Shown here in pieces: positions 1 through 36,696 of a DNA stretch of 36,696 nucleotides. Position numbers and translations under genes: made by a program. Source of the stretch: a virus. The notes beneath the pieces were generated by a model. The model did not search any database and was not told the DNA's origin. It saw nothing but the letters and a program-made list of their open reading frames with translations. The stretch's first letter is position 1, and every line of letters starts with the position of its first letter. Location: IMG/VR virus record IMGVR_UViG_3300025000_000261, positions 1-36,696 of that record, one strand, 5' to 3'.

Positions 1-3000
1 ATAACTTATTCAGCTCATCTTTCGGGGCAGCTAATCCCCTCCCATCCAGTATACTTACGAATTCATTGTAGGCATCCTTACCATACATGTCCCTAGCAAA
101 TGTTATCTTCCTGTATCCATTTCTTTCCAATACAGAATTGATTTCATCTATCCTTGCCCAGGGAACTAACTCGTCCATATCCCATGGGTTTTGAATACTC
201 AAGTAGAAATCTTCAACCGCCCCCCGTTCGCCATTCCTTAGGAAGTATGAGTCAGCCTCAACTGCACTCTCGGTAAAGTAAGGCAGCCTTCCATACTTGG
301 AAGCTGTGTTCATAAAGTCCATTTGGAATTCATCGAAGATGTCAGCCATGGCTGTCTTTACCATGATAGGTGTACCATCTTTGGTACTTACCCATGAAGG
401 TACATCTCCGGGCTTGTTGCTTATCCAGTCCCATGTAAACCATGTATTGAATTGAGGAGTATCTATCTTCTGGAATAGACTTTGCCCTTCAAATAAGGTA
501 GCCTTCTGCATCTCTGGAGTAACATCGAAACCCTTTACTACCACCTTGTGAAGTCTATTCATCTCTTCTATAGCTTCTTTTCGTGTTGCAAATGTGCCGA
601 GCCAAACTCCAGTTTGATCACTTGCTACAACCCACCCAGTATTGTCAACGTTAGGCATTATGTACAAACCCCCTACGGTTGGGGTTGTTCCAGATAATTC
701 TACATCTTCTATCTTACTGTTCCATCTCTTGATAATCTTTTCTGCCTTGTTCGGTATGTTCTTATCATATACCTCGAATGGCCACTTCTCTCCTACTTGT
801 AGGTCAAGTTCATCAAATACTTTTATTGTTTCAAAGTTAGCATTGAGACCTTCTTTTCCTTCCCCATTCAAAATTCTCTTTGCCATATCTCCACCAACAA
901 ACTCTTCTATTCGTTCTGGTGGAACGTTAGACATATCCTGCCCAGCAATATTGTCTATGGCAGTCTGACTATTTTTTGGTTTTGCATAGATTGTGTAGTT
1001 TCCATTAGCATTTTTCTTGTATGATATTTCATCTACATAGTTTGTAAGAGCATACCTATCAGCCTGCATCTTACCTGTAGTCCATGCTACTCTATCATAT
1101 CCTTCTTCACTTGCCAGTCTCGTTATTCTCTTGAGTGCTAACTCTTCCCATGTATCTTTGAATGGGGCATTGGGTATTCCACTAATCCCTCTGTTCCAAT
1201 CCCTTAAAGTAATACCCTTAAAGTATGTGTTTAATCCATCCACAGCTTCTCTTGGTGTATCATAAACCATATCATCTACCAGGTTTATCCACCCAGCTGG
1301 TGTGCCATCAGCAGTGTCCATAAATATTTCCCACTGAGATCCATTGTGCGGAAGAGCTATTCTGTACCTTCCATACATACTTGGAACTATCTCAAAATCC
1401 TCTAACTTAACCTGTGGGTGCTCAGTAAGTGGCTTACCATATCCTAACTTTCTGCCCTTCTGATGTAGGTCAGATTGAATTTCCTCAATAAATAGAACAC
1501 GCTTTCCATCTACGTCTGCGAATTCCTGCATACGAATATGTCCAAACACATTTGGTATATCGCCCCAATGCTGCTCTACAAAAAACTGTGGCTCCAGCTC
1601 TGGAAGAGTAAGTAATAGCTCTCTATAGTTTTTCCCCCCAGGAATTGTGAGTGATTCAAAGGTTGTTGGTACTTTAGCAGTACGACTTATTCTCTTCCAT
1701 ACTTCCCGTGCTTTTATAAGCGGTTCATAATTTTTAAGGTCTGGATATATTCTAGCTATACTATTTACTTCTAGTGCTACATCTGCATCAGAGCTTTTTA
1801 CAAAAGATTCAACAGCAGCACGAGCTTCAACATCACTAACACCTGCTGCTCTTCCAGTAGCTTCTGTATGTTCAAATAGTACATCTACTCTCTTTGATAT
1901 GTTGCTCTGCAGCTCATGGTCAGCACCTCTCCAATCACCTTTCTTTATCTCAACAATCTCTACGTTGTTCTGCTTTATGTAGTCTAACATTTCTTGCTTG
2001 GTAACCTTATCCTTACCCTTCAAAAAGTCATTCAACCCCAACCACTCGTACTCTTCTTTCTTAATGTTGTTCTTCAATATAGCCCCAACTTTTCCAGCTG
2101 TTGTCTTCTCTGGAACTAATCGGTTTACTATATCAGCAGACTTCAAGTAGAAAGGATCTACAATTCTCTTACCTTCTGTGTCTCCAACCTGTTGATATAG
2201 AGGCTTCTGTGATCTCTTTGGCTTTGGTACATTCTTTACTCTCTCAGCTACATAGTCAGCATCCAACATCTTATTGAATACTTGTTCTACTTCTGGAGTA
2301 ACTTCAATGCCAGCAAACCAGTCTTTCATCTTTCGATAAATAGCCAGCATGGTATTCCTCATCGTATCAAAGATCTCAGCTATGTCTTTCGGTACGCCCT
2401 TACCCGTAACGACATGCTTCTGGAAACCCTTCGCCATTACCTCACTCTTCAAGTTATCAAAAGGTAATCCAATATTGGGGTTGGCTTTCATCTGTTTCTT
2501 TGCTATCTTCCCTGCCCACTCGTCCAGAACTTTATAATGTTCAGCTGGTAGGAATGGTTCAAAAGCGTGGAACAGTTCTTCCATAGCAGTTGTTGGGTTA
2601 GCATTTGTAAATCCACGAATGATTGCCTGTTGCTTATCCAGCTCTCCCTTTATAAAGGAAGTAATACCATACGTACCCTCAGCGAATACACCTTGAACAG
2701 TAATTGTAGGAAAGCGTTCTATCTGTGATGGGGAGAATTCAATAAAGCTGTACTGGTTTTCTGCTGCCCATCTAAGTAACCGTTGCTTAGATCGTTCATC
2801 CAGATCTCCAGCCATACTCTTTACTTTCAACCCGATGGCTATGTTCCCATCAGCTAACTCTTCTGAAACTAAATCAGCTGTAATGTTAGCCCGGTTGGAA
2901 TGGTTGTAATCAAGTATGTTGATCTGCCACTCTTTTGTCTTTCCTCTGGGAACTGAAACAATAAAGCGTTCATTCTCATCCAGAGCTTTTATGATCTGTT

Positions 3001-6000
3001 CTCTGGTTACTTTACCAGTACCTGCCAGTAACTCTAATACTCCAGAGGACTCTAAGCGTTCCTGATTGAATCGTTTCTTGAGAGCCTTGAGAAGTTCAGC
3101 TTTAGTAATGGGTCTCTTTATTCCCTTGACTACCTTACCATTACCGACAAGATTGGTAACATAGTTTCTAACCTCTGTGTTGAACCAGAATAAAGTATCT
3201 GTTGCACGAACTACATCTACTGCACCAGAATCTCCTGCTTTCATTACACCATACAGAACATCCTGCCATACCTCAGCCTCACTCTTACCACCCATGTGCT
3301 TACCAATAGTAAGGGCAAGTCTGTTGTAGGTTTCAAATATTCCCTCAGCTATGTTGGTTGGGGTATTGAAAATATTTGAAATGGCTTTTACCATTCCCTC
3401 TTTCAGGTTTCCCTTTATGCTGGCAAGTGTAACGCCAGTAGTTGTTTCATACCAGTTCTTCAAAACTTTATATAGATCTTCAGGCTTGATGTCATTCAAT
3501 GTCTTGATTGCATCATCACCCTTCAATCCTAATTCTTTCTTAGCCTTGTTCAATAGGTGTGCATAGTTGGGAAGTAACTGTCCACCCTTCTCATACATCA
3601 ATGGGAACTGGAATTTCTCTGCCAACAATACTGCAGCATCCTGATTTCTTCCCTCACGTATGGCCAGGTCAAGTCTTACATCATCTGCTACCATGGTTTC
3701 GAGTGGTCGGACTTCTGGTACTTTCAAACTGTAAGCTATGTTGATACGTTCCATCTCTCCAACAGGAGCTTGCCCCTTTATCTTGAAGTAGTCATCTACC
3801 AATCCTCTACGTGCGTCTGCCTTTGTATTGATACCCAACCGTCTCTTGAGTTGGTTTACAAATACAGTATTCTCAACCAGCTCTGGCTTCCCACTGAATG
3901 GGTTGATAGCACGGAAGGAAGTAATCATTCCATCTGTATCATAGAGCAGTTCAATACCAGACAGCTGTAATATATCTTCCATGTTCACATCTGCAGTAGC
4001 TTTTAATGTTCCGTTCTGTAGAGGAACTAATACTTCTGCGTTTTGGTATCCAATACGGTTGTCAAGTTGATTGATTACTCTTGCATAGTAATCCTCCCAT
4101 CTTGCTTTATTGTTGATCATGCCTGGGCCGGGGTAGACTTCCCTAAAGAATTTGTTTACCCTGGAGCTAATGTTGTTTGTTCTATCTAGCATACCCTTTG
4201 CTATACTCTGCAGCTTTGTAAGTTCTGCTGGGGTTAATCCACTAAAGCCTTTTACATTTTCTATCTGGGCAATTGCTTCATGTGTCTTGGATTCCCAGAG
4301 TGCTCTCTCATTCCATTTTCCAGAAACCTTATCATCAGCACTGTGAACGTTAGCATCCCAACCAGTAAGCTCTTCACTGTTAGTAAGCACCCCTTCTTTA
4401 TTCTCATCAATAGCTTTGAGTTCTTCTGGGGTTGCAGCACGTGGTTGGCTGTCAGGGTACTCATCTCTCTTTGCTCGTAACTTGGCAAGACCATCCTTCA
4501 ACCCTTCATCTGTATCTTCAAACTTGATGTCATTGTCCTGTAGATACTTCTTGATCTTACCCTTAGTCTTTCTGTCAAAAGGTTTGCTATCATCCAGATT
4601 CTTTAAGAAATCTGCAGTATCCTTATCTACACCCTTTAGTTCCTTCTCTATGGATTTAGAATAGCGAGCAGCTTTTACTTGCTCTCCATTCGATCCTATC
4701 TCTGCACCAGTTACAATGGAGTAATCCCTGTTCATCCCCTGCACAATCATATTGGATTCTGCCTGGAGTACACTCAGTGTCTCATCAAAGAATTGATCAA
4801 GGTGTTCTGGCAAGATTTCTTTAACATTACTCTTAGCTAACCTTGCCTGGAATTTCTGGAAGCGTGTAGTTACATCATAAAGGAAGGCTCTCTGTGCAGC
4901 CTCATCAAACCACTCAGCATTTCTTAAGCTCTCTGGGATATAAATATTGTATCCAGATAACTTTGGATCTACTCTATTGTGTCTCAATAAGTCATACAGT
5001 TTGGCAGCATTCCCACCTGAACTGTTAATAGAATTCAATACGTGCTTCTGGATCATGTCTGCTTCAATAGCACTTAGACCCTTAGCCTGTACTACTTCAG
5101 ACAGATGACTTATTACATCTGTAAGGAAGAGATGATTCATCTTGGCTATGTTCTTTTCATAGAAACGAATGTACATCATAGTCTTCATGCCCATCTCAAT
5201 AGAGTTGTTCAATGCCTTGATGCTGGCAGGGAAAGCTGTGAAAGTACCAAGAACTTTACCTAACAGGTTCTTACCTGTGCCATTTATCTGTACAAAACTT
5301 TTATAATAAGATAGGAAGGACAACGGGTTTTGGCTGAGCATGTTCTTGTCAATACCCATGGATGCAGCTTTGGTAAACGCCTCATCTGTCAAGCTCATCA
5401 ACCCAGAACTTTCTATCTCAGCCTTGACATTGTATTGACCCTGCTTGACGGTCTTCATTACCCCTTCGGTATCTCCATACATTTTCAACATGGCTTTCAT
5501 ATCATCCCCGAACTGACCACCATACCGAATTGAAGCCATTGTATATCTGAATGTATTGTCAACGAAGTTGAAGATAGCCCACGCTGGTCGTCTAGCTAAC
5601 GTAGCCCAGATCCATGCTTTCATAAACCGGGACTGAACCTCAGCAATACCACCCAGCAACTGTCCTGCTCTGGTAGTACCATATTTCTGTGCAATAGCAC
5701 CATAGATAGTATCTTTAGGAACTAAGTTTGATCCCAACTTCACAAGGTTTCCTCGTAAGGATGTCTGTCTGAATGCCTCACCAAATTCCTGCCCAAGTCT
5801 TGATGTTCCCCGGTAACTTGCTACCAGTCTCTCCACTGCATCAGAAATATTATTGGCTATGACTGGATCACTTATCAGCTTGCCTGGGTTCTGACTTAGT
5901 ATTTGTTTGGTTACACCCTTGACATAGAATTCATGTGTAGCTTCCCATGCCTTGGCTGCTATTCCTGCCCACTCATCTGGATCAATAGTTCTGGCTAATT

Positions 6001-9000
6001 GAATCAATGACTCCTGTGCAGAAATGGTTGGTGGTACACCCCTGAATGGAGTCTCTTTCAATAGCTTAGCTGCACCTTCAGTCAACTCATCTGTTACTGT
6101 GGTAGCTTGCTTTGCCCATGCTGCAATATTGGATACCTGTTTTACAAACTCTGATTCAGTAGCTGGCTTGGTCTGAGCAACAGACCAGAAGATATTTGTA
6201 GCTGCCTTGCCCTGCTTTGAAGCTACAGTCTGTACTGAACGATCAAGTAAAGTCTTTACTATAGTATTGTTTGAGATTGCAGTAGCAGATTTACCTATGA
6301 ATGGAACTTTCATAGCTACTCTACCCAAGCTCTTTATCAATGACTTACTCAGCCCGGCAACTATAGGGAGTGCAAGGTTGTTTACATCTAAGAATATCTC
6401 ACCCAACATTTCTAACGCTGGGTCTTGCGTAATGTAGGAGATCTGTGTTATCTCTTCCATTGAAAGAAGTCTTCCAGCCTGGAACATAGCTTCTACTACA
6501 TTCTTCCTGAACTCGTTCTTCTTTTCCTCACTCAAATTATATGTCCATGCTGCATAAGGATTGAGATTACCAGATCTGGAGTGGTATTCAATTACTCTAT
6601 CCCCTAATCGGTAAGCCTCATCCATCCATGTCTTGGCATTATTCAATACTTCCTGCTGCTCTGGGCTTCCTTCTTCATATTGACTGGCCATGGCCAGATA
6701 ATTATTGGATACCTGTAACTGCTGGAACATTGTATTCGCCATGTCAGCGGTTAGTTGTTGGTTAGTATTGTAGTAAGTATTCTCTAACCTCTTGGGGTTA
6801 GTAGCTGAATTGTATAGATACTTTGGTAACCACTCATCTACAAGATAATCATACTGCTCTGCCGTAGTCATAGTACGACCAGTCTCAATAGACTTCTTGG
6901 CTACATCCTGCAGGAATAACATGTTCGCACCCAACACAGTTGTAGTCTGGTTACGCTGCATGGATGCTTTCGTATCATTGTCTACATTGGATAAGATATT
7001 GGAAGTAACATATCCGCTGTTGATGAACTGTTCAAAAGATGAAATCTCAGGCTCTGACATTCCACGTACACCCAACATAAAGTGTATTTGCTCCTGTGGT
7101 ATTCTTCCACGATTCTGAAGATCAAGCAGATTAGGAGTGAACATGTGTTCTTTTACTGAACCAGCATATTGCTTGGCTAAATTCCAGTCTGCCCCTTCGT
7201 ACAACTTCTCATACCCGTAAGCTAATTCAGCTGTGGCTACTGGAAGATTGCCAGCCCGGTAATATTGTGCAGAATACCCAGCCTGTTCTGAGAACTTTCC
7301 AATGGTGTCTGCCTGGAGTTTATTTAAGGCTGCTTCATACTCCAATGACTTTTCCCATTGAGCTTCCAGATCAGCAATACGGGTTACCTTCTGTTGATCA
7401 GATAACTTGTCCCATCCCTTTACTGTTCCGCTTCTCCACTTCACTAACTCTTCACTGATAGACTGAGTAGTAGCTCTGGCTTCATCTATCTGGTTGGTCT
7501 TTGTTTCATTCTTGTTTATGGACTTAGCTTTGTCCATATTGTAACTTTGTCGAAGTACGCTTAGCTTATCTTCAAAGTTCTCCCAAGAATTATTTAAGTC
7601 TTCTCCAGCCTTCTCATTTCCAAATAGCCAGGTCGTTTGTCTCACTAGAGTTGTAGGTATATTATATAGAAGAGTAAAGCCTACCCCAGCTCCAGCCATA
7701 ACCGTATTCAAGGATACTGTACCCAATATTGGCTTACTCATAAACTTACTTGTTGGGGTATTCATCAACTGCTTGGTTACATTACCACCCCACATTACTT
7801 CCCACCAGGTGGCACTGAATATGTTTGCTGCCAATCCATTACTCAATGGCTCAGGAAGATTTCTAATGAACTCAGGCTTCTCTGGGAACTTTTCTAAGAA
7901 GGTTGGTGCGTTAGTAACTGGATCTAAGTTTACTGTTTGTGTTTCCTGTTGGTTGGTAGCAGATGGAAACCTAACTGTTACTCCATCCAATACGTTCTCT
8001 CTGGTAACAATAGGGGCTATCATGGATACTGCTGCAGGGTTAGACCCTACACCCCAGTCAGCGTTCTGTTCGTTGGCTATGTATACTTGCATAGCCTGTT
8101 GTAATCCAGTACCAAGAGAATCCAATGTCTCTTGATTTAGAACAACTGGACTATTCTTTTCACCCTTATAGTTTTCTTCAAACTGGGTAACTTGTTTTGT
8201 ATCCTGATCCCAATACAACGGGATCTGAGTTTGATCATTTGTTATCTCGTTTGTCAAGACATTCAAGTAAGCTGGTGTCCCGGTTGGTTGTATGTTTGAA
8301 GCAAAAGTTGGGGGCTTGGCTGTTTCATACTTGGACTCTAACCCACGCAGGAATATATCTACCTCTGGTGTATAGGTAGCATCCTGCAGCTTGGTCATAT
8401 CAATAACAAGATCTTCGTATCCTTCAGGGTAGCTTAAGTTTCCTGCCTTGTTTCTCTCAACAGGAATGTAAACTCCCATGTACTTGAATAGCTCAAGCTC
8501 TGTTGGTTTGTTGGTTACTACATTTTGTTTGTAGTCCAGATACAATTTATCCCCAGGCTTTAGTTCAGGATCGAACTTGATGCTGGCTGCCAGAGCATTC
8601 TCTTCTTCCAGCCTTGCTTGATTCCACTCTTCAAAAGTTTGACCAGCTGGCTTCTCTATCTTACCAGTAAGAACATCTTTCTTTACCTGTTGACTTTTGA
8701 AAGTCTGGTCTCTCTGCCATGCACTTATTCTTGCCTGTTCAATGCTGTCAGCAACTCGCTTATCAGCAAAGAACTGGTTGTGAAGTAACGCTTGCTTTCT
8801 ATCATCCAACCTCAAAGCAGGATCTACTGTTTGGGTAGGTATCTTTACTCCATAGGTACGCTGACCCCAATCAAATAAAGCCTTCTTGTTTGGATCTACA
8901 GGAGGCTTTTCTGTTTTCGATTTATTTACTGCTTGAGTAAATGTGGAGGCATAGTTGTTTATAGCAGACTGTTTGGCTCGTTGTTCTCGTACAGCACTGA

Positions 9001-9043
9001 GCAACTGAGCAAACTGTCCGGTTTTCCAAAAGGCATCTACCAT
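1..9043 (-). CDS. Giant phage polyvalent protein (partial, C-terminus beyond left edge)
   Basis: One uninterrupted minus-strand frame runs from an ATG at 9043, preceded by AGGATAGGAT, to the left edge, giving at least 3014 codons. It is probably a virion-carried protein delivered with the DNA; large polyvalent proteins of phages and mobile elements have this size and patchwork build. Visible pieces: hydrophobic stretches near residues 435-465 and 890-918; a zincin-like helix with EELFH at 2155-2159, where HExxH would be expected; a domain with EIQSD at 2521-2525 and a W-E-E-L-A-L-K-R-I helix from W2632, a pairing I recall from other phage polyvalent proteins; then F2865-W2868, a YFT-like segment and YLSIQNP at 2947-2953, resembling the ART-PolyVal ADP-ribosyltransferase-like module. 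It is the last visible gene of the late operon, after the portal. Domain names are from memory of motifs, not from a search. The end of the gene is not seen. Confidence 0.85.
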   Translation of the reverse strand, partial: MVDAFWKTGQFAQLLSAVREQRAKQSAINNYASTFTQAVNKSKTEKPPVDPNKKALFDWGQRTYGVKIPTQTVDPALRLDDRKQALLHNQFFADKRVADSIEQARISAWQRDQTFKSQQVKKDVLTGKIEKPAGQTFEEWNQARLEEENALAASIKFDPELKPGDKLYLDYKQNVVTNKPTELELFKYMGVYIPVERNKAGNLSYPEGYEDLVIDMTKLQDATYTPEVDIFLRGLESKYETAKPPTFASNIQPTGTPAYLNVLTNEITNDQTQIPLYWDQDTKQVTQFEENYKGEKNSPVVLNQETLDSLGTGLQQAMQVYIANEQNADWGVGSNPAAVSMIAPIVTRENVLDGVTVRFPSATNQQETQTVNLDPVTNAPTFLEKFPEKPEFIRNLPEPLSNGLAANIFSATWWEVMWGGNVTKQLMNTPTSKFMSKPILGTVSLNTVMAGAGVGFTLLYNIPTTLVRQTTWLFGNEKAGEDLNNSWENFEDKLSVLRQSYNMDKAKSINKNETKTNQIDEARATTQSISEELVKWRSGTVKGWDKLSDQQKVTRIADLEAQWEKSLEYEAALNKLQADTIGKFSEQAGYSAQYYRAGNLPVATAELAYGYEKLYEGADWNLAKQYAGSVKEHMFTPNLLDLQNRGRIPQEQIHFMLGVRGMSEPEISSFEQFINSGYVTSNILSNVDNDTKASMQRNQTTTVLGANMLFLQDVAKKSIETGRTMTTAEQYDYLVDEWLPKYLYNSATNPKRLENTYYNTNQQLTADMANTMFQQLQVSNNYLAMASQYEEGSPEQQEVLNNAKTWMDEAYRLGDRVIEYHSRSGNLNPYAAWTYNLSEEKKNEFRKNVVEAMFQAGRLLSMEEITQISYITQDPALEMLGEIFLDVNNLALPIVAGLSKSLIKSLGRVAMKVPFIGKSATAISNNTIVKTLLDRSVQTVASKQGKAATNIFWSVAQTKPATESEFVKQVSNIAAWAKQATTVTDELTEGAAKLLKETPFRGVPPTISAQESLIQLARTIDPDEWAGIAAKAWEATHEFYVKGVTKQILSQNPGKLISDPVIANNISDAVERLVASYRGTSRLGQEFGEAFRQTSLRGNLVKLGSNLVPKDTIYGAIAQKYGTTRAGQLLGGIAEVQSRFMKAWIWATLARRPAWAIFNFVDNTFRYTMASIRYGGQFGDDMKAMLKMYGDTEGVMKTVKQGQYNVKAEIESSGLMSLTDEAFTKAASMGIDKNMLSQNPLSFLSYYKSFVQINGTGKNLLGKVLGTFTAFPASIKALNNSIEMGMKTMMYIRFYEKNIAKMNHLFLTDVISHLSEVVQAKGLSAIEADMIQKHVLNSINSSGGNAAKLYDLLRHNRVDPKLSGYNIYIPESLRNAEWFDEAAQRAFLYDVTTRFQKFQARLAKSNVKEILPEHLDQFFDETLSVLQAESNMIVQGMNRDYSIVTGAEIGSNGEQVKAARYSKSIEKELKGVDKDTADFLKNLDDSKPFDRKTKGKIKKYLQDNDIKFEDTDEGLKDGLAKLRAKRDEYPDSQPRAATPEELKAIDENKEGVLTNSEELTGWDANVHSADDKVSGKWNERALWESKTHEAIAQIENVKGFSGLTPAELTKLQSIAKGMLDRTNNISSRVNKFFREVYPGPGMINNKARWEDYYARVINQLDNRIGYQNAEVLVPLQNGTLKATADVNMEDILQLSGIELLYDTDGMITSFRAINPFSGKPELVENTVFVNQLKRRLGINTKADARRGLVDDYFKIKGQAPVGEMERINIAYSLKVPEVRPLETMVADDVRLDLAIREGRNQDAAVLLAEKFQFPLMYEKGGQLLPNYAHLLNKAKKELGLKGDDAIKTLNDIKPEDLYKVLKNWYETTTGVTLASIKGNLKEGMVKAISNIFNTPTNIAEGIFETYNRLALTIGKHMGGKSEAEVWQDVLYGVMKAGDSGAVDVVRATDTLFWFNTEVRNYVTNLVGNGKVVKGIKRPITKAELLKALKKRFNQERLESSGVLELLAGTGKVTREQIIKALDENERFIVSVPRGKTKEWQINILDYNHSNRANITADLVSEELADGNIAIGLKVKSMAGDLDERSKQRLLRWAAENQYSFIEFSPSQIERFPTITVQGVFAEGTYGITSFIKGELDKQQAIIRGFTNANPTTAMEELFHAFEPFLPAEHYKVLDEWAGKIAKKQMKANPNIGLPFDNLKSEVMAKGFQKHVVTGKGVPKDIAEIFDTMRNTMLAIYRKMKDWFAGIEVTPEVEQVFNKMLDADYVAERVKNVPKPKRSQKPLYQQVGDTEGKRIVDPFYLKSADIVNRLVPEKTTAGKVGAILKNNIKKEEYEWLGLNDFLKGKDKVTKQEMLDYIKQNNVEIVEIKKGDWRGADHELQSNISKRVDVLFEHTEATGRAAGVSDVEARAAVESFVKSSDADVALEVNSIARIYPDLKNYEPLIKAREVWKRISRTAKVPTTFESLTIPGGKNYRELLLTLPELEPQFFVEQHWGDIPNVFGHIRMQEFADVDGKRVLFIEEIQSDLHQKGRKLGYGKPLTEHPQVKLEDFEIVPSMYGRYRIALPHNGSQWEIFMDTADGTPAGWINLVDDMVYDTPREAVDGLNTYFKGITLRDWNRGISGIPNAPFKDTWEELALKRITRLASEEGYDRVAWTTGKMQADRYALTNYVDEISYKKNANGNYTIYAKPKNSQTAIDNIAGQDMSNVPPERIEEFVGGDMAKRILNGEGKEGLNANFETIKVFDELDLQVGEKWPFEVYDKNIPNKAEKIIKRWNSKIEDVELSGTTPTVGGLYIMPNVDNTGWVVASDQTGVWLGTFATRKEAIEEMNRLHKVVVKGFDVTPEMQKATLFEGQSLFQKIDTPQFNTWFTWDWISNKPGDVPSWVSTKDGTPIMVKTAMADIFDEFQMDFMNTASKYGRLPYFTESAVEADSYFLRNGERGAVEDFYLSIQNPWDMDELVPWARIDEINSVLERNGYRKITFARDMYGKDAYNEFVSILDGRGLAAPKDELNKL

Positions 9044-9056
9044 GAGTTATCCTATC

Positions 9057-9965
9057 CTAAAACCAAGATTTATTTACTTCCCCGAATTTCCAATCACCAG
9101 ACTCAGTTTTACTTACTGGGACTAATTTTCCTGCACCAAAGAATGGCTGTGCAATAGATCTCGCCAGCTCACTATACGCACCAAGTTTCTCCCCACCACC
9201 CTCTGCTAACAAAGGATCGAAGGCTGAGTACATGTCTATGATCTGTCTACGGGATGGTTGTTTGTATCCTGCAGCTGATCCAAAATCTTTCATTGTAGCT
9301 GCAAGCTGCCTGACATACTGATATCCCGGCCCGAAGTCTTTCTCTCCCTTACCACTGGCTTCCTTCATCTTATCCATGGCGCTCAAAATGTTTCCTGCTC
9401 GTTGCTGGGATAAGAAGTACTCTCTCTGTTGATCGTTTACACCTGGAGTAGGAGTTCCAAGGTTAGACTTCTCTGGAGAGTAGTTACCAAAAGCATCAGG
9501 GAATAGACGAGATAAACTGGAAGCCATCTGTCGCTGATCTTCAGTGGACAAATAAGGAATGAGTGCATTCATAATAGAAGCTACCTCTGTTTCGGGTGTC
9601 AGCCTGCTGGGCATCATTCCCTTCCACCACGAAGGTGAGCCTTCTAGCTGATACTTGTCTGACCATGTAAGTGGCTCTGGTTGTGGGGCTGGTTGAGGGG
9701 ATGACCCAGTATACGTACCCCCACCACTACCCCCACCTGTAGTGGTATTGAATTGATTGAGATAATTAGTAGCCTGGTTCTGATAGTAGGGACTCCACGT
9801 ATCAAACTCAATGCCAAGACCTAAAGGTATCCTTGGATCTACTGGCTTATTTGAAATGCCCCGTGTGTTTACCATGAACTCTGGCTGCACGGATGCTGGT
9901 TTACCCGGTAGGTTTCTCCAGTTCCATACTGTTGGGGACGGGGGTGGTGGATAATAAGTTGCCAT
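9057..9965 (-). CDS. Unknown phage structural-region protein, Pro/Gly-rich N-terminus
   Basis: This is a 302-residue protein with ATG at 9965 and AGGAG eight bases upstream. The first third is rich in Pro, Gly, Thr and Gln and looks disordered; the rest (about 115-302) looks helical and globular. It lies 13 bp upstream of the giant polyvalent gene and just after the portal and a 73-residue gene, so a head-neck, scaffold-like or ejection role is possible. I do not recognise the family. No signal peptide, membrane segment or catalytic motif is visible. Confidence 0.8.
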   Translation of the reverse strand: MATYYPPPPSPTVWNWRNLPGKPASVQPEFMVNTRGISNKPVDPRIPLGLGIEFDTWSPYYQNQATNYLNQFNTTTGGGSGGGTYTGSSPQPAPQPEPLTWSDKYQLEGSPSWWKGMMPSRLTPETEVASIMNALIPYLSTEDQRQMASSLSRLFPDAFGNYSPEKSNLGTPTPGVNDQQREYFLSQQRAGNILSAMDKMKEASGKGEKDFGPGYQYVRQLAATMKDFGSAAGYKQPSRRQIIDMYSAFDPLLAEGGGEKLGAYSELARSIAQPFFGAGKLVPVSKTESGDWKFGEVNKSWF

Positions 9966-9976
9966 AATTCACTCTC

Positions 9977-10198
9977 CTACTTGAAAAATCTTTTTCTTTC
10001 CATCTCTCTTACATAATCCAATACACCATCTTGACCATAGATGTTTGATAAATCTAACAAGTCTTCTGGTGTCATTGTATTATACAACATTACATCCCGG
10101 TCTGTCTCTATGCCTGAGCGTTCCATAGTACGCTGAAGCCCAGATTGAACTGCTTTCATTGTTCTTTCAAATCCCGAAGTAACAGTTGCTTTCCTCAT
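9977..10198 (-). CDS. Small unknown protein coupled to the portal gene
   Basis: This 73-residue, charged, mostly helical protein has its ATG overlapping the portal stop codon (ATGA at 10195-10198), so it is probably translationally coupled to the portal. It has a basic, Arg/Lys-rich N-terminal half and an acidic middle. The position between portal and downstream virion genes suggests a head-completion or structural accessory role, but no family is recognised. Confidence 0.7.
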   Translation of the reverse strand: MRKATVTSGFERTMKAVQSGLQRTMERSGIETDRDVMLYNTMTPEDLLDLSNIYGQDGVLDYVREMERKRFFK

Positions 10199-11961
10199 AT
10201 CATCCCTGTCATATCTGGGGCAGTTTCAGTTGATCCTGCCTCTGCTTCTGGCTTTCTGTTTACTGCTGGCATCCCACCTGCTGGTTGTTCCATTCCTTGT
10301 GGCTGTGTGGGTGCACCCGGCTGACCCTGCATTCCCTGTTGCTGTAGTTGTTGCAATACCATGGCTGCGATTGGATCATTGTTTTTAGCTTGTGCTTCCA
10401 GAACTTTCATCATGGAATACTGCAGTGCAATAGGATGTGTCTGAGTCATCTCAATAACTTTTCGATCATACTCTTCATCAGGCTGCTGAATGTCAAGGTA
10501 TCTTTCCATGATTGTTTCTTCTGACAATACTCCACGTACCTGGTTGCCCATAGCGTGTTTGCGTACCTGATCATTCGGGAAGTTAGGAGTAATCTCACAG
10601 CTAACATGGAAGCCTTCCAGATCTTTTATAGGAATAAGTTCTGTGAATGGCTTCCCCTTTATTTTTCCATACATGCGTAGATAACAATTATCCTCAGCAT
10701 GATCGACAGCTACTTCAATAGCTTTACTTCCTGCCCACTCCCAGAATCTTTTGAGATGTGCGATAGGTTGTTCAAGTCTGATCCTGTTCTGGTCACCCAA
10801 CTGTGATAAGGAATACCCGGATGCCTGACTAGAACCAGAGCCAATAAATACATCAGAGAAACCTGATTGCTGTACCCTTGATCTCTGGAAGTCAATCTGT
10901 CTTTCTACATCAGGAGCATTACCTGGCCACTGTGGGAAAGCAATATCCTCATCCTGAGATAAGGTTACAATCTGCCCCATGACCGCATCCATGCTGACTG
11001 CTCTACCATTGGATGTCTTAGATACCACAGGAAGCGAAGAGTATAAATTGATCTGTCGCTGTCTGCGGTTGATGTTCTGTTCCAAATGTTTTACTGGTTC
11101 TTCCAGTGGGGTAATAATACTGTGCCACTTTCCTGAATCAGTCCTATCTGTTGGCTTGTATAAACCAAGAGTATATGGTAATGACTTGTACTTTGGCATG
11201 ACAGTAAGTTCCCGATCAGGAACAAACTCATTGTCAAACAATACAGCATTACGAATAATTATGTTTCCTTTTTTATCCTTTTCAGTAGCATCCCAATAAT
11301 CTACCAGCATTCCTTGCCTGCTTACCAAGTCTTCTGTAGATTTCAAGTAACTCATACTAGATGGTAACTTACCAAAACGCATAAGTACATCAAAGGCTGA
11401 TGTCTTTTCTTCCCTGGCTACTGCTATCCATCTTTTCTTCCCCCCTGGAAGGAAATATACTGTACTGGGATCTATAACCTTTTGAACCAGTGGGCATTCA
11501 TCATATACCTGAACGGGAACTTCTTCCCCATACTCATTGATTACTGTCTCGGTTTTCTTTTCTGCATCTTCATCCCAGACCGTATATAAGACACAACCGC
11601 CATCACGAACATAGTGCAGAAGAACTTCATAAAGGGTATCATATTCATTCCTGTTTATATTAGTTTCCATTACACCAACCAGGAATTTCTCTACCTGTGA
11701 CTCAAGTTTCTGAGTTTCTGTTCCGGGTTTCCATGCAGTAGCTTTCCATACTAATGGGTTGGTAAGCAAAATACCAACCGCTAAGTCTACGTGGTTGGTA
11801 AAGGTTGGGTCTGCAAATCTATCCTCACCCGGCTTGGGTGTACCAGAGTAGTGTTTGGAGTCATATAGGTTTCTCCACCTGTCAATATTCTTATGCCAGT
11901 CAGTCATAAACGCTTTAGCAAATGCTATGTTCTGCGTAACCTTTTCTAAGTTAGTATCCAT
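10195..11961 (-). CDS. Portal protein (probable)
   Basis: This is a 588-residue protein with ATG at 11961 after GAGGAATAA. Its size, its place directly after the terminase (with only an HNH gene between) and its composition fit a phage portal: a helical N-terminus with W-R-N-L-Y-D near residue 25, a mixed middle, and a long low-complexity C-terminal tail rich in Gln, Pro and Gly (about 535-588), as often seen in portals. Portals form the dodecameric ring at the capsid vertex through which DNA is packed and ejected. The call rests on context and general character rather than a unique motif. An alternative would be another head-tail connector protein of similar size. Confidence 0.78.
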   Translation of the reverse strand: MDTNLEKVTQNIAFAKAFMTDWHKNIDRWRNLYDSKHYSGTPKPGEDRFADPTFTNHVDLAVGILLTNPLVWKATAWKPGTETQKLESQVEKFLVGVMETNINRNEYDTLYEVLLHYVRDGGCVLYTVWDEDAEKKTETVINEYGEEVPVQVYDECPLVQKVIDPSTVYFLPGGKKRWIAVAREEKTSAFDVLMRFGKLPSSMSYLKSTEDLVSRQGMLVDYWDATEKDKKGNIIIRNAVLFDNEFVPDRELTVMPKYKSLPYTLGLYKPTDRTDSGKWHSIITPLEEPVKHLEQNINRRQRQINLYSSLPVVSKTSNGRAVSMDAVMGQIVTLSQDEDIAFPQWPGNAPDVERQIDFQRSRVQQSGFSDVFIGSGSSQASGYSLSQLGDQNRIRLEQPIAHLKRFWEWAGSKAIEVAVDHAEDNCYLRMYGKIKGKPFTELIPIKDLEGFHVSCEITPNFPNDQVRKHAMGNQVRGVLSEETIMERYLDIQQPDEEYDRKVIEMTQTHPIALQYSMMKVLEAQAKNNDPIAAMVLQQLQQQGMQGQPGAPTQPQGMEQPAGGMPAVNRKPEAEAGSTETAPDMTGMI

Positions 11962-11974
11962 TTATTCCTCGCCT

Positions 11975-12421
11975 CTATATGTGTTTCCAGTTCACTCTAT
12001 TAACAATATAATTAATAGTTCTAAAGTTCACCTCGTACTCCTTAGCAAGACTTCTTTGAATTGCACCAATTTTATACTTCTCTCGTATTTCTAATACCTG
12101 TGCTGGAGTTAATTTTGCTCTACCAACACCCCCTCCCCCTTTTCCTCCCCTTCTTCCTCTTTCCATCATTTCTCTCATGTTATCAGCATGTGTACCAAGA
12201 TGAAGATGTTCTGGATTAACACAGCCTGGATCATCACATGAATGTAAAACATGCACACCTTCTGGAATTGCACCGTTATGAATCATGTAAGAAATCCCAT
12301 GTGCGTCTGTCATTTTCCCCCTAAATATCATCCTTCCATATCCGTCTTTCCCCGTTGCATTTCTCCAACGCCAGTCTAGCCCAACCTTCTCATAAAATCG
12401 CTCTTTTATTGTCTTTCTCAT
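11975..12421 (-). CDS. HNH homing-type endonuclease
   Basis: The protein has 148 residues from ATG 12421, chosen because AGGAG lies a few bases upstream; a longer reading from 12448 would overlap the terminase end. The HNH core is clear: H60, C62, C67-x-N69-P-x-H72, then LGTHADN, which matches the HNH_3 pattern of free-standing phage endonucleases. A Gly/Arg-rich linker (about 88-103) leads to a C-terminal helix-turn-helix (about 105-148) that probably reads DNA. It is wedged between the terminase and portal genes, a classic spot for a selfish homing endonuclease, and it does not break either gene. Confidence 0.88.
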   Translation of the reverse strand: MRKTIKERFYEKVGLDWRWRNATGKDGYGRMIFRGKMTDAHGISYMIHNGAIPEGVHVLHSCDDPGCVNPEHLHLGTHADNMREMMERGRRGGKGGGGVGRAKLTPAQVLEIREKYKIGAIQRSLAKEYEVNFRTINYIVNRVNWKHI

Positions 12422-12429
12422 GCTATCTC

Positions 12430-14019
12430 CTAACTCCGAAACATCCATGGTAATTTACTATTAGCAGTATCTACTTCTCCCTTATCAGAGAACGGATAAG
12501 ATATGTGTACCGGAATTGATACATCTACCCCACCCCCCTGCACAGCTTTGTATGCTGCTATAGATAATGCTACTGAATAGTCCATCGGTTTCCTTATTCC
12601 CTTTGAAGTTTGTTTCTGTTTTACAATTCTGAACCCGTTGGTCTCACTCTGAGCAACAGTGTTCTGAATGTGGGTACGGGCTTCCTCATCTTTATAAGAA
12701 TGAAGTCGTTTGAATTTTAAAAGATCATATAGGTTTTGACTTGCCTTTACCATGTTTCCAGCAGTTTGTGTAAACTCGGAAACCGGGTAGCCCATTTGTT
12801 CTAATTGTAGCATTAATTGATACAAATGTGCAGGATCATAGCTTATGTCAACAACCTTGAATTCAGTATACAGTTTTATAATCATCTGTTTCAAGGTAGC
12901 ATCCAAATCCAGCTGCTCATTAGTAGGTGTCCAGATCTTATGCAATACATCTACAACTACACCCTTACTTGAATCGTAACAACAAGCTACGAGTGCGGTT
13001 GAGTCTCGCTTGGGGGCAGCATCAATACCTAAATACAACGGGAACTTAGCATAGGGGTGGTCTTTCCATAATTCTGCAGAGTCTTGGATCTGTGAAGCTG
13101 CATACTCCCACCAGTCCATAGGAATGAATTCTTCGTGTGTAGTTACCCATCTATTTTCGTGTAACCTGAGGTATGCTGCTGGCCGTAAAGAATTTCTCTG
13201 GCTTTCATAGTATGAGTCATCTTGCCAGGGCATAGTAGGTTCGTGATTCCAATAGGTAAATTGCTTCCCTGTTTCCCAACAAGGGTATTCTGCCAGCTCA
13301 AATACTGGTGCACCCTTTCCATCTTCGTGTTCGTCCCTTCCAACCCCGTTCAAATACATGTCCCAAAGAAGGTCAGACTCATTTATAAATCCTGCGTAAG
13401 TAGAGATAAATCTTAATGACCACGGAATAGTAGGAATAGGAGTAAGTTCTTCATAGGTACGTCTGGTAAGCTCACTATTAATGCCCCATAATTCATCGAA
13501 CAAAACTAGAGCATGACGAGAACCTGCTACTGATTTATATGATTGGGCTAGTACCTTTATAGTAGTTCCATTAGGTATCTCTATCTCATACTTATTTACT
13601 TTGTACTCTCGTGCAGCAGCATGGTATTTCAGATCTCGCATGACCCGCCCCTCAGCCTGCTCTACATCATTTGCTATTACATATATCTCACTTCCAGCCG
13701 GGCATACTTCTGCATACCATCCAGCAATAGCAGCCGAGATCAAAGTTTTTCCACTCTTCTTCGTTGTACTGAATAGAACAGTAGAGTATTTGAATTCCTT
13801 ATCTTCATTCTGACTTAGAGCAAACCCTAGAATATCTTTCTGTAAAGATTGTAACTCTAACCATCCACTACTCCCCCACTTTTGTGTCTTACTGTTCCAT
13901 GTATCTCTAATAAAGAAACCATACTTGTCTACCCAATCAATAAAAGGAATGGAGAAGGGTTGAACTTCTCCATACATGTCTGGTAAAACTATTTTTTCTT
14001 TCTCTTCTACTCTACTCAA
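12430..14019 (-). CDS. terL: Terminase large subunit
   Basis: This 529-residue packaging motor has an N-terminal ATPase with Walker A STTKKSGKT at 84-92 and Walker B LVLFDELWG at 171-179 (D175, catalytic E176). The C-terminal RNase H-fold nuclease shows D333 in LGIDAAPKRDS, D391/D395 in DISYDPAHL and D480 in MDYSVAL. It cuts concatemeric DNA and drives it through the portal, and the arrangement fits the Terminase_1 (HK97-type) group. The only possible 5' start is TTG at 14019: a TAA is directly in front of it in frame and AGGAG lies six bases upstream. The next ATG is residue 15. No small terminase subunit is recognisable next to it. Confidence 0.95.
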   Translation of the reverse strand: MSRVEEKEKIVLPDMYGEVQPFSIPFIDWVDKYGFFIRDTWNSKTQKWGSSGWLELQSLQKDILGFALSQNEDKEFKYSTVLFSTTKKSGKTLISAAIAGWYAEVCPAGSEIYVIANDVEQAEGRVMRDLKYHAAAREYKVNKYEIEIPNGTTIKVLAQSYKSVAGSRHALVLFDELWGINSELTRRTYEELTPIPTIPWSLRFISTYAGFINESDLLWDMYLNGVGRDEHEDGKGAPVFELAEYPCWETGKQFTYWNHEPTMPWQDDSYYESQRNSLRPAAYLRLHENRWVTTHEEFIPMDWWEYAASQIQDSAELWKDHPYAKFPLYLGIDAAPKRDSTALVACCYDSSKGVVVDVLHKIWTPTNEQLDLDATLKQMIIKLYTEFKVVDISYDPAHLYQLMLQLEQMGYPVSEFTQTAGNMVKASQNLYDLLKFKRLHSYKDEEARTHIQNTVAQSETNGFRIVKQKQTSKGIRKPMDYSVALSIAAYKAVQGGGVDVSIPVHISYPFSDKGEVDTANSKLPWMFRS

Positions 14020-14095
14020 TTACTTCTCCTCTGCCTCAAACTTGATACTATCCATCACGCCTCATGCTAATCTTGATAATCGTTGTATAGAATGG

Positions 14096-15571
14096 TCATG
14101 ACTCACTCCATGTTATTTCTGTTAGCCCAACTTGCCAATCATCAATACTTACTTTTCCTGTGTAATATAAATCAAGTCCTGTTGTTGTCTTAACAATACT
14201 CGCTCTATATAATCCATAAGAATCCCATGCTGGAGCTGTACTTTTCAACAAAATATCTGTTAATTTTCTTGTCCAATTTATTCCATCTTCACTCATACCA
14301 AGATATAGGTTGTAATCATCCGTATGAAACAGACCATAAAATCTATCGGTATCATAAATAATATCAACGTGTGACCAGCGAGCATGATTGTTCAGATATA
14401 ATTGTTTTTGTGACGACCAACCTGTGTAAATATCGCTTGATGTTTTTAGATAATATGTGTTTGGTGTTGCTGTTTCGTTGTGAAAAAACAAGTACCATAA
14501 ACTATCTTTATAAACAAGTGATGGAGATTGATACTCGTTTTTTCCTCCCCTCATTATTTCAACACGATCACTCCAAGTTGTACCATTGCTTGATTCTGAA
14601 ATATAAAGAATATCGGTAACATTGTCTGACAATCGTAACCTATAAACCATATAAAGTTTATTGTTTACAAATGCCATATCAGGATCAGACCAATAACTCC
14701 CATCAGCTAAATTTGCTACTATTGGATTTGTCAGCCCTTCTGGTACAACCCATGTTGTTTTATCGTTTGATGCGACAACTGATGGATTTTCGTAAGTTTC
14801 ATCAGATGCTGGATAAGGTGTCATAACCATCCAATATCTATAACTATTCCACCCCGACACACCTGTATCAATTACGTCTGGATGTACTACCTGACCGCTT
14901 TCATCATACGTTGGAATTGTCAATGGTGTTGCTGCGTTTGTGGCTGTTGCAGATAATAACTCACTGCAATAAGGTATTGAAGATTGTCCCCTGAATTGTC
15001 TTACTAAAATATCATCAAAGTAAACTCCGGCATAATCTTGATAGCCAATTCCGACTTTAGTATTTGTTTGATAAGCGTCCATGAGAAATTGAAATAATTG
15101 TGTGGTGTCTGCATAAACAGTTACAATTCCAAATTTACTGACTGTTATTCTTATTTTGTGGTCAACACTTGGACTCCATGTAATTCTACCGTTGGCAAAA
15201 GTAGTTGATCTTTTATATAAAAACCATTCAGAACCAGAATATCTTGTTGGCGTAATCTCAAAAAAATATTTATCGACAATATCAGCCATAGCCCAATAAA
15301 ATCTTGTCCATTGCTCTGCAATTCCTGCCTTATAATTTATTGTTACATCATAAGAATTTTCTCCAACATCTACTAAATAAATGCTATCAACTGTAATTAC
15401 GGCATGATTACTGTTTATTATTATGTTGTAACCGTCAGCACCCTTTATCCAGCTATTGCCTGTTTCGGGGGTATGATCTTCCAGATTAACATCATCTGTA
15501 TCGGTAAATGTGTCTCGAAACAAAATACGATTATTATTATTCATTAATATTAATAACTTAGCTTGTTTCAT
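14096..15571 (-). CDS. Tail fibre or glycan-binding protein with C-terminal beta-propeller
   Basis: This 491-residue protein overlaps the upstream LamG-like gene by an ATGA junction. Residues about 15-200 look like a concanavalin-type beta sandwich (alternating hydrophobic strands, F-D-D-I near the end). Residues about 240-491 show repeated blades with W-S-D-P-D, Q-S-P-S-L-V and W-S-H-V-D-I-I-Y-D, the look of a five-bladed propeller of GH43 or sialidase-like proteins. A role in binding or trimming a host surface glycan is likely, but catalytic residues cannot be assigned by eye. It begins with an A-K-L-L-I-L-M stretch almost matching the start of its neighbour, perhaps a common attachment peptide. 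It lies upstream of the terminase in the late operon. Confidence 0.72.
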   Translation of the reverse strand: MKQAKLLILMNNNNRILFRDTFTDTDDVNLEDHTPETGNSWIKGADGYNIIINSNHAVITVDSIYLVDVGENSYDVTINYKAGIAEQWTRFYWAMADIVDKYFFEITPTRYSGSEWFLYKRSTTFANGRITWSPSVDHKIRITVSKFGIVTVYADTTQLFQFLMDAYQTNTKVGIGYQDYAGVYFDDILVRQFRGQSSIPYCSELLSATATNAATPLTIPTYDESGQVVHPDVIDTGVSGWNSYRYWMVMTPYPASDETYENPSVVASNDKTTWVVPEGLTNPIVANLADGSYWSDPDMAFVNNKLYMVYRLRLSDNVTDILYISESSNGTTWSDRVEIMRGGKNEYQSPSLVYKDSLWYLFFHNETATPNTYYLKTSSDIYTGWSSQKQLYLNNHARWSHVDIIYDTDRFYGLFHTDDYNLYLGMSEDGINWTRKLTDILLKSTAPAWDSYGLYRASIVKTTTGLDLYYTGKVSIDDWQVGLTEITWSES

Positions 15572-16233
15572 AGTGCTGCCATTGCGGTATAAAGTCCCAT
15601 CATTTGTGTAGGCGTCAATGTTGTATTAAATATCACTACCGCCTGAATTTTACAAGCCGGCCCAAATTGACTAGCAGAACTAGAACCAATATGAATTTTC
15701 TTGGTGTTGGCTGCCGCCCAATCTGCTATTTCGCCTGCTTCTGCATTTCCATTTCTATATCCTTTATTTCCAGCAACACCCAAAATACCAGTTGCAACCC
15801 TTGTTGCTATTTGTAATGTTCCACCATTATAATAATTAACTGCGTTTGCTGCTGATTGTGGATATATTGAAAAATTCGCATTAGTTGTATTTTGTCCTAT
15901 AATTGCTTGCCAGGTTACATCTTCCGAATCTGAAAATCTAATCATCATTGAATAATTTTGGCTCGTTGGTACTATCTGTGTTTCAAGTAAATTGCTACTG
16001 CCATTGAACGCCCAACCATAAGACGTATCAAATGTTGGAGCATCACCTGTAGCCGAAACAATTAAATCATTAGTTCCAGGTGTAATTAAATTTATATAAC
16101 TTGTTGCTATATCCGCTACACCAATGGCTTTAAACGCTCCAATACAATTAACAGCAGAAACACCAGCAGGAAGATACCAAGGTATATTTTGCTTGCCCCC
16201 CATCAACACCAACAACTTCTGCGCACTATTCAT
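15568..16233 (-). CDS. LamG/concanavalin-like structural (fibre) protein
   Basis: The protein has 221 residues, with ATG at 16233 after GGGGAGAGGAG. The body from about residue 60 shows a LamG/Laminin_G_3-like pattern (SYGWAFNGSSNLLET, YSMMIRFSD, then KIHIGSSSASQF and VVIFNTTLTPTQMMGLYTAM). Such domains are common in phage tail and head fibres that bind glycans. The N-terminus, Q-K-L-L-V-L-M, is repeated in the next gene. There is no signal peptide. It is translationally coupled to the propeller protein downstream. Confidence 0.72.
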   Translation of the reverse strand: MNSAQKLLVLMGGKQNIPWYLPAGVSAVNCIGAFKAIGVADIATSYINLITPGTNDLIVSATGDAPTFDTSYGWAFNGSSNLLETQIVPTSQNYSMMIRFSDSEDVTWQAIIGQNTTNANFSIYPQSAANAVNYYNGGTLQIATRVATGILGVAGNKGYRNGNAEAGEIADWAAANTKKIHIGSSSASQFGPACKIQAVVIFNTTLTPTQMMGLYTAMAAL

Positions 16234-16277
16234 CGTTACACTCCTCTCCCCTGCTTTATCGCTAGAAAACTTTTCAC

Positions 16278-16796
16278 CTATACCTCCAGCTGTCCACCAT
16301 AAATCTGTAGTGAAACAGAAACAGGGTTATCAAAAGAGGTTGAACCAGTAAAGGTCATGTCTGTACTTGATACCTGTGCCTGTAACTTTATAAGATCGTC
16401 TGGACTTACCATGACCGACCCGGCGTATTGCTGTGTTCCAACCTCTGCCTCACTCAGTGCTCTTCCTACAATAGACTGTAAACATCTTTTCTCTACGTAG
16501 GTTTCTCCAGCATCTGTACTTACTACTATCCTTGTAAGAATTGATACTGCTGTGTTGGCTGCCCCTCCCCACTTCGGTCTTACACATCCACCCACAAAAA
16601 ATATCCCGGTTGTGTTACTCTTGATTACACTTAGAACATCTGAACTAAAGAAGTCAAAATCTGGTGTAGACTCATTATCATTCTTTGTGTCAAAAGTAAT
16701 GTCGTACCATGTATTGGCATCTACGAAAGTAACTGGATCAACCTTGTGTAACTTGAGTGCCTGTGCTTGATTGTATAAGGGTGGATTCCAGGACAT
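16278..16796 (-). CDS. Small beta-rich virion protein, C1q/TNF-like jelly roll (tentative)
   Basis: This 172-residue protein is almost entirely beta strands, with a W-Y-D-I-T-F segment, FFVGGCVRPKWGG in the middle and late LIKLQAQVSSTD. The strand spacing resembles trimeric C1q/TNF-like jelly rolls used as phage head or tail fibres. It follows the 104-residue gene by 4 bp in the late operon. The fold is inferred from pattern only, and no motif is decisive. The ribosome binding site is weak (AAAGG about 11 bases upstream), so translation may depend on the upstream gene. Confidence 0.6.
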   Translation of the reverse strand: MSWNPPLYNQAQALKLHKVDPVTFVDANTWYDITFDTKNDNESTPDFDFFSSDVLSVIKSNTTGIFFVGGCVRPKWGGAANTAVSILTRIVVSTDAGETYVEKRCLQSIVGRALSEAEVGTQQYAGSVMVSPDDLIKLQAQVSSTDMTFTGSTSFDNPVSVSLQIYGGQLEV

Positions 16797-16800
16797 AGTA

Positions 16801-17115
16801 CTATGCCTTTATCCAACAAACTTTTTCACCATTTACGTCTGCATCAATAAACACATGAGTTAGATCATTGACAGCCAGATACATTACTTCACTCGCATTG
16901 AGTGGGAATGCAGATGCTTTGGTCTGTCCTTCAAACATTACCCATACAGTATCTGTATTGTCTGGATGTCCCTTTACCCAAAACCCACCTGCGTTGGTAA
17001 TAGCTGCCAGCTGTACCTCTGTCTCTGCAGTCGTAACTGCTGTTATACCAGTAAAGTCAGAGGATAGTTCAATAATTGTCTGAGCTGTTGGTTGATTACG
17101 TACTTGAAATGTCAT
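16801..17115 (-). CDS. Small beta-rich virion-associated protein, first gene of the late operon
   Basis: This 104-residue protein has a strong AAGGAG 7 bases before ATG 17115. It consists of short beta strands and turns (AQTIIELSS, GFWVKGHPDNTDTVWV, VFIDADVNGEKVCWIKA), the style of small phage decoration or fibre-base proteins. It sits directly downstream of the promoter at 17164-17192. The exact function is not recognised. Confidence 0.65.
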   Translation of the reverse strand: MTFQVRNQPTAQTIIELSSDFTGITAVTTAETEVQLAAITNAGGFWVKGHPDNTDTVWVMFEGQTKASAFPLNASEVMYLAVNDLTHVFIDADVNGEKVCWIKA

Positions 17116-17163
17116 GGTTATCTCCTTAAATTAAAACATACTACTGTCATTAGCCTATAACTA

Positions 17164-17192
17164 ATTATAGTAGTATAGTAAAAGAAAAGCAA
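17164..17192 (-). promoter_or_regulatory. Late (structural) operon promoter
   Basis: On the minus strand, TTGCTT (17192-17187) and a perfect TATAAT (17169-17164) are separated by exactly 17 bp, a sigma-70-type layout, about 50 bp upstream of the first structural gene. The -35 is the left arm of a 7-1-7 palindrome (17187-17201), so a bound regulator would block or recruit polymerase here. Confidence 0.75.
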
Positions 17193-17201
17193 CCGTTACT
17201 T
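17187..17201. promoter_or_regulatory. Operator-like palindrome, site 1 (late promoter)
   Basis: AAGCAAC-C-GTTACTT has one mismatch to the 7-1-7 consensus AAGTAAC-N-GTTACTT. It covers the -35 hexamer of the late promoter. The exact reverse complement of these 15 bases recurs at 32915-32929. Confidence 0.6.
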
Positions 17202-17207
17202 AAATAG

Positions 17208-17245
17208 AGAGAGAACCAGAGAAAGGACGTAACCCGGTTCTCTCT
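17208..17245. terminator. Stem-loop between accessory and late operons
   Basis: The arms AGAGAGAACC (17208-17217) and GGTTCTCTCT (17236-17245) form a perfect 10-bp stem with an 18-base loop. It follows the last gene of the accessory operon (ending at 17286) and precedes the late promoter, so it may end leftward transcription. There is no clear U-run, so it may instead be an RNA processing or insulating hairpin. Confidence 0.45.
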
Positions 17246-17285
17246 TTCAGAAAGGATTGTTTAATACTGTAGCACGAATTTATCT

Positions 17286-17522
17286 TTATTGCAAGGGGAA
17301 AGCAGGAATCTGTGGATCAGTTGGTACTGCATAGTAATCTTCCAGATCTTCAATGATCTCTTTTATCCTTGGTTCATCTTGCTCTTCACGTGATAACCAT
17401 GATGCTAACTTCCATGTGATCAACTTTCTTGTAAAGCTCCACTCCTTGGGAAATCTTTTCTGCAAATACTTTATCTGTGTTCCACTGAGATGGACTACTA
17501 CTTCATATACTTTTCTACTCAT
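17286..17522 (-). CDS. Small unknown protein, last gene of the zinc-finger operon
   Basis: This 78-residue protein starts at ATG 17522, inside the last codons of the upstream gene. It shows an amphipathic start (V-Y-E-V-V-V-H-L-S), a basic helix around K-Y-L-Q-K-R-F and an acidic helix R-I-K-E-I-I-E-D-L-E. No family is recognised. A longer reading from further upstream lies wholly inside the 186-residue gene and is less likely. Confidence 0.65.
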   Translation of the reverse strand: MSRKVYEVVVHLSGTQIKYLQKRFPKEWSFTRKLITWKLASWLSREEQDEPRIKEIIEDLEDYYAVPTDPQIPAFPLQ

Positions 17523-18075
17523 ATCCCAACACCCTTCCCAACTTTTCCCACAAGTCCAATGCCTGTTCACGTGTAAGTTTCTTTGGCTCTACATAATCCC
17601 AATAGTAGTTAGGATCAAGGTCAACAACAATCTCACCATCTTTTTCTTCAACACTGGCTCGCCATGCAATACGCTCTCTCTCGTATTGTTCTTGTTGTAT
17701 TCTTTCCTGCTCTGCCCATCTTTTCTGTTGGGCTTTCAATTTCTTGGCCTGCTTTTTATCATAGCAGGTTTGACATAGTGGTTTGGTGTAGTCCTCTCCT
17801 CTGTACTCACCACCACACTTTGTACATTCCTTTGGGGAATCATCATAATCACAGTACTGGCATTTCCTGTTCTCGTCCAACCCGTCTGCTATCTTACACT
17901 TAGGACAGACACTTGGATACTGCTTCTGGAAACTTGACCAACTTGCATCAGATGAAGTTGCAATCATTTCATTAGTTCCAATAGGTGCAGCAATCCACAC
18001 AAAATTATATGGATCTGGATTCATTGGAACATAGTCAGGAGTAAACCTTACTTTCCCATCCCATTCTTCATTCAT
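17515..18075 (-). CDS. Double zinc-ribbon protein with coiled-coil tail
   Basis: This 186-residue protein has four CxxC pairs at C57/C60, C72/C75, C84/C87 and C101/C104, enough for two zinc ribbons, followed by a Lys/Gln/Glu-rich predicted coiled coil at about 105-140. It probably binds a nucleic acid or a host protein; no enzymatic motif is visible. The ATG at 18075 lies inside the end of the 57-residue zinc-finger gene, so the two are translationally coupled. Confidence 0.75.
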   Translation of the reverse strand: MNEEWDGKVRFTPDYVPMNPDPYNFVWIAAPIGTNEMIATSSDASWSSFQKQYPSVCPKCKIADGLDENRKCQYCDYDDSPKECTKCGGEYRGEDYTKPLCQTCYDKKQAKKLKAQQKRWAEQERIQQEQYERERIAWRASVEEKDGEIVVDLDPNYYWDYVEPKKLTREQALDLWEKLGRVLGYE

Positions 18076-18241
18076 ATTCTACTATTTCCTTTCCATCTCT
18101 TACCTCAATAACCTCCACGATCTCTCCTTGCCCTTGACATATTGGACACTCTACCATCTCTCCAAGATACCAATGCTGCCCATTCCCCCAACATGTCTGG
18201 CATGTAAATGAACTCCATATAACTTCTGGTATTGTATTCAT
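18068..18241 (-). CDS. Small CxxCxGxG zinc-finger protein
   Basis: This 57-residue protein has two DnaJ-type zinc motifs, CQTCWGNGQ (C14, C17) and CPICQGQGE (C32, C35), one zinc site in all. Free-standing proteins of this kind often act as small chaperone-like or nucleic-acid-binding factors; the role here is unknown. The ATG at 18241 overlaps the stop of the upstream gene (TAATG) and the end overlaps the downstream gene, so it lies within a tightly coupled operon. Confidence 0.72.
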   Translation of the reverse strand: MNTIPEVIWSSFTCQTCWGNGQHWYLGEMVECPICQGQGEIVEVIEVRDGKEIVEYE

Positions 18242-18465
18242 TATCTACTTCCTTCCTCTGGATCTAGCGTCCAGTCATCATAAGGGTCATACCCCTCATA
18301 ACATACTTCTGTATTCCATTCTTTCTGGGCATCAGCTTTCAATTTATATTCTCTGGTCTTGTTCTCACACTCTATACAATACACCGACCATCCCAGACCA
18401 GATAACTTATACACAGCTAGTCCACGACAATTACATTTCTTCAGACTGCCCACTGGTATTGGCAT
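18241..18465 (-). CDS. Lar-like restriction alleviation protein (tentative)
   Basis: This 74-residue protein has ATG at 18465 after GGAGAAAAG. C11, C13, C30 and C33, followed by A-x-x-E-W-N (W50, N51), match the layout of the Lar/restriction-alleviation zinc-finger family, in which a CxxC pair, a second pair and a final A-x3-W-N are typical. The first pair is CxC rather than CxxC. Lar-type proteins protect phage DNA from host type I restriction, which would fit an early accessory operon. The assignment is by motif only. Confidence 0.55.
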   Translation of the reverse strand: MPIPVGSLKKCNCRGLAVYKLSGLGWSVYCIECENKTREYKLKADAQKEWNTEVCYEGYDPYDDWTLDPEEGSR

Positions 18466-18664
18466 CTTTTCTCCTTTCCAATTCTGCCTCAACAAGAGCT
18501 TTGTCTGTCCTGCTCTTATTCAGCTGCTCAAGAACTGGAACATCTGTTCTGGGCATTGTATCTGATCCACATAATAACCAGAACTCACACATCTCAATCT
18601 CATACTCCACATCTTCTAACTCATATTCAAGTTCACTCGTTGACCACTCAGAATATTTATTCAT
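18431..18664 (-). CDS. Small acidic coiled-coil protein, first gene of the zinc-finger operon
   Basis: This 77-residue protein starts at ATG 18664 with GAAAGGAAG upstream. The N-terminal half is strongly acidic (E-L-E-Y-E-L-E-D-V-E-Y-E-I-E) and the C-terminal half is a charged helix ending A-E-L-E-R-R. It overlaps the Lar-like gene by 35 bp in another frame. The family is unknown; similar short helical proteins lead many phage early operons. Confidence 0.65.
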   Translation of the reverse strand: MNKYSEWSTSELEYELEDVEYEIEMCEFWLLCGSDTMPRTDVPVLEQLNKSRTDKALVEAELERRKDANTSGQSEEM

Positions 18665-18686
18665 CTTTTCTTCCTTTCGTAACTAG

Positions 18687-18734
18687 ATAATACTCCGATT
18701 TAATGGATTAAATATTAAAACTAAATTAGAGTTT
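18687..18734 (-). promoter_or_regulatory. Leftward operon promoter with 11-bp direct-repeat box (box 2)
   Basis: The heptamers CTCTAAT (18731-18725) and TTTTAAT (18720-18714) repeat with an 11-bp period on the minus strand. A TATTAT -10 (18692-18687) follows 42 bases after the box start, and the operon ATG is at 18664. The layout matches boxes at 23249 and 24054, suggesting control by one direct-repeat-binding activator. Confidence 0.6.
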
Positions 18735-18737
18735 TTC

Positions 18738-18779
18738 TTGTATATAGATAACAAAGGTGGTAAAATTGTCTATATACAA
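18738..18779 (+). promoter_or_regulatory. Rightward promoter of the endonuclease VII-like gene, bracketed by an inverted repeat
   Basis: TTGTAT (18738-18743) and TAAAAT (18761-18766) are spaced by 17 bp, about 24 bp before the ATG. A perfect 11-bp inverted repeat, TTGTATATAGA (18738-18748) and TCTATATACAA (18769-18779), covers both the -35 and the expected start site, a typical repressor layout. Confidence 0.6.
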
Positions 18780-18789
18780 AGGAGATCCA

Positions 18790-19293
18790 ATGGAAAATCT
18801 ATTAAGATGCTCAAAATGTGGACAGTATAAAAACCCGTCTGAATTTATTAAAGACAAAAACACTACACGTGGATATGTTTACATGTGTAAACCGTGTTGG
18901 AATGAGTACTATGAAGAACCAAAACGAAAGGATAAAAGAAGGGCGTATCAAAGGGAAAGAAACAAAAAACTATACAGTAAAAACAGGGATGAGATACTAA
19001 AAAAAGCCAGAGAAAAAAACAAACAAGACCCAGAAGCACAGATGTTTAGAATGTATAAATACAAGTATGGACTAACTAGAGAAGACTACATCAAACTAAT
19101 GGAAAATCAAGGTGGTTCGTGTGCTATATGTGGGAATAAATTTTCAGAATCAATAAAGGCACACGTTGACCATTGTCATACCACTGATGTAGTTCGTGGA
19201 TTACTGTGTGGTGCGTGCAACAGAGGAATTGGATTACTAAAAGAAGACCCCAAAATTTTTCAATCTGCTGCTGATTACCTGTATTTACATTAA
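18790..19293 (+). CDS. Recombination endonuclease VII-like nuclease
   Basis: The protein has 167 residues; ATG 18790 follows AAAGGAGATCC, so an upstream GTG reading at 18757 is not preferred. An N-terminal zinc site (C7, C10, C33, C36) and a basic linker (about 44-80) precede the endonuclease VII signature: C111-x2-C114, DHCH at 127-130 and RGLLCGACNRGIG at 136-148 (C140, C143). This family contains T4 gp49-type Holliday junction resolvases and many homing nucleases. The N-terminal CxxC finger makes a free-standing homing role possible. It is divergent from the zinc-finger operon. Confidence 0.88.
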   Translation: MENLLRCSKCGQYKNPSEFIKDKNTTRGYVYMCKPCWNEYYEEPKRKDKRRAYQRERNKKLYSKNRDEILKKAREKNKQDPEAQMFRMYKYKYGLTREDYIKLMENQGGSCAICGNKFSESIKAHVDHCHTTDVVRGLLCGACNRGIGLLKEDPKIFQSAADYLYLH

Positions 19294-19340
19294 GAAAAGA
19301 TTAGAGTTTCGTGGACTTTTAGTACCAAAAAGGTTATTAT
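19287..19340 (+). promoter_or_regulatory. Phosphoesterase promoter with adjacent direct-repeat box (box 4)
   Basis: TGGACT (19312-19317) and TATTAT (19335-19340) are spaced by 17 bp. The inverted-orientation box, heptamers at 19300-19306 and 19289-19295, ends 3-6 bp before the -35. The 13 bases at 19298-19310 are identical to those at 23238-23250, the box of the OmpR-containing operon. Confidence 0.5.
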
Positions 19341-19370
19341 AAGGGGGTATGTGTTCACGATGGAGGCATT

Positions 19371-20297
19371 ATGATAATAGGTACAAGCCAGAAGGGGGCA
19401 GTTACTACCCTTGAACTAGCATTGGATGTGGGACAAACACAATACATTTGGGTCACTTCTGACGTTCATGTAGACAGTGTGTATAGCAACAGAAAACTTT
19501 TCCTCTCCGACCTTGATGAGGCAAGCAAGAGAGAAGCAGCAATAGTAATAAACGGAGATCTAGTAGATGCCATGCAGGGACGCTTTGATCCCAGGCGAGA
19601 CATGAGTATGCTCAGACCTGAGTATCGTAGGGCAGATTACTATGACTTTGTTGTCTACGACATAGCAGGACTTCTTAGTCCTTACGCCAAGTGGATGAAA
19701 CTTATCTCCCCAGGCAATCACGAGTTAGCTGTTCTGAAGAACGCAAACACATACCTATCAGACAGAATCGTGAGGGAACTAAACAAGGAAGGTGGAGATG
19801 TACAACACGGAGGATATGGAGGATGGATCAGAGCACTGATCAAAGATGGGACAGGAGCAGGGGGAAGTGCAATAAAAATCAAATACTTTCATGGAGCAGG
19901 GGGAGAAGCACCAGTAACACGGGGGGCAATACAAACAAATAGGCAGGCGGTCTACTTACCAGATGCTGATGTAGTTATAAACGGGCATTCGCATAATTCT
20001 TATCATATTCCAATAACACGAGAGAGGCTTGGTAACAAGGGAGACCAGTATTTCGACACCCAACACCATGTACGTACCCCTGGGTACATGCAATCCTATG
20101 GAGATGGCACGGTTGGATGGGAAGTAACACGGGGAGGAGTACCAAAACCGCTGGGTGGGGCATTTATAAAGATTACTGCTACATCTGGCAGACAAAGTAA
20201 GCGTCCCATTGTAGCTGTAGAGCCAATAATACACAGCCCATCCCCCTTATCCCCAACTAATGACATATTTCAGGGGACTGTGTACCCACAAGAGTAG
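19371..20297 (+). CDS. Calcineurin-like metallophosphoesterase
   Basis: This 308-residue protein starts at ATG 19371 with GGAGG upstream. The metal-binding motifs are all present: D31-V-H33, GDLVD with D63, GNHE at 115-118, H174 in FHGAG and GHSH at 205-208. Members of this fold cut phosphomono- or diesters in nucleotides, nucleic acids or proteins. Phage versions may act in DNA metabolism or against nucleotide-based host defence; the substrate cannot be told here. It has its own promoter and converges with the methyltransferase operon. Confidence 0.88.
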   Translation: MIIGTSQKGAVTTLELALDVGQTQYIWVTSDVHVDSVYSNRKLFLSDLDEASKREAAIVINGDLVDAMQGRFDPRRDMSMLRPEYRRADYYDFVVYDIAGLLSPYAKWMKLISPGNHELAVLKNANTYLSDRIVRELNKEGGDVQHGGYGGWIRALIKDGTGAGGSAIKIKYFHGAGGEAPVTRGAIQTNRQAVYLPDADVVINGHSHNSYHIPITRERLGNKGDQYFDTQHHVRTPGYMQSYGDGTVGWEVTRGGVPKPLGGAFIKITATSGRQSKRPIVAVEPIIHSPSPLSPTNDIFQGTVYPQE

Positions 20298-20299
20298 AA

Positions 20300-20317
20300 A
20301 GAGGGCGTAAGCCCTCT
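20300..20317. terminator. Hairpin between convergent phosphoesterase and methyltransferase genes
   Basis: AGAGGGC-GTAA-GCCCTCT is a 7-bp perfect stem with a four-base loop. It lies between the two stop codons and overlaps the methyltransferase stop. U-runs are short on both strands, so it is a modest bidirectional terminator. Confidence 0.5.
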
Positions 20318-21062
20318 AACTATTCAAGTAAACCATCATACTTATCAAGATTGGGGTTGAAAATGGGTCATACCACAGGGTATCTTCTATTTCCAGCCCC
20401 AATAAACCCACAAAATACTGCAATCCTGCCCATGTGAAGGCTATTGGGTGGTGTAAACGGAAGGAAAGTGAGTCTACATTGGAGTTTGGCATGTCCAACA
20501 GTACCTTTCCACCCGGTTTTAGCTTCTTCATGGCATCTTGGAGGAACTTTAGGGGGTGGTTTTGGTGTTCGAGAACGTGTGAGAGGATCAAAACGTCTAC
20601 ACTTTCGTCTTCAACTGCAGAAATGTCTGGCAAAATCCATGGAATACCACTTGTTTTGTTCTTATCTACCCCAAAAACTGTGCAATCCAGTTCGTCTTTC
20701 AGCTTTTGTATCAGAATTCCCAGTGAACAACCAACATCTAGAACAACTTTTCCATCAATATGGTGCTGTCTGAGGAATTCAAGCTGGTATTGTGCACGTA
20801 AGTTCTCGAATTCTACGTTCCTTTCCTTCATTTCCTCTGTTGGAGAAGTGATTTTCCTGTAGATTGTCTCGTAATACTCGTCCGTAAACTCATCCGTCAT
20901 ACGATTTACGAGCCAATAGTTCCCACAGATCCTGCAAAGAGCATAATATAACTCTACTCCGAGAAACTTTGTTCCATATCCACGACCATCTTCTACTCTA
21001 CCCTGTCCACACACAGGGCATTTCGGTTGTCCTTCTAATTTTATCTGAACTGTTTCGCTCAA
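20316..21062 (-). CDS. SAM-dependent methyltransferase with N-terminal zinc ribbon
   Basis: This 248-residue protein starts with a zinc ribbon (C15-x2-C18 and C43-x2-C46) and continues with a class I methyltransferase: motif I VVLDVGCSLG at 107-116, acidic D133 in VFGVDKN, LILSHVLEHQNHP at 158-170 and LKPGGKVLLDMPN at 181-193. It resembles Methyltransf_11/23 enzymes of cell-surface or small-molecule pathways more than DNA methylases: there is no NPPY or PC motif. The substrate is unknown. It is last in the seven-gene operon and is coupled by ATGA at 21059-21062 to the preceding gene. Confidence 0.85.
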   Translation of the reverse strand: MSETVQIKLEGQPKCPVCGQGRVEDGRGYGTKFLGVELYYALCRICGNYWLVNRMTDEFTDEYYETIYRKITSPTEEMKERNVEFENLRAQYQLEFLRQHHIDGKVVLDVGCSLGILIQKLKDELDCTVFGVDKNKTSGIPWILPDISAVEDESVDVLILSHVLEHQNHPLKFLQDAMKKLKPGGKVLLDMPNSNVDSLSFRLHHPIAFTWAGLQYFVGLLGLEIEDTLWYDPFSTPILISMMVYLNS

Positions 21063-21295
21063 TTCAATCTCGCTTTCTGTCTTAGTACTTCTTGATGTAT
21101 CTTAGCTGCAACATCACCATGCACTCGTAAAGAGTACTCAATAATTGTATCTGTCAGGTCTTCAGCCAGATCACTTTCATCCTGTCTGATTCTTTCAAGT
21201 ATGGCAGATACCAAATCGGTAAAAGCCTGCTGGTTTCCCAACAGCTCACCCAACAACTCAAGCAATAACCTTCTATCAATAGTAGCTAACCACAT
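21059..21295 (-). CDS. Small helical protein between regulator and methyltransferase
   Basis: This 78-residue protein starts at ATG 21295, which overlaps the TAA of the regulator gene (TAATG); a TTG 21 bases upstream is less likely. It is predicted all-helical, with L-L-L-E-L-L-G-E-L-L-G and an acidic D-E-S-D-L-A-E-D-L. The family is not recognised. The strict coupling on both sides suggests fixed stoichiometry with the regulator or the methyltransferase. Confidence 0.7.
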   Translation of the reverse strand: MWLATIDRRLLLELLGELLGNQQAFTDLVSAILERIRQDESDLAEDLTDTIIEYSLRVHGDVAAKIHQEVLRQKARLN

Positions 21296-21945
21296 TATTT
21301 GTTCTCCAGCATCCAACCATAATCTCGTATAGACTTTATCTTATCACTTCCTATCTTACTTCTCAACCTTCCTATGTAAATATCCAGCTGCTTACTGTCC
21401 ATTCCATACGTATCCCCCCATACACTGGTTGACAACAATTCTTTTGACAGAGCCTGGCCCGGATGTAGCATAAAGACTTTCAATAAGTCAAACTCTCTGG
21501 CAGTAAGAATGATAGTCCTGTCTGTATAATGCAGCTGTCCTTTCCATGAAAGGTTTAGATCTCCTACCTGTAAAGTTTTCTTATTAGCATGTCTTCGTAA
21601 TAGTGCACGGGAACGGGCCGCCAGTTCTGCAGGATGAAAAGGAAACTCGACAACATCATCAGCACCATCATTCAAACACCAGACTACTTCTTCAGTAATA
21701 GCATAACGTGGGTTTTCCATCATAACAATAACAGGAGCTGAGCTTACTTTCTTGATGTAATCAAATGCACATATCTGAAATGTTTCCCAATCTGTAACGA
21801 TCAAGTCCGGGGTAGACTTTACACACAGATCCTTTCCTGATATTAGATCATAGGCTATCTCTACATCATGTCCTTCATATAACATGGTCTTCTTTACCAA
21901 CGCTGCAAGATAAGCATTGTTACTGATAATCAATATAGTTGCCAT
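21295..21945 (-). CDS. OmpR/PhoB-type response regulator with degenerate receiver
   Basis: This 216-residue, full-length OmpR-family protein has a receiver (1-118) and a C-terminal winged helix (about 125-216) with the usual LTAREFDLLKVFMLHPG and YIGRLRSKIG segments. The phospho-acceptor D52 is kept, but the acidic pair is S8-N9, the conserved Thr/Ser is M76 and the conserved Lys is F101. Mg2+-dependent phosphorylation is therefore unlikely, and the protein is probably a phosphorylation-independent transcription factor. No histidine kinase is nearby. Its operon promoter carries 11-bp-period heptamers, which suit an OmpR-type dimer, so autoregulation is a reasonable inference. Confidence 0.93.
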   Translation of the reverse strand: MATILIISNNAYLAALVKKTMLYEGHDVEIAYDLISGKDLCVKSTPDLIVTDWETFQICAFDYIKKVSSAPVIVMMENPRYAITEEVVWCLNDGADDVVEFPFHPAELAARSRALLRRHANKKTLQVGDLNLSWKGQLHYTDRTIILTAREFDLLKVFMLHPGQALSKELLSTSVWGDTYGMDSKQLDIYIGRLRSKIGSDKIKSIRDYGWMLENK

Positions 21946-22061
21946 TACTTTCTCCCTGCTCTCATATCGTCATTCCCAGCAGCAACAAACCAAGACATAG
22001 CTACTGCTCCTACAAATGCTCCGATAACAAACCAGACGAAGCCAATCCAGAAGTGGGTCAT
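21945..22061 (-). CDS. One-helix membrane peptide
   Basis: This 38-residue protein has ATG at 22061 after AAAGGACAGATCAC. A single hydrophobic helix (about residues 4-27, W-I-G-F-V-W-F-V-I-G-A-F-V-G) with small Gly/Ala packing residues is followed by a charged tail N-D-D-M-R-A-G-R-K. It overlaps both neighbours (ATGA upstream, TAATG downstream). Similar short membrane peptides are frequent in phages. Being directly ahead of the regulator, it may be a membrane partner for it, but that is speculation. Confidence 0.68.
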   Translation of the reverse strand: MTHFWIGFVWFVIGAFVGAVAMSWFVAAGNDDMRAGRK

Positions 22062-22438
22062 TGTGATCTGTCCTTTGGGGGTTTGGGTAGTTGTCTATAA
22101 TGTGTTGGGTAAATGCGATTATCACCAGAATATGTGTACCATTTGCCTTCAAATCTATATGCCTCATGGTAGCACAAATTATTATCAACGACCCAGTAAA
22201 GATCAATCGAGCTTACTAATTTCCACTCACTCACAGGTATCCACCTTTGCTCGGCTTCCAACTCCTGCACACGTGATTGGAGACGTTGGATTTCTGATAA
22301 AGCGTTTGGGTAATATTCATACAAAATATCTAACTCTTTAGAATAGTCAACGTTAGGATTTTCAAACACACCCTCTGCACTATATTCTTCCATCAATTTT
22401 TTTTGTTCCTCAATCCATTCAGGTGTAAATTCAGTCAT
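22058..22438 (-). CDS. DUF551-like small phage protein
   Basis: This 126-residue protein has a helical N-terminus with a coiled coil (about 45-63, ending R-V-Q-E-L-E-A-E-Q) and a C-terminal domain starting WIPVSE and ending THYRQLPKPP. The W-I-x-V ... H-x-x-x-L-P-x-P-P frame is the hallmark I know from DUF551 proteins of phages and prophages; the function is unknown. ATG 22438 has AGAGGTGAAC upstream and overlaps the previous gene by 8 bp. Confidence 0.72.
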   Translation of the reverse strand: MTEFTPEWIEEQKKLMEEYSAEGVFENPNVDYSKELDILYEYYPNALSEIQRLQSRVQELEAEQRWIPVSEWKLVSSIDLYWVVDNNLCYHEAYRFEGKWYTYSGDNRIYPTHYRQLPKPPKDRSQ

Positions 22439-22847
22439 CGTTCACCTCTAGTGTTTTTAATGTTTCACTGACATTATCAAGAATTGAACCGTCAATATAT
22501 TCTGACAATTCTCCCTCTAGGTCGGCTTTCATACATGCTTCATAAAGCAGCTTCAGTTTTTCCATTAGTTCAAGTTCATCAGGTGTCATCAATGCCTTTT
22601 CTGTCAGCCATGCGTTTTCTTGTGTCAACCTCTCAATCTCAGCGTCCTTCTGTGCTATGGTAGCAGTGAGGGCATCTTCGATGGGTCTTTTATTCCAAGT
22701 AGATACTGATACGCCACTAACACAGCCATCATCTTCTTTTGGATCTTCAGCACATTTTACATGCCTATATTCTTCGGGTGCAAAAGTACCACGATAAGTC
22801 CATAGATTATGTTTTCCACAAAACGGGCAGTCTTTCAATTTTTCCAT
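22431..22847 (-). CDS. Lar-like zinc-finger protein with coiled-coil tail
   Basis: This 138-residue protein has an N-terminal zinc finger with L-K-D-C7-P-F-C10-G, C32, C42 and a closing WNKRP (W51-N52). This is the layout of the Lar restriction-alleviation family. Residues 56-85 form a likely coiled coil (T-I-A-Q-K-D-A-E-I-E-R-L). Lar proteins counter type I restriction; the extra coiled coil is common in phage variants. It is coupled by TAATG to the upstream zinc-ribbon gene. Confidence 0.7.
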   Translation of the reverse strand: MEKLKDCPFCGKHNLWTYRGTFAPEEYRHVKCAEDPKEDDGCVSGVSVSTWNKRPIEDALTATIAQKDAEIERLTQENAWLTEKALMTPDELELMEKLKLLYEACMKADLEGELSEYIDGSILDNVSETLKTLEVNDD

Positions 22848-23179
22848 TACTCCACCTCCACATACTTGACAGGCCTACCACAATTTGGACAAAATTTATA
22901 ATCTGGTACAATGATCTTTTGGATATGTTCATCACTACATCCAGTTTTTCTTGAAAAGAAAATCATATCTCCATGCTCGTCACACCCACCATATTCACCA
23001 ACATACCTGCACACATCCTCAACAACAAGCGGACACCATGAGGGGCGGGTTTCCATTTCAAGCAGAGCCGTTCTGTTTAGTGTCATGCTAACTTTATTTA
23101 TACACAATCTAAGCGGTATGTCACAATATGCACATCTTATCGGTAGATCACCATCCACTACAATCTTGATTATGTTCAT
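22847..23179 (-). CDS. Zinc-ribbon protein, first gene of the regulator operon
   Basis: This 110-residue protein starts at ATG 23179 with GAAAGGAAGG upstream. Cys pairs at C16/C19 and C97/C100 (KFCPNCGRPV) flank a central region with R-P-S-W-C-P-L. The last pair plus G-R-P-V is typical of a zinc ribbon. Phages carry many such proteins near anti-restriction genes; the role is unknown. It is first behind the boxed promoter at 23203-23249. Confidence 0.72.
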   Translation of the reverse strand: MNIIKIVVDGDLPIRCAYCDIPLRLCINKVSMTLNRTALLEMETRPSWCPLVVEDVCRYVGEYGGCDEHGDMIFFSRKTGCSDEHIQKIIVPDYKFCPNCGRPVKYVEVE

Positions 23180-23202
23180 CTTACCTTCCTTTCTATATAC
23201 AA

Positions 23203-23249
23203 ATTATACGTTTAATAATCCTGATTATATTAGAACCAGATTAGAGTTT
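23203..23249 (-). promoter_or_regulatory. Promoter of the OmpR-containing operon with 11-bp direct-repeat box (box 1)
   Basis: On the minus strand, CTCTAAT (23246-23240) and TTCTAAT (23235-23229) are separated by 4 bp, and a perfect TATAAT (23208-23203) begins 41 bases after the box start. The ATG of the first gene is at 23179. The second heptamer lies where a -35 would be. Confidence 0.65.
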
Positions 23250-23478
23250 CCCTACAATTTAATCAGCAGTACTGAACAAATTGTACACAAAACACAAACG
23301 TATTCCGTGTAGATCATCACAGAACTCAAAGGAATAATGTGGGAGTTTCACACTAAAGTGCAAGGAATGACGAGTTACTATGCACTTTGGACGGGTTTTA
23401 TTGTACAGTTTGGCAATCCGATTGCATATACTATACAAAAATGTATAGTTTGTATGGTCATCTTAATGCGTAAGAGTT
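23250..23478. other. Non-coding region upstream of the regulator operon, with palindromes
   Basis: No credible gene is seen. It holds a long-loop inverted repeat, AAAGTGCA (23355-23362) with TGCACTTT (23381-23388), and the short perfect hairpin or operator CTATACA-AAAA-TGTATAG (23431-23448). These may be regulator sites or part of an RNA leader. No further promoter could be assigned with confidence. Confidence 0.45.
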
Positions 23479-23509
23479 AATAAGAAACCCCCACCAATAC
23501 TGGCAGGGG
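23479..23509 (-). terminator. Intrinsic terminator, leftward
   Basis: Read on the minus strand, a 9-bp stem (two G-T pairs) with a GTAT loop (23509-23488) is followed by TTTCTTATT (23487-23479). This fits a rho-independent terminator for the 23619-23984 gene and the structured segment after it. Confidence 0.65.
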
Positions 23510-23610
23510 AAATTCTGATGCCTGTTGAGACAGAGCAGAGACGACCCGGCTCGGTCGGCGGTTTCTCCCATGTTCTTGTGGAGTCCTAAGCCTGCCGGGT
23601 ACTATTGATC
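23510..23610 (-). ncRNA. Structured, GC-rich transcribed segment (candidate RNA)
   Basis: This segment lies between the stop of the 121-residue gene and the terminator. It is clearly richer in G and C than its surroundings. The arms ACCCGGC (23544-23550) and GCCGGGT (23594-23600) can close a 43-base domain. A second hairpin pairs 23514-23517 with 23536-23539 and 23522-23525 with 23530-23533. It does not match tRNA features and no known RNA family was recognised. It could be a 3' UTR element or a small RNA. Confidence 0.35.
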
Positions 23611-23618
23611 TTATTATA

Positions 23619-23984
23619 TTACTTCTTTTCTCTTACTACAATAACTTCCTCATAGTACTCAATAGGGATTCCACCAAACATTTTGGAAAAGAACTCAGCG
23701 TGATCCTTGGCCTGTCCGTACGTTGAAAAGAATCCAATCCATCCTTCTGAATCTTCACTTACCAGATAGACATTACAATCATGCTTCAAATCTTGTCCGA
23801 CTTTCAGCCATAGTCTGGGGAGTTCTGCAGTACTCATCAACTTCTCCCACTCGTCTTCAGATAACTCTGCCTCATACAGTGGACAATGTGGATTAGTACA
23901 ACCAGTTCCAGGATTTCTTTTGTGTGTCCCATCATAATGATAGATACTCATTGGCTTACTTCCGCATAACTTACATTCATTCAT
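23619..23984 (-). CDS. Zinc-finger protein, Lar-like N-terminus
   Basis: This 121-residue protein has ATG at 23984 with GAAAGGAG upstream. C4, C7, C29 and C34 form a likely zinc site (MNECKLCGSKP ... GTGCTNPHC), followed by a W-x-x-L-M helix as in Lar-like proteins. The remainder (about 55-121) has beta-alpha character with Y-G-Q-A-K-D-H-A-E-F-F. It has its own promoter with the direct-repeat box at 24008-24054 and ends ahead of a structured segment and terminator. The function is unknown; an anti-restriction role is possible. Confidence 0.68.
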   Translation of the reverse strand: MNECKLCGSKPMSIYHYDGTHKRNPGTGCTNPHCPLYEAELSEDEWEKLMSTAELPRLWLKVGQDLKHDCNVYLVSEDSEGWIGFFSTYGQAKDHAEFFSKMFGGIPIEYYEEVIVVREKK

Positions 23985-24007
23985 TTACTTTTCTCCTTTC
24001 TCAATCT

Positions 24008-24054
24008 ATTGTACCAAAAAGGGTAAGCCGTACATTAAATCTATATTAGAGAAG
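24008..24054 (-). promoter_or_regulatory. Leftward promoter with 11-bp direct-repeat box (box 3)
   Basis: CTCTAAT (24051-24045) and ATTTAAT (24040-24034) are separated by 4 bp, with TACAAT (24013-24008) 41 bases after the box start, the same spacing as at 23249. The ATG of the downstream gene is at 23984. Confidence 0.58.
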
Positions 24055-24340
24055 GAAGAAGATCTATCTATATAAGTAATACCATCATCACCCGTAGTAT
24101 AAGTAAAACTTATTTGAGCACGCCTGAGCTTTTTAAATCAACAAAATTCAATAACTCTTCACGCCTGGAATATAAATAAAACTTATACTGAACCTATTCT
24201 TTCTAATAACTTTTTCAATGTGGGAAATACTTATACTAAAGATAAAGTCCGGGTAGGATAAGTATAAAAAGGCTATAGAAGATGTATCACAGGATCAACA
24301 ACCCTTTCTAATGCTTTTTTCAATCAGACAAAAAGGGGAG
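24055..24340. repeat. Iteron-like repeat cluster in the divergent region
   Basis: ATAAGT elements recur in both orientations: ATAAGT-AAA-ACTTAT at 24099-24113, a one-mismatch copy at 24172-24186, and the pair ATACTTAT (24227-24234) and ATAAGTAT (24258-24265). ACGCCTG occurs twice (near 24120 and 24161). A 20-base element at 24200-24219 recurs with two changes at 24305-24324. Such density at the switch point between leftward and rightward genes suggests an origin or a regulatory hub. Confidence 0.5.
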
Positions 24341-24792
24341 CAACAAATACAAATAATACAACCAATCTAAACAACCTACCCCACCTAATCTAATCCCAAT
24401 CGCAATCTCCCCCTCTCTCATCAGTCTTATCCTTTCATCCTACTATGCCTATATATAACTTACCCGTCGATCAAAGCCGCCCGTTACTTAGTAACACAAT
24501 CGTAACAATCCAAGCGTACAAATAAAGCCGCCCGTTGCTAAACCGAAAGCCGCCCGTTGCAAACTACTCATTAAATGAATAGTCATAGAATGAATAGACA
24601 ATCGCCCAAGTCAAAACACTTAAGGTTAGCATCATACCGCTTGATCTATTCTATCCCCTATATATCCCCTTTCTTTAATATGCAAGTATCATGCCAACCT
24701 TGTCATCCTTTTCTTATTACTTATGACACTGTTTATCTTATCTCTTATCCCTATAATAAGAGTATAGATTGAAATTATGAAAGGATAATAAC
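24341..24792. other. Non-coding leader of the early gene block, with three 15-bp repeats
   Basis: No supported gene is present. Three copies of AAAGCCGCCCGTTRC lie at 24473-24487, 24524-24538 and 24546-24560. The first continues into CTTAGTAAC, giving a palindromic GTTAC-TTA-GTAAC. A TATAAT hexamer at 24752-24757, with a poor -35, may start the rightward early transcript just before the first gene. Confidence 0.45.
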
Positions 24793-25053
24793 ATGAACAA
24801 CTATATTCGATTAGATACTATTAATAATAACTGTCACATCCTTATCAAGGATAATTGTCAAGTCTGTTTTTCTTACGGGGTCGCGGTTGCATGTTGGATA
24901 AGTGGCAAGGGATACTATAAAGTCAATGAGTTTTTCTCCGTTACTACATCAAAACATATTAATTTATTTGCTCGTGAGATGTCATTAATGAAAATTGACT
25001 TTCAACCCATAGATAATAAGGACTTCCTTAACCTTATCTCTGAAAATTTATAA
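24793..25053 (+). CDS. Small early protein, DUF8033-like (tentative)
   Basis: This 86-residue protein follows GAAAGGATAATAAC. The stretch G-K-G-Y-Y-K-V-N-E-F-F-S-V-T-T-S-K-H-I-N (about 38-57) matches a pattern I recall from a family of small phage and plasmid proteins (DUF8033-like) with a Y-S-V-T-T-S-K-H-I signature. The function is unknown. It is the first gene of the rightward early block. Confidence 0.68.
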   Translation: MNNYIRLDTINNNCHILIKDNCQVCFSYGVAVACWISGKGYYKVNEFFSVTTSKHINLFAREMSLMKIDFQPIDNKDFLNLISENL

Positions 25054-25067
25054 TCTATTCTTACCCT

Positions 25068-25093
25068 TGATTGTAGCTTAGGTTAGACAATCA
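25068..25093 (+). other. Intergenic hairpin
   Basis: TGATTGT (25068-25074) pairs with ACAATCA (25087-25093) around a 12-base loop, just ahead of the ribosome binding site of the next small gene. It is one of several such stems between early genes. Confidence 0.35.
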
Positions 25094-25106
25094 GAAAGGA
25101 CTTATC

Positions 25107-25193
25107 ATGTACGTTATAACTACTCTTGTATTTCTTATCTTACTCGGATTATCTATCTCTGGATTGATTGATTATGAAAGGATTGATCAATGA
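25107..25193 (+). CDS. 28-residue membrane peptide
   Basis: ATG 25107 follows AGAAAGGACTTATC. The peptide is one hydrophobic helix (V-I-T-T-L-V-F-L-I-L-L-G-L) with a short charged tail Y-E-R-I-D-Q. It ends with an ATGA overlap onto the next gene, whose ribosome site lies inside it. It is likely to be a translated single-pass membrane peptide of unknown role. Confidence 0.55.
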   Translation: MYVITTLVFLILLGLSISGLIDYERIDQ

Positions 25194-25465
25194 AAACAGA
25201 ACTAATTGATACCTATAAAATACCTGACTTTTTCTTACCTCTTATTGTTAACGGTGATAGTCAAGGACTAACTAATGATGAGTTAAAAGCACTCCAATTA
25301 TGGGAAGAAAAGCTAACAAAAAATTCTAGCTACTCCCATATTATTATTGATTGTCCTGATGAAAACAACGAGGCGTATTTTACATGGCGACCTGACATTA
25401 TTAACTTAGGTTGTAACGTGTATGATCTGAAAGTTTATGGTGTATATAAAACATGGGACATGTAA
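25190..25465 (+). CDS. Small early protein of unknown function
   Basis: This 91-residue acidic protein is coupled by ATGA to the 28-residue peptide, with GAAAGGATTGATC upstream. It shows D-D-E-L-K-A-L-Q-L-W-E-E-K (about 28-41) and a beta-rich second half ending in K-V-Y-G-V-Y-K-T-W-D-M. No family is recognised, though similar acidic proteins are common in phage early regions. Confidence 0.65.
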   Translation: MKTELIDTYKIPDFFLPLIVNGDSQGLTNDELKALQLWEEKLTKNSSYSHIIIDCPDENNEAYFTWRPDIINLGCNVYDLKVYGVYKTWDM

Positions 25466-25474
25466 ACAGGACGA

Positions 25475-25528
25475 AAGTAACCGTTACTTAGTTACTTCCT
25501 ACACTTATCTTATAAGTAACAGTTACTT
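25475..25528. promoter_or_regulatory. Operator-like palindromes, sites 2 and 3, plus a half-site
   Basis: AAGTAAC-C-GTTACTT (25475-25489) is followed by a half-site GTTACTT (25491-25497) and then AAGTAAC-A-GTTACTT (25514-25528), all in the gap between two early genes. Both full sites have perfect 7-base arms and differ only at the central base. Confidence 0.65.
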
Positions 25529-25562
25529 ACAATAGATATAAATAAACGAAAGGATTAATCTA

Positions 25563-25802
25563 ATGACTACCCTAGAAAAACTTAATCATATTATGAATAA
25601 TAAAGCAATAGATACTATCATCATTCAAGGTATGAATAAATTTGATGGACGTATGACATTCAACTTACCTAACTTTAAAATAACTAAGGTCAATAATGGC
25701 ATGATGATTGCTAAAGATGATGATAATTTTATAACCGTCCATGAGTCATACTTGTATGATGTATCTTATCAATCTAAAATTTTATTTATTGAACTGAAAT
25801 AG
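25563..25802 (+). CDS. Small early protein of unknown function
   Basis: This 79-residue protein has ATG at 25563 after CGAAAGGATTAATC. It has a beta-rich build: I-D-T-I-I-I-Q-G-M, then M-T-F-N-L-P-N-F-K-I, then N-F-I-T-V-H-E-S-Y-L-Y. No Cys, no membrane segment and no known motif are seen. It follows the operator pair at 25475-25528. Confidence 0.62.
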   Translation: MTTLEKLNHIMNNKAIDTIIIQGMNKFDGRMTFNLPNFKITKVNNGMMIAKDDDNFITVHESYLYDVSYQSKILFIELK

Positions 25803-25815
25803 AAAGGATTATGAA

Positions 25816-26208
25816 ATGAAATACTATACCAAACTATCTGACTTTACAAGTGAAAACTTTATCGAACCACGCAAGCTATTAGAACTATTGTATGACATGC
25901 AATCTGACCTTGATGCTATGATAGATGATGAGACTCCCGAAGACGACGAAGACTTTATCGAATTGCAAGAATCGGTTGATCAACTAAAGAAAACATTAGA
26001 GTACCTTGATCTAGACGAAACTTTAATTCGTAATTCATACATGAATGATTATCTTATTGAATTGGTATATGACATTGGAGACTTACCGAATAACTTACCG
26101 TCTTATATTGAATCTAATATTGACTGGAATGGTGTATGCGATGATCTGAAAATGGATTACTCTTGCGTTGAGATTGACGGCGTAGAATATTGGCAAAGGA
26201 ATTGCTAA
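25816..26208 (+). CDS. Strongly acidic early protein, possible anti-restriction type
   Basis: This 130-residue protein follows GAAAGGATTATGAA. By eye it has about 34 Asp/Glu against about 9 Lys/Arg. A very acidic middle (about 36-50, D-D-E-T-P-E-D-D-E-D) precedes a C-terminus with N-I-D-W-N-G-V-C-D-D-L-K-M-D-Y and a final W. The I-D-W ... D-L-x-x-D-Y ... V-x-Y-W end resembles the ends of ArdA-like antirestriction proteins and related phage proteins. DNA mimicry is a plausible inference, not shown. Confidence 0.6.
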   Translation: MKYYTKLSDFTSENFIEPRKLLELLYDMQSDLDAMIDDETPEDDEDFIELQESVDQLKKTLEYLDLDETLIRNSYMNDYLIELVYDIGDLPNNLPSYIESNIDWNGVCDDLKMDYSCVEIDGVEYWQRNC

Positions 26209-26223
26209 CATGACATTCTACAT

Positions 26224-26261
26224 GGTAAGGATAGGATTAATTACACTGTCTTATCCTTACC
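26224..26261 (+). other. Intergenic hairpin
   Basis: GGTAAGGATA (26224-26233) and TATCCTTACC (26252-26261) form a perfect 10-bp stem with an 18-base loop. It lies between two early genes and has no U-run, so it is more likely an RNA stability or processing element than a terminator. Confidence 0.45.
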
Positions 26262-26298
26262 CTATCGGATAAACTTACTATAAAGAAAGGATAAACTA

Positions 26299-26643
26299 AT
26301 GAAAAACTTTAATAACTTTACTGATGATGAGCTGATAGATTTCTTACTTAATGAACTTCCACATGGGAGCGGTGTTAATGGGGACTGGTCTCTAATCTTT
26401 ACCGACAATCAATTACAATGCTTCAATACGTATGATGCTATGGATGAGTGGGGTGGTTACTGTCACTGCTATGATTTTTATGCGGCATTTCAACGTGATG
26501 ATCTTTCCTTATTATTTGTACAGTTTGATTGTGAGGTTGACCCTAGTACCATCTGTGCCTGTGGTGATGGGTTGGGTGATTATTTAGATGATCTATTTGC
26601 TGAATGGACGTACTCAATTTTCAGAATGATAAAGAAAGGATAA
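26299..26643 (+). CDS. Conserved-type small acidic phage protein
   Basis: This 114-residue protein follows GAAAGGATAAAC. The start L-P-H-G-S-G-V-N-G-D-W (about 20-30) and the Y-D-A-M-D-E-W-G-G-Y-C-H-C-Y-D-F segment are patterns I have seen in small phage proteins of unknown function. It is acidic and contains several Cys (C-H-C, C-A-C) but no clear zinc site. It has its own ribosome site. Confidence 0.65.
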   Translation: MKNFNNFTDDELIDFLLNELPHGSGVNGDWSLIFTDNQLQCFNTYDAMDEWGGYCHCYDFYAAFQRDDLSLLFVQFDCEVDPSTICACGDGLGDYLDDLFAEWTYSIFRMIKKG

Positions 26644-26646
26644 CAC

Positions 26647-26721
26647 ATGCAACTATTCCCCCTCGTAATCTTTGTCATTCTTATCATGCTAATTTATACC
26701 TTACTATTTGAGAAAGGATAA
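26647..26721 (+). CDS. 24-residue membrane peptide
   Basis: ATG 26647 lies just after a GAAAGGATAACAC ribosome site that spans the end of the previous gene. The peptide is nearly all hydrophobic (L-V-I-F-V-I-L-I-M-L-I-Y) with a C-terminal E-K-G; its end forms the ribosome site of the next gene. It looks like a translated single-pass membrane peptide. Confidence 0.5.
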   Translation: MQLFPLVIFVILIMLIYTLLFEKG

Positions 26722-26725
26722 CCTA

Positions 26726-27346
26726 ATGAGAGAAGAAATTATTAAGCTGTATAAATTTGATGAGCTTGACCCTGACATACAAGAACAAGTCATTGATAAA
26801 CATAGGGAATGGAATGTAGACGACTCATGGTGGTATGAATCAACGATTGATTATCATACCGATGAACTACAAAAAATGGGATTCAATAATGTAAGTATTT
26901 ATTTCTCTGGATTCTCAAATCAAGGGGACGGGGCTGTGTTTGAATGTAAGTCAATAGACTTTGATACTATCCTTACTACCTTTATCAAAGAAAACTTTCG
27001 GGATATATACGACTGGTATATGGATGGACTGATTGAATTCGGATTCAGTATACACAGAGGATCAACTTACTATTCCCATGAGAGAACTGCTAGATTTGAA
27101 GTGGACTATGTAGAATTCATGTATGATGGTGAGCTTACTCAAAAAGAATATGATGACATGAAAGCTCCCTACCAAAAAAGAATAGATGAGTTTGAATCGT
27201 GGATGGAAGACTGGCGATTGGATTATTGTCATAAGATATACAAGGAACTTGAACGTGACTATGAATATATGACATCTGATGAAGCAATCAAGGAATCCCT
27301 TATTGCTAATGAGTATGAATTCTTAGCTGATGGATCTATGCACTAA
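26726..27346 (+). CDS. Conserved phage protein of the YKFDELD type (unknown function)
   Basis: This 206-residue protein starts at ATG 26726 with GAAAGGATAACC upstream; a TTG at 26708 overlapping the previous peptide is less likely. L-Y-K-F-D-E-L-D at the start, W-W-Y near 35, F-S-G-F-S-N-Q-G-D-G-A (about 61-71) and T-S-D-E-A-I-K-E ... A-N-E-Y-E-F near the end belong to a family widespread in phages and plasmids, sometimes labelled antitoxin-like. No catalytic motif is evident. It is highly acidic and Trp/Tyr-rich. Confidence 0.75.
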   Translation: MREEIIKLYKFDELDPDIQEQVIDKHREWNVDDSWWYESTIDYHTDELQKMGFNNVSIYFSGFSNQGDGAVFECKSIDFDTILTTFIKENFRDIYDWYMDGLIEFGFSIHRGSTYYSHERTARFEVDYVEFMYDGELTQKEYDDMKAPYQKRIDEFESWMEDWRLDYCHKIYKELERDYEYMTSDEAIKESLIANEYEFLADGSMH

Positions 27347-27352
27347 GGATTA

Positions 27353-27403
27353 ATGTCATGGTAGTAATATGATTTTCTACACTGGTAGTTACTACCATGA
27401 CAT
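27353..27403 (+). other. Long perfect intergenic hairpin
   Basis: A 15-bp perfect stem, ATGTCATGGTAGTAA (27353-27367) with its complement at 27389-27403, encloses a 21-base loop. It sits in the 87-bp gap after the YKFDELD-type gene and is followed by A-rich sequence, not a U-run, so a simple intrinsic terminator is unlikely. Confidence 0.5.
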
Positions 27404-27433
27404 ACTAAGATAAGAATAAGAAAGGACAACAAC

Positions 27434-27673
27434 ATGAACAAAGAACAATTTCTATCTAAAGTAAATGAAATGATCCCCGACATGAACGAATGGATTATAA
27501 AGAAAGCTGAAAGCATAGTGGCTAGTGGTGCAGTAGACTTAGAATCTTATGATGATAATTATTTGTTGCCAAAGATTTTTATGTCAGCTATGGGTGCGGA
27601 GATTCGATTCCAATATAAACCCCATGCTACAAGAGATATTAAACTTCGTAACAATATTGAGACCATGCTGTAA
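27434..27673 (+). CDS. Small early protein of unknown function
   Basis: This 79-residue protein follows GAAAGGACAACAAC. It is helical in the first half (E-Q-F-L-S-K-V-N-E-M-I-P) and mixed afterwards, ending I-R-F-Q-Y-K-P-H-A-T-R-D-I-K-L-R-N-N-I. The family is not recognised. It has its own ribosome site after the long hairpin. Confidence 0.62.
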   Translation: MNKEQFLSKVNEMIPDMNEWIIKKAESIVASGAVDLESYDDNYLLPKIFMSAMGAEIRFQYKPHATRDIKLRNNIETML

Positions 27674-27688
27674 GAAAGGATAAACAAA

Positions 27689-27832
27689 ATGGAAGAGAAA
27701 GAATTATTGAGAGCTTTGAACAGTTTGTTTCAATACCTTGATGGTATGTCGGACTATCTTGATGAGGCAAAGTCTAGTCTTTCAGCTATGATAGATACTA
27801 TTGAAGAGTTTGGAGTAAGTGAAGATGAATAA
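27689..27832 (+). CDS. 47-residue acidic helical protein
   Basis: ATG 27689 follows GAAAGGATAAACAAA. The protein is a helical hairpin-like chain (L-F-Q-Y-L-D-G-M-S-D-Y-L-D-E-A, then S-A-M-I-D-T-I-E-E-F). Its last codons overlap the ATG of the next gene. The function is unknown, but the clear ribosome site and coupling make it a likely gene. Confidence 0.55.
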   Translation: MEEKELLRALNSLFQYLDGMSDYLDEAKSSLSAMIDTIEEFGVSEDE

Positions 27833-28046
27833 AAGAATAGAGACTGATGAAATACTTAATCAAATATATGATACCTTGATGGGACTGGTTGGCATGAGTG
27901 AGTACCATGTAGGATTCCCCACTGATAGAGTAAAGAATCAATTCATTGGTAGTAATGGGAATGATAACGCTGAACCTACTATATACTTTGAACTTGGAAG
28001 ACAGGCGTTTGAACTTTCAATCAAGAGAGTTACTAGACAGAACTAG
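27825..28046 (+). CDS. Small early protein of unknown function
   Basis: This 73-residue protein starts at ATG 27825, overlapping the stop of the 47-residue gene; a GTG at 27819 has a closer GGAG and is a possible alternative. The sequence is helix then strand, with Y-F-E-L-G-R-Q-A-F-E-L-S-I-K near the end. The family is not recognised. Confidence 0.58.
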   Translation: MNKRIETDEILNQIYDTLMGLVGMSEYHVGFPTDRVKNQFIGSNGNDNAEPTIYFELGRQAFELSIKRVTRQN

Positions 28047-28059
28047 AAAGGAAAAACAA

Positions 28060-28251
28060 ATGGACGATATAACTAATCAAGAACTGATGCAAATAACTGA
28101 AGACGCTATCTATAAATTCTGGGAATCGGTTGCCAATAGCTTACCTCAAATAAAATCAGGTGACCTTGACCCCCAAACTGACTACCGATTTGAACGTCAG
28201 TGTAGAGATGTAATCAAAACTTGGATCAAAACAAACAGAAAGGATGTGTGA
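28060..28251 (+). CDS. Small early protein of unknown function
   Basis: This 63-residue protein starts at ATG 28060, after AGAAAGGAAAAACAA; a longer reading into the previous gene is rejected for that reason. It is a helical, charged protein (Q-I-T-E-D-A-I-Y-K-F-W-E-S-V) with a basic tail. It overlaps, or nearly abuts, the next gene. Confidence 0.58.
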   Translation: MDDITNQELMQITEDAIYKFWESVANSLPQIKSGDLDPQTDYRFERQCRDVIKTWIKTNRKDV

Positions 28252-28252
28252 A

Positions 28253-28633
28253 ATGTTTTTCTTAGTACGTAATAAAATCAGAACAGATGAGGAACTTACC
28301 CCCCTCGAAAAGAAAGTTGTATCTATTGTCAATCAAGAAGAGGATGTTACTTCCTTCCTCGAAGATGTAACACAGTACGGGTGTATCTCTGGCATGGTAG
28401 GTGCGTTGATCTATTATACTGATACCTTGAAATGGTATAAGAAATTCAAGACTGACATCAATCAACTTATCAAAGATGAAACAGATTCCTACGGTGAGAA
28501 TGTATTGACCATGCTCAATGGATGGGATGATACTGACCCCCTCATCTTGGATACATCTAATCAAAATCTGCTGGCATGGTACTCTTTTGAAATTGTGTGC
28601 AATAGAATACTGAACGACATTCAGGAAGGATAA
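28253..28633 (+). CDS. DUF7222-like phage protein
   Basis: This 126-residue protein starts at ATG 28253, since GAAAGGA lies 8 bases upstream; an ATG at 28244 is the alternative. The segment D-V-T-Q-Y-G-C-I-S-G-M-V-G-A-L-I-Y-Y-T-D-T (about 38-58) is the hallmark of a small phage family that I know as DUF7222; its function is unknown. It is acidic, with a Y-K-K-F helix after the motif. Confidence 0.72.
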   Translation: MFFLVRNKIRTDEELTPLEKKVVSIVNQEEDVTSFLEDVTQYGCISGMVGALIYYTDTLKWYKKFKTDINQLIKDETDSYGENVLTMLNGWDDTDPLILDTSNQNLLAWYSFEIVCNRILNDIQEG

Positions 28634-28636
28634 CCC

Positions 28637-28930
28637 ATGACTACCCCCGTAATCTTTCGTAAGGATGGCAAAGAAATTGTAGCTGTATTCCCTGCTGAAC
28701 CAGGCACGCTTGACTTGTCTACCATGTGGAGCTATGCAATTGTCGGACAACATAGTGCATGTACATCAGGATGGTACAGAACTACACAACCAGCTACCCC
28801 CGATGAGTATAAGGATCTGTTAGAAGAACTTATCTCTATCGGTTATGATGATCTGAAAATTGTCAAGAGGATTACCCCTGACATGACAAGAGAAAGATAT
28901 AAAGAAATTCTAAGACAGAAGGGATTATAA
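28637..28930 (+). CDS. Conserved small phage protein (unknown function)
   Basis: This 97-residue protein follows AGGAAGGATAACCC. The order V-I-F-R-K-x-G-K-E-I-V-A-V-F-P-A-E, then Y-A-I-V-G-Q-H-S-A, then A-T-P-D-E-Y-K-D-L-L-E-E-L and G-Y-D-D-L-K-I-V-K-R matches a small family common in phage early regions. No catalytic residues are obvious. It probably has a beta sheet followed by a helix. Confidence 0.7.
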   Translation: MTTPVIFRKDGKEIVAVFPAEPGTLDLSTMWSYAIVGQHSACTSGWYRTTQPATPDEYKDLLEELISIGYDDLKIVKRITPDMTRERYKEILRQKGL

Positions 28931-28931
28931 G

Positions 28932-29237
28932 ATGGAAACTTTTACAGATAACTTAGGCAAGAAAAATATTATCAGTGCTATTAGAGAACGTAAGTATGCT
29001 ACTATCCATGAGGTAGACTGTCACTTTGACCTGCACTTCGATGTGCATGACTGTAATCACTATAAATCTGACGGTATGTATGCCTGCCCCTTCGATGGCT
29101 TTACCCTATCGGGTGACAATAACTCTTGGATAACCGTAAACTGGAGTGCTGTTGTTGAGATAACTTTCTCTGATGAATATGTAAATATTGTTGTTGATCA
29201 AAACAAATTACGAAAGGATGTGTATGATGCTGGCTAA
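28932..29237 (+). CDS. Small His/Asp-rich early protein of unknown function
   Basis: This 101-residue protein begins 1 bp after the previous stop, with AGAAGGGATTATAAG upstream. The stretch H-E-V-D-C-H-F-D-L-H-F-D-V-H-D-C-N-H (about 26-43) is unusually rich in His, Asp and Cys and could bind a metal. The second half is beta-rich. The next gene starts inside its end. The family is unknown. Confidence 0.62.
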   Translation: METFTDNLGKKNIISAIRERKYATIHEVDCHFDLHFDVHDCNHYKSDGMYACPFDGFTLSGDNNSWITVNWSAVVEITFSDEYVNIVVDQNKLRKDVYDAG

Positions 29238-29526
29238 ACTTGTAAGCCCTGATGATGTGCAGTCTTATGATAAGGTGCTTGCTTATGGAATGGAAGCCCC
29301 ACTTAGTAAGAATCATAATGCTATGGATTACTTCCCCGACTGTATGATTATTGAACTCGATGAGGATGAGATTGATCCTGATGTAGAAAATTATCTCAAT
29401 GGATTTGATAAGGTTGCTATCTCACGTACTAACTGCCCTATCTGTGGAGAAGATTACTTCAATGGCTGGAGATGTGACTGCTTATCCCCTGATGCACAAA
29501 CTAAATTCCAATGGAGGTACAAATGA
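29224..29526 (+). CDS. Small protein with C-terminal zinc knuckle
   Basis: This 100-residue protein starts at ATG 29224 after CGAAAGGATGTGT and overlaps the previous gene by 14 bp. It has an acidic middle (I-I-E-L-D-E-D-E-I-D-P-D) and a C-terminal C-P-I-C-G-E ... W-R-C-D-C motif that could hold one zinc. The function is unknown. Confidence 0.65.
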   Translation: MMLAKLVSPDDVQSYDKVLAYGMEAPLSKNHNAMDYFPDCMIIELDEDEIDPDVENYLNGFDKVAISRTNCPICGEDYFNGWRCDCLSPDAQTKFQWRYK

Positions 29527-29759
29527 TTGACATTATTATTCATGTACATGGTGGTGTTATATGGGACATCGTATCATCCGAGGCTGATAAAGTAACGGTT
29601 ACTTTGGTAGACGATGATGAGATAGAACAGGGTGAGACAGATATTTATAGAGGTAACTACCCCGTCAGTCCTATGTTACGAGACTTCAGAGATTCTATCC
29701 TCGTGTATGTAGAGGAAGATGATGTACAAATTTATGATGAGAACGGAGACCTGCTATGA
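29523..29759 (+). CDS. Small early protein of unknown function
   Basis: This 78-residue protein starts at ATG 29523, behind GGAGGTAC and coupled by ATGA to the previous gene. It is beta-rich and acidic (I-I-I-H-V-H-G-G-V-I-W-D-I-V; V-Y-V-E-E-D-D-V-Q-I-Y-D). One operator-like palindrome lies inside its coding sequence at 29590-29604. The family is not recognised. Confidence 0.62.
   Translation: MIDIIIHVHGGVIWDIVSSEADKVTVTLVDDDEIEQGETDIYRGNYPVSPMLRDFRDSILVYVEEDDVQIYDENGDLL
29590..29604. promoter_or_regulatory. Operator-like palindrome, site 4 (inside a gene)
   Basis: AAGTAAC-G-GTTACTT has perfect 7-base arms. It lies within the 78-residue gene and encodes K-V-T-V-T there. Confidence 0.55.
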
Positions 29760-30004
29760 AAATAAACTTAGAAGCACTTGCTTGTATCATACATAACAGT
29801 AATATGATTGTCATACATCACCCTAATTTTAATTCTAAATTTCTGGCTGGACACTTTACTGCTGAAATAAGACCAGAAGAGCTAGGATGTGTCCTGCTCC
29901 AACAAACAGAAAAAATTCAAATAACCTACGTATATCTTGACATGATAAAAGAAATTCTACACACTGAATCAGACAAAGGCACTACTATATTCTTGGAGGG
30001 ATGA
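29756..30004 (+). CDS. Small early protein of unknown function
   Basis: This 82-residue protein is coupled to the previous gene by ATGA. It begins with M-K-I-N-L-E-A-L and has a beta-rich middle (F-L-A-G-H-F-T-A-E-I-R-P-E-E-L) and a helical end. No motif is recognised. It is co-transcribed with its neighbours. Confidence 0.6.
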   Translation: MKINLEALACIIHNSNMIVIHHPNFNSKFLAGHFTAEIRPEELGCVLLQQTEKIQITYVYLDMIKEILHTESDKGTTIFLEG

Positions 30005-30005
30005 G

Positions 30006-30239
30006 ATGACACTAACTAAAGCTGACCTTGAATTTGTTTCATCCGATACCCTTCAGGATTACTATGCCCTGCTTACCTGCAACATTGATAAGCGTAACCC
30101 TGTCATGTTGGATGATGTAAGAGAGGAACTTGAAAGACGGGATGATCTTATCCCTATCAACTGTAAACTTATTCAGGACAATGGACACATGGCTGTCATC
30201 TATAATCTACTCGACACAAGGACTGTGTTTATCCAATGA
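30006..30239 (+). CDS. Small early protein of unknown function
   Basis: This 77-residue protein has ATG at 30006, with GGAGGGATGAG upstream, 1 bp after the previous stop. The first half is a helix-turn arrangement with D-V-R-E-E-L-E-R-R and the second half is beta (G-H-M-A-V-I-Y-N-L-L-D). The family is unknown. Its stop overlaps the next gene. Confidence 0.6.
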   Translation: MTLTKADLEFVSSDTLQDYYALLTCNIDKRNPVMLDDVREELERRDDLIPINCKLIQDNGHMAVIYNLLDTRTVFIQ

Positions 30240-30601
30240 GATTTGATCATACAACTTCCCCTCACCCACTCGGTAGAAAGTATTCACATGAACGATGGGA
30301 ACAGAACCTTTACAATGCTATCAAACAAACAGGTTATTCTTTCCTGCCCTACAAATGGGTGGGTGGGGATGAGAAGAGAAACAAGTGGCTGTATGTACCT
30401 GCTGTTATCCTTACCCCTCATGGTTACTTATACATTGATACCCTTACTATAAGGGGAAGTAAAACACAGGCTACTAAACGAAGAGAGGTGATACTAAAGG
30501 AACTCAATGCTAATTATATGTATGTCTCTGTCGGTGACAGTCAGCAAGATATGTACACTAAGATACGTATGCGACTGGCTGAAATGAAACAAGGGAAGTA
30601 A
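30236..30601 (+). CDS. Unknown basic protein, possibly nuclease-fold
   Basis: This 121-residue protein is coupled by ATGA. Unlike most neighbours it is basic (K-R-N-K, K-T-Q-A-T-K-R-R-E). The order helix, two strands (Y-V-P-A-V-I-L; Y-L-Y-I-D-T-L-T-I), helix with K-R-R-E-V-I-L-K-E-L, strand Y-M-Y-V-S-V recalls PD-(D/E)xK or Vsr-like small nucleases, but the key acidic pair is not clear. I treat it as unknown. Confidence 0.58.
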   Translation: MRFDHTTSPHPLGRKYSHERWEQNLYNAIKQTGYSFLPYKWVGGDEKRNKWLYVPAVILTPHGYLYIDTLTIRGSKTQATKRREVILKELNANYMYVSVGDSQQDMYTKIRMRLAEMKQGK

Positions 30602-30610
30602 TCGTTACTT
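30596..30610. promoter_or_regulatory. Operator-like palindrome, site 5
   Basis: AAGTAAT-C-GTTACTT has one mismatch to the consensus. It straddles the stop codon of the 121-residue gene, at the end of a run of rightward genes and next to an opposing gene. Confidence 0.5.
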
Positions 30611-30640
30611 CCCTCGATGATAGGCTGAACTTTACTAACT

Positions 30641-30916
30641 CTACATGGGTGGCTGACTGGGCACAGGTGGCGGTGGCATGGGTGCTTTACCCTTACTACC
30701 TGAACTCGCCATCTCATTCACAATAGACATGAAGTCAATCCCGTTCTGATCTGCTAAGGCTTTGACCCTAGTTAGAACTTGCTTGATTGCTTCTACTACT
30801 TGACCTTGATCAGCTCCCTGTCCACCACCTTGCGGTGGCTGTCCCATCGGTGGCTGACCAGCAGGTGCTTGCCCACCGGGCATAGGACTACGTGGCATAG
30901 ATGTGTTTGGTAACAT
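30641..30916 (-). CDS. Pro/Gly/Gln-rich protein on the opposite strand
   Basis: This 91-residue protein has AAGGAG nine bases before ATG 30916. It has long disordered Pro/Gly/Gln/Met tracts at both ends and one amphipathic helix pair in the middle (V-V-E-A-I-K-Q-V-L-T-R-V-K-A-L-A ... G-I-D-F-M-S-I-V). The composition resembles portal C-terminal tails and some small virion or scaffold proteins. It is the only minus-strand gene inside the rightward early block and has a TATAAT-like element in the 45-bp divergent gap, so it may be expressed separately, perhaps late. Confidence 0.68.
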   Translation of the reverse strand: MLPNTSMPRSPMPGGQAPAGQPPMGQPPQGGGQGADQGQVVEAIKQVLTRVKALADQNGIDFMSIVNEMASSGSKGKAPMPPPPVPSQPPM

Positions 30917-30961
30917 AGGCTTATCTCCTTATCAATTTATTATAACAGAAAGGAAAACAAA

Positions 30962-31372
30962 ATGAAAACTGCTAAAGAACTATATGAAAAAGATACTGAA
31001 TGGGGATTCTATATAAGTAACTATCAACCAATGCTGGAAGAATTTGGTAACATATTAATACAAGTTGATCAGGCTGACTATCAAGGTGATAGCTGGCTAC
31101 TGTATAAAAACGATGGTAAGTATGGCTACCTCTGCTTTGGATGGGGGTCATGCTCTGGATGTGATGCACTTCAGGCATGTAGTAGCATGAGTCAAGTGCA
31201 AGAACTTATGGATGATCTCTACAATAGTATTGCGTGGTTTGAATCTAAAGAAGATGCACTAAACTACTTTACTTCGCATGACTTTGAGGCTGACTACTCA
31301 TGGTATTATGATGATTTCAAAAACTTTCTTAGTGAAGTTATTAATCTACTGGGTGGCAGAAAGGATAACTAA
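30962..31372 (+). CDS. Conserved phage protein with GWGSCSGCDALQAC signature
   Basis: This 136-residue protein follows GAAAGGAAAACAAA. The sequence YQGDSWLLYKNDGKYGYLCF and then G-W-G-S-C-S-G-C-D-A-L-Q-A-C (about 60-73), followed by a helix and D-F-E-A-D-Y-S-W-Y-Y, is the mark of a small protein family common in phages and some bacteria; its function is unknown. Three Cys in the motif could bind metal or be catalytic. It reopens the rightward block after the opposing gene. Confidence 0.75.
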   Translation: MKTAKELYEKDTEWGFYISNYQPMLEEFGNILIQVDQADYQGDSWLLYKNDGKYGYLCFGWGSCSGCDALQACSSMSQVQELMDDLYNSIAWFESKEDALNYFTSHDFEADYSWYYDDFKNFLSEVINLLGGRKDN

Positions 31373-31373
31373 C

Positions 31374-31613
31374 ATGACAATGATTACAAGACCACAAGCA
31401 AAAGAATGGAATCTAATACACTTCTCTATACCAGAGAACAATAGGCTGTTTGAATTATCTTATAAAGATATTCTCTTTACCTGTCGCAGGATGAATGAGT
31501 TTGTATCAGGTGAATCTATACTGGGTGAACTGAAGTTACACACTACCATGAACATGATCCTTGAACATGATACAGAGAATGAAACCTATACGAAGTGGAG
31601 GTACATGGAATGA
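31374..31613 (+). CDS. Small early protein of unknown function
   Basis: This 79-residue protein starts at ATG 31374 after GAAAGGATAACTAAC; a longer reading into the previous gene is rejected. It is mixed alpha-beta with E-L-S-Y-K-D-I-L-F-T-C and a Met-rich helix near the end. The next gene starts by ATGA inside its stop region. No family is recognised. Confidence 0.6.
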   Translation: MTMITRPQAKEWNLIHFSIPENNRLFELSYKDILFTCRRMNEFVSGESILGELKLHTTMNMILEHDTENETYTKWRYME

Positions 31614-31786
31614 GAAAGTTCGGTGCGTTTATTATGTCAATGATGTTGAGCTACTTCTGCATCATGTCGTTCATTACCCTGATCAATGAAGGGTTAGAAG
31701 TATCTAAGGCTATCGTACTTACTGCTATCGCATTGGTACTGTGGGTAATAGGATTTGCTGTGGCTGTGAGAGGTGATGAACTATGA
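31610..31786 (+). CDS. Small two-helix membrane protein
   Basis: This 58-residue protein has ATG at 31610, with GGAGG nine bases upstream, and is coupled by ATGA. There are two hydrophobic segments, about 5-24 and 31-52, with a charged end R-G-D-E-L. It is probably a two-pass membrane protein; holin-like size and layout are possible but nothing around it suggests lysis. Confidence 0.6.
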   Translation: MRKFGAFIMSMMLSYFCIMSFITLINEGLEVSKAIVLTAIALVLWVIGFAVAVRGDEL

Positions 31787-32001
31787 AACTTATTGTAACT
31801 GTTGTTGTGTGGTTAGCACTGATAGGGTTGGGTATCTGGACGATGTATTCTTACCTAGCATACCAACTTTTCTGGCAACCTGTGGCGTGTGGGCTAGTAT
31901 CTATGGGATTTGGTATCTGTTTGTTTGTAATTCCTCTCTATGCCCTTTATTTTTTCTTTGAGTATATAAAAGATGGAGATGATGATGGAATACAAAATTG
32001 A
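31783..32001 (+). CDS. Small two-helix membrane protein
   Basis: This 72-residue protein is coupled by ATGA to the previous membrane gene. Hydrophobic segments lie at about 3-28 and 34-60, with a strongly acidic tail D-G-D-D-D-G. It has no known family. The pair of adjacent small membrane proteins may work together. Confidence 0.6.
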   Translation: MKLIVTVVVWLALIGLGIWTMYSYLAYQLFWQPVACGLVSMGFGICLFVIPLYALYFFFEYIKDGDDDGIQN

Positions 32002-32467
32002 TTTCAAACATGGAATGATTGATGGTGATGATAAACGCTTTACTCACTGCTATATCCTGAAGAGTGAGAACAGTATGCTTGATTTTCTGAGTGAGGGTAG
32101 GGCTGTGTGTAATCCAAAGGATAACTTTTCTTATGAGAAAGGTAGACGGGTTGCCCTTACCAAAGCTCTTGCTCCTCTAAGAAAAGAAGTACGTACTAAA
32201 CTATGGAAACAATACTTTGATGAGAAACTTTCAGCACGCATGACATCCAAAGACCATGAACTTACACAGGACTTGAAAGATTTAGAACAACACAGTGCAA
32301 GTAACATCAGTGAACTAGAAAAACTAATAAACTCTGGACTTGTACCACCACTGAAGAAAGATAAATGGTTTATTGAAGGTACTATAACAACTAGGAATAA
32401 ACCTAGAACTTTACCTATCTACAATACAGAAGGTGAGTTGATCAGGGTTATTATTGATCTGGAATAA
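31985..32467 (+). CDS. Unknown phage early protein
   Basis: This 160-residue protein has four closely spaced ATGs at 31973-31985; ATG 31985 is preferred because GGAG is six bases upstream. It overlaps the membrane gene. The C-N-P-K-D-N-F-S-Y-E-K-G-R-R-V-A-L-T-K-A-L segment (about 39-59) resembles a C-x3-D-x-F ... G-R-x-x-A-L pattern I have seen in small phage proteins of unknown function. The second half is helical and charged, with a beta end. It converges with the HNH gene by a 17-bp overlap. Confidence 0.65.
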   Translation: MEYKIDFKHGMIDGDDKRFTHCYILKSENSMLDFLSEGRAVCNPKDNFSYEKGRRVALTKALAPLRKEVRTKLWKQYFDEKLSARMTSKDHELTQDLKDLEQHSASNISELEKLINSGLVPPLKKDKWFIEGTITTRNKPRTLPIYNTEGELIRVIIDLE

Positions 32468-32693
32468 AGACTTCCTCATAGTATTGCTTGGCTAACAATA
32501 ATCTTTCCTGCCACTTGGCTGTACCCTCTCGGTGTATCTTCTCATGGCAGGAAAGACATAGCCTTACCTGATTAGAACTCTCCAGCTCACCACCCTTACT
32601 TCTCGGTACTATCTCATGGGTATTGACTGCTGGTTTCAAGCAAACATAACATCTGTCTATCAATACAGTACCCTTATCTCTACCTGTCTCCAT
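32451..32693 (-). CDS. Small HNH-type endonuclease
   Basis: This 80-residue protein has ATG at 32693 with GAGGATGTAAC upstream. C-Y-V-C, then T-H-E-I-V-P-R-S-K-G-G, S-S-N-Q-V-R-L-C-L-S-C-H-E-K-I-H gives a full HNH (McrA-like) core with two CxxC pairs holding zinc. It overlaps the end of the upstream 160-residue gene by 34 bp. Such small HNH proteins act as homing enzymes or packaging-associated nickases; this one is away from the terminase. Confidence 0.85.
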   Translation of the reverse strand: METGRDKGTVLIDRCYVCLKPAVNTHEIVPRSKGGELESSNQVRLCLSCHEKIHREGTAKWQERLLLAKQYYEEVFIPDQ

Positions 32694-33142
32694 GTTACAT
32701 CCTCTGGTATCTCATCCTCGGTTATCAATACCTTACTGTTACCCCTGCATACCCACCACATCTTACTTGCTCCCATCATGCTGGGTACATCAGCAAAACC
32801 ATACACGTGCTTGCCCTTTACGATCTCAGGTGTAACTGCGAACTCATCTATAACCTCACCCTCTAAGTTATCTACCATCCACTGACTGATCTTCGGGTAC
32901 TTCCTCATCAGGATAAGTAACGGTTGCTTCTTGACCTGTTGCTTCCTGTTCTTCTTACCTTCGGGGGTACGTGAAAGAATATAATACATGGTCGATAAGG
33001 TATAGGGCTTGCGTGTATCTGGATTGAATACCCCTCGACTGGCTAACTCCTCTGCCACTTCACGATACGAAACTTCCTTACCCCTCTCTGCTACCATCTC
33101 ATTGTATAGATCAATAACTATCTTTCTATCCATTGGATTCAT
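32660..33142 (-). CDS. Unknown protein with possible helix-turn-helix start
   Basis: This 160-residue protein has a first part (about 5-65) that looks like a helical DNA-binding domain: V-S-Y-R-E-V-A-E-E-L-A-S-R-G-V ... T-L-S-T-M-Y-Y-I-L-S is a helix-turn-helix-like arrangement, followed by a basic K-K-N-R-K-Q-Q-V-K-K. The second half (about 75-160) is of unknown fold. One operator-like palindrome lies inside the gene. It overlaps both neighbours (17 and 34 bp). It could be a regulator or a recombination-type DNA-binding protein. Confidence 0.62.
   Translation of the reverse strand: MNPMDRKIVIDLYNEMVAERGKEVSYREVAEELASRGVFNPDTRKPYTLSTMYYILSRTPEGKKNRKQQVKKQPLLILMRKYPKISQWMVDNLEGEVIDEFAVTPEIVKGKHVYGFADVPSMMGASKMWWVCRGNSKVLITEDEIPEDVTWRQVEIRVLY
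32915..32929. promoter_or_regulatory. Operator-like palindrome, site 6 (inside a gene)
   Basis: AAGTAAC-G-GTTGCTT has one mismatch to the consensus and is the exact reverse complement of the site over the late promoter at 17187-17201. It lies inside the 160-residue gene. Confidence 0.5.
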
Positions 33143-33545
33143 ACTTATCTTTTATCTCCATCTCTTTCTCTATATCCTTTTTCAATATGTAATTCTTTCT
33201 TACGTCCCATCCATGTGGTACATGCCCATCAATACACCATGATACAAGGTTGAACTTGATACAATACTCACCCATCATAGTACCAAAATCTTCTAACATC
33301 TTCCCACCCCTACTGAAGTCAGCAAAGACCATGATCCTGGGTGGGTAGTCCATCAAGGTATGATCAAGCTGTATGTTCTCTGCCCCCCACGTACTGACGA
33401 ACTGCTCAAGACGTTTGATAAGAAAAGGGTAGATCGTTTGGGTAAGCACATAGATATACTTCCAATCTTCCTTGCTCATCTTCCTTCTCTCTTTGTATTC
33501 GTTTCTCATATCTTCTGTTAGTTTATTCATGCGTGTAGCTGCCAT
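33126..33545 (-). CDS. Unknown protein of the HTH gene cluster
   Basis: This 139-residue protein can start at ATG 33545 or, five codons later, at 33530; both ribosome sites are weak. The basic helical start (R-N-E-Y-K-E-R-R-K-M-S-K) precedes an aromatic alpha-beta region (R-I-M-V-F-A-D-F-S-R-G-G) and a charged end. No family is recognised. It overlaps the next gene by 17 bp and lies downstream of twin palindromes. Confidence 0.62.
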   Translation of the reverse strand: MAATRMNKLTEDMRNEYKERRKMSKEDWKYIYVLTQTIYPFLIKRLEQFVSTWGAENIQLDHTLMDYPPRIMVFADFSRGGKMLEDFGTMMGEYCIKFNLVSWCIDGHVPHGWDVRKNYILKKDIEKEMEIKDKYESNG

Positions 33546-33582
33546 TTACTCTGATTTATTTTTCAAAAAGCCCCTGTTCAGC

Positions 33583-33656
33583 AGTCCATATATGGACTCA
33601 AGTAACTGTTAATTATAACTATATATAAGACTATTAATAGAGTCCATATATGGACT
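33583..33656. repeat. Two identical 16-bp palindromes flanking an operator-like site
   Basis: AGTCCATATATGGACT is a perfect palindrome present at 33583-33598 and again at 33641-33656, 58 bp apart. The second copy lies in the last codons of the HTH protein gene. Between them is the 7-1-7 element AAGTAAC-T-GTTAATT (33600-33614). The cluster sits next to a likely replication or regulatory DNA-binding gene and may be its binding site or an origin. Confidence 0.7.
33600..33614. promoter_or_regulatory. Operator-like palindrome, site 7
   Basis: AAGTAAC-T-GTTAATT has one mismatch to the consensus. It lies in the intergenic gap between the HTH gene and the 139-residue gene, two bases from a 16-bp palindrome. 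Confidence 0.5.
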
Positions 33657-33960
33657 GGTACTTTTCGTTTGTATCTTTTATATCTGTTGGTCTCGATCCA
33701 TACCTTAATAAATTTCCATCCTGAAATGTTCCCGTCTCAATGTATCCAAGTTTTTCCAATTCCTTCCGCGACTTTATTACTAACGTCCTGCTCATCTTAG
33801 CTTCTTTGGTTAGAGTATCTATACTCTTCCAACACATCTTGTGTATCTTACATGTTCTTAGTATTACTGCGTACAAATTCAGTGCATAGACTGACACCCT
33901 TTCGTCATCTAGTATTATGTTTGGTATCCTTGTATAATTTACATATTCTTTTTCTTCCAT
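33634..33960 (-). CDS. HTH_36-type winged-helix DNA-binding protein
   Basis: This 108-residue protein starts at ATG 33960, chosen for AAGGAGAATAAC just upstream; an ATG 16 codons earlier is less likely. Y-T-R-I-P-N-I-I-L-D-D-E-R-V-S-V-Y-A-L-N-L-Y (about 9-30), then W-K-S-I-D-T-L-T-K-E-A-K-M-S-R-T-L-V-I-K-S-R-K-E-L-E-K-L-G-Y-I (about 44-74) is a typical HTH_36/MarR-like winged helix found at the front of phage and plasmid replication initiators. Here it stands alone. It may be an initiator-type or regulatory protein binding the adjacent palindromes. Confidence 0.75.
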   Translation of the reverse strand: MEEKEYVNYTRIPNIILDDERVSVYALNLYAVILRTCKIHKMCWKSIDTLTKEAKMSRTLVIKSRKELEKLGYIETGTFQDGNLLRYGSRPTDIKDTNEKYQSIYGLY

Positions 33961-34127
33961 GTTATTCTCCTTCCCCTTTATTATACCACTTTCCCTTTCT
34001 AATACCAAACAATCAGATGAGAATTTTCTAATCTAAGATAGAACATTTGCCCCTTGCAATCCATTTTATTCGTGGTAAGATATATCTACAAGTTTGGTTA
34101 CGACCTTATAAACTAGAGAGGATTGGT

Positions 34128-35669
34128 ATGACAGTAAAGGCGATCACTTATAATCCTGAAAAATATAGAATAGAATTAGAGTTCCCCTATTCAAATGGAC
34201 TGAAAGAAAAAGTAAAAGCAATACCTGATGCACGTTTTGATGGTGATGAAAAGTTATGGTACTTACCCCCCACCAAGATGCACGCTTTGTTTGTTGCTTC
34301 CTTCGCACGTGAGTATGGTTTCTTTATTGATGCAGTTACACTGAAGTTATCCCGTAACAATCATAAGGTTACCAAGACATCACGTACAAAACTGTACCCC
34401 TATCAGGTAGAGGGACTTGAGTTCCTTCATGCTTCAGGTGGTAGGGCATTGTTAGCTGACCATCCAGGGTTAGGGAAGACCATCCAAACCCTGGCATACA
34501 TGGAAGAGACAGCACCAGCCAAGGTATTGATAGTCAGTCCAGCCAGTGTAACATACATGTGGAAGGAGAAGATCAAGGAGTGGTTGGGATGGGACTCAGA
34601 AGTTATTCAGGGGTTCACAAAAGATTTCAATAACAAACCAAGAGTATTGATCTGTTCTTATCCTGTGTTTACTAACAGGGTATACATGATGAGAGGTTTC
34701 AGTTTTGATCTGGTTATCTATGATGAAATACACTACCTCAAGGACATGAGATCACAGAGATCACGAGCCTCACGCTTATTGAATGCACCAAATGTAATAG
34801 GATTATCAGGTACACCTTTCCTCAATAGACCAAAAGAATTATTCCCAATACTAAACTTACTGCTTCCCACCGTGTGGAGTTCCTTCTGGAAGTTTGCACA
34901 TAGATACTGTGATGCTAAGCAAGATCACTTCGGACATTGGGACTTTGATGGGGCTGACAACTTACCTGAACTAAAAGAAAAGCTAAGTCATATCATGTTA
35001 CGCAGAACGAAGCAGGAAGTATTGAAAGATCTCCCACCTGTAACAAAGAACTACTTCCCGTACATCAGTGAGACTGAGAAACTGGTTACACAATACTTCG
35101 ATGCACTCAAGCTGGCAACAGAAGATACCAAGTCTAAGTCTAACTCCCAACGGTTCATGGCTGTACGTCAGGCTATTGGTATGCTCAAGGTAGAGCCGGG
35201 CGTTGAGTTAGCTGAGGAAGTATTGAATGGTGGTGAGAAGGTAGTGCTGTTTGCCATACACAAAGCAGTGGTGGCAGAGTTGGAAAAGAAACTAAAAGAT
35301 TATAAAATGATAAAGATTGTTGGTGATACACCACAGAAAGATCGTAATGATTTAGTTTCTACATTCCTGAATGATCCAGATGTACGGGTAGCTATTATAT
35401 CTGAGGCAGGTGGGGAAGGGATCAACCTTTACTCAGCCTCAACTCTTATCTTTGTTGAGAGATCGTGGAGTCCCGGTAAAGAGGAACAGGTATACTCACG
35501 TATCCATAGGATAGGTCAAGTCAATCCCGTTACGGTACACTACATCATAGCCAAGGGTACAATAGATGACCGCATACATCAGATCATACAGAAGAAACAA
35601 GAAGTATTGGGACAGGTCATAAACTTTGATGACATACCCGTGAATGATTTACTACAAGTAGGAGAATAA
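34128..35669 (+). CDS. SNF2-family helicase/ATPase
   Basis: The protein has 513 residues from ATG 34128, with GAGAGGATTG upstream; an upstream TTG would add 27 residues without a ribosome site. Residues about 1-75 resemble a HARP-like N-terminal module (L-W-Y-L-P-P). The motor has Walker A with DHPGLGKTIQ at 111-120, motif II DEIH at 199-202, SGTP at 227-230, and a C-terminal RecA lobe with E-A-G-G-E-G-I-N-L and R-I-H-R-I-G-Q. It is an ATP-driven translocase on double-stranded DNA; phage members are thought to help replication or recombination, or fork remodelling. It is transcribed away from the HTH gene. Confidence 0.93.
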   Translation: MTVKAITYNPEKYRIELEFPYSNGLKEKVKAIPDARFDGDEKLWYLPPTKMHALFVASFAREYGFFIDAVTLKLSRNNHKVTKTSRTKLYPYQVEGLEFLHASGGRALLADHPGLGKTIQTLAYMEETAPAKVLIVSPASVTYMWKEKIKEWLGWDSEVIQGFTKDFNNKPRVLICSYPVFTNRVYMMRGFSFDLVIYDEIHYLKDMRSQRSRASRLLNAPNVIGLSGTPFLNRPKELFPILNLLLPTVWSSFWKFAHRYCDAKQDHFGHWDFDGADNLPELKEKLSHIMLRRTKQEVLKDLPPVTKNYFPYISETEKLVTQYFDALKLATEDTKSKSNSQRFMAVRQAIGMLKVEPGVELAEEVLNGGEKVVLFAIHKAVVAELEKKLKDYKMIKIVGDTPQKDRNDLVSTFLNDPDVRVAIISEAGGEGINLYSASTLIFVERSWSPGKEEQVYSRIHRIGQVNPVTVHYIIAKGTIDDRIHQIIQKKQEVLGQVINFDDIPVNDLLQVGE

Positions 35670-35851
35670 TGGATGAATTAATAAAAACAAAAGTTAGTAT
35701 TGATTGGGATACAACCAGCCAAGATGCAGTCGTGATGCACATGAAGTTCGGTACGTGGTCTAACCCACAGCTCAGGCTCTCCGAACCAGATGTCGATAAG
35801 GCTATCGAAGCCATGACTGCTTGGAAAGAATCTGTAAACGGAAGGAGATGA
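35669..35851 (+). CDS. Small unknown protein coupled to the helicase
   Basis: This 60-residue protein has its ATG overlapping the helicase stop (TAATG), with AGGAGA upstream. It is mixed beta-alpha: V-S-I-D-W-D, V-V-M-H-M-K-F, then a helix D-K-A-I-E-A-M-T-A-W. The family is unknown; it is probably made together with the helicase. Confidence 0.6.
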   Translation: MDELIKTKVSIDWDTTSQDAVVMHMKFGTWSNPQLRLSEPDVDKAIEAMTAWKESVNGRR

Positions 35852-35913
35852 TTACCCTAACATATACTGGCAAGACCGTAATGGTATCAGCTTATATCTA
35901 CGAAAGGAAATAA
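35848..35913 (+). CDS. 21-residue peptide, possible coupling leader
   Basis: An ATG behind GGAAGGAG, coupled by ATGA to the previous gene, opens 21 codons (M-I-T-L-T-Y-T-G-K-T-V ending E-R-K). Its end provides the GAAAGGA ribosome site of the next gene. It may be a true micro-protein or a translational bridge; the size is too small to judge. Confidence 0.35.
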   Translation: MITLTYTGKTVMVSAYIYERK

Positions 35914-35916
35914 CTA

Positions 35917-36276
35917 ATGTCTGAAAATCAAGATCCAATCAATGAAGATTGCTTTGTTACCTCCACTTATACAAATGATACGTGGACTGACATCCGCAAG
36001 GTACGGGTAAACAAAGAGAATGAATCAGTATCAATCTATCTACCAATGGGTCAACTTTCACCAGACAGAGTACAGTACAAACCCTATGGCATGGGCTATT
36101 CAGTCAACCATATCTATGTTGAAGTTACTATACCTCTGAGTGAAGTGGTTCATTATTATAAAGATCAGGACATTATCGTACTGACCCCCCGTGGTTCAGT
36201 AATGATAGCTGATCAGCTGGCCTCAGCAATTGAGGAGAACTACAACGAGTTTCGTGGTAGAAGTAAAACATTTTAG
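35917..36276 (+). CDS. Unknown early protein
   Basis: This 119-residue protein follows CGAAAGGAAATAAC. It is beta-rich with V-S-I-Y-L-P-M-G-Q-L, I-Y-V-E-V-T-I-P-L-S-E-V-V and I-I-V-L-T-P-R-G-S-V-M-I-A, then a C-terminal helix. No family is recognised. It is co-directional with the helicase. Confidence 0.62.
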   Translation: MSENQDPINEDCFVTSTYTNDTWTDIRKVRVNKENESVSIYLPMGQLSPDRVQYKPYGMGYSVNHIYVEVTIPLSEVVHYYKDQDIIVLTPRGSVMIADQLASAIEENYNEFRGRSKTF

Positions 36277-36290
36277 ATGAGGAGATTGTA

Positions 36291-36696
36291 ATGCCTATTC
36301 CAGTTGTACGTGGTGGTAAGGGTGCGAGTGGGGTAGCCGAAGTAACGGTTACTTCCAGTAGAGTACGTGTTGAGTTTGAAGAAGGCGGTCAGGTCATTGA
36401 TGTAATCCGTGAGGATGCACCAGACTACATGATCTCAGGTCGCCAGATCGTAGTATTGTCGGGAGACAACAACAAAATCTTTTCTGCCAAACCTATTGGT
36501 GGTTCATACTTCTGCAAGTTTATTGGTTTCTGGTCTCGTGAAGGTGAGCCACCAGTAGCAAAGAAAGTTGAAGCAAGGACTGGTACGTCAGGTGCAGGAA
36601 AGCCATACAAAATCCCAGAACATCTTGAGTTTACTGCTCTGTTTGAAATTCAATCCCCAAAGAAATGGAAGAAATATCAGATCAGTAACAATTTAT
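36291..36696 (+). CDS. Unknown protein (partial, runs off right edge)
   Basis: ATG 36291 follows GAGGAGATTGTA. At least 135 residues are visible, beta-rich with V-R-V-E-F-E-E-G-G-Q-V-I-D-V-I near the start and a basic K-K-W-K-K-Y near the visible end. No family is recognised and the C-terminus is missing. One perfect operator-like palindrome lies near its 5' end. Confidence 0.65.
   Translation, partial: MPIPVVRGGKGASGVAEVTVTSSRVRVEFEEGGQVIDVIREDAPDYMISGRQIVVLSGDNNKIFSAKPIGGSYFCKFIGFWSREGEPPVAKKVEARTGTSGAGKPYKIPEHLEFTALFEIQSPKKWKKYQISNNL
36340..36354. promoter_or_regulatory. Operator-like palindrome, site 8 (inside a gene)
   Basis: AAGTAAC-G-GTTACTT has perfect 7-base arms, about 50 bases into the last gene. 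The 15 bases are identical to those of the site at 29590-29604. Confidence 0.55.

Follow-up and report, generated by a model that had tools for sequence, protein, structure and literature searches.

From our analysis of a 36,696-nucleotide stretch of viral DNA, examined as a whole and called the window here, we judge it slightly likelier than even that the phages of this group exploit an operator of bacterial OmpR-family regulators, and that the present phage has captured a regulator which has a DNA-binding domain and has lost most of its phosphorylation residues. The observations behind this reading are an 18-bp box, its repeat period, its spacing to the -10, its recurrence in related phages and in bacteria, one lineage of which also shares the spacing, and the loss of receiver residues. 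Three leftward units (starting at 18664, 23179 and 23984) share the box, followed by TATTAT, TATAAT or TACAAT, at the positions where an earlier note on this DNA had placed them; the -10 hexamers, which that note had put at 41-42 bases from the box start, lie at 38 or 39. The sites in the window are the following.

18714-18731, minus strand: box 1, CTCTAAT-TTAG-TTTTAAT, before the leftward unit starting at 18664
18687-18692: -10 of box 1, TATTAT, offset 39 from the box start, box centre about -42.5
23229-23246, minus strand: box 2, CTCTAAT-CTGG-TTCTAAT, before the operon running from 23179 to 20316 that includes the regulator
23203-23208: -10 of box 2, TATAAT, offset 38, box centre -41.5
24034-24051, minus strand: box 3, CTCTAAT-ATAG-ATTTAAT, one mismatch, before the gene at 23619-23984
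24008-24013: -10 of box 3, TACAAT, offset 38, box centre -41.5
19289-19306, minus strand: box 4, CTCTAAT-CTTT-TCTTAAT, one mismatch, with CAGATT where the -10 is expected

The boxes are real and beyond chance. With the pattern YTCTAAT-N4-YTYTAAT and one mismatch allowed, the window gave four matches and shuffled sequences 0.46 on average; none of 100 shuffles reached four. A longer record of this phage (59 kb; identity to the window 100% and 99.9% over 11298-32050) carries the identical four boxes and no match to the reversed control pattern; the motif is thus not at random density, which was one of the outcomes that the earlier note had named as a refutation. In four phage species taken together, 15 heptamer near-matches were counted at a period of 11 bp against 0-7 at each of 25 other periods (7 to 32), perfect heptamer pairs numbered six at period 11 against one over all other periods together, and TANNNT stood exactly 38-39 bases from the box start in 10 of the 15 near-match sites. 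Where a -35 would lie, each of the three promoters in the window matches TTGACA in at most two of six bases. On starts assumed to lie 12 bases past the first base of the -10, which also underlie the box centres of -41.5, -41.5 and -42.5, the layout is that of a class II site, with a centre near -41.5 and a weak or missing -35. Two direct-repeat heptamers with an 11-bp period are the arrangement of an OmpR/PhoB-type operator, and the repeats, spacing and position fit an OmpR-family activator site, in agreement with the layout proposed earlier.

The genes under and around the boxes are listed below; box 2 and its operon hold most of the regulatory interest.

18431-18664, minus strand: 77-aa protein, first gene under box 1, no Pfam match
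18757-19293, plus strand: endonuclease VII family nuclease, between boxes 1 and 4
19371-20297, plus strand: calcineurin-like phosphoesterase, downstream of the promoter-like pair at 19312/19335
20316-23179, minus strand: box 2 operon, as predicted from gene spacing, with members at 22847-23179, 22431-22847, 22058-22438, 21295-21945 (regulator), 21059-21316 and 20316-21062 (methyltransferase)
21295-21945, minus strand: 216-aa OmpR-type protein, winged helix and degenerate receiver
23619-23984, minus strand: 121-aa protein under box 3, no Pfam match

The genes of the box 2 operon touch or overlap, with the exception of a gap of about 110 bases before the regulator. The fourth box does share the 13 bases with 23238-23250 that had been reported for it, and its place among the promoters is lost: it has no -10 at 38-39 bases, it is reversed relative to the neighbouring rightward promoter-like pair TGGACT (19312) and TATTAT (19335) at 19312-19340, and it shares bases with the endonuclease VII stop codon. 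For these three reasons we do not regard it as the same kind of site; it is perhaps a relic or a duplicate outside the promoter class. The region is no richer than shuffles in promoter-like pairs of the TGGACT/TATTAT type. Box 4 is the one that the earlier note had placed at the phosphoesterase promoter.

We then compared related phages. Boxes with unchanged spacing are present in three relatives (G002, G006 and G017); full boxed promoters number two in G006 and one in G017, and the box lies upstream of orthologous helicase genes in both, at a GC content of 49% and 52%, respectively. The box of G002 (54148-) precedes a unit whose two later genes match the box 1 unit (18241-18495 with g2_52955 at 41% and 18068-18241 with g2_52773 at 35%); the endonuclease VII gene has no homologue among the ORFs of G002. 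No match to an OmpR-type gene (PF00486) was found in the three records, whose completeness is unstated, and in G002 the phage protein itself also found no match. The earlier idea of a self-contained regulon is not supported, because three relatives keep the boxes without a detected OmpR-type gene. Among 13 further group-related phage records, most of them fragments of 4-34 kb and two of them distant, 12 had no box at one mismatch. Two box-bearing viral records (G018 and G019) were set aside, with at most one weak hit to the phage in the 15.0 of 39.0 kb and 20.0 of 62.7 kb compared. An HTH-like phage protein (32660-33142), conserved and with weak Pfam hits only, was considered as the box-binding factor and rejected; it has homologues in G002 and G006, and none turned up in G017, of which 60.0 of 61.8 kb was compared.

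The same box occurs in bacteria. In an Armatimonadota genome (G020), 22 exact matches were found against none for the reversed pattern, forming 14 arrays of 11-bp period, all 14 with TANNNT at offset 39; this offset can serve as spacing evidence because the box-only search did not impose it. Prepilin-type genes, identified by eye from gene names, lie downstream of 11 of these arrays, which have a third heptamer, unlike the phage sites. Over 151 Armatimonadota genomes, 52 box matches were counted against 30 for the control, with the excess concentrated in few genomes, and a further box-only bacterial scan gave sums of 43/18. In Anaerolineae, where the box also forms arrays of 11-bp period, a gene for a chaperone or a stress protease follows it at 18 of the 40 loci read (gene names were read by eye, and one of each of six such families was checked by Pfam), and the -10 is mostly elsewhere: TANNNT stands at 38-39 in 6/20 loci of one set and 2/20 of another, and at 28 in 11/20 loci of the latter. 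A genome scan with an imposed -10 returned 52 stretches, which were left out as spacing evidence in favour of the box-only scans because its pattern builds the spacing in. Nine of these (eight from Legionella, one from a Proteobacteria MAG) are one conserved stretch, in a reading frame in eight of the nine, and were taken as coincidence; 28 of the remaining 43 overlap a reading frame of at least 60 aa. In some Anaerolineae and Armatimonadota the box seems to be the signature of a regulon with 11-bp tandem heptamers, on which a literature search, in part too broad to tell much, returned nothing.

Regulators related to the phage protein stand next to some of these bacterial boxes. In four Armatimonadota genomes (G020, G033, G083 and G155), exactly one of the regulators that the phage protein hits has an exact box no more than 3 kb away. 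In each genome this regulator is the top match, out of 11, 11, 7 and 8, respectively; that it should always be so has a probability of about 1 in 6800 for four independent genomes, and of about 1 in 80 when they are treated as two related pairs. Exact matches are not in excess over the reversed control in G083 (2 against 1) and G155 (3 against 2), and these genomes stand out by three-heptamer arrays with a -10, not by match number; when 1.3 kb upstream of 30 regulator loci was scanned, they were the only ones with a perfect array. In two Anaerolineae genomes (G211 and G245), an OmpR-type gene, Pfam-checked in one of them, ends about 40-65 bases before the box. The phage protein is 34% identical to the G083 regulator, and its best overall match is a regulator of another Anaerolineae genome (G021), whose upstream 1.3 kb contains no box. 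Identity in the DNA-binding domain alone does not pick out the box-linked regulators, since in G020 the box-linked one scores 0.27 and another 0.34. In G048, which has 12 exact box matches, none of the 14 matched regulators shares a contig with a box.

The winged helix of the phage protein, encoded in the boxed operon as the earlier note had said, scores 65.3 bits with Pfam Trans_reg_C (cut-off 26.2), and its receiver 21.8 bits with Response_reg, under the cut-off of 30.2. The predicted model is a confident two-domain structure (pLDDT 89.8), and its first 121 residues take a receiver fold (Z 20.8, rmsd 1.3, 118 aligned); CosR-DNA structures are among its PDB fold matches, most of which cover residues 1-124 only. 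The set of residues needed for phosphorylation is incomplete, a point that the earlier note had missed: D52 is kept, the acidic pair is S8/N9, F101 stands in place of the lysine, and the switch position has M76 or E77, depending on the alignment, and no Thr/Ser. In aligned regulators D9 and K101 are nearly invariant, whereas the phage protein has N9 and F101. Its sequence marks it as an atypical member of the OmpR/PhoB family and not a canonical phospho-regulator. By phmmer against solved structures the nearest proteins are MtrA, a Deinococcus regulator and BasR, with no clear orthologue among them. The protein is matched by phrog_731 (PHROG, function unknown) and by 77 phage-collection records, all below 60% identity. 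A viral collection held 107 OmpR-type protein loci; in the best 80 of these, one of which is the present phage, the other 79 contained one perfect two-heptamer match, without TANNNT at 38-39, and the 32 receivers inspected look largely intact.

On the favoured reading, the box serves bacteria as the operator of an OmpR/PhoB-family response regulator, and this phage group would use it as a class II-type activator site, the two head-to-tail heptamers replacing the missing -35. A regulator dimer on the box would bring RNA polymerase to the -10. For the relatives, the box would have to be read by a host regulator or by some other factor; the present phage would have captured such a regulator gene into a boxed operon, where the product has its DNA-binding domain intact and probably feeds back on that operon. 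Because most phosphorylation residues are lost, the captured regulator probably acts without a kinase. A bolder version, in which the lineage lives off a bacterial stress-type operator (the arrays before chaperone genes in Anaerolineae and before prepilin-type genes in some Armatimonadota) and one member stole the regulator and stripped its phosphorylation switch, so that a host regulon dependent on a signal became an always-on, self-amplifying phage programme, is tentative and in our estimate falls short of even.

Other readings were weighed against the same data. That the phage protein is a dedicated and sufficient activator and the box its private site would agree with the regulator gene lying in a boxed operon and with its nearest kin adjoining the same box in four genomes; yet boxes occur in three relatives in which no such gene was found, and bacteria have the box as well, and we consider this reading unlikely. 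The relatives that manage without the gene, and the degenerate receiver, would suit an arrangement in which only a host regulator reads the boxes and the phage protein opposes it or acts at different sites, perhaps by competing in an inactive form and damping boxed promoters or the host regulon. This too is improbable to us: the winged helix is well above its cut-off in a confident model, and an inhibitor inside the regulon, though possible, is less simple.

The chaperone and stress-protease genes at 18 of 40 Anaerolineae loci could also point away from the OmpR family, to an unrelated heat-shock regulator binding 11-bp tandem heptamers. Since the layout is typical of OmpR-type proteins, and OmpR-type regulator genes lie beside boxes in six genomes, only about one chance in eight, in words a slim one, is left to it. 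Chance similarity upstream of ordinary promoters might be suspected in a phage of 40% GC with an AT-rich motif, the more so as a loose pattern hit at least 119 stretches of the viral collection; it is contradicted by the shuffles, the period control, the spacing, the conservation at 49% and 52% GC and the bacterial arrays, and is very improbable.

The favoured reading, in which a bacterial OmpR-family operator is exploited, has several known counterparts. The sites of PhoB, PmrA, KdpE and RstA repeat with a period of about 11 bp, and the PhoB (Pho) box consists of CTGTCAT-type heptamers before phosphate genes. The phage box is not a Pho box, its heptamer being YTCTAAT, and none of the downstream genes read at bacterial box loci was recognised as one for phosphate uptake. 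CosR is an atypical regulator that binds DNA without the usual phosphorylation; like it, the phage protein joins a receiver with an incomplete phosphorylation pocket to an OmpR-type winged helix, and differs in being phage-encoded with a predicted function. The tandem sites of PhoB, PmrA, KdpE and RstA have two half-sites per regulator dimer, head-to-tail for PhoB and PmrA (PMC4117788), the same two half-sites as in the phage box with its different heptamer. SARP activators such as AfsR bind direct repeats spaced by one turn of the helix (11 bp) close to the -10, and the afs box is centred at -29.5, in contrast to the phage boxes at -41.5/-42.5, which is the class II position in the terms of that paper (PMC10936776). 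Phages are already known to use a host response regulator in the case of cyanophages and phosphate, and other cases may exist: cyanophage genes are under host PhoB via Pho boxes, with binding seen by gel shift (PMC10976474). Both systems place a site for a host OmpR/PhoB-family regulator in phage promoters; the cyanophage motif is another one with gel-shift binding, whereas here the sites are predicted and a degenerate regulator is phage-borne. If the favoured reading is true, the box would be a second such operator, common to several species of one metagenome-only phage group, and would add a phage-borne regulator freed from its kinase. No tRNA was found as a host hint in 15 stretches, and a pattern-based scan of the genome collection returned no relatives of the capsid protein; the box itself could help to trace which hosts these uncultured phages infect.

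The box, a pair of YTCTAAT-like heptamers repeating at an 11-bp period, was searched as YTCTAATNNNNYTYTAAT at one mismatch. The window, an environmental virus record of 36,696 bases, contains it four times, always on the minus strand. Shuffled sequences gave a mean of 0.46 per window, with none of 100 reaching four. The matches are listed below, with offsets counted from the box start, the -10 sought as TANNNT, and box centres computed from a start assumed to lie 12 bases past the first base of the -10.

Box 1: 18714-18731, minus strand; before a leftward gene, -10 at offset 38-39, centre -42.5
Fourth box: 19289-19306, minus strand; -10 at offset 38-39 absent, in reverse orientation beside a promoter-like pair of the phosphoesterase gene
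Box 2: 23229-23246, minus strand; before a leftward gene, -10 at offset 38-39, centre -41.5
Box 3: 24034-24051, minus strand; before a leftward gene, -10 at offset 38-39, centre -41.5

The hexamer at -35 spacing agrees with TTGACA at no more than two of six positions. Boxes 1 to 3 make up the promoter class; the fourth, which departs in both orientation and -10, is not counted in it. Record IMGVR_UViG_3300025154_000106 (G001, 59,121 bases) is the same phage (identity 100% and 99.9%, compared over window 11298-32050, the alignment breaking at 24229-24304) and holds these four matches and no more, with none for the reversed control pattern. At the place where the related phage G002 has a single box flanked by divergent units, the window has two box copies with an endonuclease VII family gene (18757-19293) in between, an arrangement resembling the insertion of a mobile nuclease. 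The divergent intergenic region at 24091-24330 carries TATAAGTAAAACTTAT-like and CTTTCTAATNNCTTTTTCAAT-like repeats, and an 18-mer of AAAGCCGCCCGTTGC type occurs in three copies at 24473-24563.

We then compared three relatives, namely G002 (60,125 bases, terminase identity 77%), G006 (66,311 bases, capsid identity 72%) and G017 (61,809 bases, capsid identity 58%, terminase 51%); gene order wraps round both contig ends in G001 and G002, so both look nearly complete. In the pooled window, G002, G006 and 60.0 of the 61.8 kb of G017, YTYTAAT pairs matching at 13 or more of 14 positions numbered 15 at the 11-bp period and 0-7 at any one of the other periods between 7 and 32, and perfect pairs numbered six against one over all the other periods. 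Together with the shuffles, this excess bears out the motif of the earlier note. TANNNT stands at offset 38 or 39 in 10 of the 15 pairs (window 3/4, G002 4/5, G006 2/2, G017 1/4). The G002 box at 54148 heads a unit corresponding to that of box 1, in which two later genes match (41% and 35%), and leftward of another G002 box, at 56820, lies a homologue of the methyltransferase under box 2 (38%, E 4e-55). Orthologous helicase genes of G006 and G017 are both preceded by a box; the window helicase gene has none in the one-mismatch search. The same search of 13 more related records gave matches in G006 only (two), the 12 boxless records being mostly fragments of 4-34 kb, with two distant ones, one of them of 78.6 kb.

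The box also occurs in bacteria. Scanning genomes with a pattern that fixed the -10 returned 52 stretches, two of them in a single Armatimonadota genome (G020), which has 22 exact boxes and none of the reversed pattern. They group into 14 arrays, as a rule with three heptamers each. Every one of the 14 has TANNNT at offset 39 in a box search that imposed no spacing, and prepilin-type proteins lie downstream of 11 (genes called by reading; one Pfam-checked, DUF1559 plus N_methyl). An inverted ATTAGA half-site often precedes the G020 arrays (loci L230-L242). Across Armatimonadota, 12 of 151 genomes matched; their 52 matches compare with 30 in the control, so that the regulon is confined to a few genomes. 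In Anaerolineae, 34 of 150 genomes matched (43 matches, control 18), and of 40 loci inspected, containing 41 of the 43 matches, 18 lead into genes for Hsp20 (7), DnaK (6), J-domain proteins (2), GrpE, FtsH or HtpG (one of each chaperone or protease family Pfam-checked). TANNNT stands at offset 38-39 in 6/20 loci of one set, scanned at offsets of at least 30 only, and in 2/20 of the other, where 11/20 have it at offset 28, 10 bases past the last heptamer. The -10 of three-heptamer arrays likewise lies 10 bases past the last heptamer, and, compared with such an array, the phage sites retain heptamers one and two and lack the proximal one. Arrays precede DnaJ, Hsp20, DnaK, GrpE, FtsH and HtpG genes at L394, L395, L398, L399, L401, L403, L404, L409, L411, L413, L414, L418, L423-L425 and L427-L429. 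Possibly the Anaerolineae arrays are a heat-shock element; our literature searches found no such element.

In the phage protein encoded at 21295-21945, the OmpR-type winged helix scores 65.3 bits, and the receiver falls under the Pfam cut-off. Its AlphaFold2 model (mean pLDDT 89.8, pTM 0.68) matches receiver domains over residues 1-121 with Z about 20. Among the whole-chain matches are KdpE-DNA (4kfc, rmsd 17.4) and CosR-DNA (8uvk, rmsd 7.0), the large rmsd being due to domain arrangement. D9, D52 and K101 are nearly invariant in an alignment with 31 proteins from viral loci; the phage protein has N9, D52 and F101, and its switch position lacks threonine or serine (M76 or E77, depending on alignment). 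When eleven bacterial genomes were searched with this protein, its top match lay under an array in G083 (in the order array, PepSY protein, regulator, open frame resembling a kinase) and in G155, and was followed by a kinase gene (Pfam-checked in G033) and then a box in G020 and G033. In each of G020 (11 matches), G033 (11), G083 (7) and G155 (8), this top match alone has an exact box within 3 kb. Exact-box counts of G083 and G155 are not above the reversed control. In G211 and G245 (Anaerolineae), a box follows shortly after the end of a different OmpR-type gene. Genome G048 has boxes on contigs that hold none of the matched regulators, the best match overall (Anaerolineae G021) has no box upstream, and DNA-binding-domain identity does not separate box-linked regulators from others. 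OmpR-type regulators of the phage protein's kind are thus linked to the box by genomic place and match rank.

Very probably, the box is a true operator of the activator type that phages and bacteria have in common. The earlier note had proposed a self-contained regulon read by the phage's own protein. That protein is a good candidate to bind the box, but the regulon is not self-contained, since relatives do without the gene: G002, G006 and G017 keep boxes and gave no PF00486 match, and the phage protein as query found nothing in G002. In the simplest account, the phage group would exploit a bacterial operator and one phage would have captured a switch-less regulator. Such use of a bacterial operator by phages has a precedent in principle in cyanophages and PhoB (PMC10976474).

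A giant protein of more than 3000 residues (2-9043) is truncated by the window edge, its G002 counterpart (34169-46924) having 4251 aa. In Leyella stercorea (L205), two diverging YTCTAAT arrays lie between MgtC-like and ATPase-like genes, both named by eye.
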